Below, piece after piece: positions 1 through 44,417 of a stretch of 44,417 nucleotides of DNA (the stretch's first letter is position 1; each line of letters opens with the position of its first letter). Source of the DNA: a virus; IMG/VR virus record IMGVR_UViG_3300021475_000029, positions 1 through 44,417 of that record; one strand, written 5' to 3'. The notes under the pieces were generated by a model. It did not search any database and was not told the origin of the DNA. It worked only from the letters and a program-made list of their open reading frames with translations. The position numbers and the translations under genes were made by a program.

Positions 1-83
1 CTACTCAAAATCGGCAGCAAGGAGGGATTACGCCTGATCAAATGCAGGGCGCTCTTCAATATTGGCAGGGAGGGGCGCAATGA
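1..83 (+). CDS. C-terminal fragment of an unknown virion-region protein
   Basis: The frame starting at base 3 is open from the window edge and stops with TGA at 81-83. It ends in a Gln/Gly-rich tail (TPDQMQGALQYWQGGAQ). The stop overlaps the next ATG by four bases (ATGA), the coupling used throughout this operon, so this is the 3' end of a real gene. If the genome is circular, it would lie between the capsid gene at the right edge and the adaptor gene. Function cannot be assigned from 26 residues. Confidence 0.6.
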   Translation, partial: TQNRQQGGITPDQMQGALQYWQGGAQ

Positions 84-739
84 GCGATTACGACACCTTT
101 TGCACGCAGATCGCCGATTGGGCCAATCGCCAGGATTGGTCGCCGACGCTGGTCGCCTCGTTCGTTTCGATGGCTGAGGAGAAGCTGAATTCCAGGCTTC
201 GTATTGGCCAGATGATCGCGACCACGCAAAACACGGTCACCTGTGGCTGCGCGCCGTTGCCGAGCGATTGGCTCGAAACGGATCTCATCTTAATGGCGAA
301 CGACGCCACGCCGACCGGCTGGATTCCGATCACCTACAAGCCGCGCGACGAGTTTTTTCGCATCCCGGCGACGCCCTATTCCGGCACCTATGTGCAGAAT
401 TTCAACTCGACCTGGCTAACCTACACGATCGAGGGGTTGACGATCTATTTCGGCGGCGCGCCCGACCCGATCGAGGGTACGCTGTTCCAGATGAATTATT
501 TCCAGCAGGTGCCGGTGTTCGCGACCACGGGCTCGAGCTGGGTCTTCACTAATTATCCGTCATTGTACCTCTTCGCCGCGTTGATGCACGCCGATCTGCA
601 TGCGGTTGGCGAAGAGCAGCAGGCGCTCTTGATGGGGGCGCAGGTCGACAAGCGGATTGACGACCTCAACGCCGCCTGGCTGCGCTCGAAGGCGAGCGGT
701 TCACGACTGAAGCGAACTCGAGTGAGGAGCTTTGGTTGA
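80..739 (+). CDS. Putative head-tail adaptor protein (SU10 adaptor-like)
   Basis: This 219-residue protein has an N-terminal helical part (MSDYDTFCTQIADWANRQDW) typical of phage adaptor proteins that assemble under the portal. A beta-rich middle follows, then a second helical segment with AALMHADLH. I chose the ATG at 80 because GGAGGGG lies just upstream and the ATG overlaps the preceding stop; an upstream ATG at 62 would overlap that gene further. In this phage type the adaptor joins portal to nozzle, and its place before the fibre and nozzle genes fits. The family assignment is by overall pattern and position. Confidence 0.6.
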   Translation: MSDYDTFCTQIADWANRQDWSPTLVASFVSMAEEKLNSRLRIGQMIATTQNTVTCGCAPLPSDWLETDLILMANDATPTGWIPITYKPRDEFFRIPATPYSGTYVQNFNSTWLTYTIEGLTIYFGGAPDPIEGTLFQMNYFQQVPVFATTGSSWVFTNYPSLYLFAALMHADLHAVGEEQQALLMGAQVDKRIDDLNAAWLRSKASGSRLKRTRVRSFG

Positions 740-3006
740 ACGATCAATGGATCCCCGGACCTCCCGCTAAGCCGCCGACGTGGGCGCCCAACCCGCTGCC
801 GCCGTCGAACGATTGGGATCAGACTGAAGGTTGCTCCACGACCGGCGGGCCCTCGATCGTCGACGGCATTGTCATTACCGGCGTGCCGGCGACGGTGAAT
901 TCGCTCTACTGGCAAGTCTCGCTCAACGACGGGAGTTCGCCGCCGAATTTCCAGATCAACCAGCTCGATGGCAAGGGCGCTTTCGTTTCGACCGCGGCTG
1001 AGATCTCGTCCTCGACGATCACGTTCGACTATCCGGTTCTGCTCAGCCGCGATCCGGTCGAGCCGATGGAGGCGGTGACTCTCGAGTACCTCGAGGCGCA
1101 TGGGGCCGGGGTCGAGGAGCCGCCCGACAATCAGACCTATGGGCGCACGTTAGGAGCCTGGAACCTTGTGGTTCCAGCCAGCGGCGGCGGTTACACCGGC
1201 GCGGTCACGCTGGGCGCAGGCGGCTCAGTGACTTCAGGCGCGCTGACATTTTATGGCTCGGCGCTGGTTTATTTGCCCACGGTTGCGCAGCTGCAAATCG
1301 GCGGCGGTTCGCTCGGTCAGGTTCCGGCGACGGACGGAAATGGGAATCTGTCTTGGGTGACGCCGGTCACCGGCGGACCTTACCTGCCGATTGCAGGCGG
1401 CACGGTCACCGGCAGTCTGACGGTTAACGGCGTCACCACGGTCCAAGGACCAAACAGCTTGGTCCTGAACGCTCCGGTGAACAACGCCCGCGCTATTCTC
1501 TGCTCGGCGTCCAACGTCATGCGTTGGGTGCTGAATTTAGGCGACCAGACAGCAGAGGGATTGAACAACGTCGGGGCGAATTTCAGCCTCCAGGCTTATT
1601 CCACGACCGGCGTGCTTCTTGGGACGTGGCTGACCATCGCGCGGGCCGACGGCTCGACGGTCTTCAACGGCTCCGGCGTCACCATTCAGGGCGGCCTGGC
1701 GGTCAACGGGCTTCTTGCTCTCGCTAGCCCGAATAATCTTGCGATCTATGGCGGGACGCCTGGTCAATTCCTGTCGACCAACGGCTCAGGGATCCTCTCC
1801 TGGGCCAGCGCGGCTGGCGGCGGGGCTTCGATCACCGTCAGCGACACACCCCCTTCAGCGCCCTCCGTAGGGGCTCTGTGGTGGGACAGCGTCGGCGGCC
1901 AATTGTACGTCTGGTATGCGGACCCCAACACCTCGCAATGGGTTCCTGCGAGCAATTCCGCCAGTCTTCCGCCGCCTGCTTCGACGACGGTGCTGGGCTC
2001 GGTCAAGGTCGATGGGACGTCGATCAAGGCGGCGGCGGACGGCACCATTTCGACTGTGCTGGTGCCGATGGGCGACAACCGCATCATCAACGGCGATATG
2101 CGGATCAACCAGCGCGGCATCACCAATAGTGCGGTGCTCGGCTACACAGTTGATCGATGGGCGTATTTGGCGTCGCAGCCAGCGAAGGGTAATTGGGGCA
2201 CGGCTGGATCTGGCGTGCCAGCATTTCCATATGCGCTTTTACTTGGTTCGACATCAAGTTATGCCTCGCTAGCGACTGATTATTTTGTGTTTCAGCAATA
2301 CATTGAAGCCGACATGGTCAGTGACTTTGCTTGGGGAACAGCAAGCGCGCAGCCGGTCACACTGTCGTTCTGGGCGTCTTGTGGTTTAGCTGGCACATTC
2401 AGCGGTTCGGTGCAGAATACTAACGGCACCCGGTCTTATCCATTTACTTATATGCTTCCAGTTGGAACTTGGACAAAGATCGCCATTACCATTCCAGGCG
2501 ACACGGCTGGGACTTGGACATTGAACGGTAATGGACGTGGCTTGGCAATTACTTTCGATTTGGGGTGTGGGGCGAACAGTCGTGGACCTGCGGGCGCATG
2601 GGCGGCGTCGAATTATCTCGGCGCGACTGGCTCAGTCAGTATCGTTGCAAATAATGGAGCAAATTTCGCCTTTACCGGCGTTAAGCTCGAGATCGGCTCT
2701 GTAGCAACGCCGTACAATCGACAGTCGCTTGCTAAGAGCATGGCCGATTGCCAGAGGTATTATCAAACTGGCAATTTTGGTTTGCAGGGAAACGCCGCCG
2801 CGACATCAACGACTGTTGGTTATGAGCAAACACTAGCCGTCGTCATGCGCGCAACTCCTACGATGGTGGTTGCATCAGAGACATCAAATTCTGCTATGGC
2901 CGCGCGCTCAATTACTCCGGATAGTCCATCTCATATTAGGCCGAATGGTTCAGCGAACAATGTTTTCTCTTGGACCGGAACGTTTACGGCGAGCGCGGAG
3001 CTATGA
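736..3006 (+). CDS. Tail fibre protein with C-terminal receptor-binding-like module
   Basis: A 756-residue modular fibre. It starts with TTG in a TTGA overlap with the adaptor stop, preceded by GAGGAG. The N-terminal half consists of glycine/valine-rich beta repeats (GGTVTGSLTVNG, GQVPATDGNGNLSW, GQFLSTNGSGILSW) as in phage fibre shafts. Around residues 365-405 is a PPSAPSVGALWWD module of the type common in tail fibres. From about residue 445 (MGDNRIINGDMRINQRG) to the end is a beta-rich domain repeated in the next gene. That domain carries the motif LEIGSVATPYNRQSLAKSM and is probably carbohydrate-binding. Host-receptor recognition is inferred from the fold pattern. Confidence 0.8.
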   Translation: MNDQWIPGPPAKPPTWAPNPLPPSNDWDQTEGCSTTGGPSIVDGIVITGVPATVNSLYWQVSLNDGSSPPNFQINQLDGKGAFVSTAAEISSSTITFDYPVLLSRDPVEPMEAVTLEYLEAHGAGVEEPPDNQTYGRTLGAWNLVVPASGGGYTGAVTLGAGGSVTSGALTFYGSALVYLPTVAQLQIGGGSLGQVPATDGNGNLSWVTPVTGGPYLPIAGGTVTGSLTVNGVTTVQGPNSLVLNAPVNNARAILCSASNVMRWVLNLGDQTAEGLNNVGANFSLQAYSTTGVLLGTWLTIARADGSTVFNGSGVTIQGGLAVNGLLALASPNNLAIYGGTPGQFLSTNGSGILSWASAAGGGASITVSDTPPSAPSVGALWWDSVGGQLYVWYADPNTSQWVPASNSASLPPPASTTVLGSVKVDGTSIKAAADGTISTVLVPMGDNRIINGDMRINQRGITNSAVLGYTVDRWAYLASQPAKGNWGTAGSGVPAFPYALLLGSTSSYASLATDYFVFQQYIEADMVSDFAWGTASAQPVTLSFWASCGLAGTFSGSVQNTNGTRSYPFTYMLPVGTWTKIAITIPGDTAGTWTLNGNGRGLAITFDLGCGANSRGPAGAWAASNYLGATGSVSIVANNGANFAFTGVKLEIGSVATPYNRQSLAKSMADCQRYYQTGNFGLQGNAAATSTTVGYEQTLAVVMRATPTMVVASETSNSAMAARSITPDSPSHIRPNGSANNVFSWTGTFTASAEL
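2689..2763 (+). repeat. Direct repeat copy 1 in fibre genes
   Basis: This 75-base stretch starts with GAGATCGGCTCTGTAGCAAC and recurs with few substitutions at 3783-3857. It encodes the conserved EIGSVATPYNRQSLAKSM segment. It is the best-preserved part of the duplicated fibre domain and long enough to serve as a recombination site between the two genes. Confidence 0.85.
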
Positions 3007-4112
3007 TCGACTTCCCCGCCAATCCTACGGTCGGCCAGCAATTCATCGCTGCGGGCGTGACCTGGGTTTGGGACGGGGTGAAGTGGTCTGCGAGCGGCCT
3101 CTCCATCGCTTACGTGCCGTTGGCTGGTTTCGTCCCGGCGATGGGCGACAACAGAATTATCAATGGAGATTGCAGGGTAGACCAAAGATGGAACGGGGCC
3201 AGCGGGACGGCGAACGGCTACACGGTTGATCGGTGGCGTTATTATTCGTCTCAAGCGGCTAAGGGAACATGGCAGCAAGCTATAAATCAAGCAAGCGATA
3301 TCGCTACGACAGGATTTGGTTATGCTTTAAACTTTAGGTCATCATCAGCTTATACCCCTTTAGCAACTGATTACTTTGGGTTTCTCCAGGCGATTGAAGC
3401 CGATCAGATTTGTGACTTTGCTTGGGGAACCGCCAGCGCGCATCCAGTCACTTTATCGTTCTGGGCCTATTGTACTCTGACCGGCACCTTCAGCGGGGCG
3501 GTTCAGAACTACGCGACCACTCGTTCTTATCCGTTCACGTATTCGATCCCTGTCGCAAACACTTGGACGAGGATTGCTATTACAATCCCCGGCGACACGG
3601 CCGGAACATGGGTGCTGCAAGGCAATAGCGGCTCGCTTGATCTGTTATTTGATCTGGGCGGTGGGGCGACCTATCGCGCCCCAGCTGGCGCATGGGCGAA
3701 TGGCAATTTTCTAGGCGCAAACGGCGCAGCCAGTTTAGTCGCCACCAACGGCGCGTCCTTGTTCCTGACTGGCGTCAAGTTGGAGATCGGCTCCGTAGCA
3801 ACGCCCTACAATCGGCAGTCGCTGGCCAAGAGCATGGCGGATTGTCAGAGGTATTATGAAGCTACGGCTGGTCAACAGTTTTATAGCGGCAATATGAACA
3901 ATGCTAATGTTTATGTGATTAATGCATATTTTAAGGTGACCAAACGCGCCACCCCAACAATGGTTGTTAATCTTGGCCAATCGTTAGGCTTTCCAGCAAC
4001 TGGAGTGACGACGGTTGTTGATGTTAATACGGTAGCAGTTCAATTGCCAGCCAATGCTACTGGGGTGTATGGCTATTACACTATGAATTGGAATGCGAGC
4101 GCGGAGCTTTGA
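3003..4112 (+). CDS. Second tail fibre protein, paralogue of the preceding C-terminal module
   Basis: A 369-residue protein. The ATG at 3003 overlaps the previous stop (ATGA) and follows GCGGAG. It begins with a short fibre module (FPANPTVGQQFIAAGVTW, then VWDGVKW). From residue 47 (MGDNRIINGDCRVDQRW) it carries the same roughly 300-residue domain as the gene before it, including the SVATPYNRQSLAKSMADCQ segment and the ASAEL ending. The two genes therefore look like a tandem duplication that has diverged most in the last 70 residues. Base composition is more AT-rich than in the surrounding structural genes. It is likely an alternative or additional receptor-binding tip. Confidence 0.75.
   Translation: MIDFPANPTVGQQFIAAGVTWVWDGVKWSASGLSIAYVPLAGFVPAMGDNRIINGDCRVDQRWNGASGTANGYTVDRWRYYSSQAAKGTWQQAINQASDIATTGFGYALNFRSSSAYTPLATDYFGFLQAIEADQICDFAWGTASAHPVTLSFWAYCTLTGTFSGAVQNYATTRSYPFTYSIPVANTWTRIAITIPGDTAGTWVLQGNSGSLDLLFDLGGGATYRAPAGAWANGNFLGANGAASLVATNGASLFLTGVKLEIGSVATPYNRQSLAKSMADCQRYYEATAGQQFYSGNMNNANVYVINAYFKVTKRATPTMVVNLGQSLGFPATGVTTVVDVNTVAVQLPANATGVYGYYTMNWNASAEL
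3783..3857 (+). repeat. Direct repeat copy 2 in fibre genes
   Basis: Second copy of the 75-base fibre repeat, in the same frame and orientation as 2689-2763. Most differences are silent third-position changes, so the protein segment is under selection and the copies are not a very recent duplication. Confidence 0.85.
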
Positions 4113-4114
4113 CC

Positions 4115-4393
4115 ATGACCTACACGCAAATCTGGGACAATACTCGCAACCAAGTCAGCGATCAGATGATCCAGCGCGACGAGGACGGCGCGTTCATCCC
4201 GTTCGATCCCGACAACGTCGACTGTTTGGAATATCTGCGTTGGATCAACGAGGGCAACGCGCCAAACCCGCCGCCCGCAAACCCGACGCCGCCAATGGAA
4301 GAGCCGCCGCCGCCCGACATCCACGAAGTCAACGCTCAGGTGCAGGACATCGACGCGCGGCTGACGGACCTCGAAACAAGCCTAGGGAGATAG
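4115..4393 (+). CDS. Small fibre-associated protein of unknown function
   Basis: A 92-residue protein with three parts. The N-terminal region ([20 protein letters not shown]) contains a [13 protein letters not shown] loop. A proline-rich linker (residues about 50-70) follows, then a short helical C-terminus with heptad character ([15 protein letters not shown]). I chose ATG 4115 because GCGGAG lies at the right distance; a TTG at 4109 would overlap the previous stop. Proteins of this size directly after a fibre gene are often fibre chaperones or trimer-tip proteins, but no family is recognised. Confidence 0.6.
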
Positions 4394-4397
4394 GCGC

Positions 4398-5546
4398 GTG
4401 GCTGACACCCAGACGACAAACTACGGATGGATTAAGCCTGAAGTCGGCGCTTCGGCGACCACTTGGGGCACGAAGTGGAACGATAACCTCGATTCTATCG
4501 ATGCCCAGGTTCACGACGCCAATCTCGTCGTCACCTCTTCGCAAAGGATCGTTCTCAACACTCCTGCTGCGCCAGCGGCCAATTCGATTTCAGGTCAAGC
4601 GGCCGGCTCGATGCGCTGGACAATGTATCTGGGTGACGGCTCGGCCGAGAGCGGCGGCAATGCGGGTTCGAATTTTCTCCTGCAGAGCTTCAACGACGCC
4701 GGAGCCTATCTCGACACGCCGCTCTCGATTAATCGGGCGACGAGCACCGCGACTTTCAGCCAGACGCTCAACGTGGCCGGCAACATCAGCACCGGCGCTA
4801 CAATCACCGGCGGCGCGGTCAATTCTACCGGCAATATGTATGCGGCCGGCTCTATCGACGGGAACGGCGGCGTCACCGCTGGGGCAAATGGCTTTTATAC
4901 GGCCGGGCCGCTCAACTGCGCCAGCGCACAGGTCAACGGAGGGATCAACGCCGCTGCCGGCATCACTTCGAGCGCGTCGATCGGCGCGCATGGCGCGTTT
5001 GGCCTGACCAGCACCGGCGGCGATGCGAATTACAACGTCTACGATAGCGGCGGGACGCCGCGTTGTTTCTATGGTTGGCAAGCTTCGACCGGCTACGCCA
5101 TCGTCGGCAACTCCCTCGGCGGTGGTTGGTTCGCTATGGATCAGGGCGACAATTTCCTGACCAGCGCGTCGCACACTTACAAGACCGGCACCATTCAGTG
5201 GGAGGCCTTCTCCGACGCGCGCATCAAGACGGTCGATCGCGAATATGAGCCAGGCCTGGCCGAGGTGCTCGCCCTGCGGCCGGTTCGCTACCACTACAAA
5301 GGCAACGATACTCTGACCAAGGACGGAGTTTCACTGCACGCGCGGGTGAGCGGTCAGCAATTCATCGGGCTAGTGGCGCAGGAAACTGAAACGATCATCC
5401 CCGACATGGTGAACAAGATCGACGGCTTCATCGACGGCAAGTCGGTGAAGGATTTACGAACGCTCGACATCAATCCTTTGATCTTCGCTCTGGTCAACGC
5501 GATCAAAGATTTGAAACAGGAGATCGAGGAGCTCAAGGCGCGATAA
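4398..5546 (+). CDS. Tail fibre/spike with C-terminal S74 intramolecular chaperone
   Basis: A 382-residue fibre starting with GTG behind AGGGAGA. The N-terminus ([20 protein letters not shown]) is a common phage fibre attachment segment. The middle is glycine-rich beta repeats. The last 111 residues form a peptidase S74 domain: SDARIK at residues 272-277, [19 protein letters not shown] and a terminal helix. In this family a Ser/Lys pair five residues apart cuts the chain just before the Ser after trimerisation; here that would be S272 and K277. A short coiled coil ([11 protein letters not shown]) ends the protein. The mature fibre would be about 271 residues. Confidence 0.85.
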
Positions 5547-7354
5547 TGTCGACCCAGTTTCGCCCATTGGAAATTCCACCTGGCGTGGTTGCGTTTCCGA
5601 CCAAGCAACAACGCTCGTCCAATTGGTCGGAAGTGAACTTGATGCGCTGGGTCGAAGGCCGCCTCACCCCGGTTGGCCCGCAAGCTCAGCTCACCTATTC
5701 ATTCGCCAGCCGCTGCAAGCTGATCCATTCCTGGTATGACCTTGGCGAAATTCATTACATCGCGTACCTGTGCGAAGAGAACCTCTACGTCGATGTCGGC
5801 GGGGTGCGGTTCGACATCACGCCCTTCGAGGGCATGACCGCGCCGCAGCCGCCAAGCGTAGGCGGTTATGGCGATGGGCTCTATTCGGCCGGGCTTTATG
5901 GCGAGCCGACGATTTCCAGCATTCAGCCGATGGAGGTCGTGCCCGATGCCTGGAGCATGGACAATTTCGGTCAGATTCTCCTGGTGATGACCTCGCCCGA
6001 TGGGCGCTTGCTGCAATGGGATCCGACCGGCGGCGGACCTGGCGTGGTGTTCCAAGACCCGTCCTACCAGCCTTGGTCTACGGCTATGGACACCATCATG
6101 ATGACCGACGCGAACGATGGCAGCGTCGCGCCTGGCATGGAGGTCTTCAACCAGACCAACAACCTGCCGGTCGGCACGGTGCTGACCTATCCGGTCGGCA
6201 CCGGCACGCTGACCTTGACCGCCAATGCGCTCAATCTAGGCGCCGCGGGCGATATCTTGATTTTCGGCAATCCGGCGCGAGCGGTGGTCGCTGAGCGCGG
6301 CACGACCCCGACTGGGCATTGTTTCGTGATCACGAACGAAAGGTTCGTGATGATTTTCGGGGCTCAAGATCCGACCAATGGCGGTTCGTTTCGGCGCTTC
6401 GCCTGGTGCGACCAGGAAAACTTCTACGCCTGGGATTATTCCAACATCACCAGCCAGGCAGGCTTTCTCGATGTCGAACCTGCTTCACCCATTCTCTGTG
6501 CCAAAGCGAGCCCGCTCGGGATCCTCTTTTGGAGTGCGACGCGGACCTACATATCGGCCTTCCTCGGCCTGCCTTACATCTACAATTACACCGAGATCTA
6601 CAAGAACGCGACGCCTTGGAGCTCGTGCAGCGTCGTCGCCACCACGATGATGACGCTGTGGTTCTCCGACCAGGGGATGTTTTCGTACAACGGCGCCTGG
6701 GTCGCGCCTATGCCGTGCAAGATTCGCCCCTGGATCGACGACGATATCGACATCCTCAACGTGCGCTGGCAGGCCTGCGCGGTTCACGTCGAAGCGTTCA
6801 ATGAATTCTGGTGGTTCTTCCCGCAGGGCCCGACCAACAATCCATCGGGCTACAACACTCGCGTCGCGATCCTAAACTACAAAGAAGGATGGTGGTCGCA
6901 GGGTCAGATGGCCCGCTCAGCCGGCATCGCTTCGTCCTTCACCGTGCCGACGATCATGGCCGATGGTCTGATTCCCTATCAGCACGAAAGCGGCACCACC
7001 TATCCGGCCAATGTGCCGTTGCCATGGGCCGACACTTTCGATCTCAACCTTAATTCCGGCTCGAGACTGACCACGGTCAAGCAGATGATCCCCGACATCG
7101 AGGGCGACGTCACCAACCTGCTCTACTCGTTGTTTTACAAGAACAGCCGGTCTGTCATGCCAAGCTCTACGGGCGCGTCGATCGCGGTCGCGGAGAAGCA
7201 GACGATTCCGAAAGCGGTCAATTCGAATGGCTTTCTCGATCTGCGCACGACCGGCCGCGACATCCGGCTCCGGATCCAGCTCGCCGGTCCGCAAGTCAAT
7301 CCCGTGACGGTCGGCCAGCACCTAGTCGACAGCGTCGCTCGAGGAGATCGCTGA
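5546..7354 (+). CDS. Tail nozzle / packaged-DNA stabilisation protein (P22 gp10-like)
   Basis: A 602-residue beta-rich protein. The N-terminal segment RPLEIPPGVVAFPTKQQRSSNWSEVNLMRW is typical of phage DNA-stabilisation or nozzle proteins: a statement of the first-person type 'we add parameters to the sample', with a long beta-propeller-like body following. Trp/Gly repeats such as YNGAWVAPMPCKIRPW occur around residue 390. Members close the tail channel below the adaptor. The ATG overlaps the fibre stop (TAATG). Length and position after the adaptor and fibres fit this role, but the family assignment is by pattern. Confidence 0.6.
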   Translation: MSTQFRPLEIPPGVVAFPTKQQRSSNWSEVNLMRWVEGRLTPVGPQAQLTYSFASRCKLIHSWYDLGEIHYIAYLCEENLYVDVGGVRFDITPFEGMTAPQPPSVGGYGDGLYSAGLYGEPTISSIQPMEVVPDAWSMDNFGQILLVMTSPDGRLLQWDPTGGGPGVVFQDPSYQPWSTAMDTIMMTDANDGSVAPGMEVFNQTNNLPVGTVLTYPVGTGTLTLTANALNLGAAGDILIFGNPARAVVAERGTTPTGHCFVITNERFVMIFGAQDPTNGGSFRRFAWCDQENFYAWDYSNITSQAGFLDVEPASPILCAKASPLGILFWSATRTYISAFLGLPYIYNYTEIYKNATPWSSCSVVATTMMTLWFSDQGMFSYNGAWVAPMPCKIRPWIDDDIDILNVRWQACAVHVEAFNEFWWFFPQGPTNNPSGYNTRVAILNYKEGWWSQGQMARSAGIASSFTVPTIMADGLIPYQHESGTTYPANVPLPWADTFDLNLNSGSRLTTVKQMIPDIEGDVTNLLYSLFYKNSRSVMPSSTGASIAVAEKQTIPKAVNSNGFLDLRTTGRDIRLRIQLAGPQVNPVTVGQHLVDSVARGDR

Positions 7355-7641
7355 TGATTGTTTCGCCTGGCGCTCCCACCCCTTCGCAGGCGCATCCGCC
7401 GCCGCCTTTGCCCAACGATCCGACCATCACTTCGGTCCTGAGCAATTATCTGCAGCAGTTTTCGCTGTGGTGCCGGCAGGGTTTCGCCGCCAAGCTGAAC
7501 GCCAACCAGGCGCTGCCCGGCATCATGCTGCAGGCCAATGACGCGCCGCCGGGAACTGCGCCTGCGGTGTGGTTGCTTCAGGTGCAAACCAACGGGACGT
7601 TCGTCGCCACCCCAGTGCCGCTCGGAGGCGGCCAGCCGTGA
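7354..7641 (+). CDS. Small virion-region protein of unknown function
   Basis: A 95-residue protein with a proline-rich N-terminus (PTPSQAHPPPPLPNDP), a helix (TSVLSNYLQQFSLWCRQGFAAKLNANQ) and a beta-like C-terminus (APAVWLLQVQTNGTFVATPVPLG). It overlaps both neighbours by one or a few bases. Such small proteins commonly sit between nozzle and ejection genes in podoviruses. No family is recognised. Confidence 0.65.
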   Translation: MIVSPGAPTPSQAHPPPPLPNDPTITSVLSNYLQQFSLWCRQGFAAKLNANQALPGIMLQANDAPPGTAPAVWLLQVQTNGTFVATPVPLGGGQP

Positions 7642-7994
7642 TGCATCCCTATCATGCGAAGCTCGCACGGGCGCTCGATCGGATGGGCGGGGTTTACACC
7701 GTCTCCGACATTCTCGACGCGCTCGCCGCCGGCAAGATGCAGAGTTTCGCCGATGGGGATTCGTGGGCGATCACTCAGATCGTCGATTACCCTCGAGCTC
7801 GGATGATGGACGTCCTGGTGGCGCTCGGGGATCTTGAGGCCTGCCGGCGACTGCACGATCGAATTCTACAATACGCCCGCGATCATGACATCACGATCGT
7901 TCAGGCCTACGGTCGTCGCGGCTGGATGGGGGAAGCGAGAAGCCACGGCTGGAAGGTGCGGACGACCTCTTACCTGTATCAGAGGGAATTATGA
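7641..7994 (+). CDS. Small internal virion protein, possible GNAT-like fold (T7 gp13 analogue)
   Basis: A 117-residue protein starting at an ATG that overlaps the previous stop (TGATG). It has the pattern seen in short phage proteins related to acetyltransferases: a helix (YTVSDILDALAAGKMQSF), a strand around WAITQIVDYPRARMMDVLVALG, a helix (LHDRILQYARDH) and a final RRGWMGEARSHGWK turn that resembles the acceptor end of GNAT domains. T7 gp13, an internal core protein, is similar in position and size. Catalysis is unlikely to be its role; the structural role is inference. Confidence 0.5.
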   Translation: MHPYHAKLARALDRMGGVYTVSDILDALAAGKMQSFADGDSWAITQIVDYPRARMMDVLVALGDLEACRRLHDRILQYARDHDITIVQAYGRRGWMGEARSHGWKVRTTSYLYQREL

Positions 7995-9349
7995 GCGGAT
8001 CCAGCACCACGGTCCAACAGGGCAGCTCCCAGAGCACTAATGAAATTCCGCAATGGGTGCAAAATGCTGGGCAGCAAAATTACGGATTAGCACAACAAGT
8101 CGCCTCGCAGCCTTTGCAGCAATATCAGGGGCAGATGGTCGCGGACGTCGCGCCGCAGACCCAACAGGCGTGGAACCTGGCGGCTAATTCCGGCAATGTC
8201 GGTCAGGACGCGCAGAACGCAGCGCAGTCGGGCTATCTCAACACCATGGGGCAGACGCCGGCCCAGATCAGCGCGCCTACTTCCGGGCAGCTCTCCGGCT
8301 ATATGAATCCGTACACAAGCTCGGTGATCAACCAGACCCTTCCTTTGATGCAGCAGGCCAACGCGCTGCAGCAGAACCAGGTGCAGGACCAGGCGGCCTC
8401 GGCTAACGCCTATGGCGGGTCCAGGCAGGGCATCCAGCAAGGCGTCGCGCAGGCTCAGGGGGCCTTGAACGAAGGTCAGATGGCGGCGCAGCTGAACCAG
8501 GCGAATTTTGGCCAGGCCTCGACCGCGGCGCAGGCCGCCAACGTCGCCAATCAGGCGGCTGGCATTTCTCAGGAGCAATTGACCAACCAGGCGGCGCAGG
8601 GGTTGGGCACGCTCGGCACCCAGCAGATGCAGAACAACATCGCCAATTATGGGATGCTGACATCCGCCGGCGGCTTCGAGCAGCAACAGGGTCAGAACGA
8701 CATCAACGCCCAGATGGCGAAGTTCCAGCAGGCCTTCCAATATCCGCAGCAGCAGCTCGGGATGATGGAATCGGCGCTCGGGATGACGCCCTACGACACC
8801 GGGACGTCAGGCACTTCGGCCTCGACCACCACTCAGACCCAGTCGAATCCGATGGCCGCGGCGCTCGGCGGCATGCAGACGCTCGGCGGCTTGTTCTCTG
8901 CGCCCGCGGGCGGCACCAGCGCGATGAGTGGCTTGATGAGCATGCTCGGCGGCTCCGATCGCCGGTTGAAGACCGACATCGTCAAGATCGGCAAGCACCC
9001 GACCGGCATCGATATGTACGCCTATCGGTATAAGGGCGACCCCAAGCATTACCCGAAGGTGGTCGGTCCGATGGCCGAGGACGTGAAGAAGATCGCGCCG
9101 CACGCCGTGCGCCGGGTGACTTCGAAGGGGCACATGGCGGTGCATATGGATATGCTGAACGCGCTGGGGGCGGGAGCCACTCCGTCCTCATCGCCAGGGG
9201 TGGCGAAGGCGATCGGGATACTCAAACAGAGCCCCCAGCCCGGAGGAGCCCTGTCGCCTAACGCCACCCCGCCCTCGCGCGGGATCCTGGCTTCAAACGC
9301 GAAACTGCGCGCGCCGGGAGCTCCAATCATAGGGGCCCTCGGTGGCTGA
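7991..9349 (+). CDS. DNA-ejection protein with embedded S74-like domain
   Basis: A 452-residue protein. Residues 1-300 are strongly Gln/Ala/Asn-rich and predicted helical (for example AQAANVANQAAGISQEQL), as in podovirus ejection proteins stored in the head and released into the envelope. At residues 322-327 lies SDRRLK, followed by MYAYRYKG and VGPMAEDVKKIAPHAV, the signature of the S74 self-cleaving chaperone with Ser322 and Lys327 spaced as in fibre enzymes. The remaining tail is Pro/Ser-rich. An S74 domain outside a fibre is unusual. Whether it cleaves cannot be told from sequence. Confidence 0.7.
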   Translation: MSGSSTTVQQGSSQSTNEIPQWVQNAGQQNYGLAQQVASQPLQQYQGQMVADVAPQTQQAWNLAANSGNVGQDAQNAAQSGYLNTMGQTPAQISAPTSGQLSGYMNPYTSSVINQTLPLMQQANALQQNQVQDQAASANAYGGSRQGIQQGVAQAQGALNEGQMAAQLNQANFGQASTAAQAANVANQAAGISQEQLTNQAAQGLGTLGTQQMQNNIANYGMLTSAGGFEQQQGQNDINAQMAKFQQAFQYPQQQLGMMESALGMTPYDTGTSGTSASTTTQTQSNPMAAALGGMQTLGGLFSAPAGGTSAMSGLMSMLGGSDRRLKTDIVKIGKHPTGIDMYAYRYKGDPKHYPKVVGPMAEDVKKIAPHAVRRVTSKGHMAVHMDMLNALGAGATPSSSPGVAKAIGILKQSPQPGGALSPNATPPSRGILASNAKLRAPGAPIIGALGG

Positions 9350-10193
9350 CAACCCTTACGCGCCGTCGAATCTCGGAGGGGCTGCGCCGCCGCCCAACTA
9401 TACGCCGACCTATGCGCCTTCGCCGTTGCCAGGCGCGCCGTCGACGGGCGTCTATCAACCGTCGTTCAGCGTCAAGCAGGCGCTCGTCAACGCCGGCGCG
9501 ACGCCGACTGAGGCAACCACTCTGACCGCGATTAGCGGCGCGGAGAGTAATTTCGGCAAGAGCCCGATCAGTCCTCCTAACAAGAATGGCTCGCGCGACT
9601 ACGGTTATTTCCAGATCAACGACGCCGCCCACCCGCAGATGGGTGGGGCTGCAGTCGCCAAGATGCCGCTCGATCAGCAAGCTGCGCTCGCGCTGCAGAT
9701 CGCGCGCAGCCCAGAGGGGTTTAGGGCTTGGACAACCTACAAGAACGGAGCCTACAGGGCTCACCTTGGCCAGGACGGCTCGAATCCTGCGCCCCCTATC
9801 GCGGGAAGCGCGGCTCCTCCACCACCACCGGCGAACGTTGGCACGGCGCTCGCGGCGCTCAGCGCGCCGACCGGCGGGCCCGGAACTAAATCCACGATAG
9901 ATAATCTACAGTCGACTTTCGCGGGCGGCGGGGGCGATAGCGCGCCGCCGCCGATGAACCTCGAGGGGCAGCAGGCCGCCTCGGCGATGGGCAACGCGCG
10001 CCAGGCGCAGATCGCCGCGCTCGCCCCGCAACTGATGATGGCGACGCGGCAGATGGGCGGGCTGCAGGGCGCTCGAGGCGCGCCGAGCTTGGGCTCGACC
10101 ATGAGCTATCAGGGCGGCCAGACGATGCCGATGGCCAATGCGGCTCCGACGCCGGGCACCACGTTGAATTCTACGGGAGGCCTCTATGGCTAG
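9342..10193 (+). CDS. Virion-associated lysozyme/transglycosylase-like ejection protein
   Basis: A 283-residue protein with a GTG start. After a proline-rich leader, residues about 42-145 form a lysozyme-like domain: a helix (SVKQALVNAGATPTEATTL), then ISGAESNFG with the probable catalytic Glu68, then GYFQIND and a terminal helix ending near AYRAHL. This matches the SLT/lysozyme fold that cuts peptidoglycan during genome entry. The C-terminal half is disordered and Ala/Gly/Met-rich. It is the only wall-degrading enzyme recognisable in the window, so it may also serve lysis, though its place among ejection genes argues for entry. Confidence 0.75.
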   Translation: MADNPYAPSNLGGAAPPPNYTPTYAPSPLPGAPSTGVYQPSFSVKQALVNAGATPTEATTLTAISGAESNFGKSPISPPNKNGSRDYGYFQINDAAHPQMGGAAVAKMPLDQQAALALQIARSPEGFRAWTTYKNGAYRAHLGQDGSNPAPPIAGSAAPPPPPANVGTALAALSAPTGGPGTKSTIDNLQSTFAGGGGDSAPPPMNLEGQQAASAMGNARQAQIAALAPQLMMATRQMGGLQGARGAPSLGSTMSYQGGQTMPMANAAPTPGTTLNSTGGLYG

Positions 10194-10851
10194 TGGCGAC
10201 GATCCGCTTGCCGATTATCAGAACATGCTCGGCCTGCAGGGGCTCACGGGTCCGAATCCTTATCTCGAATACACTGGCCAGATCCCGATGGCCGGCTTTA
10301 TGGGCGCGCCGACCAACGCCTCGGGTCAGCCGATTCAGAGCTTCACCGACACCCAGAACGCTTCGAACGCCTGGAACGCCGCCAATCCGCCCCCGGCTCT
10401 CGGCACCACGTTGAACTCATCGCCGTCCTCATCGCCATCCTCTGCTCAGCAGCAAGCCCTGCGGCAAGCCGCCGCGAATGGCCAGTGGGGCATCACCTCG
10501 CAAATGGCGGAAGCGGGCATCAATTCAATACCGCAGGCGAACGCGCTTAGGCAGCAAATGGCGGCGGGACCGACGCAGCAACAAGCGGCGGCTCCGGCCG
10601 CGCCCATCAATCCCTACAACATGCGCCAGGCCTATCTCGACGCGCTTTCCAACCCGGGTCATGTGACTACGCCCGGCGCGGTGATGCAGCCCGGCGCGAC
10701 CCCGACCGGAGGTCAGCAGCCCTCGGTCCTGGCCGCCTTCCTGGCCGCGCACCCGGGCGGCGGGACTCAGATCCCCGGCGGCTATAGCAATCAGGGATTC
10801 TTTTCGACTTTAAATAATCTCCAAGCGCAGAAGCAATCAAATGCCAGTTAA
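10186..10851 (+). CDS. Putative ejection-complex protein, low complexity
   Basis: A 221-residue protein rich in Ala, Gln, Pro and Ser (SSPSSSPSSAQQQALRQAAA), with a short structured start (DDPLADYQNMLGLQGL) and several Asn-Pro motifs. It overlaps the preceding gene by eight bases and the HNH gene by eleven. Composition and position suggest an internal head protein. No family is recognised. Confidence 0.6.
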   Translation: MASGDDPLADYQNMLGLQGLTGPNPYLEYTGQIPMAGFMGAPTNASGQPIQSFTDTQNASNAWNAANPPPALGTTLNSSPSSSPSSAQQQALRQAAANGQWGITSQMAEAGINSIPQANALRQQMAAGPTQQQAAAPAAPINPYNMRQAYLDALSNPGHVTTPGAVMQPGATPTGGQQPSVLAAFLAAHPGGGTQIPGGYSNQGFFSTLNNLQAQKQSNAS

Positions 10852-11173
10852 AACTCATGCTTCGTTATCTGCTCGGTTTTGGCGACTAGTCGAAAGAGCG
10901 GATGGTTGTTGGACCTGGCAAGGGGCGACCAACAATCATGGATATGGTGTTATTCGGTTTGGCGGTCGGGGTGAAAAACTTTTGTTGGCTCATCGTGTTT
11001 CGTGGGAAATTAACAAAGGTTCTATTCCAGTTGACAGAATTATCATGCACTCTTGCGACACTCCCCAATGTGTTAACCCGGATCATCTTTGCCTCGGGAC
11101 CAGGCAAGAAAATCAAAAAGACATGATCAATAAGGGAAGAGGGAAAGGCCAATTCCAGGGAGCTTCGGCATGA
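10841..11173 (+). CDS. HNH endonuclease (HNH_3-type, probable free-standing homing enzyme)
   Basis: A 110-residue protein with the HNH_3 layout: an N-terminal CWTWQGATNNHGYG strand motif, then AHRVSWEINKG, then MHSCDTPQCVNPDHLCLGT with the metal-binding His/Asn/His, and a C-terminal ENQKDMINKGR. It is clearly more AT-rich than the genes on either side, which suggests transfer. It is fitted neatly between two ejection genes, overlapping the previous one by eleven bases and the next by four. Such enzymes typically cut phage DNA lacking the insertion and spread by gene conversion. Confidence 0.9.
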   Translation: MPVKTHASLSARFWRLVERADGCWTWQGATNNHGYGVIRFGGRGEKLLLAHRVSWEINKGSIPVDRIIMHSCDTPQCVNPDHLCLGTRQENQKDMINKGRGKGQFQGASA

Positions 11174-12591
11174 TCGGCGCTGAGCTTCTCAACCTGATGT
11201 ATGGGAACCCGTACAATCAGTTCGCTTCGGCGATGAATCCGACGCCCAACCCCAATCCAAACGCGCCGCCGGCGGCGCAGCCTCGGCCGCCGATGAGTCC
11301 CGCGCCGGGTCAGGTAGGGCCTGCGCCTCCGCTTCGGACTCCTGAAGTTACGCCGGGGCAGCGTTTCCCTTTAGGCGCCCCCGCGGGCGGCCCACAGGTC
11401 ACTCCAGCTACTCCAGCCGAGCAGAGGGGCGCGCAGGTTGGTCCTATGCCTCCACAGATGGCTCCTGGCGGGCCTCCTCCAAATACGCCTCCACAGCCCC
11501 CGCCGGGGCAGCAAGGCCTGCCGCCGACCGCAGCTACGCAATCGCCGCCCGATCTGGCGTCCTTGTACCTGCAGATGGAGCAGAGGAACCGTTCGGCGAA
11601 CGAGATCGACCACGGGCTCAACTTGATGGCTGCGGCCTTCTCGACTCCTTCGATGGCCAACGCGATCATGGGCTCGCAGCGCCAGGGCGCCGATCCTGGA
11701 GCTCAGCTCGGCAATCTGCTGATGCTGCAGAATATGCAGCGGATGCAGAACATCCCTGCGCCGCCCGGAACCGAGCAATTCTGGAATGCGCTGCCGCCGG
11801 ATGCGAAAGAGAAATACATCCAGGCGCAGGGCGCGGCCAATATCGACATTGCCAAGCAAGGCGCGGAGACCAAGCAGAAAGATCTGCTCGAGGCGCAACA
11901 GAAAGCGCCAACGGCGCTCGCTCAGATGGGCGACATGGACAAACTGGCGGGTTCGATCTCCTCGACTCAAAACGCTGACGGCACCCCCGCGCTGCAAAGC
12001 ATTCTTGGCAGCGATCGGAAAATCGCCGCGGCCAAGGAGTTGATGGTGGACGATCCTGGCTTCTGGGGAAGCGCCAAGGGGTTGTTGGCGCAAAGCCAAC
12101 TGAGTCCCCAGGAACAAGCCGTGCTGCAGAACATCAAGCAGCTCAAAGGCCAGGTCTATGGTGATATTTTCACCGCGGCTGGCTCGAAACGAACCGGGAC
12201 GGAAATCAAGAATGTTCAGGAAGGTCTAAGCCCGCTGATGAATTTCAACCAGGGCTATGACGCCTACATGAAGCAGTTCGGGACGTTCCAGAACACGTTG
12301 CACAAGAGCATCGCCAACACCTACGGCGCGGCGGGACGGGTGGATGAGATCCCCGACAGCATGAAATGGGACACGAGCGATCCCAACAATCCAAAGCCGT
12401 TGGTGGATTCGACGTATCTGCCAAATGGCAGTCTCTATGCGGGCGGCGGCCAGTGGGCGAGCAATCCGCCGAAGGGCGGCGGGGCGGCCCCGTCCTCCGC
12501 GGTCGCCTATCTGAAGGCTAATCCCAATCTGGCGGCGCAGTTTGACGCCAAATATGGAGCAGGCGCGTCGAAGGCCGCCTTGGGGCAATAA
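11170..12591 (+). CDS. Putative ejection protein with Pro-rich N-terminus
   Basis: A 473-residue protein. Residues 20-130 are dominated by Pro/Ala/Gly repeats. From residue 135 it becomes helical, with YLQMEQRNRSANEIDHGLNLMAAAF and long Gln/Lys-rich helices up to residue 430. It lies in the ejection cluster in an ATGA overlap with the HNH gene. The position resembles that of the T7 gp15/gp16-type internal proteins, but there is no recognisable sequence match to those families. Confidence 0.6.
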   Translation: MIGAELLNLMYGNPYNQFASAMNPTPNPNPNAPPAAQPRPPMSPAPGQVGPAPPLRTPEVTPGQRFPLGAPAGGPQVTPATPAEQRGAQVGPMPPQMAPGGPPPNTPPQPPPGQQGLPPTAATQSPPDLASLYLQMEQRNRSANEIDHGLNLMAAAFSTPSMANAIMGSQRQGADPGAQLGNLLMLQNMQRMQNIPAPPGTEQFWNALPPDAKEKYIQAQGAANIDIAKQGAETKQKDLLEAQQKAPTALAQMGDMDKLAGSISSTQNADGTPALQSILGSDRKIAAAKELMVDDPGFWGSAKGLLAQSQLSPQEQAVLQNIKQLKGQVYGDIFTAAGSKRTGTEIKNVQEGLSPLMNFNQGYDAYMKQFGTFQNTLHKSIANTYGAAGRVDEIPDSMKWDTSDPNNPKPLVDSTYLPNGSLYAGGGQWASNPPKGGGAAPSSAVAYLKANPNLAAQFDAKYGAGASKAALGQ

Positions 12592-14012
12592 TGGCCAACC
12601 CATTCGACCAGTTCGATTCGGCTCACGCTGCGAGCGGCGGCAATCCGTTCGACCAGTTCGACGCTAAACCTGCATCTGCGAAAACTGCATCGTCTCCTTC
12701 CGCGACCTTGGGTGGTTTTACCGCTTCGAACCCCGCCACCTGGGCGCTCGCAGGGCTCGATTCGGCCGGCATGGGCCTTGGGACCAAGAACCCGTTCATG
12801 GCCATGCCCGACCAGTTTAAACAGGACGTCGCAGCGGCGCATGAAGGCCTCGGTTGGATGGATTATCCGCTCGGGGCTGCGGCCTATGCGGTCGGGCCGG
12901 GCAAGATCCTCGGTCCGGCGGGCAAAGCGATCAGCGAGGCCGGATCGGCGTTGCCCGGCATCGCTGGCAGGATTGCGGGCACCCCCATGATCGCCGAGGG
13001 CGCGCTTGCGGGTGGAGCGAGCAGCGCCATAGCCGATCCGACCAACCTTACCGGCATCGCTACGGGCGCCGCGACGGGCGGCGCGCTGGGGGCGGCGGCG
13101 CATGGTCTCACCAAGGGCGCGAACGCGGGTCTGAGTAAGTTTTTCGGCAAGGAAGGCAGCATCGACCCGCAGACGGCGATCGCCGCCACCAAGGCGGCGC
13201 GCGATGAAGCCTATGCGCCGCTCAAGAACATCGCCTTCAATCCTGACGACGTGCTCAACGCGCATACGAGCGTGACGCTGACGCCCGGCATGGGGGCCGA
13301 CGTCACTTCGGGCATGGAGAACATGCTCGCCAAGCAGCGCAACGCGATTCAGAACGGCGGCAACACCGCCAACGACATCGCCGACTATATGACCAATCTG
13401 AAGTCGGTCAGCGGTTCTCCGAGCGCGAGCAATGGCGATAAGCTGCTCGCCGGGCAGACCGCCAGCAACCTCTCCGATCTGCTCACCAACGCTAATCCGA
13501 TCACCGATCATGCGCCGGGCGAGGCGGCGCAGACGCTGGAGCAGGCGCAGACCGCGCATCAGCAATACATGATGGCGCAGAACTTGGCCGAGTGGCAGCG
13601 GAGAGAGAGCGTAGGCGCGTCAGTGGGCCAAGCGCCGCTGACCGAAGCTGAAAAGTACTATCAGGGTCCGGATGCTCTTCAGAACTATAAGACTCTGACC
13701 GATTTGTACCAAAAGAGTCAGGATTCAACCAGTAAACTCAGCTGGGCGTTGGGCCACATGGGCGCGCATGCGATCGGCGCGGCTGGCGGTATGATGGCCG
13801 GCTGGCCCGGTGAGTTTATCGGTGAAGGACTCGGTTATTTGTTTGCCAAGCCAGCGATCAACAAGGCGCTAAAGGGCTATGACAAGACTCAATTGCTCAA
13901 GGCCTACCAACAGGCCTATCCGCAATTGACCGGACAGCAACTCTTGGGCGCGCAGCCCGGCCCCGAGGTCGGCGACGCGATCAAAAACATCATGCTGGGC
14001 AGCGCCTACTGA
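12591..14012 (+). CDS. Putative ejection protein with NPFDQFD repeats and membrane-active segment
   Basis: A 473-residue protein. The N-terminus carries NPFDQFD twice (residues 3-9 and about 18-24), a motif I recognise from internal proteins of proteobacterial phages. Residues about 85-180 are Gly/Ala-rich and hydrophobic (LGAAAYAVGPGKILGPAGKAI, GGALAGGASSAIAD), able to cross a membrane. A second hydrophobic stretch (HAIGAAGGMMAGWPGEFIGEGLGYLF) occurs near residue 395. Helices in between are polar. This architecture suits a late-ejected channel protein. Its stop overlaps, tail to tail, the stop of a small gene on the other strand. Confidence 0.65.
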   Translation: MANPFDQFDSAHAASGGNPFDQFDAKPASAKTASSPSATLGGFTASNPATWALAGLDSAGMGLGTKNPFMAMPDQFKQDVAAAHEGLGWMDYPLGAAAYAVGPGKILGPAGKAISEAGSALPGIAGRIAGTPMIAEGALAGGASSAIADPTNLTGIATGAATGGALGAAAHGLTKGANAGLSKFFGKEGSIDPQTAIAATKAARDEAYAPLKNIAFNPDDVLNAHTSVTLTPGMGADVTSGMENMLAKQRNAIQNGGNTANDIADYMTNLKSVSGSPSASNGDKLLAGQTASNLSDLLTNANPITDHAPGEAAQTLEQAQTAHQQYMMAQNLAEWQRRESVGASVGQAPLTEAEKYYQGPDALQNYKTLTDLYQKSQDSTSKLSWALGHMGAHAIGAAGGMMAGWPGEFIGEGLGYLFAKPAINKALKGYDKTQLLKAYQQAYPQLTGQQLLGAQPGPEVGDAIKNIMLGSAY

Positions 14013-14080
14013 TCGGTGAGCCAGTAATACGCGGCAAGACAGCCAAAAAAGATCATCGCGGCGAAGGGTATCATTGTCAT
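14006..14080 (-). CDS. Very small single-pass membrane peptide
   Basis: 24 residues (starting MTMIPFAAMIFFGCLAAYYW) encoded from an ATG that overlaps the upstream stop in an ATGA arrangement. Nearly the whole peptide is a hydrophobic helix with a short polar tail. It is the last gene of the leftward region and ends tail to tail with the ejection operon. A lysis-related or superinfection role is possible given its size, but nothing specific supports either. Confidence 0.45.
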   Translation of the reverse strand: MTMIPFAAMIFFGCLAAYYWLTDQ

Positions 14081-14271
14081 TGTGGCATTTCTTTTGGTTT
14101 GATGGATTTTTGTTCTATGAAGATTTCGTCGTGACAGGCTTCGATAGCGGCGGCGTGTTCCGGACAATACATTCCGTCTGGAATGCCTGGACCCCAAGCA
14201 ACCAAAGACGCCCAACCTTCACTCGTTGGTGTCTTGCTTGTTTTTTTACAATCTTGGAAAGAACACTTCAT
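14077..14271 (-). CDS. Small Cys/His protein, probable zinc-binding
   Basis: 64 residues with CSFQDC near the start and YCPEHAAAIEACHDE near the end, giving four Cys and two His in a spacing that could hold a zinc ion. The ATG overlaps the upstream stop (ATGA), and its own stop overlaps the membrane-peptide ATG, so it is a true operon member. Small treble-clef or ribbon proteins of this type are common in phages. Role unknown. Confidence 0.65.
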   Translation of the reverse strand: MKCSFQDCKKTSKTPTSEGWASLVAWGPGIPDGMYCPEHAAAIEACHDEIFIEQKSIKPKEMPQ

Positions 14272-15068
14272 CGCTTATTCTCCTCTTCAGTAGAATAAGG
14301 ATATGGATTTATATGAGTTTCTGTATTTGGAATTTTCCAGTGCAGCTGGCGAAGTCCGTGTTGACGGAGTCTCAAATTGACGCCGGCGCGAGCTGGATGT
14401 GCGCCACCAATGATTTCAGCTTCTTTTCCTTTTTTGGGATTCCAACTTCTCAATCGTCCGGGACCAGAAGCTCGATCAGCTTGAGATTTGACGCGAGGCG
14501 CAGGCTTCTCGCCTGTGTGCTTTAGAACCCATTTTTCTATTTTGTCGATATTTGCTTCGGTTGGAACATGATTATCGTGAAGGCGTGCCTGCAAGGTGCC
14601 GTAGGCGATTTTCATTTCTTCCGCGATAGCTGTCATTTTCAGCCCCTTCTCGGAAGAAATTTTTCTAATTTGTCTTTTTATTTTTTGCCAATTCTCAACC
14701 GTCATTCTCTTTTTCGCACCATCCTTTCTCCGCACGCCTCGCACTTGAGCGAAGCGAAGGTGGAACGAAAATGCTTGAATTGGGAGCCCTTCGTCGAAGC
14801 GATAAATCGCGTTTCGCACTTCTTGCGGCGTCAAATAAATATAGCGCAACCCCTTATCAGGATCAGTCCAGCGAATGGTCGCTGTGTCGGTTTCTACATT
14901 CGCGGTATTTGGAATCGTTTCCGCAATCGTCTCTGAAATCCAGCAATGCTGCGAATCGCGCCGTACAGCTTGATCGATTTTCTCTTGAGTGAGAACGACC
15001 GTTACGGACGGTGACTTAGGCGCGCGATAGACGATGTTTGATTTGGGGGTATGATTGGAGCTAGCCAT
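14268..15068 (-). CDS. Unknown phage protein with central HTH-like region
   Basis: A 266-residue protein. The N-terminal half contains ISETIAETIPNTANVETDTATIRW and YIYLTPQEVRNAIYRFDEG, which recur in uncharacterised phage proteins of alphaproteobacteria as I recall them. Residues about 125-185 (KIKRQIRKISSEKGLKMTAI, then AEEMKIAYGTLQARL) look like a helix-turn-helix of the Xre or AsnC type. The C-terminus is basic. The start lies next to a 255-base gap rich in inverted repeats, so it could bind there. Autoregulation is only a suggestion. Confidence 0.55.
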   Translation of the reverse strand: MASSNHTPKSNIVYRAPKSPSVTVVLTQEKIDQAVRRDSQHCWISETIAETIPNTANVETDTATIRWTDPDKGLRYIYLTPQEVRNAIYRFDEGLPIQAFSFHLRFAQVRGVRRKDGAKKRMTVENWQKIKRQIRKISSEKGLKMTAIAEEMKIAYGTLQARLHDNHVPTEANIDKIEKWVLKHTGEKPAPRVKSQADRASGPGRLRSWNPKKGKEAEIIGGAHPARAGVNLRLRQHGLRQLHWKIPNTETHINPYPYSTEEENKR

Positions 15069-15176
15069 GATGAGAACTTCACTTCTCGTTTGTGGTCAGG
15101 AGAGGCGCGGCGCTGAGCACGCCGCGTCGATCCGCTTAACAGCTATGTCATTTTCGTGAGGTGATGGCAAGCCTGA

Positions 15177-15226
15177 TTTTCGTGAGACGACCAGACCGGA
15201 AATTAGTCCTAGTCGTCTCACGAAAA
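15177..15226. repeat. Perfect 15-base inverted repeat
   Basis: TTTTCGTGAGACGAC (15177-15191) pairs exactly with GTCGTCTCACGAAAA (15212-15226) across 20 bases. A third half-site, TTTTCGTGAG at 15151-15160, lies in direct orientation to the left arm. Three copies of one ten-base core within 76 bases suggest a multi-site protein-binding region rather than a simple hairpin. Confidence 0.8.
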
Positions 15227-15237
15227 ACAGCGAGAGA

Positions 15238-15255
15238 GCGAGAGTAATCTCTCGC
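15238..15255. repeat. Stem-loop GCGAGAG-TAAT-CTCTCGC
   Basis: A 7-base-pair stem with a four-base loop, without a following T-run on either strand. It lies between the PEP-CTERM stop and the 15-base repeat. It may stabilise a transcript end, but nothing identifies it as a terminator. Confidence 0.55.
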
Positions 15256-15323
15256 CCTCTCTAGCGTCAGCCTGACACGGTCCCATAAGGCGGGGGCCTA
15301 AACAGGGAACCTTTGGCAAGCGA

Positions 15324-15974
15324 CTAGGGGGTATGCGCCTGCCTCAGACCAGCGCGTCGGAAGCCCATCAACCCCATAAGCCCGAAGCCTAGCGCCAACA
15401 TCGCCCAAGTGGAAGGCTCGGGCACGCCGGTCGTCAATTGGATCGAGCCGCCAAACGATTGACGCGGCGCGGTGAAGTCCACGGCGAATTGCGTCTCGTC
15501 GGAAGTGAACGTCCCGGCCGCCGCTGACACCGGGCCGAAGGAGCCATCGAGCAGCGCCACTGGGAAGGTGTGCGAAGCCAGCAACCCGCCATCGGCGAAG
15601 GTCGACTCGGTGGTCGGACCGGGATCGTTGGTGAGCCCGTTGACGGTGAAGGTCGAGAGCGTGCCGCCGCGCCCGCTGATCGCGCTTTGCAGGACATCGA
15701 CCGTCAGAATGTGCGAGCCGGTAAAGCCCGCCGCTGCGCTGGCGTCGAGCGTGACGCTCGAGAGGTCGGCGTTGGGCAGGATCGGGCTACCCTGCGCGGC
15801 GATGGTGATGTTGGCGAAGTTGGCGTCGTTGGCGGTGAGCGACGCGGCGCCGGTGGTGATCCCGGTGACGTTGTCGATGAGCGCGCCGTTATCGAACACT
15901 TCGATTTGCAGCGTCGCCTGCGCCGGGGCTACGAGCGCGGCGAGCGCGGCAGTCGCTAGTAGGATTTTACGCAT
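15324..15974 (-). CDS. Exported protein with PEPxxWA-CTERM sorting tail
   Basis: A 216-residue protein. Residues 1-20 form a signal peptide (RKILLATAALAALVAPAQA). The body is beta-rich and Ala/Thr/Gly-rich with no known enzyme motif. Residues 184-207 carry VPEPSTWAML, a hydrophobic helix and a terminal FRR cluster: the PEPxxWA-CTERM signal, recognised in Gram-negative hosts by an exosortase that cuts near PEP and moves the protein to the surface. I chose ATG 15974 because the signal peptide starts there and AAAGGGA precedes it; an upstream start would add eight residues. No exosortase is encoded here, so the host must supply it. It looks like cargo acquired from a bacterium. Confidence 0.85.
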   Translation of the reverse strand: MRKILLATAALAALVAPAQATLQIEVFDNGALIDNVTGITTGAASLTANDANFANITIAAQGSPILPNADLSSVTLDASAAAGFTGSHILTVDVLQSAISGRGGTLSTFTVNGLTNDPGPTTESTFADGGLLASHTFPVALLDGSFGPVSAAAGTFTSDETQFAVDFTAPRQSFGGSIQLTTGVPEPSTWAMLALGFGLMGLMGFRRAGLRQAHTP

Positions 15975-16027
15975 TCTTGTCCCTTTCCAATTACCCAACC
16001 CTTCATCGCACGAATATGCGACAATCG

Positions 16028-16186
16028 TCAGTCACGTTTTCGCTCTCTCAGGCGGTCAGCCAGGTCTTTAGCCATATCGCCCAGCGGCCGCATTTGCCGT
16101 ACGCAATATTTGACCCCGTCCCGGTAGCCCCAGAGATATGAGCCAATCATCGCAACGACGATGATCACTGCGAGGCCGAAGTTCAT
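16028..16186 (-). CDS. Small single-pass membrane protein
   Basis: 52 residues. Residues 2-19 (NFGLAVIIVVAMIGSYLW) form a membrane helix, followed by a basic, helical cytoplasmic tail (MAKDLADRLRERKRD). Its ATG overlaps the helicase stop in an ATGA arrangement, and the ATG and stop are in frame over the whole length. Role unknown. The layout of one membrane helix plus a charged tail is common in phage exclusion or lysis-helper proteins. Confidence 0.6.
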   Translation of the reverse strand: MNFGLAVIIVVAMIGSYLWGYRDGVKYCVRQMRPLGDMAKDLADRLRERKRD

Positions 16187-17595
16187 GCCGCCGGCGCCGC
16201 GGTTTTAAGATTGCGGAAAACCGATTGATACAGCCGCTCTTTGCGCTGCAGCGCCTTGACGATGCGACGATCGAGCGCAGAGCCTGAAAGGTCAATGTAC
16301 GAAACGTACTCGCCTGTCTGGCCGCGGCGATGAATTCGGTCTTCGACCTGGTCGCGGGTATCAGCCGAGTAGGAATTTTCGAAGAAGATCATGGTGCGGC
16401 ACTTGTCCTCCTCGACATTGACGTCGCCAAGCAGGGTGTGGCCGTACTTACTGGCTTCGGCTTGCAGGAGGATGATCCTGCAGCGGGGGTCGTTGTTGAA
16501 CCTGAACTTCTGCTCTTCGACGTCCTCCGGGTTCATCCGGCCACGAATCCAAGCCGGGTCGTAGTCTCTCAGCGCCTTGAACAGGAGATCAAACACAGGC
16601 CGATGACGGTAGACGACGCAGACCTTGCCCTCGACCTCTTCGTCGAGGAGTTGATGGAGCAGCTTGAGCCGGGGATTCTCGCTCGGGCGTACGAGCTCAT
16701 GAACCTCACCGGATGCGTCATATACGAAGCCCGTCTGGATCTGGGCCAGTTTCTCGTATTTAGCGATCGCGACGTCTACGGTGACGACCCCGCGTTCGAT
16801 CTCGACTAGGAACTGGTGCTCCATCTGATTGTATTGGCGCAGTTGTTCGGTCGACATCGCATAGTCGCGGATGGTTGGATCCTTGCGCGGCAAATCCGGA
16901 AGCCAATCCGCCTTCTTGGCCTGGAACACCGCCGGGGCCATGATGCGAGCGAGCACGTCGGCGTTCTTCTCCCGGATCACCTCCTTGTTCTGCCAACCGC
17001 CCATGACGCAGAATGCGCCGCGGAAGGCGTAGAAATTGCGATCGGTGAACAGGTCGATGGCTCTGAGTTGCCCCCAAAGATCATGCGGGCCTTGGGTTTG
17101 CGGGCGGCCGGTTAACAATCGCTTCCAGCAGCAGACCGCGGCCAGGCGATGGATCGCCCTGGTCTGTTTGGATCTGTGCCCTTTGATCTGAATCGATTCG
17201 TCGATCGCCAGATATGTCTTGCCGATCGCCGCCCATTTGACGATCTGGGTCAAGACCGCCGGCATGCGGATCGCTTCGTAGTTGATAATCAGGATCGGCG
17301 GCGAGTTGTGACCCTGGCGGCCAAGAAACCGCTGCGCCTCCTCTTTCTTCGAGGAACGAAAGACATGGGCGTTGAAGCTGAAACCATGTTTCTCAATTTC
17401 GTCGATCCATCCCTGCTTGAATGTATTGGGAGTGACGACGATCATTTGGTCGGCCTGGCCGAGGCCTTGGCACCACGAGTATTCGGTCAACGCGCATAGG
17501 GTCTTGCCCAGTCCCTGCTGCAGAAACCAGCCGACGCCCGGCTTGTCGCGGGCGAAATCGAGCGCGGCGATCTGGACCGGGTCGAGCTTGCTCAT
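16183..17595 (-). CDS. SNF2-type DEAD-like helicase
   Basis: A 470-residue superfamily 2 ATPase. Motifs seen: QQGLGKT (residues 26-32, Walker A), VVTPNTFKQGW (Ia), AIDESIQIK (130-138, motif II as DES), LLTGRP (160-165, motif III) and DRIHRRGQ (419-426, motif VI), with both RecA-like lobes present. It matches the compact phage SNF2-like proteins that remodel or translocate along double-stranded DNA, often replication- or recombination-linked. ATG 17595 overlaps the upstream stop (ATGA); an ATG seven codons upstream is possible. Confidence 0.9.
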   Translation of the reverse strand: MSKLDPVQIAALDFARDKPGVGWFLQQGLGKTLCALTEYSWCQGLGQADQMIVVTPNTFKQGWIDEIEKHGFSFNAHVFRSSKKEEAQRFLGRQGHNSPPILIINYEAIRMPAVLTQIVKWAAIGKTYLAIDESIQIKGHRSKQTRAIHRLAAVCCWKRLLTGRPQTQGPHDLWGQLRAIDLFTDRNFYAFRGAFCVMGGWQNKEVIREKNADVLARIMAPAVFQAKKADWLPDLPRKDPTIRDYAMSTEQLRQYNQMEHQFLVEIERGVVTVDVAIAKYEKLAQIQTGFVYDASGEVHELVRPSENPRLKLLHQLLDEEVEGKVCVVYRHRPVFDLLFKALRDYDPAWIRGRMNPEDVEEQKFRFNNDPRCRIILLQAEASKYGHTLLGDVNVEEDKCRTMIFFENSYSADTRDQVEDRIHRRGQTGEYVSYIDLSGSALDRRIVKALQRKERLYQSVFRNLKTAAPAA

Positions 17596-17861
17596 GTTGG
17601 GGGTCCAAATGGCCAATCTGGATGAGGATAGTCATCAGGAAATGCTTCTGGGCCTTTCCAGATGTGTTCGGCAATATCTTCTAGACACTTAGCTTCGTCT
17701 GTTGCTCCAGCGAGTCGCAACCCTCTAGCTTGATTTTCGATGACACACCCAAGAGCCCCCATCAAATCTTCAGGACCATGTTCTGCAAGGAGTTGCGCCA
17801 AGGTGTTCCAAAGGCGACGGAAATCTTCTGGATCCGCTGGCCTTTCTCGTTCCTTGCTCAT
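17592..17861 (-). CDS. Small helical protein of unknown function
   Basis: 89 residues, predicted mainly helical (EDFRRLWNTLAQLLAEHG, KCLEDIAEHIWKG), ending in a proline-rich tail (PDDYPHPDWPFGPPT). The ATG at 17861 follows a strong GGAGGAAG and overlaps the upstream stop, which rules out the ATG four codons upstream. It sits directly before the SNF2 helicase and may be a partner. No family recognised. Confidence 0.65.
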   Translation of the reverse strand: MSKERERPADPEDFRRLWNTLAQLLAEHGPEDLMGALGCVIENQARGLRLAGATDEAKCLEDIAEHIWKGPEAFPDDYPHPDWPFGPPT

Positions 17862-18244
17862 TTCTTCCTCCACATCCCATCGCTGGTGCGCTCGATCACG
17901 CCATGTTTGCGCAGTTCCTCGAGTCGCGAAGTGACCGAATTCGCCGAGAAACCGGCGGCCACAGCATTGGGCCGGATGTCGACTGCGCGCTTTGGTCCAT
18001 CCGAGAGCGCCGCCATGATGACGCTGTTGACGCCCTTTTCCAGATCCGGGCCTGGCGAGGCGCGTTTGAAACTCTTGCGCTTGGTGATGTGCTTGACGGC
18101 ATGCGCGATCGCTTCGAGCGGGAGCTTGGGTTGACGCTCGACGAGCTCTTCGACTGATAAGTTCTCGATCGGCAGCATCTTCGACATCAGGCCAAACAGC
18201 GTCTCGCCGTCGATGGTGAAGCCGATCTTGAATTTAACAGTCAT
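17858..18244 (-). CDS. Winged-helix protein
   Basis: A 128-residue protein. The C-terminal half (residues about 70-125) has a clear winged-helix pattern: VNSVIMAALSDGPKRAVDI, then NSVTSRLEELRKHGVIERTSD and a terminal strand WRKK. The N-terminus (KFKIGFTIDGETLFGLMSKM) is beta-alpha. A relative with the same layout lies at 20911-21297. A DNA-binding, probably regulatory, role is likely. Confidence 0.65.
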   Translation of the reverse strand: MTVKFKIGFTIDGETLFGLMSKMLPIENLSVEELVERQPKLPLEAIAHAVKHITKRKSFKRASPGPDLEKGVNSVIMAALSDGPKRAVDIRPNAVAAGFSANSVTSRLEELRKHGVIERTSDGMWRKK

Positions 18245-18365
18245 CGCTGGGTTCCCGGTCCGTGTTGTCGAGCCATTCTTTGAGCCGGATCGCCGGGTCG
18301 TAACGGCAGGGCAGGCACACGCAGACGAAGGCGATAAGGCCGAGTAGGATGGGGAACCAGTTCAT
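18234..18365 (-). CDS. Small membrane protein
   Basis: 43 residues. Residues 3-19 (WFPILLGLIAFVCVCLP) span the membrane; the rest is polar (DPAIRLKEWLDNTDREPSDD). The ATG overlaps the upstream stop as ATGA, and the reading frame overlaps the next gene start by eleven bases. The Cys-rich helix end could be palmitoylated or simply hydrophobic. Function unknown. Confidence 0.55.
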   Translation of the reverse strand: MNWFPILLGLIAFVCVCLPCRYDPAIRLKEWLDNTDREPSDDC

Positions 18366-18589
18366 AGGCGGCTCTCCAGTTCAGTGATCCGGCGATTGAA
18401 GAGATCGAGGTCAGCGTGGACGATCTCCCAACTCTCTCTGTAGGCGTCGTTGAGAGCGTCCAGCGCCAGTTTCATTTCGACGGTGGTTCGCCGCATCACG
18501 AGAATGACCCTGTTGATCGCAATCGCGCAGGCGCCCGCACTGAGGACGCAGCCCCAGATCGAAATGATAGTTATGATGTCCCAGATCAT
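18362..18589 (-). CDS. Membrane protein with coiled-coil tail
   Basis: 75 residues: a membrane helix at residues 4-27 (DIITIISIWGCVLSAGACAIAI) followed by a heptad-rich helix (VEMKLALDALNDAYRESWEI, FNRRITELESRL). This is the layout of inner-membrane spanins, but no partner lipoprotein gene is embedded or follows, so that reading is weak. ATGA overlaps on both sides show that it is expressed with its neighbours. Confidence 0.6.
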   Translation of the reverse strand: MIWDIITIISIWGCVLSAGACAIAINRVILVMRRTTVEMKLALDALNDAYRESWEIVHADLDLFNRRITELESRL

Positions 18590-18798
18590 AGGTATTTCAC
18601 AAATACAGTTACGATTTTATGCATGTTTTCCTTCGACGGTTGACTGATCTCTCGAGTCCAAACCGAAATTCGATCGCGGCCGCGCGCCACATACTTGCCT
18701 TCGCTGTTGAGGTAGCGGCCCCAGATCTCCGCGGCGAAATCGGATTGGCTCATGTCGTGGCGCTTCAAGAAGGTCCGAAGCTCTTCAGCGATGCTCAT
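18586..18798 (-). CDS. Small Xre-like HTH regulator
   Basis: 70 residues with a helix-turn-helix: EELRTFLKRHDMSQSDFAAEIWGR, a short insertion, then RDRISVWTREISQPSKENMHKI, matching Cro/CI-family folds that end in a helix pairing with a partner. Coupled by ATGA overlaps to the membrane-protein genes on both sides. It could regulate one of the palindromic promoters in this region, but no operator can be matched to it from sequence. Confidence 0.65.
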   Translation of the reverse strand: MSIAEELRTFLKRHDMSQSDFAAEIWGRYLNSEGKYVARGRDRISVWTREISQPSKENMHKIVTVFVKYL

Positions 18799-19043
18799 AG
18801 GCGGCCCTCGATGTCACAATTAACTCGTTGGATGATCGCCGCGGCGCGCTCAACCTCGACCATGTCTGAAGCATGCAGGAGCGCCTCGACCTCCTTGTCG
18901 CAAAGGCGATGAGCCAGACGATCCTGGCGCGCGTCAGGAGCTTCGATCGGCGCGACCGGCGGCGCAGGTTTCCACGGAGGCAGCAAGACCCACAGGACAA
19001 AACCGCCGGCGGCGATCAGCGCGGCGAATTCCAGGGGCTTCAT
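18795..19043 (-). CDS. Membrane-anchored small protein
   Basis: 82 residues. The ATG at 19043 overlaps the upstream stop, so the longer frame extending upstream is not used. Residues 5-22 (EFAALIAAGGFVLWVLLP) are a membrane segment, followed by a proline-rich linker (PPWKPAPPVAPIEAPDARQD) and a helical domain (DMVEVERAAAIIQRVNCDI). Role unknown. An outward or cytoplasmic helical domain on a short linker would suit a tethered binding protein. Confidence 0.6.
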   Translation of the reverse strand: MKPLEFAALIAAGGFVLWVLLPPWKPAPPVAPIEAPDARQDRLAHRLCDKEVEALLHASDMVEVERAAAIIQRVNCDIEGRL

Positions 19044-19357
19044 TTCACCCTCCGGATCTTCGCCATACGGACGACGTGGCCCATAGAACGCCTTGGCGGC
19101 TCTGCAGCCGAGGCTGCGACATACGGGACGAAGCCGATCTTGTAGCCCAGCACCCGCGCCACCGCGTTGAGCGTAGCCGCCTGGGGTTTGCGAGTCTTGC
19201 CTTGGAACCAAGCGCGCAGCGTCGCCGAGGTGACGCCGGAATGTTCTTCGATCTTCGAATAGGTGAAGCCGCTCGCCTGGACGATGCCCCGCACCTCGTC
19301 GATGATGGGGTCTTTGTCTTGAAAACTATAACTTTTATATGTGAAACCTTTAGCCAT
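19040..19357 (-). CDS. Xre-family HTH regulator
   Basis: 105 residues with a canonical helix-turn-helix: VRGIVQASGFTYSKIEEHSG, then VTSATLRAWFQGKTRKPQA, then LNAVARVLGYKIGFVPY. The ATG at 19357 shares a base with the upstream TGA (TGATG); an ATG ten codons upstream would overlap that gene. The C-terminal tail is basic. A repressor or activator of phage or host genes; its target is unknown. Confidence 0.75.
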   Translation of the reverse strand: MAKGFTYKSYSFQDKDPIIDEVRGIVQASGFTYSKIEEHSGVTSATLRAWFQGKTRKPQAATLNAVARVLGYKIGFVPYVAASAAEPPRRSMGHVVRMAKIRRVK

Positions 19358-19803
19358 CAGCTCGCGCTCCCGTACTGATTGCGCCATGTTCTGCGCTTCA
19401 GGTCTTTCGTTGCCTCACTGTGATGTTTGCCCTCGAAGCCGCCAACGCGACCTTGATTGGATGCGCTGATCTTTTGCTTAGAGGTTTCGGAATGCTTTTT
19501 GCCGAGCCAGCGTTTGTTTCCTTTATGAAACGCGCCGATTTTCAGCTTGGCCTCTTCGGTGTGCTGATAGGTCATTTCGTTCAAGTTTTGGGTGCCCAAA
19601 ACAATGCGAACATTGTCGACAGCGTATGGGCCCTGATCGCCGGGTCGAGACATGTGATACTGACCTGAGTTGCGTCCTCGCAGTTCCCACTTCCCCGAGT
19701 CGGTCCAGATCTTCGACCACTCTTCAAAGGTGAGCCGCCAAGCAATGCCTCGCCGCTTGGCGTTGCTCTTTTGCTGGTTAAACACCTTGCGACTCTTACT
19801 CAT
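19357..19803 (-). CDS. NUMOD3-containing homing endonuclease-like protein
   Basis: A 148-residue protein. The N-terminal half has the pattern of phage HNH-like proteins (RRGIAWRLTFEEWSKIW, RGRNSGQYHMSR, DNVRIVLGTQNLNEM). The C-terminal half carries repeated NUMOD3 DNA-binding motifs (RWLGKKHSETSKQKISASNQ, then FEGKHHSEATKDLK). The ATG at 19803 follows GGAGGAGG. The base composition is somewhat AT-rich against the neighbours. Probably a free-standing homing enzyme. The metal-binding residues are less clear than in the other HNH genes of the window. Confidence 0.75.
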   Translation of the reverse strand: MSKSRKVFNQQKSNAKRRGIAWRLTFEEWSKIWTDSGKWELRGRNSGQYHMSRPGDQGPYAVDNVRIVLGTQNLNEMTYQHTEEAKLKIGAFHKGNKRWLGKKHSETSKQKISASNQGRVGGFEGKHHSEATKDLKRRTWRNQYGSAS

Positions 19804-19990
19804 CGGCCTCCTCCTGTTCTTTCTGCCGTCGAAGATCGCGCTCGACCAGCGCCTTCGCTCGATGCACGGCGCCGAGCGCGCGGCCAAGCTCTAAGGCGGT
19901 TTCGTCAAGGCAGTCCTCGAGTTGACCGCGCATTGGGGCCAACTGCGCGAAAGCGGCTTCACAGCGCGCCAGGATCTCAGGAAGCTTCAT
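19796..19990 (-). CDS. Small helical protein of unknown function
   Basis: 64 residues, mostly helical with heptad repeats and many Glu/Arg residues (QLEDCLDETALELGRALGAV, ALVERDLRRQKEQEE). Overlaps the upstream gene by four bases and the endonuclease start by eight. No family recognised. Confidence 0.6.
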   Translation of the reverse strand: MKLPEILARCEAAFAQLAPMRGQLEDCLDETALELGRALGAVHRAKALVERDLRRQKEQEEADE

Positions 19991-20364
19991 GCGTCACCGA
20001 GCTCGTCGACGGCGCGTTGCGTCATCGGAGTGCGCGGGCCGTCAAATAGGTTTTTCGGCGTTATGACCCGCGCCTGGGCCGTCTGAGCGATGCTCTTCTC
20101 AAGCGTCTTCGCCTCTAACGCCTCACTACGGATCTGCGCCAAGATAACGAGGTCGTTCCAGTGCCTTGCATCATTCGGATCGCCGGTGAGGATCTTGGCG
20201 ATGCGAGTCGCGATCAGTTCCAGAGCCTCCTTACTCTCCGGAGGCATCGGCTCCCAGTTCCTTCCACGCCGCAGCGCAAACTTGAGTCCTTGCGCCAGCT
20301 GCGCCATGTCTTCGAAGGGACCGTTGGTAATCTGCTTGTCGCGCATTCTTTCATCGAGATTCAT
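19987..20364 (-). CDS. DUF6378-like phage protein
   Basis: A 125-residue protein. The start (ATG 20364) overlaps the nuclease stop by four bases. The core resembles the widespread phage DUF6378 pattern: ITNGPFEDMAQLAQGLK, a helix around ESKEALELIATRIAKILTG, and ARHWNDLVILAQI. That family is uncharacterised, with members near nucleotide-metabolism and recombination genes. The match is by eye and partial. Confidence 0.5.
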   Translation of the reverse strand: MNLDERMRDKQITNGPFEDMAQLAQGLKFALRRGRNWEPMPPESKEALELIATRIAKILTGDPNDARHWNDLVILAQIRSEALEAKTLEKSIAQTAQARVITPKNLFDGPRTPMTQRAVDELGDA

Positions 20365-20726
20365 TTCGTTCCCTTTAGATATTCGAGCAGCACGCCGACC
20401 CACTGCCCGTTGCCGTAGAAGCACGTACGGACGTCAGCCTGCTTGACCCACGGACTTACGAACATGTTGCGCGCCTTCCAGCCGATCAGGACCGCGGTCA
20501 TGCCGGCCGCCCGGATGCGGTTGCCTTCGTGCCATTGGCGCTCGGTCGGAGCGAAAAGGTTGCCGTCAACCATCTTGCCTTCGCCCCAGACGATGGGATG
20601 ACCGGGCAGCTTCATCACCAGATCAAGCAACCCGGTCGCCCAGCGGTCCTCCCACCGCCGCGCGTACCCGCCAGAGAGGGAATTGATCTCTCTGACGAGC
20701 TCACGTTTTCTTGTCGCTTCGTCCAT
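20361..20726 (-). CDS. VRR-NUC-type nuclease
   Basis: A 121-residue PD-(D/E)xK nuclease. Active-site pattern: LLDLVMKLPG with Asp35, then VWGEGKMV with Glu49 and Lys51, then FAPTERQWHEGNRIRAAG with Gln64, which is the VRR-NUC arrangement of structure-specific DNA nucleases. It closes with the usual AVLIGWK strand. Length is normal for a stand-alone domain. Likely resolves branched DNA in replication or recombination. ATGA overlap with its downstream neighbour. Confidence 0.8.
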   Translation of the reverse strand: MDEATRKRELVREINSLSGGYARRWEDRWATGLLDLVMKLPGHPIVWGEGKMVDGNLFAPTERQWHEGNRIRAAGMTAVLIGWKARNMFVSPWVKQADVRTCFYGNGQWVGVLLEYLKGTK

Positions 20727-20914
20727 TACTCGTATTTCTTTCGTATTTTTCTAGCTACAACGAGCAACTTGCGAGCGAAGGCGACGAACTCTTCAGGCGG
20801 CATTGGGGCGTCATCGAGCTTATCCCCGACGTAGAGGCGCAAGGCCGCGCCATCGGGGGCAAGCTCTAGAAAGTCCTCGAGCGCCTTGATGAGCTCATCG
20901 GCGTGCTTCTTCAT
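20726..20914 (-). CDS. Small acidic/helical protein of unknown function
   Basis: 62 residues, helical, with an acidic middle (DDAPMPPEEF) and a basic C-terminus (ARKLLVVARKIRKKYE). Overlaps both neighbours by one to four bases. Not recognised. Confidence 0.55.
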   Translation of the reverse strand: MKKHADELIKALEDFLELAPDGAALRLYVGDKLDDAPMPPEEFVAFARKLLVVARKIRKKYE

Positions 20915-21297
20915 TCCGCCGCTCGCTGATAGCCGCTCGCCAGCTCGTAAAGACCGTCGCCGACGCGTTCGATGACCCGGCTCTTCTGCAGCATGGCGAG
21001 GCCGGTCGAGAGCGACCCTGCCGCTAGGCCGCCGTGCTCGAGGGCCTCCTTGAGCTCCTTGGCGGTCAGCGGGCCGTTCTGCAGCGCGGCGACGATGGTG
21101 TCGTTGACCTTCGAACCGCGCGCCGGGCGCGTCTTGGGTTCGTTTATGATCCGGTTAGGCGATGGGTTCGCGGCCCAACGATCGACCGGCGTGGTGGTGA
21201 TGACGACCGATTCGACCAGGGGTCCGATCTCCTCGATGAACCGAGCCAGCTGCTCGGCGTTCTGCATCTTGATAGTTGCGCTATAGGTGTTCTTCAT
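20911..21297 (-). CDS. Winged-helix protein, paralogue of the one at 17858
   Basis: A 128-residue protein with a C-terminal winged helix (VNDTIVAALQNGPLTAKELK, then LSTGLAMLQKSRVIERVGDG) aligned in length and order with 17858-18244. The N-terminal half is a beta-alpha segment (YSATIKMQNAEQLARFIEEIG). Both copies are probably DNA-binding and came from one duplication, now diverged. A linker (PNRIINEPKTRPARGS) joins the halves. Confidence 0.6.
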   Translation of the reverse strand: MKNTYSATIKMQNAEQLARFIEEIGPLVESVVITTTPVDRWAANPSPNRIINEPKTRPARGSKVNDTIVAALQNGPLTAKELKEALEHGGLAAGSLSTGLAMLQKSRVIERVGDGLYELASGYQRAAE

Positions 21298-21509
21298 TTT
21301 GCTTCCTCTGTGGGCTCCTTGTTGGCGGACCAGTCGCCGTAGATCTCAAGGGCGCAGCGCATGGCCCGCGACGCCATCTTCAGATGAACCCCCTGTTTTA
21401 CCATATCGTCGGTGTTGAGCACCTTGTCGATGTGCTCGACCACGATCTCCAGCACCTCGTTCATGGTGACCGCGTAGGGATAGGTTAAATCGTCATTATC
21501 TTCGCCCAT
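21294..21509 (-). CDS. Small helical protein of unknown function
   Basis: 71 residues, helical (MNEVLEIVVEHIDKVLNTDD, LKMASRAMRCALEIYGDW), with an acidic start and end. It overlaps the upstream gene by 25 bases, so a later ATG (VTMNEVLE) could be the true start. Not recognised. Confidence 0.5.
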   Translation of the reverse strand: MGEDNDDLTYPYAVTMNEVLEIVVEHIDKVLNTDDMVKQGVHLKMASRAMRCALEIYGDWSANKEPTEEAK

Positions 21510-21901
21510 GCGTTAACGTGCGCCGCCGGCATGCTGTTGAACCGCCCTGACCATTCCTCGACGCCGCGCGCGATGTCGACCAGGAGCCAGCCATAGGTTG
21601 GAGTCTTCTTGTGCTTGAACAGCACCACCCGATAGGCGCGGCCCTTGTGCGTGAAACTGTGGACGAAATTGCCGTTGGCCGACTTGCCCCAGTTGCGCAG
21701 CGACATGAACATATGATGTTCGTACTCGTCCGAATTTCGCATCCGCGGATTGGGCGGGTTCTGCGGCGTGTCTTCGACGTCGTGAAATTCGGGTTCGGGC
21801 TCGTAGCGGCGCAGGATCTCGAGCGCGACCATGCGCGTCGCTGGATCGCCGCGCAGGTCTGTAGCCAGCGCGCGGATCTTGGCGAGACGTTGTGGCGTCA
21901 T
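21485..21901 (-). CDS. Unknown protein with DUF2786-like start
   Basis: A 138-residue protein. The N-terminus (TPQRLAKIRALATDLRGDPA) has the short helical pattern seen at the start of some phage and bacterial proteins of the DUF2786 type. The C-terminal part is mixed alpha/beta with FVHSFTHKGRAYRVVLFKHK. No catalytic motif is evident. TGATG overlap with its upstream neighbour. Confidence 0.5.
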   Translation of the reverse strand: MTPQRLAKIRALATDLRGDPATRMVALEILRRYEPEPEFHDVEDTPQNPPNPRMRNSDEYEHHMFMSLRNWGKSANGNFVHSFTHKGRAYRVVLFKHKKTPTYGWLLVDIARGVEEWSGRFNSMPAAHVNAWAKIMTI

Positions 21902-22155
21902 CAGACAAGCCCGGCGCCCTTGCGAATGCAGATCCTTTGCAAGAGGTACAAGAGCGCGGTGGTCGGATCGGGAGCCATCGTCTTCTCGCCAAGCATGCCG
22001 TAAGCGACGCGCGCGGCGATCGATAAACGCAGGACATTGCGACCGCGCTCATCGTAATAAGGACCAAGCGCCTCGGTGACCATCTTCTCGCTCTCAGCCC
22101 AGGTTTCCGGGATTTCGATCTCTTGTTTGTTGCGGCCCAGCGTGACGAACTTCAT
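21901..22155 (-). CDS. Small protein of unknown function
   Basis: 84 residues, beta start (KFVTLGRNKQEIEIPETW) and helical rest (SIAARVAYGMLG, TTALLYLLQRICIRKG). Coupled to its neighbours by four-base overlaps. No family recognised. Confidence 0.55.
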   Translation of the reverse strand: MKFVTLGRNKQEIEIPETWAESEKMVTEALGPYYDERGRNVLRLSIAARVAYGMLGEKTMAPDPTTALLYLLQRICIRKGAGLV

Positions 22156-22355
22156 TCCTCATCCGCCTCTTCGAACTTGAGCCACCGGATCTCGCAACCG
22201 CACCGGCGCGCCATCAGACCAATGATCTCGATCATCATCTCTTCCTGCTTTTTTCGCGAAAGCTCTGGGAAAGCGTCGAGCAAGGCGAGCTTGATCACCC
22301 CATGGTTAACGATCGCCGTAACCTTGACGTAGTTCTCTGGACTCATTTGTGGCAT
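22152..22355 (-). CDS. Small helical protein of unknown function
   Basis: 67 residues: VNHGVIKLALLDAFPELSRK, EEMMIEIIGLMARRCGCEI, ending KFEEADEE. I chose ATG 22355 because AAAGGG lies seven bases upstream; a TTG at 22376 overlapping the SSB-like gene stop is the alternative and would add seven residues. The Cys pair in RRCGCE is odd but insufficient for a metal site. Confidence 0.5.
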   Translation of the reverse strand: MPQMSPENYVKVTAIVNHGVIKLALLDAFPELSRKKQEEMMIEIIGLMARRCGCEIRWLKFEEADEE

Positions 22356-22372
22356 TGCGGCGCCCTTTGACG

Positions 22373-23263
22373 TCAAAATGGAATAGAGTCCTCGTCCTCC
22401 ATTTTGTCGGCGAAGTCGCGCGCTGTTCCTTCGGTGCGCCGCTCAGTGTTGATGTCGTCAGCCTCGCCTTCGAAATCGGTGACAAAACCGCTTTTGGCGT
22501 ACTGATCGTAAAGGGCGCGCGTAAACTTGCCCTCCTCTTCGGTCTGCAGATTGCCGATGTACTGGTAATCATAGGTGAAATAGGGGTCGCCGCTCGGCCC
22601 GGTCTTCTTTTGCACGACGATTCGGTACCGCTGGAAATACTGATCGACGCCGATCGCGCGCGTGGTCGAAATGAAGTTCTGAGTAGGCACCACGCCGGTG
22701 CGCGCGTTGGTGAAAACGCATAACTGCTTCTGACCATTCGGCAGATCGATCAGCCAGAGCACGTCATAGGTCAGCGTGGCCGCGGGCTTCGAGCTCGGAT
22801 CGTCATCTTGCGACGAGCCAAATTTGTGCATCCGGTTTTCGAACACCGTCTTCTTGATGTGCCATTTATAGACCTTCGGATTGCCTAGGAACTTGACGTC
22901 GAAGGTTTGATTCGGGACGTCCCAATGGATGCCGTCCGAGGCCGACGCGAGCGGCCCCTTCTGGTCAGAACCAGGCATTTTTGGGGCCCAGAGCTGATAG
23001 GTTTTGCGCAAGAGAATCGGCGTGCCGGTGACCGACTGGCCGAGGTTCAGGTTGAGGATCGAGATCCAGAAATTCCCCGGATTCGCGCCTGGCGTGCCGT
23101 TCATCACCGCCGGGCTTTGGCCGGCGAGCACCATCAGCCGCGGCGGCTTGAGATCGGAGGCGTCGATATTGCCGAAGGAAGCCCCGGTCGAGGCCTTGCG
23201 CATCCAGTCGGGCACTGAACTGGATTCGGGCTTGCTGACGTCGGTGGTCATGATGCGATACAT
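22373..23263 (-). CDS. Putative SSB-like protein with acidic IPF tip
   Basis: A protein of about 296 residues ending in DKMEDEDSIPF, closely like the terminal acidic DDDIPF hook that bacterial SSB uses to recruit partner proteins. The body has beta-rich stretches (ATLTYDVLWLIDLPNGQKQL, DVKFLGNPKVYKWH) consistent with an OB fold but no recognisable SSB domain. Start uncertain: ATG 23263 follows AAGGAAGG closely, ATG 23251 (MTTDVSKPES) is also plausible, and ATG 23320 would overlap the neighbour by 29 bases. Likely binds single-stranded DNA in replication or recombination, by tip and context. Confidence 0.55.
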   Translation of the reverse strand: MYRIMTTDVSKPESSSVPDWMRKASTGASFGNIDASDLKPPRLMVLAGQSPAVMNGTPGANPGNFWISILNLNLGQSVTGTPILLRKTYQLWAPKMPGSDQKGPLASASDGIHWDVPNQTFDVKFLGNPKVYKWHIKKTVFENRMHKFGSSQDDDPSSKPAATLTYDVLWLIDLPNGQKQLCVFTNARTGVVPTQNFISTTRAIGVDQYFQRYRIVVQKKTGPSGDPYFTYDYQYIGNLQTEEEGKFTRALYDQYAKSGFVTDFEGEADDINTERRTEGTARDFADKMEDEDSIPF

Positions 23264-23291
23264 TCCTTCCTTGAGGCGATAGCGGGGTTTT

Positions 23292-23471
23292 TCAAAATTC
23301 ACGAGCTTCGCACCGTCCATAGATGCTGGTCGATTCGCCCAGCATCATCTCGGCCTCCATGGTCAGGCCGCGCGCTGTGGCTTCGGCGATGTAGCGGTTG
23401 CACAGATCTGAAAACTCATGCCAAAAGCGGTTTTTGAGATCGGTGAGAAAGTCGAGATCCTCTTCGGTCAT
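23292..23471 (-). CDS. Small protein of unknown function
   Basis: 59 residues: MTEEDLDFLTDLKNRFWHEF, then ATARGLTMEAEMMLGESTSI and a CEAREF end. Its ATG overlaps the upstream stop (ATGA), and the frame is intact to 23292. Helical with Glu/Asp clusters. It lies between the coiled-coil protein and the SSB-like gene, so a replication-accessory role is possible. Confidence 0.5.
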   Translation of the reverse strand: MTEEDLDFLTDLKNRFWHEFSDLCNRYIAEATARGLTMEAEMMLGESTSIYGRCEAREF

Positions 23472-23968
23472 CGTTCACGCCTTCGTGTGATCGACACGTA
23501 GGGCGTGGCCGACACCTTGAAGATGTCATCCGGAAGCGATCGCCCGGCCTTGACTTCGTCCTTGGCGAATGCGCCCAGCGTCTGGGCGCTGACGGTTTCG
23601 ACGATCAGGCCTTCGTTGCCGGATCCGCGCAGCCAGTCTAAGCCGCGCTGCTTACTGAGCATTGAGGCCGACCAGCGATCGTTGATCGACACTCGGCCGA
23701 CATCCTTAATCTTAATTGTCTTGACGTTCTGGTTCTGAAACATCGTCGGCAGGAGCTCATACGAAAGCCCCTCCACATGCTTTTGCAGCGCCGTCATCTT
23801 TTCGGATAGCGCCTTGACGGTGTCACGCAACTCGGCAAAATAGGCGACGGCAGTGGGAATATCGTTGTGCTCGACCACTTCGTTGGTGTCTTGCGTCGCC
23901 CGTTCCAACAGGCTGTCGAGCTTCTGGCCGGCGTAGTCGGCGGCAACCTGGGTTTTGAATCGTAGCAT
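23468..23968 (-). CDS. Conserved phage protein with coiled coil, found near SSB-like genes
   Basis: A 166-residue protein. Residues 1-75 form a coiled coil (LDSLLERATQDTNEV, TVKALSEKMTALQKHVEGL). Residues 85-160 are beta-rich and end KVSATPYVSITRRR. I recognise this architecture from uncharacterised phage proteins often encoded beside single-strand-binding proteins. ATG 23968 is chosen for AGAGGA seven bases upstream. Part of the upstream sequence forms nested inverted repeats. Confidence 0.55.
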   Translation of the reverse strand: MLRFKTQVAADYAGQKLDSLLERATQDTNEVVEHNDIPTAVAYFAELRDTVKALSEKMTALQKHVEGLSYELLPTMFQNQNVKTIKIKDVGRVSINDRWSASMLSKQRGLDWLRGSGNEGLIVETVSAQTLGAFAKDEVKAGRSLPDDIFKVSATPYVSITRRRER

Positions 23969-23974
23969 CGTTTG

Positions 23975-24011
23975 GTCCTCTGAGTGGAACCTGCTATGGA
24001 GGTTCGAGGAC
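23975..24011. repeat. Nested inverted repeat covering the 23968 ribosome site
   Basis: Outer arms GTCCTC (23975-23980) and GAGGAC (24006-24011), inner arms GAACCT (23987-23992) and AGGTTC (24000-24005), loop GCTATGG. The outer left arm contains the GAGGA used by the gene at 23968 (minus strand). If the transcript starts before 24011 the ribosome site would be hidden; if it starts near 24005 this is more likely an operator. Confidence 0.6.
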
Positions 24012-24041
24012 TGAATATGTGACAATAAAAGACGAAGTCAA
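24012..24041 (-). promoter_or_regulatory. Putative leftward promoter before 23968
   Basis: Minus-strand TTGACT (24041-24036), an 18-base spacer, and TATTCA (24017-24012). The predicted start of transcription is near 24005, about 37 bases before the ATG at 23968. Assigned by match to the sigma-70 consensus only. Confidence 0.5.
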
Positions 24042-24061
24042 GTGAGAAAGGGATTGTCCCC

Positions 24062-24541
24062 ATGTCTATTTTGACCACCCTCGCTCTGATGACCAGCGCC
24101 GTCGTCGCGAAGCTTCACAACCCCGACGTCGAAATGACCCGTCTCCAGGCGAAGATCGATGATCTCGAAGGCCAACTCACAGAGGCGAAGACGGTCGCGG
24201 TAGTTCTGGGGCGAGAACGCGATCAGTTGCGCGTGTTGGTCGAGCGATACCAGGGGCGAGAGGATCAGCAGCGGCCGGCGGGACCGGATTTTAGCGTTCA
24301 TCAGATTACGGAGGAAATGCGCTTGCGCTTGCAGGCGCAATATCAGATGCGACAATTGCAGGCGATGGCCCAATCGCAGCAGGCGCTGCAGATGCTGGCG
24401 CAGCAGAACTTCTATGGCGAAGGAATCCCGCAGATGCTTGGCCTGCAGCACAATCAGCTTGGTGCGCAGCTGACGGGCGCGCATGAGGGCTTCTGCAATT
24501 GCGTGCCGGCGCGCCACGATATGTTCCTTAGACGCGACTAA
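24062..24541 (+). CDS. Coiled-coil Gln-rich protein, only rightward gene in the region
   Basis: A 159-residue protein: a possible signal or anchor-like start (SILTTLALMTSAVVAKL), a coiled coil (MTRLQAKIDDLEGQLTEAK, LRVLVERY), a Gln/Met-rich helix (MRQLQAMAQSQQALQMLAQQ) and a C-terminal CNCVPARH. AAAGGGA precedes the ATG. It is transcribed opposite to all surrounding genes and overlaps the stop of the next leftward gene tail to tail. Composition recalls the virion ejection genes. Function unknown. Confidence 0.6.
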   Translation: MSILTTLALMTSAVVAKLHNPDVEMTRLQAKIDDLEGQLTEAKTVAVVLGRERDQLRVLVERYQGREDQQRPAGPDFSVHQITEEMRLRLQAQYQMRQLQAMAQSQQALQMLAQQNFYGEGIPQMLGLQHNQLGAQLTGAHEGFCNCVPARHDMFLRRD

Positions 24542-24722
24542 GCCGCTCGGCGAGCGCGTCCCATCGCTTCGCCTCGTCGCGATCGCCGTGGCGCATCGCC
24601 CGCATCGTCATCTGCTCGGCGATGCGCTTGAGCGTCGCGACCACCGCTTCCGGCTCGTCGGCCTCGACTAATTCCACAATTTGAAATCTGAGCGCGTCTT
24701 TTTCGTGCGGATTCAGCGCCAC
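24528..24722 (-). CDS. Small helical protein of unknown function
   Basis: 64 residues from GTG 24722 (MALNPHEKDALRFQIVELVE), helical with ATLKRIAEQMTMRAMRHGDR. A GTG at 24743 is an alternative start inside the Acb2-like gene. The stop overlaps that of the rightward coiled-coil gene by 14 bases. Confidence 0.45.
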   Translation of the reverse strand: MALNPHEKDALRFQIVELVEADEPEAVVATLKRIAEQMTMRAMRHGDRDEAKRWDALAERLSRV

Positions 24723-24937
24723 GTTGCTGCTTTGACGGCCCACATCTGCGCCGCCTGCGCCTCGGTGATGGCGATCGAGTACATGCGCTTGATCTCGGGA
24801 TCATCCGAGGCGTCGCGCAGCGCATGGCATGAGTCGATGAATGAGGCGGCGCAAGCTTTCAGTTCGTCGACCTCGGAGGATCCGCTCGGGTTGAAGGAAT
24901 AGCCGACCGCGCGCTCGCCGAAGGTCTGATCGGTCAT
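24713..24937 (-). CDS. Acb2/Tad1-like cyclic-nucleotide sponge
   Basis: 74 residues. Pattern: TFGERAVGYSFNPSGSSEV (residues 5-23), DELKACAASFIDSCHALRD, PEIKRMYSIAITEAQAAQMWAVKAATW, which matches the Acb2/Tad1 helical-hairpin family as I know it. Members bind and hide cyclic di- or tri-nucleotides (or cyclic ADP-ribose forms) that CBASS, Thoeris or similar defences use as alarm signals. I chose ATG 24937 (ATGA overlap); the frame is open much further upstream but that part is a shadow of the neighbouring genes. Which signal it binds is not visible. Confidence 0.75.
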   Translation of the reverse strand: MTDQTFGERAVGYSFNPSGSSEVDELKACAASFIDSCHALRDASDDPEIKRMYSIAITEAQAAQMWAVKAATWR

Positions 24938-25125
24938 GGCGCTGTCCTGTGTCGCTCGGCGCGGGTCATCCGGCCACGCTTGATTCCCTTGGTGGTGGGT
25001 TTGTTCGTTCCGGCCTTTAGTGAGCCCGATTTTTGCAGCGTCGAAGTGCCGATGGCGTAGGCGCTCGAGGCGCCCCAGCCCTTGGCCTTCAACTGCTTCA
25101 CAGCTTCGTCCAGGATTTTTGGCAT
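24934..25125 (-). CDS. Small basic protein of unknown function
   Basis: 63 residues: helical start (PKILDEAVKQLKAKGWGASS) then a Lys/Arg/Thr-rich tail (LKAGTNKPTTKGIKRGRMTR). TGATG overlap with the Ig-like gene, ATGA with the Acb2-like gene. The form recalls small phage proteins whose start reads AKGMSKSQAYAIA; probably nucleic-acid contacting. Family unknown. Confidence 0.5.
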   Translation of the reverse strand: MPKILDEAVKQLKAKGWGASSAYAIGTSTLQKSGSLKAGTNKPTTKGIKRGRMTRAERHRTAP

Positions 25126-25688
25126 CAGGTGATCGCGATCGCATTGGAGGTCACCTCCACCGTGCCGCCGGCGTTGGTGCCAGCCACCCGGCAAGAGATG
25201 TTGGTCGCCGCATCGCCCGCGACAGTGACATAGGTCGCGCCGGTCGCGCCTGCGATTGTCGCGCCGCCGCGCAACCATTGACGCGTAAGGGTCGGCGAAC
25301 CCGTCCATGTCCCGGTCGAGCAGTCGAGCGTCGTCGCGCCCGCGACGCCCGTGCCAACGGTGATTGAAGCGACCGGCGCCGCGGTGTTCGTCGGCGGCGC
25401 TGTCGGCCGCGCAGCGGTGAGAAGACTCGCCATCGTCGCGACGGTCAGATTGCCGGCCTTGCCGCGATTGATGAGCAGGGCGAGCTCATTGGTGAATTTA
25501 CTGTTCGTTCGTTGACCTGGAATCAGTCCCGTCGGCGCGCGCTGCAGCGTCGTGTCGTAAGTGGTTGTATCGCCGCCGAGCGCAGTGACGGCTGCATTCA
25601 GAGCGGCGGTGACGGTCACTGGGCTGAAGGGATTTTGATCGACAAGCAAGTCGAGCTTATGAGCGAAAGTAACGCGATCCATGCTCAT
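25125..25688 (-). CDS. Ig-like domain protein, possible virion decoration
   Basis: A 187-residue protein. Residues 1-80 are alpha/Thr-rich with VDQNPFSPVTVTAALNAAV. Residues about 105-187 are a bacterial/phage Ig-like domain: ATTLDCSTGTWTGSPTLTRQW, GATYVTVAGDAATNISCRVAG, TSNAIAIT. Such domains on phage proteins usually decorate the capsid or tail and bind surfaces weakly. Odd here: it sits on the early strand, before the sponge gene, together with a proline-rich protein. Confidence 0.6.
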   Translation of the reverse strand: MSMDRVTFAHKLDLLVDQNPFSPVTVTAALNAAVTALGGDTTTYDTTLQRAPTGLIPGQRTNSKFTNELALLINRGKAGNLTVATMASLLTAARPTAPPTNTAAPVASITVGTGVAGATTLDCSTGTWTGSPTLTRQWLRGGATIAGATGATYVTVAGDAATNISCRVAGTNAGGTVEVTSNAIAIT

Positions 25689-25697
25689 GGGACTGCC

Positions 25698-26861
25698 TCA
25701 GAACGGCACGTTTGGATATTGCCAATTGGCCGGGTTGCCAAAGAACTTCTTATTCGAGAAACCAGCTGGCGCTTGAGCTCGAGCGCCGCGACCGCCGGTC
25801 GAGATACCGGCGTTCTGCAGCTGCATTCCGAGCATGGCGTTGTTCATATTCGGAGTTCCGGCTGCGGCGCCCCATCCACCGCCCGGCTGCGGCGCTGCGA
25901 GCGCGCCAGCTGGAGGAGGTGCTTGAGCTCCACCTCGGTTGAAAAGACCGGAAAGGTCGAGCGCGCCCATCCTGGCCGGGCCGCCAGGCTCACGCGCACC
26001 ACGATTAGTGCCGGTGCTGGGATCATAGGAGGCCGAAAGCCAACCGCCCCTCGTCGGGCCGCCCGAAATGTCGGCGTTCGGTCGGTCGATGGTGGTGAAA
26101 GCGTTCGAAGGATGGATGGCGCCGGGGTCAAACGGTGGCAGGGGCGGCGCGCCAGGCACGCCATAACCAAGGTTGACATGCTGAGGAGCGGGCGGCGCGT
26201 TGCCGCCGCTGTAGGGAATCGGGCCACGGATGAACGGCGGCAGGTTTGGTGGACGAGGCGGCGGCAGCGGCGGGTAGCCCAGTGGCGTCGGCGGGGGCGT
26301 CGCCGTCGCGGTCGCAGTCGGAGCTCCGCTGGGCGGCGCGGGGGCGGTTTGTGGCTGAGTCTGGGTCGCTGGTGCAGGTGCAGCTTGAGTTTGACCGCCG
26401 TCATAACCAAAAAGCTTGCCGATAGAATGGATGAGCCAAGGGTCATCCGCCAGCGGCGGATTGTTGAGCCTCTGATTCATCTGCTCTGGTGTCGGCGTCG
26501 GAAAGGCGTTGAGGGCGCCAACCCCAGTCATGAGCCCACCCCCGACGCCCGGCAAAGTCATGGGGTTGACGGTTGGAACCTGATACCCAGGCGCTCCGGT
26601 TGTTGATTTTGGAGTCAACAGGCTTGGGCGAGTTTGGGTCGCTGGCGGTTGGAACTGCGAAGCACTCGGCGCCTGAAAGGCTGGCTGACCAGTAGAAGAA
26701 TTTGGCGTGCGGATCGCAACCGGGCCGCCGCGCGATAAGGTTGTCCAATCTCCGCTTCCGGGCGTTGGCGCCGCGGTGGCGGTCGGCACGCCATTGATGC
26801 GCGTTCCTGGCGGGATGATTTCCTGCCCGAATTCGTCGGTGTAACCGTAGTCGTCCGCCAT
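25698..26861 (-). CDS. Proline-rich protein of unknown function
   Basis: A 387-residue protein of low complexity, heavily Pro/Ala/Gly/Thr (PPLPPPRPPNLPPFIRG, APAPATQTQPQTAPAPPSG). Short ordered stretches occur at the start (DDYGYTDEFGQEIIPPGTRI), near residue 130 (LADDPWLIHSIGKLFGYDG) and at the end (SNKKFFGNPANWQYPNVPF). The amino-acid use recalls the ejection genes of this phage. No family recognised. It ends ten bases before the Ig-like gene start. Confidence 0.55.
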   Translation of the reverse strand: MADDYGYTDEFGQEIIPPGTRINGVPTATAAPTPGSGDWTTLSRGGPVAIRTPNSSTGQPAFQAPSASQFQPPATQTRPSLLTPKSTTGAPGYQVPTVNPMTLPGVGGGLMTGVGALNAFPTPTPEQMNQRLNNPPLADDPWLIHSIGKLFGYDGGQTQAAPAPATQTQPQTAPAPPSGAPTATATATPPPTPLGYPPLPPPRPPNLPPFIRGPIPYSGGNAPPAPQHVNLGYGVPGAPPLPPFDPGAIHPSNAFTTIDRPNADISGGPTRGGWLSASYDPSTGTNRGAREPGGPARMGALDLSGLFNRGGAQAPPPAGALAAPQPGGGWGAAAGTPNMNNAMLGMQLQNAGISTGGRGARAQAPAGFSNKKFFGNPANWQYPNVPF

Positions 26862-27193
26862 CAGCGTTCCAGGGGCGTAACCCCGGCGACCTGTTGAGGT
26901 TGCTGATCGGGATCGCGCTCGTCATGCGCCGCGACCCAATTGGCGATGCCCATCTCTTGCATTTCGCGCGAGCGTTGCAGTTGCTCTTCGCCGACTGTCA
27001 CAACGTCGCTGACCGGCATCTGCTCGGGCTCGACCGGCACGTCGGGCCACTGATTGTCGGGCGCATACTCCGGCAAAGTGCTCGGTTCGTCAGGCAACCG
27101 GCTGTCTTGTCCGTAGATCGGTTGCTCCGGTTCCGGCCGCGGTCGCTGCGGAGCTCGGTAAGTTGTGGTGGTCGTGCGCTTGATGGTTGCCAT
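26861..27193 (-). CDS. Proline/acid-rich small protein of unknown function
   Basis: 110 residues, disordered: RTTTTTYRAPQRPRPEPEQP, PDNQWPDVPVEPEQMPVSD, then a helix (EEQLQRSREMQEMGIANW). Shares a base overlap with the next gene. Composition links it to the adjacent proline-rich gene. Role unknown. Confidence 0.5.
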   Translation of the reverse strand: MATIKRTTTTTYRAPQRPRPEPEQPIYGQDSRLPDEPSTLPEYAPDNQWPDVPVEPEQMPVSDVVTVGEEQLQRSREMQEMGIANWVAAHDERDPDQQPQQVAGVTPLER

Positions 27194-27202
27194 GAAGGCC
27201 TC

Positions 27203-27445
27203 CTATCGCTCGCGCGAAACATCCTCCAAAGCGCGCAATTTCGCAATCCCCACTATTCGCTCGTCCGCATCTGGACAGGCGACCCAATCGAGCGTCGGGA
27301 GCACAAGGTTTGTGATTCGTTCCGGTGTGCTGAACCGTTCGCTACGGTGCGGCGCGAGCGCAGTGAAGCACTTCTGCGGTTTGGGGTAGTGCCAGACGCG
27401 ATAACAATGAGCGTCCGCCGGTGTCGCCAACAGAAGTAGAATCAC
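27203..27445 (-). CDS. Small exported protein overlapping the helicase 3' end
   Basis: 80 residues from GTG 27445, in a four-base overlap with the helicase stop (GTGA). Residues 1-12 are a signal-peptide-like stretch ending in ATPADA, with the predicted cut before HCYRVWHYPKPQKC. The rest is mixed with a second CPDADERIVGIAK region. The cysteines could pair outside the cytoplasm. Family unknown. It is the second exported-looking gene of the window besides the PEP-CTERM gene. Confidence 0.55.
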   Translation of the reverse strand: MILLLLATPADAHCYRVWHYPKPQKCFTALAPHRSERFSTPERITNLVLPTLDWVACPDADERIVGIAKLRALEDVSRER

Positions 27446-29982
27446 TCGTCCGGCATAGCATCCGGATCGTAGGGCCCGCGCCGCTGACCCTGTTTTCGCT
27501 GCTTGTTGCCCCGCCATTCCCCGCCGCCTTCTAGCGACATCACGTCGTTGTCGCCCCAGTCGTCAGGAAAGTAGTCCCAATTGTTGGTGATTGGCAAGTT
27601 GTGAGCCTGACCCATCTTCTCGAGCAAGGTGCCGTATTTGAACTTGAATTTGCGCAAGTCGCCACGCACCGTCTCGACCACGCCGGCGCGCTCAAATTCC
27701 ATGATCACCTGAGAAACCTCGACCTTGGTGCGCCGGCCGTCGACGCGAAAGATCGCCTCGCGCAGCATGGCGGTGGAGAACCAGGCAGTGATATCCTTGC
27801 CTTGCAGCACGCGCGCGTCAGCGACAATATCGCGCGCCACTTGTCGCGCCTTCGACATGGTCGAGCGCACCACATTCACATCGTTGCGCGAGGAATGCTG
27901 CAGATCCTCGAGCTCGGCGCGGGTGACCTCGAAATCCATGAAGTAACGCATCAAGTGCTGGCGAAAGACGACGCTCTCGAGCGCCACGACCAGATCGTTA
28001 TAGAAAGGCTTGAGAGTGAGGGCCCAGGTCTGGAATTCAGTGTCCGTCATCCGTTTATTTTCAGCGGTCCAGCTCATGACAAAGAAAAACGCCCGGTCGG
28101 CGGCGTCGGCGGGCGTTAAGCCTATGTCAGGAGAGTTGGAGGCGATCATCAACCGTGATGGGATGTAATAGTCGCGCTGGTCCTGGCGCTTGAATTGGCC
28201 AGAGACATATTCGGCGCGGACGATCTTCTTGATCGTGTTGATCGAGCCGGCCGACTCGAGTCGAACCTCGTCGATGAAAGTGATCAACTTGCCGACGAAG
28301 GGGGTGATGACGAATTTGTTGTCGGAAAGCAGATCAGCTGCGGCGCTGCCGGCCATCGAGCCGTACATGGCGCGCATGAAGCTATCGCCATACTGGGATT
28401 TGCCGATGCCCTGGCCGCCAACGATGATCGGACAAACCTGGGGTTTAACCTCCGGGTGCTGGGCGATCTGAGCCTTGAACTGCTTTAGCCATTTGATCTG
28501 CGCGTCGTTGTCCTGCGTCAGATAACTGAGCATGCGGTCGAGCATGCTGATCGCGCGCGCCATGATCGCCGGGTCGACGGTGGCGATCGGCTTGATGGTG
28601 AAGCCTGGGAAGACGTTGAGGAGCCGGTATTCGTCCGGATGCTGGTCCTCGCCATTGAGGAGCCCGTGGACCGGGCTGTAGCGTAGGATGGACCCAGGTC
28701 TATGGCCGGGGCGGAATTCGCGGTGCTGGACGTCCGAGCGCAGCGAGGATTGGGCGTAGAGGCGGAAGGGGTTGTGCGCCTTCTTGCCGACGACGATCGA
28801 TTCGTTCTGATGGCGCCCGACCAGGTCGTCAAATTTATGAGCGTAAGTCAGCCCTTTGAGCAATTCATCGCGATCGAGATATTCGTGCGCGGTGCGGTCG
28901 AAAATGTACTGATCCGACATCTGCTCGATCGCGTCGATGTCGAGCCCAGCGCGAAACGCTCGCCGGATCCCCACCTTAGCTTGCGGGCTAAATAGAGTTT
29001 CGAGCGCGCCCCAACCCGGCACCGGCGCGGTCGGATTGCGATCGAGCGCGGCCTCGGCGTGGAGAAAAGCGACGCCAAGGTCTTTCTTGGCGCCGAGTCT
29101 CTCTAGAAAGGTCAGTAACTCGCTGACGGTAGCGGAAGAATCGACTGGCGCCCAGCACAAACCCTCGAGGCTCTTGCCGCGGGCGTTGATGTCCTGGCCT
29201 TCACGGACGATGCGGGCAATCCAGCCGCCGAGCGTACGGGTGAGACTCACATCCCAATCCTCGAGCCCGTCGAGGTAGATCTGAACCCAATAGCCAAGCG
29301 TGGCGAAAGCGATCGCACGACAAATAGATTCCATATTTGTCGCAGGCACTGGTCTTGGCTCGAGATCCTCGAGGCCGAGCTCAAGATCGGTCGCCGGCGG
29401 CCTACCCCGCGGTCGCCAGACAATCAGATCGCCGCCGAAGCGCGAGCCTGGCAAGGGCTTCGAATCGCGCCAGATTGCCTTGGCGGTCTTGGTTGGCGGC
29501 GACGAATAGGTGAACTTGGTTTCGACCCAGGCGCCGGCTTTGTCTTTGAAGCCGCGGGGCCAGCGATCGGTCCAGCGTTCGATCGAGGTCGGATTTTCGA
29601 CCTTGAGGATGATCGAGGAGATCGGCTTGTTTAGAGGCCCAAACGATACTCGAGCGTCGAGTTGGCTCGCAAACAGCATAAACCAGACCTCGTCGGGCGC
29701 CTGAAGCTGCAGTTCGATGAAGCCATCGGCCAATCGAACGGCCAGATTGCGCTCGTCGCTCTGCAAGCGCCATTCTTCTAAATTGGTGTCGAGTTGGGGG
29801 GTTGCGAGCGCGTCATCCGGCTTCGGGGAAAGGGACTCTGGCTGAAGCCAAATGACCGGCGCTCTGAGCCGTCTTTTGGTTATGAAATCAATGGTCAAGG
29901 ATCTTTGGAGCTGGGTTGTTTCCCAAGGCATTTGGCGCACCCAAAGAGGAACAGGTTTCGACCCCTTCGAACGCGCTGTCAA
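27442..29982 (-). CDS. Replicative helicase, SF3/D5-like (DUF5906-type)
   Basis: An 846-residue protein. The C-terminal half holds a superfamily 3 ATPase: VGGQGIGKSQ (residues 521-530, Walker A), KLITFIDEV (565-573, Walker B), IASNS (613-617, sensor). The N-terminal 450 residues have no clear primase motifs, so a primase fusion cannot be claimed. Such enzymes drive phage replication forks. Start uncertain: TTG 29982, or ATG 29931 downstream; neither has a good ribosome site. Being the first gene after a terminator suggests its own promoter upstream. Confidence 0.85.
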   Translation of the reverse strand: MTARSKGSKPVPLWVRQMPWETTQLQRSLTIDFITKRRLRAPVIWLQPESLSPKPDDALATPQLDTNLEEWRLQSDERNLAVRLADGFIELQLQAPDEVWFMLFASQLDARVSFGPLNKPISSIILKVENPTSIERWTDRWPRGFKDKAGAWVETKFTYSSPPTKTAKAIWRDSKPLPGSRFGGDLIVWRPRGRPPATDLELGLEDLEPRPVPATNMESICRAIAFATLGYWVQIYLDGLEDWDVSLTRTLGGWIARIVREGQDINARGKSLEGLCWAPVDSSATVSELLTFLERLGAKKDLGVAFLHAEAALDRNPTAPVPGWGALETLFSPQAKVGIRRAFRAGLDIDAIEQMSDQYIFDRTAHEYLDRDELLKGLTYAHKFDDLVGRHQNESIVVGKKAHNPFRLYAQSSLRSDVQHREFRPGHRPGSILRYSPVHGLLNGEDQHPDEYRLLNVFPGFTIKPIATVDPAIMARAISMLDRMLSYLTQDNDAQIKWLKQFKAQIAQHPEVKPQVCPIIVGGQGIGKSQYGDSFMRAMYGSMAGSAAADLLSDNKFVITPFVGKLITFIDEVRLESAGSINTIKKIVRAEYVSGQFKRQDQRDYYIPSRLMIASNSPDIGLTPADAADRAFFFVMSWTAENKRMTDTEFQTWALTLKPFYNDLVVALESVVFRQHLMRYFMDFEVTRAELEDLQHSSRNDVNVVRSTMSKARQVARDIVADARVLQGKDITAWFSTAMLREAIFRVDGRRTKVEVSQVIMEFERAGVVETVRGDLRKFKFKYGTLLEKMGQAHNLPITNNWDYFPDDWGDNDVMSLEGGGEWRGNKQRKQGQRRGPYDPDAMPDE

Positions 29983-30194
29983 ACCGCATTGTGGACAAAA
30001 CTGGATATCGCTATTACATCAATCGCGAGGCTGTTTTGGCGCCTTCAGCCTTGCGGACCATCGCGGGGCCCTCGTGTGGCATCGGGGGCCCCATTTGGCG
30101 AAAAAGGGGAGGCCGAAGCCTCCCCAAGTCTCGCGACGTCGCCTAGCGGTGGGGGATTCGAAATAGAATCCCGCCAAGCGACCTTCTTTAAACA
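29983..30194. promoter_or_regulatory. Intergenic region before the replicative helicase
   Basis: 212 bases with three structures: the terminator at 30101-30125, a GGGATTC/GAATCCC stem (loop of six, near 30151-30170) and a GGGGCCC/GGGCCCC pair further left. No convincing sigma-70 promoter is visible to the left of the terminator. The helicase needs one there, unless readthrough suffices. Confidence 0.45.
30101..30125 (-). terminator. Intrinsic terminator, leftward
   Basis: On the minus strand: GGGGAGGC, loop TTCG, GCCTCCCC, then TTTTT. An eight-pair GC stem with the stable UUCG loop and a U-run is a textbook terminator. It would stop transcripts of the small genes upstream (30195 onward) before the helicase operon. 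Confidence 0.9.
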
Positions 30195-30677
30195 TCACGG
30201 TCCTCGCGCGGCGTCAAGGACTGTAGTTGCGGCCTCCACATATTTCTCCCAGTGCGCGCTTGTCAGATTGATCTGCTTGTCCTCGCCGAATGAATCGAGG
30301 ATCAGCATCCGATCCTCAATCGCGGTGATGCGCCAGGCGCGGCCGGCGATCTGCAGCCAGCAATGATCGTCGCCGAGATCCGGCTCGAAGCATTTGCCGT
30401 CATGTGGAATATCTCGGATCAGCGATCGCGGCGGGAAGATCCCGAGCTTGGCCAAAGCGATAATCGCCTCAACCGCGCCCGCGGGCCGTTTTTTAAGCTT
30501 GCCGTCGACCTCGACCGGGGTGAAATGGAAGCGCCGCCAATCGGACATCGTGGCCTCGAAGGCCGAGTCCTGCGCCAGGTAAAGCGGTAATTTCGGCCAG
30601 CGAAGGACGTGCTCTTCGAAGCGGACCTTCCAATCTGGCTCTTCGAGCTCAATCGCGCCGGCTTCACGAGGGGTCAT
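30195..30677 (-). CDS. Unknown phage protein
   Basis: A 160-residue protein. Features: PREAGAIELEEPDWKVRFEE, FEATMSDWRRFHFTPVEVDG, CFEPDLGDDHCWLQIAGRAW, with a beta-rich C-terminal half. Charged and without membrane segments. The TAA/ATG share one base with the upstream gene. Its end is followed by the terminator, so it is the last gene of the leftward early unit. No family recognised. Confidence 0.6.
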   Translation of the reverse strand: MTPREAGAIELEEPDWKVRFEEHVLRWPKLPLYLAQDSAFEATMSDWRRFHFTPVEVDGKLKKRPAGAVEAIIALAKLGIFPPRSLIRDIPHDGKCFEPDLGDDHCWLQIAGRAWRITAIEDRMLILDSFGEDKQINLTSAHWEKYVEAATTVLDAARGP

Positions 30678-30916
30678 TAAAAGCCAGGATCTTCACGCCG
30701 CAAATAATCCGCGCGCGTCGGCGTGCAGGTGCACATGTGCGATTCAAAAGCGCGAAACACCTCTACGCGCGCGATCCTGAGCATCTCGCGGGTGTGCGCC
30801 CGCTCAGCCTTCAGTTCAGCCTTCAGCTCTTTGATTTCGGTCCGCAGCTTGGTGATCGTCACCTCACGCGGTTGGCGAGTCTTGACCGGCTTGTTGAGCT
30901 CGAGAACTGTTTTCAT
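30677..30916 (-). CDS. Small coiled-coil protein
   Basis: 79 residues with a long heptad helix (TITKLRTEIKELKAELKAER, TREMLRIARVEVFRAFES) and a Cys-containing tail (HMCTCTPTRADYLRR). Probably a dimer. A DNA-binding or scaffold role cannot be told. Confidence 0.6.
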   Translation of the reverse strand: MKTVLELNKPVKTRQPREVTITKLRTEIKELKAELKAERAHTREMLRIARVEVFRAFESHMCTCTPTRADYLRREDPGF

Positions 30917-30925
30917 GGCGCTCTC

Positions 30926-31225
30926 CTAAATCCAGGTTTCGACTATTTTGACGTCGTCATTGGGCGATCGGCAGACGCGGACCAGGCCGGCGCCGCGAAA
31001 CACGTCGCGCAGAAGCTCGAGATCGCCGCCTATTCTGTGCTCGGTTGGACCGCCCGGCACCTCATGTCGGCGCGCGACGATGTCGTCTGGGTGATCAAGC
31101 GGGTGGTCATAGATTATCCACAGCGTCAATCTGCCCCGCTGAGCTGCTTCTGTCTGGGTCGCAGCCACCCTCTCGATCAGATCGTCGATATCGCCCATCT
31201 GGGCCCCTTTGGGCATGCCTGACAT
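30926..31225 (-). CDS. Small conserved phage protein of unknown function
   Basis: 99 residues. The ATG at 31225 follows a strong AAGGAGGAG. Motifs: GDIDDLIERVAATQTEAAQR, LTLWIIYDHPLDHPDDIVAR, LELLRDVFRGAGLVRV. The DHPDDIVARR part recurs in phages of alphaproteobacteria as I recall, without a known role. Confidence 0.65.
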   Translation of the reverse strand: MSGMPKGAQMGDIDDLIERVAATQTEAAQRGRLTLWIIYDHPLDHPDDIVARRHEVPGGPTEHRIGGDLELLRDVFRGAGLVRVCRSPNDDVKIVETWI

Positions 31226-31328
31226 AGACTTGCTCCTCCTTGAGCCTTCGCATCAACGCGCGCCTGAGAGGGTCGTCCCAGGCGCGCCTAATGGCTTCGT
31301 TGCGATTGCAAAGCTGTTCTGGACTCAT
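31107..31328 (-). CDS. Small ORF, questionable gene
   Basis: 73 residues starting MSPEQLCNRNEAIRRAWDDP. The first 40 residues look protein-like (basic, NUMOD-like spacing NEAIRRAWDDPLRRALM), but the last third overlaps the 30926 gene by 119 bases in another frame, and no good ribosome site precedes the ATG. It may be a truncated remnant or a chance frame. Confidence 0.3.
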   Translation of the reverse strand: MSPEQLCNRNEAIRRAWDDPLRRALMRRLKEEQVYVRHAQRGPDGRYRRSDREGGCDPDRSSSAGQIDAVDNL

Positions 31329-31340
31329 CCACAGGATGAA

Positions 31341-31715
31341 TCACGAATCAGCCCGTCTGTGAATCCTCGTTCTTCGTTTCGCCTCGCGGGCCATCTCGTC
31401 CTCAACCGCGCGTTGCATCCTTTCAGTCACAAACTGCGCGCGCGCCTCTTCGATTCCCAGTCGCTCGATCAGAGCGTTAGTCTCCTCGGCCAGATTGGTG
31501 CGATTGGAATTCGGATAGCTGTCCGCATCGCCCGTGAGAGCTTTGTAATAGATGGTGTTTTTCGACACTTTGAAGACCTTGGCGAGGATCGGAATCCTAA
31601 CGCCATCGCGCCAAAAAACGTTGATCGCAATCCGCTCTTCGGGGGTCAGACCGTCATCGCGTGAGCGGCGTTTGGTCCTGTAGATCAAGGTGTAATAGTC
31701 CTGGTTCATGGTCAT
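31341..31715 (-). CDS. HTH protein, related to the one at 33788
   Basis: A 124-residue protein with an HTH in the middle (GVRIPILAKVFKVSKNTIYY, then KALTGDADSYPNS) and charged helices on both sides (IERLGIEEARAQFVTERMQ). The same AKVF(K/N)VS core and following basic helix occur in 33788-34447. A transcription factor or replication-initiation accessory. The predicted promoter start lies at the first ATG (31715), so ATG 31709 is possible. Confidence 0.65.
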   Translation of the reverse strand: MTMNQDYYTLIYRTKRRSRDDGLTPEERIAINVFWRDGVRIPILAKVFKVSKNTIYYKALTGDADSYPNSNRTNLAEETNALIERLGIEEARAQFVTERMQRAVEDEMAREAKRRTRIHRRADS

Positions 31716-31719
31716 CGGC

Positions 31720-31749
31720 GTTATATTACCTTTACGGTCCTTTTTGCAA
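31720..31749 (-). promoter_or_regulatory. Putative leftward promoter before 31715
   Basis: Minus-strand TTGCAA (31749-31744), an 18-base spacer, TATAAC (31725-31720). The expected transcription start is near 31713, so the transcript would be leaderless or begin at ATG 31709. The spacer contains AAAGGACCG, resembling the repeat at 32936-32957. Confidence 0.55.
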
Positions 31750-31757
31750 GAGGTTGT

Positions 31758-31976
31758 TCAATTGAGCGGCCTCCCGAAAGCGCGCGCGATGCGCAGAGCT
31801 TCCTCGTTAATAGGCTCAGGAGCCTCTACGGAGGCCGCTGAGGGGGGTCTTTCATTTTTGACTATCTGAGAGCCTCGACGCTCCTCGAGGGCTATAGCGG
31901 CCTCGGCTTCGGCCAGGATCTTGCGATCGATCGCCCGGCGAGCGGCGCCGAATTGTTTTTGCCAGTGATTGCCCAT
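31758..31976 (-). CDS. Small helical basic protein
   Basis: 72 residues (NHWQKQFGAARRAIDRKILA, ALRIARAFGRPLN), starting with an ATG sharing a base with the upstream TAA. Amphipathic helix, acidic middle. No family recognised. Confidence 0.5.
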   Translation of the reverse strand: MGNHWQKQFGAARRAIDRKILAEAEAAIALEERRGSQIVKNERPPSAASVEAPEPINEEALRIARAFGRPLN

Positions 31977-32173
31977 TATCGCTCCTCTGCGTGCTTGCGC
32001 ACCAGACAGGCCAGGAGATGCCCTAGACGCTCGTGCAGCTGGTCGACGGATGCAATCAGGTCGTTGCGGACTCGGCCGCCCATGGGGCAGCGGACGTAGG
32101 TGTCCATGGCGATGGTGATTTGTTTGCAAGTGGCGGCGACCGATTCCGCGATATCGGCGGATGTGACCTTCAT
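31976..32173 (-). CDS. Small helical protein of unknown function
   Basis: 65 residues, four short helices (ADIAESVAATCKQITIAMDT, DLIASVDQLHERLGHLLACL). The ATG is preceded by GAAGGA and by TGCCACA, the same context as the 14080 and 34447 starts. Not recognised. Confidence 0.5.
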   Translation of the reverse strand: MKVTSADIAESVAATCKQITIAMDTYVRCPMGGRVRNDLIASVDQLHERLGHLLACLVRKHAEER

Positions 32174-32185
32174 TGTGGCATTCCT

Positions 32186-32329
32186 TCAGTGTTTGAATGT
32201 GGGATAGGCTTCAATCGCCTTTTGCATCGCGGCCGAGACGACCATGCGCGGGCCGGGCGATGGGTGGCTTGACGCCGCCAGCATGACCAAGAGCAGCGCC
32301 AGCACCGCCAGCGCGACGAATCCAGCCAT
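32186..32329 (-). CDS. Small membrane protein
   Basis: 47 residues from ATG 32329: a membrane helix (AGFVALAVLALLLVMLAAS) and a polar tail ending AMQKAIEAYPTFKH. The same frame is open upstream for 24 more codons (SAQRKRTLVTLSSDG), but its first codon with correct ribosome-site spacing is GTT. Upstream are a near-perfect anti-SD match, a short leader frame and an 11-base stem, so expression control is probable. Function unknown. Confidence 0.5.
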   Translation of the reverse strand: MAGFVALAVLALLLVMLAASSHPSPGPRMVVSAAMQKAIEAYPTFKH

Positions 32330-32369
32330 TTTGTTAGGTGTCGCTTTCTCGGGAAATGTGATCCCGTCG

Positions 32370-32420
32370 CTGCTCAGCGTTACGAGGGTGCGCTTACGCT
32401 GAGCAGAAACCGCATCACCT
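32370..32420 (-). promoter_or_regulatory. Leader frame with hairpin, possible attenuator
   Basis: AAGGAGGTGAT (minus strand, near 32424-32414) is fully complementary to the end of 16S rRNA. It overlaps an ATG (32415) opening an 11-codon frame (MRFLLSVSAPS, stop at 32380). An inverted repeat CTGCTCAGCGT/ACGCTGAGCAG (32370-32380 and 32396-32406) covers the frame. Ribosome position on the leader could open or close this stem before the membrane-protein gene. Confidence 0.45.
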
Positions 32421-32642
32421 CCTTTTGTTGCGAATGGTTGGCCCCCGTTCCTTGTCCGCATCGCGCATGATTTGCATGACCAGACGCGCACGCTGCGGGT
32501 CGCACCGGCGATAGCCAAGGGCGTCGGGCTTGTTGTCGCCTGTGAGCCAGTCGAACAATGTCGGCTTGCGCTTGCCGAAATAGGATTCGTAGGAGGCGTG
32601 GAGACTTGCGGCCTCGACTCCTTTGGCGCGTTGGTCGTTCAT
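32415..32642 (-). CDS. Small protein of unknown function
   Basis: 75 residues: NDQRAKGVEAASLHASYESY, FGKRKPTLFDWLTGDNKP, QRARLVMQIMRDADKERG, ending TIRNKRR. ATGA overlap upstream. Mixed charge, helical. No family recognised. Confidence 0.55.
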   Translation of the reverse strand: MNDQRAKGVEAASLHASYESYFGKRKPTLFDWLTGDNKPDALGYRRCDPQRARLVMQIMRDADKERGPTIRNKRR

Positions 32643-32896
32643 GTCAAAACACCTTCGGTTTGACGGTTGATTTCGATCATCACTTTCGACCAGAACCCCG
32701 AAAGATCGCGGATGGCGCAGTGCTGCGCCCAATCGCGGGCGTTCACTGGCCCGCGCTCTTCGATCAGGGTTTCGGCGGTTTCGCGGATGTCGCGCGCCGC
32801 GCGCTCGCGATTAGCAAGCTCGGGATTCTGGGCATGCGCCCAAGCATCCGCTTTTTGCCGGGCGAAAAATTCACCGCGGGAGAGTTTACGTCTCAT
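32639..32896 (-). CDS. Small helical basic protein
   Basis: 85 residues from ATG 32896 (RRKLSRGEFFARQKADAWAH, ERAARDIRETAETLIEERG, FWSKVMIEINRQTEG). AAAGGTG lies five bases upstream. ATG 32911 is an alternative that follows GCCACA, but then the transcript leader would be only a few bases. Not recognised. Confidence 0.5.
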   Translation of the reverse strand: MRRKLSRGEFFARQKADAWAHAQNPELANRERAARDIRETAETLIEERGPVNARDWAQHCAIRDLSGFWSKVMIEINRQTEGVLT

Positions 32897-32924
32897 GATT
32901 GCACCTTTCATTGTGGCGATTAAC

Positions 32925-32957
32925 GATATAGGACCGTCCTTGACCGGAGTCAAGGAC
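32925..32957 (-). promoter_or_regulatory. Leftward promoter with overlapping operator-like palindrome
   Basis: Minus-strand TTGACT (32953-32948), 17-base spacer, TATATC (32930-32925). A perfect inverted repeat GTCCTTGAC-CGGA-GTCAAGGAC (32936-32957) covers the -35 box and spacer, the place where a repressor dimer would block RNA polymerase. A very similar layout lies at 33744-33777. Confidence 0.7.
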
Positions 32958-32983
32958 TATGATGTTAATTTTTGTGGGTACTT

Positions 32984-33697
32984 TCACCTAACCACAAAGC
33001 CGGATGTGTCGCGCTTGGCCTTGCGGCCTTTGGGCGAGAGGGCGATAACCAGGCCTTGCCTGCCTTCCAGGTGACGCAGGTCCGATTGATCGCCATCGAC
33101 TACGCGCGCGCCAAGGTAGGTCTTAGGGAACGCGCCAGCGAAGACGACTGCGACATTTCCGCCCGCGGCCAGCACCCTGACGCAATCCGCTTCGTTTGTT
33201 TCCGAGCGGGAAAATGTCAGGTGATAATTCGCCGGCAATTGACCGCGGGCATGCGCAAGCGCGCGCTTCGGGGATTTGGTGTAATCGACGAATTGGACGT
33301 CCGGGAAGGCCGCGAACAGATGCGGCGCGAGGCCTTCCCATGCGATGTCGGTGGCGCCGTTCAAGCGAATGCAAAGCTTGAGGCCGGCCTTCGCGGCTTG
33401 CGCGCGGGCGCCGCGCATGTGGCGCTCCATTTCGACCAGGAAGGCTTGACGATCGGTCATGAAGTAGCGCGCCTTGGCGATGCGCGAGCGAATGACCGCG
33501 GGATAGAGCGCGGCGTTGCCTGAGTGCTCGCCTAGGCATAACGCAATGCATCCCTTCGATGCATTGGGGCATAAATTGCCGGCGCCGGCCAACCGATGCG
33601 GGGCCATATAGTTGATGGCGTTGAGCCAGCCGAGCTTTTGCGCCTTGACGGCTTTTGGGTTGTCGACGCTAAAGAAACGCCGGAATCGGTTGGACAT
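32984..33697 (-). CDS. Cys-motif phage protein (Gp88/DUF7227-like), possible Fe-S or TIM-barrel protein
   Basis: A 237-residue protein with LAGAGNLCPNASKGCIALCL (Cys43, Cys50, Cys54) near the start, then HSGNAALYPAVIRSRIAKAR, MTDRQAFLVEMERHM, and alternating strands and helices (KLCIRLNGATDIAWEG, VQFVDYTKSPKR, NYHLTFSRSETN, NVAVVFAGAFP). This resembles phage Gp88-type proteins and, more distantly, radical-SAM-like barrels with a Cys triad. AAGAGGTG precedes the ATG. The function of the family is unknown. Confidence 0.6.
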   Translation of the reverse strand: MSNRFRRFFSVDNPKAVKAQKLGWLNAINYMAPHRLAGAGNLCPNASKGCIALCLGEHSGNAALYPAVIRSRIAKARYFMTDRQAFLVEMERHMRGARAQAAKAGLKLCIRLNGATDIAWEGLAPHLFAAFPDVQFVDYTKSPKRALAHARGQLPANYHLTFSRSETNEADCVRVLAAGGNVAVVFAGAFPKTYLGARVVDGDQSDLRHLEGRQGLVIALSPKGRKAKRDTSGFVVR

Positions 33698-33743
33698 TGA
33701 AAAAGCACCTCTTTTGCAGCGCCGTGGCGACGCGATAGAGGTG

Positions 33744-33777
33744 CATATAGCATGAACTTTGCAGTCCTACAAGGACT
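33744..33777 (-). promoter_or_regulatory. Leftward promoter with AGTCCT palindrome
   Basis: Minus-strand TTGTAG (33772-33767), 17-base spacer, TATATG (33749-33744). The -35 box sits inside the palindrome AGTCCTACAAGGACT (33763-33777). It drives the Cys-motif gene at 33697. Layout matches 32925-32957. Confidence 0.6.
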
Positions 33778-33787
33778 AGTTAGGTGA

Positions 33788-34447
33788 TTATTTTATATCT
33801 GGCCATTCGGGGTGAAGGCGTTGGGAATCGACGCCATTGCCTTCATAGCAACCATCGACCGCGCGCGCCGGCGTGGTCCAGCGTTGAAACGACCAAGGCG
33901 GGCAGGTGTTAGGATGGTCGAGGGTTTGGCCATGGTCGCGCTCGAGCTCGCTCAATTCGCGCCACGCCCAACCTTGCGGCGCCTCGGCGTCGGTTCGCGG
34001 GTCTGGGTCGCCTTTCATCCGCAGCTGCACAATGCAGGTGATGAAGCGGCCGCCATAGGCTTCGAAGGTGAAGGGCTTATTTCCCCATCGACCGGCGCGG
34101 GTGTCGGGTCCGTGCATGCGGGCCCGGTCTTCGTCGGTTTCCACGCCAAGGCGGAAGCGTTGGAACTTTGTCGCAATTTCGTCGGTGAAATATTTATCGC
34201 CGAAGGCCTCGCGGCCGAGTTTGTTCCATTCGTCGACCACGTCCTGATAGCGATCGCTGGTATTTCGGCAATTCGCCAAGGCGCTAATGCCGCCGGATGA
34301 GACGTTGAAGACCTTGGCGACCAGGCTTTGAGGGAAGCCGCGCTCACAGGCAAAAAACGCCGCGCACTTGTTGTGAAATGTGAGCCGCTTAGTCATCCTT
34401 GGAAGTTCGCGAATTAATTCGTCAAGCTTTTCAGTGGCTTCAGACAT
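33788..34447 (-). CDS. HTH protein with C-terminal unknown domain
   Basis: A 219-residue protein. Residues about 25-60 form an HTH (FFACERGFPQSLVAKVFNVSSG, then GISALANCRNTSDRYQDVV) related to 31341-31715. The C-terminal half (TDEDRARMHGPDTRAGRWGN, GGRFITCIVQLRM, GWAWRELSELERDHGQ) has no family I recognise. The ATG follows GGGAGG and GCCACA. Probably DNA-binding, possibly linked to the intergenic repeats to its right. Confidence 0.6.
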   Translation of the reverse strand: MSEATEKLDELIRELPRMTKRLTFHNKCAAFFACERGFPQSLVAKVFNVSSGGISALANCRNTSDRYQDVVDEWNKLGREAFGDKYFTDEIATKFQRFRLGVETDEDRARMHGPDTRAGRWGNKPFTFEAYGGRFITCIVQLRMKGDPDPRTDAEAPQGWAWRELSELERDHGQTLDHPNTCPPWSFQRWTTPARAVDGCYEGNGVDSQRLHPEWPDIK

Positions 34448-34480
34448 TGTGGCCTTTCCTCCCATTGGGTTAACTTACGG

Positions 34481-34509
34481 AGGATATTTTGAATTGAGTG
34501 AGCGTGCAA
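34481..34509 (-). promoter_or_regulatory. Putative leftward promoter before 34447
   Basis: Minus-strand TTGCAC (34509-34504), 17-base spacer, TATCCT (34486-34481), with a start of transcription about 25-30 bases before the ATG. Assigned by consensus match only. Confidence 0.5.
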
Positions 34510-34531
34510 GCGCAATCTGAATGAATAGAGT

Positions 34532-34666
34532 GAAGTTACATAGCAGGTAGTCGCCACATACGCGCGACCCTTTGACCGGCAAAAGGCATATTTACAGTTC
34601 GAATGGTGTGGAATTATTGCCATTGCAAGGGTCATATGGTTGTGGGAACGACTTCCTATGTAACTT
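34532..34666. repeat. 12-base inverted repeat flanking 111 AT-rich bases
   Basis: GAAGTTACATAG (34532-34543) and CTATGTAACTTC (34655-34666) are exact complements. Between them lie further short repeats (TTCGAATG, CCATTGCAAGGGTCATATGG). The spacing is too long for a hairpin terminator. It could hold a replication origin or bind a dimer at two sites. Confidence 0.6.
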
Positions 34667-34776
34667 CGAATGCCATACATGGATTGACACTTAGATTCTT
34701 CACGTTAGGGAATGGTCCTCGCTTGCGCTCGGAGGCCAAACTGGCATTGGCGGGCGCCGCGCCGCGCTCAATCGGG

Positions 34777-34815
34777 GCAAAAATAAACCCCGCTCGAAAG
34801 CGGGGCTATTTTGGT
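34777..34815. terminator. Bidirectional intrinsic terminator
   Basis: Stem CCCCGCT-CGAA-AGCGGGG (34788-34805). Read leftward it is followed by TTTATTTTT; read rightward by CTATTTTGG. The leftward form is the stronger and ends the transcript of the small gene at 34832-35014. Confidence 0.85.
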
Positions 34816-34831
34816 TTATCGCAAAGGCGTT

Positions 34832-35014
34832 TTAGACGTATCGGCGCTGATACCAATCGAGCGCCAAGAGGTGTGAGGCGCGCCAGACGGCGCGTAGATC
34901 GCTCAGTTGGGCGTGTTGGGTGACCAGGCCCCAAGACTTGGCGCAAGCGTCACGGAAATAGTAGGACCGGACGCTGCGAAAGGCGCGTCGATCGATAGCT
35001 GGTGTGGGAATCAT
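34832..35014 (-). CDS. Small protein of unknown function
   Basis: 60 residues: IPTPAIDRRAFRSVRSYYFR, CAKSWGLVTQHAQLSDL, AVWRASHLLALDWYQRRYV. Basic and aromatic-rich. GGAGC precedes the ATG. It is framed by its own promoter and terminator, so it is a single-gene unit, the first of the leftward region. Such lone early genes often encode host-takeover proteins, but nothing specific is visible. Confidence 0.6.
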   Translation of the reverse strand: MIPTPAIDRRAFRSVRSYYFRDACAKSWGLVTQHAQLSDLRAVWRASHLLALDWYQRRYV

Positions 35015-35049
35015 GGTGGCGTTGCTCCGGGCGCGACCATCGCGCAGCC

Positions 35050-35078
35050 ACAACATAGGCGCAGCTCGAGCAATTGTC
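35050..35078 (-). promoter_or_regulatory. Strong leftward sigma-70 promoter before 35014
   Basis: Minus-strand TTGACA (35078-35073), exactly 17 bases, TATGTT (35055-35050). Transcription would start near 35043, about 29 bases before the ATG. The AGTCCTAA core of the adjoining palindrome resembles the other AGTCCT sites. Confidence 0.75.
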
Positions 35079-35099
35079 AACTTTGTAGTCCTAAACAAA
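35078..35099. repeat. ACTTTGT/ACAAAGT palindrome next to the -35 box
   Basis: Seven-base arms (35078-35084, 35093-35099) around AGTCCTAA. The block AACTTTG(T/C)AGTCCTA is shared with 33757-33771, so both may be sites for one regulator. Confidence 0.6.
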
Positions 35100-35188
35100 G
35101 TGCGATTGTTGTCTGGCTGGGGGACCAGATGGGGGACCAGCGCCAGCTCGATACACGCAACTCCAGCATTCTCTAGGCGTTCCAGGCA

Positions 35189-35219
35189 GAGGTTAGCGGA
35201 GTACATCTCCGCTAACCTC
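35189..35219. repeat. Perfect 13-base hairpin
   Basis: GAGGTTAGCGGAG, loop TACAT, CTCCGCTAACCTC. No T-run on either strand, so it is not an intrinsic terminator. It sits upstream of the rightward packaging promoter. Confidence 0.75.
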
Positions 35220-35342
35220 GCGAACGCGCGTGCGCTGCGCAACCATGCTGGATGGTCGCCAGGCGCGAAGCGCCTATTGACGATCGCGTTGGACCCTCCC
35301 CATGGGGGCCCTCTTTAGGCATCGGGACCGGAGTCCCGGAGC

Positions 35343-35372
35343 TTGACGCGATGACCAAAACGTATCTACAAT
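35343..35372 (+). promoter_or_regulatory. Rightward promoter before the packaging operon
   Basis: TTGACG (35343-35348), 18-base spacer, TACAAT (35367-35372). The predicted start falls at or next to the ATG at 35379, so the HNH message would be leaderless or the start used lies further on. It is the only convincing rightward promoter before the packaging genes. Confidence 0.65.
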
Positions 35373-35378
35373 ACTCAA

Positions 35379-35912
35379 ATGACCATATGTCCGAGATGTC
35401 AAAACCTATTTAACCCAAGTAAAACGCAAATCTATTGTTCAGAATACTGTCGTAGGAAGGCGCAGAAGCTTCGCAACCGGCGTCGTCATGCGCATCCTCG
35501 GCCTCCCAAGCCAAGGCCGATCGCCAGGCCGCGTTGGCGTCGACCCAAGATTTGGGCTTATAAGCCGACGCTCGAGGAGCGTTTGCTTGCGCTTTCCATT
35601 CCCGAGCCCAATTCTGGTTGCCTTCTTTGGCTCGGCAAGGTCTCAAAGAAGGGTTACGCTGTCATCTGGCTCGAAGGCCGTCATCGGGTCGCCAATCGCG
35701 CGGCTTTTGAAGTTTGGAAGGGTCCGATCCCGGCGGGCAAGATGGTTTGTCACCATTGCGACATCCCCTCGTGCATCGAGCCTAATCACTTGTATGCTGG
35801 GACGGCGAAGAGCAACCACGACGACATGGTCAAACGCGGACGACATAAGTTTCCGCCGCCCAGGCCCAGGAAGCCAAAGCCGCTGCCGAAATTTGCGGGA
35901 GAGGGTATTTGA
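35379..35912 (+). CDS. HNH endonuclease with N-terminal zinc ribbon, beside terminase
   Basis: A 177-residue protein. Residues 1-30 hold a zinc ribbon (CPRCQNLFN, YCSEYCRRKAQ). A basic linker follows. Residues about 75-160 form an HNH_3 domain: CLLWLGKVSKKGYA, HRVANRAAFEVWKG, VCHHCDIPSCIEPNHLYAG with the metal-binding His/Asn/His, and a DDMVKRGRHK end. HNH proteins directly upstream of terminase genes take part in DNA packaging in several phages, for example HK97 gp74; a homing role is the alternative. Confidence 0.85.
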   Translation: MTICPRCQNLFNPSKTQIYCSEYCRRKAQKLRNRRRHAHPRPPKPRPIARPRWRRPKIWAYKPTLEERLLALSIPEPNSGCLLWLGKVSKKGYAVIWLEGRHRVANRAAFEVWKGPIPAGKMVCHHCDIPSCIEPNHLYAGTAKSNHDDMVKRGRHKFPPPRPRKPKPLPKFAGEGI

Positions 35913-36421
35913 CCGATCATCCTCATCTCACCCTCGTCGGCCATTCTAATTCTCCGGAGCATGATCAAGAATTTGAGCCTTTACCGTACTACCCATGGGA
36001 GGAACGTCCTCCGACCCTCCCTATTGACGCCGAGGAAGCCGCGACCGCCATTCATCTCGGCCATAATCTCCCGGCTGCCGCCCTCCTGCTCAAAGTCCCG
36101 GAGTTCCGTCTCCAGCGCCTGGTTCGCGCCAGCCCACGCTTACAGCGCATCCTCGATGAATCCTTTGCTCTCGCGCTCAACCGCGCCGTCGCCGTGCCGA
36201 TCGACACGCTGTTCAACCCCCTCGCCGACCAACGCGCGAAAGAATGGGCGTCCAAGCTGCTGCTCTCCTCCCGGCTTGCCCAAGGCCATCCGCTCTCGCC
36301 GGCCCCCACCCAAAGCGCCCAGTCGGTTTCGCTCACCCAGAGCCCGGTTTCTAAAACCATCACTTTCCGCTGGCGCACCGATGCAGACGACGCCCTCGCG
36401 TCGGATGCTGAGAATGACTGA
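35909..36421 (+). CDS. Putative small terminase subunit
   Basis: A 170-residue protein starting TTG in a TTGA overlap with the HNH stop, after GGGAGAGGG. The central helical part (EEAATAIHLGHNLPAAALLL, KVPEFRLQRLVRASPRLQRI) looks like the DNA-binding domain of small terminases. N- and C-terminal regions are Pro/Ser-rich. Its place before the large subunit supports the role; sequence alone is weak. Confidence 0.6.
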   Translation: MTDHPHLTLVGHSNSPEHDQEFEPLPYYPWEERPPTLPIDAEEAATAIHLGHNLPAAALLLKVPEFRLQRLVRASPRLQRILDESFALALNRAVAVPIDTLFNPLADQRAKEWASKLLLSSRLAQGHPLSPAPTQSAQSVSLTQSPVSKTITFRWRTDADDALASDAEND

Positions 36422-37700
36422 AACCGAGCAGGAGATCGTCCTCCCCTACAAGCCCCGCAAGCACTTCATTCCGCTTCATCAAAGTAAAAAGCGATGGAAA
36501 TTTGCGGTTTGCCATCGTCGTGCAGGGAAAACAGTGGCGTTAGCCAACACGCTCATTGTTGCTGCGCTTGAGAATAAAAGAACAACACCCCTACCGAGGT
36601 ATGCTTACATTGGCCCGAGCTTCGATCAAACCAAGGATTTGGTCTGGAGCTACCTCAAGCAATACACCGCCAACATTCCCGGCGTCCGTCACCTCGAAGG
36701 CGAACTCACCGTCATTTTCCCTGGAGGAGCTACAATCCGCCTTTACGGCGGGGCGCTGGCTTACGAGCGTATGCGCGGAATCTACCTCGATGGCGCCGTG
36801 CTCGATGAATATCCTCTGCTTGCTCCGCAAGCTTACACCTCGGTCGTCCGGCCATGCTTGGCTGACTACAGGGGTTTCGCCATCGTCAGCGGCACCTCCG
36901 CCGGCGACGATCACTTCCACAAACTCAAGCTCAAGGCGGAAGACGATCCTGACTGGGACATTTTCGACATCAAGATCACCGACACCGGAACCGACGCCCT
37001 CTCCCTCGAAGAGGTCGAGGAGATGCGCAAGGACATGAGCGTCGACGAGTTCGCGCGCGAAATGCTGAACTCCTTCGACGCGCCGGTCGAGGGCGCTTAT
37101 TACGCCGAGGCGCTCAACGATCTGCAGCTCGCCGGCCGCATCTGCAAAGTCAGCCCCGACCTCAACACCGACGTTATCACCGCCTGGGATCTAGGCATTC
37201 GGCATCTGCAGGCAGTCTGGCTGTTCCAGCTCGCCGGCCGCGAAGTCCACTGGATCGACTATATCGAAGGCACAGGCAAGAAGCTCAGCCACTATACCGA
37301 CCTGCTCGGGCTGAAGGCCCGCGCCGGAGGCTATCGCTTCCGCGCACATCTTCTGCCCCATGACGTAGAGGTGCGCGAGCTCTCGACGGGACATAGCCGC
37401 AAGCATGAATTGTTTGGCCTCCTCGCCGAGCCGGTCCTGACCGTCCCGAATCACAACACCGAGGACGGCATCACCGCCACCCGCGGCGTGCTCGGCGTCT
37501 CCTGGTTCGACCAAGACGCGTGTCGACGCGGATTGGCCCGCCTCCGTTCCTACCGGCGCGGCAAATCCGGCGTCGCCGTCGCCGACGAAGCCGAAGACGC
37601 GGCGGACGCTTTCCGGACAGGCTGTGTGGGGATAGCCCTCGTCAGTTCGATGCGGCATTCTGGTCAACGCCTCCGGAGGCGAATTCGAGGACTGGTGTGA
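36414..37700 (+). CDS. Terminase large subunit
   Basis: A 428-residue packaging motor. ATPase: CHRRAGKT (residues 33-40, Walker A), AVLDEY (128-133, Walker B), SGTSAG (159-164, coupling). Nuclease: AWDLG with Asp259, HDVEVREL with Asp317, and DEAEDAADAF around 391-400, the RNase H-like acidic triad. The ATG at 36414 overlaps the small subunit by eight bases (the longer open frame upstream is a shadow of that gene). The packaging strategy cannot be told from this. Confidence 0.95.
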   Translation: MTETEQEIVLPYKPRKHFIPLHQSKKRWKFAVCHRRAGKTVALANTLIVAALENKRTTPLPRYAYIGPSFDQTKDLVWSYLKQYTANIPGVRHLEGELTVIFPGGATIRLYGGALAYERMRGIYLDGAVLDEYPLLAPQAYTSVVRPCLADYRGFAIVSGTSAGDDHFHKLKLKAEDDPDWDIFDIKITDTGTDALSLEEVEEMRKDMSVDEFAREMLNSFDAPVEGAYYAEALNDLQLAGRICKVSPDLNTDVITAWDLGIRHLQAVWLFQLAGREVHWIDYIEGTGKKLSHYTDLLGLKARAGGYRFRAHLLPHDVEVRELSTGHSRKHELFGLLAEPVLTVPNHNTEDGITATRGVLGVSWFDQDACRRGLARLRSYRRGKSGVAVADEAEDAADAFRTGCVGIALVSSMRHSGQRLRRRIRGLV

Positions 37701-37969
37701 TGGTCGGTTCGGAACATTTGACCGACGAGAACGTCTCCTACATCATGACCAAACCAGGGCAAGCCCATTTTGCCCGCGACGCCTCACAGACTTGTAGGGA
37801 ATGCACATGGTGGATGAACCGGACGGGGTCACGGGATCGGATAGGGCTCCTCAAACCGGCGCGGTGCGAGAAGGCGCTGCTCACGAGCCGCGAGTCTCTG
37901 CCGGAAGTCCCGCACCAAGCCTGGGCGTGCAAGCACTTCGAGGCAAACCCCACCCCGCCAGCGATTTAG
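37700..37969 (+). CDS. Small Cys-rich protein of unknown function
   Basis: 89 residues; start at ATG 37700 (TGATG overlap) or GTG 37697. Motifs: CRECTWWMNRTG, LLKPARCEKALL, WACKHFEAN. Four Cys in two pairs could hold zinc. A member of a group of small proteins next to terminase genes in alphaproteobacterial phages, as I recall; role unknown. Confidence 0.6.
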   Translation: MVGSEHLTDENVSYIMTKPGQAHFARDASQTCRECTWWMNRTGSRDRIGLLKPARCEKALLTSRESLPEVPHQAWACKHFEANPTPPAI

Positions 37970-37980
37970 AGAGCCTCGAC

Positions 37981-38148
37981 ATGCACGCCGGCATGGATGA
38001 GCCGGAATTGTTGATGCGGCTCTTGGAAACCATCGCTAACGAGAAGGCGCGCGGCGGCGGCCGCAGTTCGGAATGGCAGATCGTCAGCGATCACGTCAAC
38101 GCTTGCCTTTTCATGCTCGAAAAGGCCAACGAGACGCCACGCCGTTGA
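37981..38148 (+). CDS. Small helical protein of unknown function
   Basis: 55 residues from ATG 37981 (HAGMDEPELLMRLLETIANE, WQIVSDHVNACLFMLEKANE). GAGAG precedes. The frame is open upstream to 37801 but that part lies in the Cys-rich gene. No family recognised. Confidence 0.5.
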   Translation: MHAGMDEPELLMRLLETIANEKARGGGRSSEWQIVSDHVNACLFMLEKANETPRR

Positions 38149-38203
38149 GCCTGTCACAAATGTGGCGTAACCACGAAGCCGTCCTAACACTCTGGAGGAA
38201 CGC

Positions 38204-38902
38204 ATGGCGCAAGGATTTTTAGCCTACATCACGCCGATCGATCAGGGGGCGCACCCTGATCAGGGACTGCCTGGCGGCGGCCGGCCAGGGCACTTGCCTT
38301 CGCGGCCTGGTCGTCCGGTTGACCCTGGTTTTGGCCATCCGGGTTGGGGCGGCGGCCATCCCGATCAGGGGCTTCCCGGCGGACGTCCTCCGCATGTCTG
38401 GCCTCGCCCGCCTAGTGGCGGCCTTCCGGTCGATCCGGATTGGGGCGTCGACGAGGGAGCTCATCCGGATCATGGCTTGCCGATCTATCCGATCGATCCC
38501 GAGCATCCGGACAATACGCTGCCGGAAGTTCCCGGCGAGCCGGAGCCGCCGATCGATCCCCCGCCCGGCACTGTGTGGCCGCCGTTGCCGCCCGAGATCC
38601 CGCCGGGCAAGGCAATCGCCTTGGCGGGCATTACTGGCGTCGGCTATCGCTATGTGGTGATCGACATTCCCGAGCGCCCGGTTGATCCGGATTATGGTGT
38701 TGGCGAAGAGCACCCTGAGCATCCCGAAGTCCAACCGCCGCGGCCAGGTCAGCGCCCTCCGCAGCCGGGACAGGGCTTGCCTCGGCCGCCGGTTCAAGGT
38801 CGTCCGCCGCAGCCTGGTCAGCCGTTGCCGCGTCCACCGGGCCAGCCGCCAGCTGGAGGGGTTGGGGGTCGTCCGCCGGCGCGTCCGACGCCGCAGCGGT
38901 AA
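38204..38902 (+). CDS. Pro/Gly-rich repetitive protein
   Basis: A 232-residue protein behind GGAGG. Repeats of HPDQGLPGG/HPDHGLP type (residues 17-95), then acidic Pro repeats, a short ordered strand pair (GKAIALAGITGVGYRYVVID, about residue 137) and a final PxxPGQxLPRPP array. I know similar proteins between terminase and portal in alphaproteobacterial phages, of unknown role. Probably extended and surface-exposed. Confidence 0.6.
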   Translation: MAQGFLAYITPIDQGAHPDQGLPGGGRPGHLPSRPGRPVDPGFGHPGWGGGHPDQGLPGGRPPHVWPRPPSGGLPVDPDWGVDEGAHPDHGLPIYPIDPEHPDNTLPEVPGEPEPPIDPPPGTVWPPLPPEIPPGKAIALAGITGVGYRYVVIDIPERPVDPDYGVGEEHPEHPEVQPPRPGQRPPQPGQGLPRPPVQGRPPQPGQPLPRPPGQPPAGGVGGRPPARPTPQR

Positions 38903-38916
38903 ATCTTCACAAAAGG

Positions 38917-38945
38917 CCCGCGCGCTGCTAGACCCAGCGCGCGGG
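38917..38945 (+). other. Strong hairpin after the Pro/Gly-rich gene
   Basis: CCCGCGCGCTG, loop CTAGACC, CAGCGCGCGGG: 11 GC-rich pairs, 15 bases after the stop. No U-run follows on the + strand, so full termination is unlikely. On the minus strand CCTTTTG follows. It may protect the upstream message end. Confidence 0.6.
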
Positions 38946-38971
38946 GGTCGATCTGAGGGTGGATCGACTAG

Positions 38972-39337
38972 ATGGGTGTTCTCGACGACCATGCGGAAAA
39001 GTGGTGCGTCGCGCCCAATGGATGCTGGGTTTGGACCGGCGCGGTTAGCGGGTCAGGCCAGCAACGCGCAGTCGTCGGCCTGCCTCGATTGTTAGTTGGC
39101 GGCTTTAGACAGAAAAACGTCGGCGTCGCCCGCTTAGTTTGTGAAGAGGTCTACGGACCTCCACCAACTCCAAAACATCATGCCGCTCACGCCACTCCGA
39201 ATGGATGTATTGGCGGTGTTTGCGTTTCGCCTCATCATATCCGGTGGGCGACGCCGAGCGAAAATCAACAAGATATTCATCCGACAGTGATGAAAGAAAG
39301 GCTAAGAAAAGCCAACACTGCTAGGTTGGGAGGTTAA
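38972..39337 (+). CDS. HNH endonuclease upstream of portal
   Basis: A 121-residue protein with CWVWTGAVSGSG, ARLVCEEVYGPPPTPKHHAA, and NGCIGGVCVSPHHIRWATPS, the HNH_3 layout, then a basic tail. The last bases before its stop contain a good ribosome site for the portal frame. Probably a free-standing homing enzyme. Its insertion may have displaced the portal's own start. Confidence 0.8.
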   Translation: MGVLDDHAEKWCVAPNGCWVWTGAVSGSGQQRAVVGLPRLLVGGFRQKNVGVARLVCEEVYGPPPTPKHHAAHATPNGCIGGVCVSPHHIRWATPSENQQDIHPTVMKERLRKANTARLGG

Positions 39338-39437
39338 TATCGAACGCCTCTTCTGGCATTTTAAGGATCAGACAGCAGCTTCGACTAGCGCATATGATCC
39401 GAAAGACCCAGAGTCATACAAGGCTTACGTTAAAGCC

Positions 39438-42152
39438 ATGATGAGTGACTCGAAGGATTTTGAAAACAGCTTTCTTGCTATTGATCGCCAGAATGCTCAA
39501 CTTTATTATTACGGTTATGAACCGTGGATTGGACCGTATAACCCAGGTCAGCCTTACATCGGGGAAGATCCGAATGCGACCTTGGGTGAGATTTTAAATA
39601 AAGACAACACGAATAGTCCAAATCGCAGCACGTATGTCTCGACCGATGTTCGAGATGCCGTGATGATGATGGTCCCTTCACTCATCAGACTATTTGGCGC
39701 GAGCGAATCGCCTGTATTTCTCGTGCCGCGGACCCAGGAAGAGGTCGACACTGCCGAGCAAGGCACCGATTACGTCAATTATACATTTTGGAACGACAAT
39801 CCGGGTTTTTTGATCCTATACGGCGCGATCAAAGACGCGCTGACAGTAAAAACTGGGTTCTGTAAATGGTGGACTGACGATCATAAGGAGATGAGGCGCA
39901 AGACGTTTCTTAACGTCACCGCCGACCAGATCCAGTTGATGCTGTCCGAGGAGCCGAACGCCAAGCTGGTGTCTATCGGCAAGCCGGTTAAACAGCCCCC
40001 GCCTCAGATTCCGACTGCTCCCCCGCCAGGGGCAGCGCCCCCTGCGCCGCCGCCCGTTCCTCCCACCGGAGCGGCGCAGGGGCCCGCGCCCACAGCCGGG
40101 ATGCCGTCTCCCGCGCCCACTGGGCCAGCGCCCCCGCGAGCAGGGGCTCCTCCTCCGGGGCCGCCCCCCGGCGCTGCCGGGCAAGGGACGGGTCAGCCGT
40201 CCCTAGGTCCGCCGCCTGGCCCGATGGCTGGCGCGCCGCCGCCTCCGCTGCCCACGGCATTAACTCAGCCTCCCCCGCCGGTGTTCGACCATTGCGTGAT
40301 CGAGTTCGAAGTTTCGAAACCGATCATAAAAGTCGCCGGCGTGCCGCCGGAGGAAATGCGGCTCGATCGCTACGCGCGCACCTTCCGCGACTCTCGCGTC
40401 GTCGGCCACGAAAGAATTGTCCCGGTCGATCAACTGATCGCCATGGGTTACGACCGCGATCTCTGCCTCGAGCATATTCAGACCTCGGAGAGCTCGTTCA
40501 CCGTCGAGCCGCAACTGCGCAACCCGGCCCGCTTCATGGGCACCAGGATTGGCGACGGCGTGATGTACGGCGAATGGTACATCAAGATCGACAAGGACGG
40601 CGATGGGACGCCGGAGCTTCGCTACATCTGCACCATGGGCGCCGATCAGCAGATCGTCGCTGACGAAGAGGCCAACCGGATTAAATTCGCGCTCTTCTCC
40701 TGCGACCCGGTGAGCCACACGATTGTTGGCGATTCGCTCGCCGACTACACTGAAGACATCCAGCGCATTAAGACCAATATGACCCGCGCTATTCTCGATA
40801 GCGCGGCGGAAGCGATCAATCCGAAGACGGTCATCAATGAGCTCATGGTGACCGTCGATGACGCGCTCAACGACGATTTAGGCGCGCTCATCCGGAGCCG
40901 CGGCAATCCGTCCGAGACGGTGCTGTTCACCAATACCCCTTTCCTCGGTCAGCAGGCGCTGCCAGTCCTGCAGATGCTGAACGAGACTCTGCAGCGGCGT
41001 ACGGGCCTCTCGGATGCCGCTAAGGGTCTCGATCCGAAGGCCCTCCAATCCTCCACAATGATCGGTGTCGAGGCGGTCATCAATGGCGCACAAGAGCGCA
41101 TCGAGCTGGTCGCTAGGGTTTTGTGTGAGACTGGTTTTAAGGATCTCTTCAGCGGATTGTACAACGAGATCTGCGAAAACCCCAATCAGCAACGCACGCT
41201 GAAGATCCGTGGCAAGTACATCCCTTACGACACCGGCACGTTCGACGCCTCGATGGCGGTTGAAGTCAACGCTAACCTTGGTAAGGGCAGCGATCTCACG
41301 CGCATGTTGGCGCTCAATCAGGTCAAGCAAGACCAGCAATTGATCGTCCAAACTTACGGCCTTTCCAATCCCGTCTGTGGAATTCCGGAGCTCTTAAACA
41401 CCATCACCGATATTCTTGCGATTGCGAACGTCAAAAACGTCGGTCGCTACTTCAAGACGCCGACGCCGCAGCAGATAATGGCGATCACCAATGCGCCGAA
41501 GCCGCCGGATCCCAATCTCATCGCCGCGCAGGCGCAGATGGAGAAGGTCCGGATGGAGGCCGCCAAGGCCGCCGGCCAGCAGAACTTCGACACCAAGAAG
41601 CTCCTGTCCGAGCAGACGCTCCGGCACCAGGAGCTCGTCGCCAAGACCGACTATGAAATGGGCAAGCTCCAGGTCGACGCCCACAAGGCGCACGTCGACC
41701 ACATCACCAAGCTCGGGCAGCTCGGCGCCACGTTGATGAAGAGCCAATCCGACTCCGATCAGGCCGACACCGAGAATCAGCTCGCCATCGGGGATCAACA
41801 GCAGACCGCCGACGATAGCGCCCGGCAGCATCAGCAGGCTGTAAACCAGGCGCAATTGCACGCGGCTCAGATCGCGACCCAGCACATGCAGAAGATGGCT
41901 CAGATAAACTCTGCTCATACGCAAGCTATGACTGGAATGGCTGCAGATCATCACGCCGCTATGACTGGCCACGCTACGAATATCCACAACACACACGCGA
42001 AGTTGGTTGCAGGAGCTCTCACCAAAGACGCTGACCACGAGCACGACAGTCAGGAGAACGCGCTCGACCGCGGCCATGAGGCGGCGATCACCGGCGCGAC
42101 GTTGGCCAATCAGCAGCAACTGGCCAAGATGAAGCCAAGGCCGCGGCCATGA
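39438..42152 (+). CDS. Portal protein with Pro-rich insertion
   Basis: A protein of at least 904 residues. Core: FLAIDRQNAQLYYYGYEPW, VSTDVRDAVMMMVPSLIRLF, and later VMYGEWYIKIDKDGDGTPEL, GDSLADYTEDIQRIKTNMTR. Residues 186-282 are an unusual Pro/Ala/Gly insertion. The C-terminal 230 residues are Gln/His/Ala-rich helices as in the long barrels of podovirus portals. The frame is open upstream to 39306, reading VNIERLFWHFKDQTAASTS without ATG; GGGAGG at 39328-39333 is well spaced for an ATC at 39339. The true start is therefore doubtful. Confidence 0.9.
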   Translation: MMSDSKDFENSFLAIDRQNAQLYYYGYEPWIGPYNPGQPYIGEDPNATLGEILNKDNTNSPNRSTYVSTDVRDAVMMMVPSLIRLFGASESPVFLVPRTQEEVDTAEQGTDYVNYTFWNDNPGFLILYGAIKDALTVKTGFCKWWTDDHKEMRRKTFLNVTADQIQLMLSEEPNAKLVSIGKPVKQPPPQIPTAPPPGAAPPAPPPVPPTGAAQGPAPTAGMPSPAPTGPAPPRAGAPPPGPPPGAAGQGTGQPSLGPPPGPMAGAPPPPLPTALTQPPPPVFDHCVIEFEVSKPIIKVAGVPPEEMRLDRYARTFRDSRVVGHERIVPVDQLIAMGYDRDLCLEHIQTSESSFTVEPQLRNPARFMGTRIGDGVMYGEWYIKIDKDGDGTPELRYICTMGADQQIVADEEANRIKFALFSCDPVSHTIVGDSLADYTEDIQRIKTNMTRAILDSAAEAINPKTVINELMVTVDDALNDDLGALIRSRGNPSETVLFTNTPFLGQQALPVLQMLNETLQRRTGLSDAAKGLDPKALQSSTMIGVEAVINGAQERIELVARVLCETGFKDLFSGLYNEICENPNQQRTLKIRGKYIPYDTGTFDASMAVEVNANLGKGSDLTRMLALNQVKQDQQLIVQTYGLSNPVCGIPELLNTITDILAIANVKNVGRYFKTPTPQQIMAITNAPKPPDPNLIAAQAQMEKVRMEAAKAAGQQNFDTKKLLSEQTLRHQELVAKTDYEMGKLQVDAHKAHVDHITKLGQLGATLMKSQSDSDQADTENQLAIGDQQQTADDSARQHQQAVNQAQLHAAQIATQHMQKMAQINSAHTQAMTGMAADHHAAMTGHATNIHNTHAKLVAGALTKDADHEHDSQENALDRGHEAAITGATLANQQQLAKMKPRPRP

Positions 42153-42415
42153 ACGACATCAAGGCTCAGGACGCTCAGGTCATCAAGGAACTCGCCCGAG
42201 AGGCGCAGGGATTGAAGGACAATCGGGCATTTGCCGTCGCCTGCGCGACGCTGAAGGCGCAGTGGTACGGCGAACTTTTAGATCCCAAGACCGACGATGA
42301 TGGGACGAAAAGATTGCGCGCCCAATTGATCGTGCTCGAGGCGCTGCCGCGCATGCTCGACAGTTTGATCGCCACCCAAACGATGGCGACGAAGAGAGGA
42401 CTACATGCCTCCTGA
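42149..42415 (+). CDS. Small head-region protein of unknown function
   Basis: 88 residues, helical (KAQDAQVIKELAREAQGLKD, FAVACATLKAQWYGELLDP), starting in an ATGA overlap with the portal stop. The KxQWYGELLDP form recurs in small proteins between portal and scaffold as I recall. Role unknown. Confidence 0.6.
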   Translation: MNDIKAQDAQVIKELAREAQGLKDNRAFAVACATLKAQWYGELLDPKTDDDGTKRLRAQLIVLEALPRMLDSLIATQTMATKRGLHAS

Positions 42416-43643
42416 GGGATACGACGAAGCGGTAGCCGCGTTTTCGAATGAGGTCGCGCCGCAATCTGCGCCGGTCGATCGACGTGGCAAGCCCGTTAAC
42501 GAGACTTCCAAGCCGGAACCGATGTTCACCCCTCGGCCGATCGAGGGGGATCCGCTCACCGGAGACGTGCGCGACGGTGGCGACAATCCGAGGCTGCGCG
42601 CGCTGGAAAGGGATATCGCAGATGGCCGAGTACGGGAGAGGGAAGACGGCGAAGGTTCATCACGATCCCGCCGCGCGTCCGCCGAAGATGGGCGGTCGAG
42701 TGGCGAACGACGTCGCGCCAATGAAGCGGAGCGCAATGATGCCGCCGCCGACGACAGACACCCAGGAGCCGAGGATGAGCCGGAAGACTTCTGGGCCATC
42801 GCCGCCGAAACCGACGACCTTCCGCGGTCAGACGAGCTCACCCAGGCCCAGGGCGACGAGCGAGTGCCCGAAGGGGAATCCGAGCGCGACTCCCAGGCCG
42901 AAAGATTCGAGGTAACCGCAGACGGCGAGACGTTCCACGTCACCATTGAGGAGGCTTTGCGGGGTTACAGTCGCGAGCAGACTTTCCACAAGCGCCTGGC
43001 TCACCTCAACCAGGTCAGCCAGGAGCTGCAACAAAACCAGGGTTATCTGCAACAAAGCTGGGGGCGCTGGGACAAGGCGCTGCGCGATTATGAGGAAGAC
43101 GTCGCCAACATGCTCCCGGTCGAGCCCAATTGGGACCAGTTGTTCGCAGTGGACCCGGCTGGCGCGCATGCTCAGCAAAAGATCTTTCAGACAATTTACA
43201 GCAAGCTTGCGGCCTCTCGCCAAGCACGGGCCGAGAGGGAAATTCAAGCGCAACAGGAGCGTGATCGACAGGTCCAGGATTACGCAGTAAAAGGCTTTTC
43301 GAAATTCGTCATGGACAACAAGATTCCTGACGAACCGACGCTGAAGAAGCACCTGCAATCGATGCGGCGCACCGCGGCGAATGCTGGTTTCAGTGAGTAT
43401 GAAGTCGCCACAGTATACGATCCACGTATGTTGACCGTATTACTAAAGGCGAGCAGGTATGATCGGATGATGGCGGCCAGACCAAGGGCTGTCATTCCGG
43501 GCAAAGGTCGAACGTTAACTCCCGGCGCCGCTACACCCCTCAATGGGAATGGGCAACGGAGAGGGCTCGACGAAGCATTACGCCGACAGGCGAGCAGTGG
43601 ATCGCTAGATGCGACCGCCGAAGTGTTTCGTAGGCTACTCTAA
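42405..43643 (+). CDS. Capsid scaffold protein
   Basis: A 412-residue protein. The first 180 residues are strongly charged and disordered (DRVRE, RRASAEDGRSSGERRRANEA). From residue 190 helices dominate (FHKRLAHLNQVSQELQQNQG, QQKIFQTIYSKLAASRQARA), with a basic C-terminus that would bind capsid protein. This layout, right before the major capsid gene, is typical of scaffolds. No protease domain is visible. GAGAGGA precedes the ATG. Confidence 0.75.
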   Translation: MPPEGYDEAVAAFSNEVAPQSAPVDRRGKPVNETSKPEPMFTPRPIEGDPLTGDVRDGGDNPRLRALERDIADGRVREREDGEGSSRSRRASAEDGRSSGERRRANEAERNDAAADDRHPGAEDEPEDFWAIAAETDDLPRSDELTQAQGDERVPEGESERDSQAERFEVTADGETFHVTIEEALRGYSREQTFHKRLAHLNQVSQELQQNQGYLQQSWGRWDKALRDYEEDVANMLPVEPNWDQLFAVDPAGAHAQQKIFQTIYSKLAASRQARAEREIQAQQERDRQVQDYAVKGFSKFVMDNKIPDEPTLKKHLQSMRRTAANAGFSEYEVATVYDPRMLTVLLKASRYDRMMAARPRAVIPGKGRTLTPGAATPLNGNGQRRGLDEALRRQASSGSLDATAEVFRRLL

Positions 43644-43655
43644 CGGGAGTTTCCC

Positions 43656-44417
43656 ATGGCAAAGGTTACGAATGCCTTCACCACCTATATGGCGGTGGGC
43701 AATAGAGAAGACTTGTCGAACGCGATCTATAATATTGATCCCTTCGACACGCCGGTGATGTCAGCTATTCGCAGGCGCAACGTCAAGAACAGGTTCTTCG
43801 ACTGGCAAACTGAATTCTTGCCTGTTGTTAATCATACCAACGCACAAGTCGAAGGTTTTGTTCTCGCCAACTCGCCGGCCCAGCCGACGATTCGGATGCA
43901 GAACGCAACTCAGATCTCTGAGCGCGATGCGACCGTGTCAGGATCACAAGAAGAATCCGACGCTGCGGGCAAGTCGTCGGAAATGGCGCACCAGATGGCT
44001 ATGGCCAGCAAGGTGCTCAAAAGCGACATGGAAACGGCATTGTGCTCGCGCCAGGCGCGCAATGACGGCGTCGATGGCACCACGGCGCGGGTCACCGAAT
44101 CGCTGACGCACGCCATTGCGACGGCGGTTGGCAAGGGCGGCTCGGGCCCTGGCGGCGCGGTGTCGCCCGACACCCCTGGCACGTTGCCAGCGACCCAGTA
44201 TGCGGTCTTCAACGCGCCTGGCACGCCGGTCGCGTTGACTGAAGACATGTTGGGCAATGCGATGCAGCTCGCCTACACCAACGGCGCTTCTCCGTCGCTG
44301 TGGGTGGTGCCGCCGGGGCCGAAGCGCACAGTAAGTACGTTCGTTGGGCGTAGTACAACGCAAGTATTGGTAGGGAAGACCGAGGTCGTGTCAACAGTAG
44401 ATGTGATAGCCACCGAC
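43656..44417 (+). CDS. Major capsid protein, 3' end cut by window (SU10/DUF5309 family)
   Basis: 254 residues to the window edge. Strong family pattern: NAFTTYMAVGNREDLSNAIYNI, DPFDTPVMSAIRRRNVKN, FFDWQTEFLPVV, VSGSQEESDAAGKSSEMAHQ, LTEDMLGNAMQLAYTNG and LWVVPPGPKRTVSTFVG. The DUF5309/SU10 capsid family folds like HK97. The usual length is about 330-340 residues, so roughly 80 are missing. GGGAG precedes the ATG. Confidence 0.95.
   Translation, partial: MAKVTNAFTTYMAVGNREDLSNAIYNIDPFDTPVMSAIRRRNVKNRFFDWQTEFLPVVNHTNAQVEGFVLANSPAQPTIRMQNATQISERDATVSGSQEESDAAGKSSEMAHQMAMASKVLKSDMETALCSRQARNDGVDGTTARVTESLTHAIATAVGKGGSGPGGAVSPDTPGTLPATQYAVFNAPGTPVALTEDMLGNAMQLAYTNGASPSLWVVPPGPKRTVSTFVGRSTTQVLVGKTEVVSTVDVIATD

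Follow-up and report, generated by a model that had tools for sequence, protein, structure and literature searches.

Control circuits by which phages turn down their early genes are well known. In lambda-type systems, XRE repressors occupy tandem operators over the -35 and -10 elements and the regulator also controls its own gene. The alphaproteobacterial LexA motif is GTTC-N7-GTTC, and the C protein boxes of restriction-modification systems go with a C gene that adjoins the restriction-modification genes. A single immunity repressor of the temperate Cluster A mycobacteriophages is reported to recognize many short sites throughout the genome, at early promoters and also away from promoters; elongation is stopped at these stoperators too, and a stoperator-type regulator, comprising an HTH and a stoperator domain, binds as a monomer (PMC9283540). 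The family phrog_7170 (HTH DNA binding protein) is a library entry with neither a described function nor a binding site.

The window analysed here, the whole stretch of 44,417 nucleotides, comes from an uncultured soil phage of an integrase-lacking group, distantly related to Ochrobactrum phage vB_OspP_OH; the host is probably alphaproteobacterial. No DNA-level match to positions 31000-35600 was obtained among 50,697 phage records. The closest isolate found, vB_OspP_OH (MT028492), is 31% identical in prim-pol and 52% in TerL, and resembles the window in having a relative of the HTH-L protein (p08) and palindromes near several early promoters. It differs in its own repeat, TGTGACA...TGTCACA, which lies upstream of the -35, and the HTH-S protein was not found in it. 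As with lambda, judged by sequence only, boxes in the window overlap the -35 or -10 of several early promoters and the candidate regulator HTH-S has a putative box at its own gene, as in repressor autocontrol. Unlike in that system, HTH_3 occurs in only 5 of 18 records, tyrosine integrase (PF00589) in none of 18, some of them possibly incomplete, and HTH-S gives weak matches to Hin/homeodomain-like HTH domains. In contrast to what is reported for Cluster A (PMC9283540), the boxes appear to sit on promoters, enrichment being seen only around these, and tyrosine integrase is likewise missing from the 18 records. The HTH-S model shows one HTH plus helices. A LexA regulon does not fit, GTTC being absent from the core of the aligned boxes.

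Box-bearing promoters in the window

The initial annotation had proposed four leftward units under one regulator, sharing a AGTCCTTG palindrome. The sequence confirmed promoters A, B and C at their positions with 17-base spacers (Table 1), and the palindromic arms on the -35 regions of A and B were found as inverted repeats. That of A is perfect with 9-bp arms (GTCCTTGAC-TCCG-GTCAAGGAC, 32936-32957), AGTCCTTG occupying 32951-32958; that of B is AGTCC-TTGTA-GGACT (AGTCCTTGTAGGACT, 33763-33777). The related box predicted at 35078-35099 beside a TTGACA promoter was also confirmed: at promoter C, TAGGACTACAAAGTT overlaps the -35 and extends just upstream, has 14 of 15 bases in common with promoter B, and is accompanied by a 22-bp inverted repeat at 35080-35101. 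At the fourth unit (31720-31749, promoter D) AAAGGACCG is present, but the promoter hexamers are poor: the spacer after TTGCAA is 15 bases if TAATAT is taken as the -10, or 17 with ATATAA. The alphaproteobacterial PraR/PhrR regulon was considered for this hexamer, TTGCAA being the PraR consensus motif (PMC4149787), and was rejected as a misfit to the box core AGGACT.

Promoters A, B and C are kept in the relative G001 (at 25042, 24223 and 22747, respectively), and promoter D is identical there. The box is also found on the GP88 promoter of G003, G007, G010, G011, L130 and L148, and the register of promoter C (-12) recurs in G007, L130 and L138. Two further candidate sites, promoter E and site F, lie outside the interval covered by the initial annotation. 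The arrangement of promoter E recurs in G001, G003, G004, G008 and L138. Candidate site F, inside the 3' end of the gene at 30195-30677 and followed by a terminator-like hairpin, is the weakest of the window sites. As neither an Rfam family nor a tRNA was found in the window, an RNA element is not indicated.

Table 1. Promoters, candidate sites and genes discussed in the text
Feature	Position	Strand	Description
Promoter A with putative operator	32925..32958	minus	TTGACT (32953-32948), 17-base spacer, TATATC (32930-32925); AGTCC adjoins TTGACT
Promoter B with putative operator	33744..33777	minus	TTGTAG (33772-33767), 17-base spacer, TATATG (33749-33744)
Promoter C with putative operator	35052..35101	minus	TTGACA (35080-35075), 17-base spacer, TATGTT; also picked by promoter scan
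Promoter D, with AAAGGACCG	31721..31749	minus	Directly upstream of HTH-S gene; putative autoregulatory site
Promoter E	24007..24041	minus	TTGACT...CACATAT, AGTCCT directly after -10; upstream of gene 23468-23968
Candidate site F, AGTCCTTGACGCCGCGCGAGGACCG	30187..30222	minus	AGTCCTTGAC...GAGGAC; spacing as in promoter A; also in G001
GP88 family gene	32984..33697	minus	PF17338, E 1.6e-37; downstream target of promoter B
85-aa gene	32639..32896	minus	Downstream of promoter A
60-aa gene	34832..35014	minus	Downstream of promoter C; terminator-like hairpin after it, 34786-34807
166-aa gene	23468..23968	minus	phrog_2378, unknown function; downstream of promoter E
HTH-S, 124 aa	31341..31715	minus	Candidate regulator; phrog_7170, E 2.8e-6, residues 14-99
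HTH-L, 225 aa	33788..34465	minus	Rival regulator; distant paralogue of HTH-S, variable recognition helix

The conserved unit is the single box [T/A]AGGACT[A/G] and not the AGTCCTTG palindrome that had been taken as the common element. Its orientation is mostly direct, pairs are often 12 bp apart, and palindromes are merely one arrangement. Alignment of 55 boxes gave AGGACT as the core (8 of 56 sites were left out of the alignment as coding or doubtful). The boxes stand at fixed registers, +18, +6 and -12 counted from the -35 of sigma-70-type promoters. Conservation of the box in relatives and these registers give good support to control of the four units by a single regulator, but the regulon is wider than proposed and takes in at least promoter E. 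The chance statistics from the window alone are modest: AGTCCTTG occurs 4 times against 0.96 expected (at least 4 in 2 of 100 shuffles), and inverted box pairs 6 times where 300 Markov-1 simulations gave 1.14 on average (P = 0.003). The strong evidence comes from relatives.

Distribution of the box among related phages

The motif search in relatives that had been suggested revealed enrichment of the box at promoters. In promoter-like windows of six relatives, AGGACT/AGTCCT came second by enrichment among 2080 hexamers (16 against 0.29 expected). It ranked third of 2078 (19 seen, 0.34 expected) in 11 further loci whose sole selection criterion was that they encode a relative of HTH-S; these were drawn from 23 such loci, of which 12 were set aside because they nearly duplicated others or had been found before. 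The enrichment was gone once the windows were shifted by 60 to 150 bases.

The box co-occurs with HTH-S. Of a first set of 60 loci, 50 were analysed. Among 19 HTH-S-positive records the box lies on 45 of 105 promoter-like sites, and among 33 negative records on 1 of 278; the positive records are one related group, and p values ignore this kinship. Box-bearing promoters are present in 17 of the 19. Seven control hexamers were compared in the same way; six gave no difference, and GACAGT was found on 12/105 and 9/278 sites. The negatives comprise 27 of 80 GP88 loci, judged by locus, plus five phages judged by record; G016, with a diverged HTH-S, was counted negative, and the fragment G011 was placed in neither group. 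Box promoters in the relatives also precede small membrane-protein-like genes and others. In the two positive records G002 and L145 the HTH-S helix is unchanged, yet each has the exact box on 0 of 8 promoters and carries only the GTCCTTGACA variant.

The box promoter is restricted to this phage group. When viral contigs were scanned with the operator pattern alone, all 11 stretches recovered belonged to it. HTH-S is encoded in 6 of these records; the other five are fragments of 5.5 to 13.7 kb, which carry the group's TerL (71 to 78% identical). A looser pattern also returned L160-L162, three copies of one AT-rich sequence; it has only one box, lacks HTH-S and was counted as outside the group.

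Candidate binders of the box

Four HTH proteins, at 18586, 19040, 31341 and 33788, had been put forward as the regulator. The one at 31341, HTH-S, fits best and the other three less well: a search of 16 records or loci from relatives gave no match to the protein at 18586, and that at 19040 is XRE-type, of the sparse HTH_3 class mentioned above. The recognition helix of HTH-S is SKNTIYYK, and its SKNT is invariant in 8/8 of the first orthologues. In the AlphaFold2 model, helices at 25-36, 41-48 and 52-60 form a helix-turn-helix, and the C-terminus is also helical. The model's best VIA-align match, Hin (1ijw_C), has Z 5.2 over 45 residues at rmsd 2.4, which is weak and below the tool's distinctive range. 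A Foldseek search with HTH-S gave nothing at E <= 0.001, tblastn against phage isolates gave no match, and the best PDB sequence-profile match, 2lvs_A (E 0.013), was not relied on.

The HTH-S promoter itself carries the box in 9 of 19 records (G000, G001, G008, L132, L138, L140, L142, L144 and L152, the last without a clear -35). In the other 10 a full box promoter was not seen directly upstream of HTH-S, G007 having a box without a -35. In G016 the HTH-S helix differs (TPNAIRY), the box is absent and another repeat, CGCATGATA, is present. On balance, these sequence comparisons favour the reading that the boxes are operators, with HTH-S as the most likely binder, repressing leftward early genes. 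Against HTH-S it can be argued that box and gene may be co-inherited within one related group, that HTH-L is just as widespread, that the structure model gives only weak matches, and that the box of promoter C, partly upstream of the -35, is in a possible activator position.

It is unlikely that the boxes are operators of HTH-L, or of HTH-L and HTH-S jointly. Relatives of HTH-L were found by profile in G000, G001, G002, G003, G007, G008, G010, L124, G016 and OH (a direct search of viral contigs returned none); judged by gene order, in G003, G007 and G008 the gene comes after GP88 and no strong box promoter was seen to separate the two, so that a box promoter may drive it. However, phages that share the box have very different HTH-L recognition helices, and this holds even for G000 and G001, where A, B and C are nearly identical, and both OH and G016 have HTH-L without the box. 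Binding by a host transcription factor, the phages borrowing a host regulon, also appears rather improbable. Box-bearing phages may have a common host group, and hosts may differ for those relatives that carry other repeats, but a strict two-box promoter pattern gave two matches in genome_contigs, neither resembling this promoter class; one was an AGGACT repeat run and the other an AT-rich Saprospiraceae MAG, both unrelated.

It is also unlikely that the boxes serve activation, whether as binding sites of an activator or as an extension of the promoter read by a phage-modified polymerase. The commonest register, +18 (15 of 38 forward boxes), abuts the -10, and boxes lie upstream of the -35 in promoter C, G007 and L138; against this, many of the promoters have near-consensus hexamers and 17-base spacers as they stand, and the boxes take both orientations and several registers inside the polymerase footprint, as is typical of repression. 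An origin by chance, or by descent of the promoter DNA from a common ancestor with no regulator involved, could be entertained from the modest window counts but is very improbable, since the same box stands at different genes per genome and across records with registers kept, and the promoter counts in records with and without HTH-S already contradict it.

Proposed mechanism and meaning

Under repression by HTH-S, the protein would bind [T/A]AGGACT[A/G] boxes over the -35, spacer or -10 of strong sigma-70-type promoters, and host RNA polymerase would thereby be blocked at the leftward early genes. Within a pair the boxes are 12 bp apart, close to a full turn of the helix, which suggests that two subunits could be bound side by side. 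HTH-S may limit its own synthesis, because the box is on its own promoter in about half of the records. We infer from this arrangement a role in timing, in which several early units would be shut down once enough HTH-S is made.

The box and the HTH-S family appear undescribed, as far as the literature was searched. Related podophages lacking integrase have other words, GGGCATWATGYCC in G015, CGCATGATA in G016 and the vB_OspP_OH repeat. Tentatively, each of these phages may mark several of its early promoters with an operator word of its own that changes together with its HTH proteins, an immunity-like specificity code. If so, lytic phages would use it for the timing of early genes, and perhaps for silencing relatives that enter the cell. 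The box and HTH-S offer a testable cis/trans pair for a group of uncultured soil phages, the gene control of which is undescribed as far as searched. If HTH-S binds, the private operators of related phages would allow a direct test of how regulators and operators co-evolve outside lysogeny, and would provide compact repressor/operator parts for alphaproteobacteria.

Promoter sites and anatomy of the box

The window, 44417 bases long, is an entire IMG/VR virus record in which leftward early-type genes extend from roughly 35 kb down to roughly 14 kb and the late genes are transcribed rightward. All four leftward promoter sites claimed in the initial annotation are present in its sequence. Sites A and B match the description given there, and site C has the best promoter hexamers. 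Site D is present but weak as a promoter; its core is the same in the related phage G001, although the preceding DNA differs. Within the window alone, the candidate operator (the box) is only moderately more frequent than expected by chance.

Features of the window discussed in the text
Feature	Position	Strand or direction
Site A	32925-32958	leftward
Site B	33744-33777	leftward
Site C	35052-35101	leftward
Site D	31721-31749	leftward
HTH-S, 124 aa	31341-31715	-
HTH-L, 225 aa, distant paralogue of HTH-S	33788-34465	-
GP88 gene (PF17338), downstream of B	32984-33697	-
Prim-pol, early-type	27442-29982	leftward
Helicase, early-type	16183-17616	leftward
TerL, late	35961-37700	rightward
Gene downstream of promoter E	23468-23968	
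Repressor-like gene	14268-15068	
Perfect inverted repeat	15177-15226	
224-aa protein	15324-15998	-
Imperfect inverted repeat	34532-34667	

Alignment of 55 boxes from 48 of 56 sites, boxes close to the context edge being excluded, gave the consensus [T/A]AGGACT[A/G], whose near-invariant core is due to construction because the box served as search seed; the flanks and registers are free of this effect. Forward boxes start mainly at +18 (15/38), +6 (6/38) and -12 (5/38) from the first -35 base, and 17 of the 55 are reversed. Boxes paired at +6 and +18 form direct repeats of 12 bp, an example being TTGACAAGGACTGCGAATAGGACTATGTAG from the related phage G011.

Two inverted repeats were also observed in the window. 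The perfect one (15 bp, TTTTCGTGAGACGAC, loop with TAGGACTA) lies about 110 bases upstream of the repressor-like gene (phrog_3910/phrog_4 matches), with a third TCACGAAAA downstream. The long imperfect one (arms of 51 nt, 71% complementary, 34 apart) occupies the gap between HTH-L and the promoter C gene. The 224-aa protein, found in G001 too, begins with a signal-like stretch, and its C-terminus, VPEPSTWAMLALGFGLMGLMGFRR, is similar to a PEP-CTERM sorting signal, an unusual feature for a phage.

The box at promoters of related phages

Relatives were collected via prim-pol and GP88, and their paired boxes were located on promoters. The motif search suggested in the initial annotation revealed enrichment at promoters: in promoter-like windows (TTGACW-N16..18-TA....) of six relatives (G003, G007, G008, G010, G011, L124), AGGACT/AGTCCT occurred 16 times against 0.29 expected, ranking 2 of 2080 hexamers, below TTGACA itself. 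L124 is not independent, since it was retrieved with a box-containing pattern; the other five were obtained through GP88. In the GP88 or prim-pol records G002, G004, G009, G012, G013, G015 and G016 the count was 0 against 0.26 expected. No description of the box was found in searches of open-licence literature on it and on related circuits.

Other repeats were spotted by eye and counted: GGGCATWATGYCC in G015, CGCATGATA in G016, and TGYGAC...GYCRCA palindromes close to several early promoters in Ochrobactrum phage vB_OspP_OH (MT028492; near 360, 797, 932, 2969, 4186 and 5226). In G015, a relative without HTH-S, GGGCATWATGYCC-like sites (31318-31397 and 33282; locus L115) recur around two promoters, one of them that of GP88. 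Tyrosine integrase was found in none of the 18 records of the group searched. The nearest isolate found is vB_OspP_OH (identity 31% for prim-pol, 52% for TerL), described as a virulent podovirus in a paper whose main text does not contain the word "promoter" (PMC7139368).

HTH-S as candidate regulator

The initial annotation had named four HTH proteins for binding tests; one of these, HTH-S, is retained in every box-bearing record of sufficient length. The residues SKNT of its recognition helix are unchanged across the first eight orthologues, with some variation in 20. A profile scan of viral contigs yielded 23 HTH-S loci, among which helix conservation is partly due to construction because the scan patterns demanded it. 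At 11 new loci, in whose selection the box played no role, the box was enriched again (19 versus 0.34, rank 3 of 2078). Promoter-like sites carried the box in 45/105 cases in 19 records with HTH-S versus 1/278 in 33 records without it (Fisher p = 4e-28, relatedness ignored). The latter comprised vB_OspP_OH, 27 GP88 loci and 5 GP88 phage records, among them G016, whose HTH-S is diverged. In two HTH-S-bearing records, G002 and L145, none of these sites has the box, and the variant GTCCTTGACA is seen in its place. G002 has two near-alike HTH-S copies by the record ends (210-551, L106; 46791-47132, L151), which may be a duplication.

In the reverse direction, the operator pattern TTGACWNGGACN6TAGGACTA scanned over viral contigs retrieved 11 stretches. 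Six are in HTH-S-bearing records; the other five come from fragments (L153, L154, L156, L157, G011; 5.5 to 13.7 kb) that encode the TerL of the group (71 to 78% identical; G011, 73%) and have no HTH-S in the available part. All 11 therefore come from this phage group.

The AlphaFold2 model of HTH-S (20 sequences; mean pLDDT 82, pTM 0.73) has an HTH of three helices and a helical C-terminus. Pfam gave weak HTH_23/HTH_38 matches, and Foldseek no match at E <= 0.001. Hin recombinase DNA-binding domains were best in VIA-align (45 residues), at Z 5.2, too low to assert kinship.

Co-occurrence, helix conservation and autoregulatory placement point to HTH-S as the putative binder of the box. The chief rival among phage proteins is its paralogue HTH-L, whose recognition helix, however, differs between phages having the same box.

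Predicted targets and mode of action

From promoter sequence, GP88 is a predicted direct target in G000 (apparently the window phage), G001, G003, G007, G010, G011, L130 and L148; predicted targets in G003, G007 and G008 include small membrane-like proteins. AGTCCT directly follows the -10 of gene 23468 in G000, G001, G003, G004, G008 and L138. Upstream of HTH-S the box was found in 9/19 records (G000, G001, G008, L132, L138, L140, L142, L144 and, less clearly, L152); G007 has the box only, without a -35, and no box promoter was found there in G002, G003, G010, L130, L145, L146, L147, L148 and L150.

Repression is favoured because the promoters are otherwise good and their boxes fall inside the region that polymerase covers: a regulator bound at the box would block the promoter. 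As the promoter of HTH-S itself bears boxes, feedback is favoured as well, and HTH-S would then act on its own promoter.
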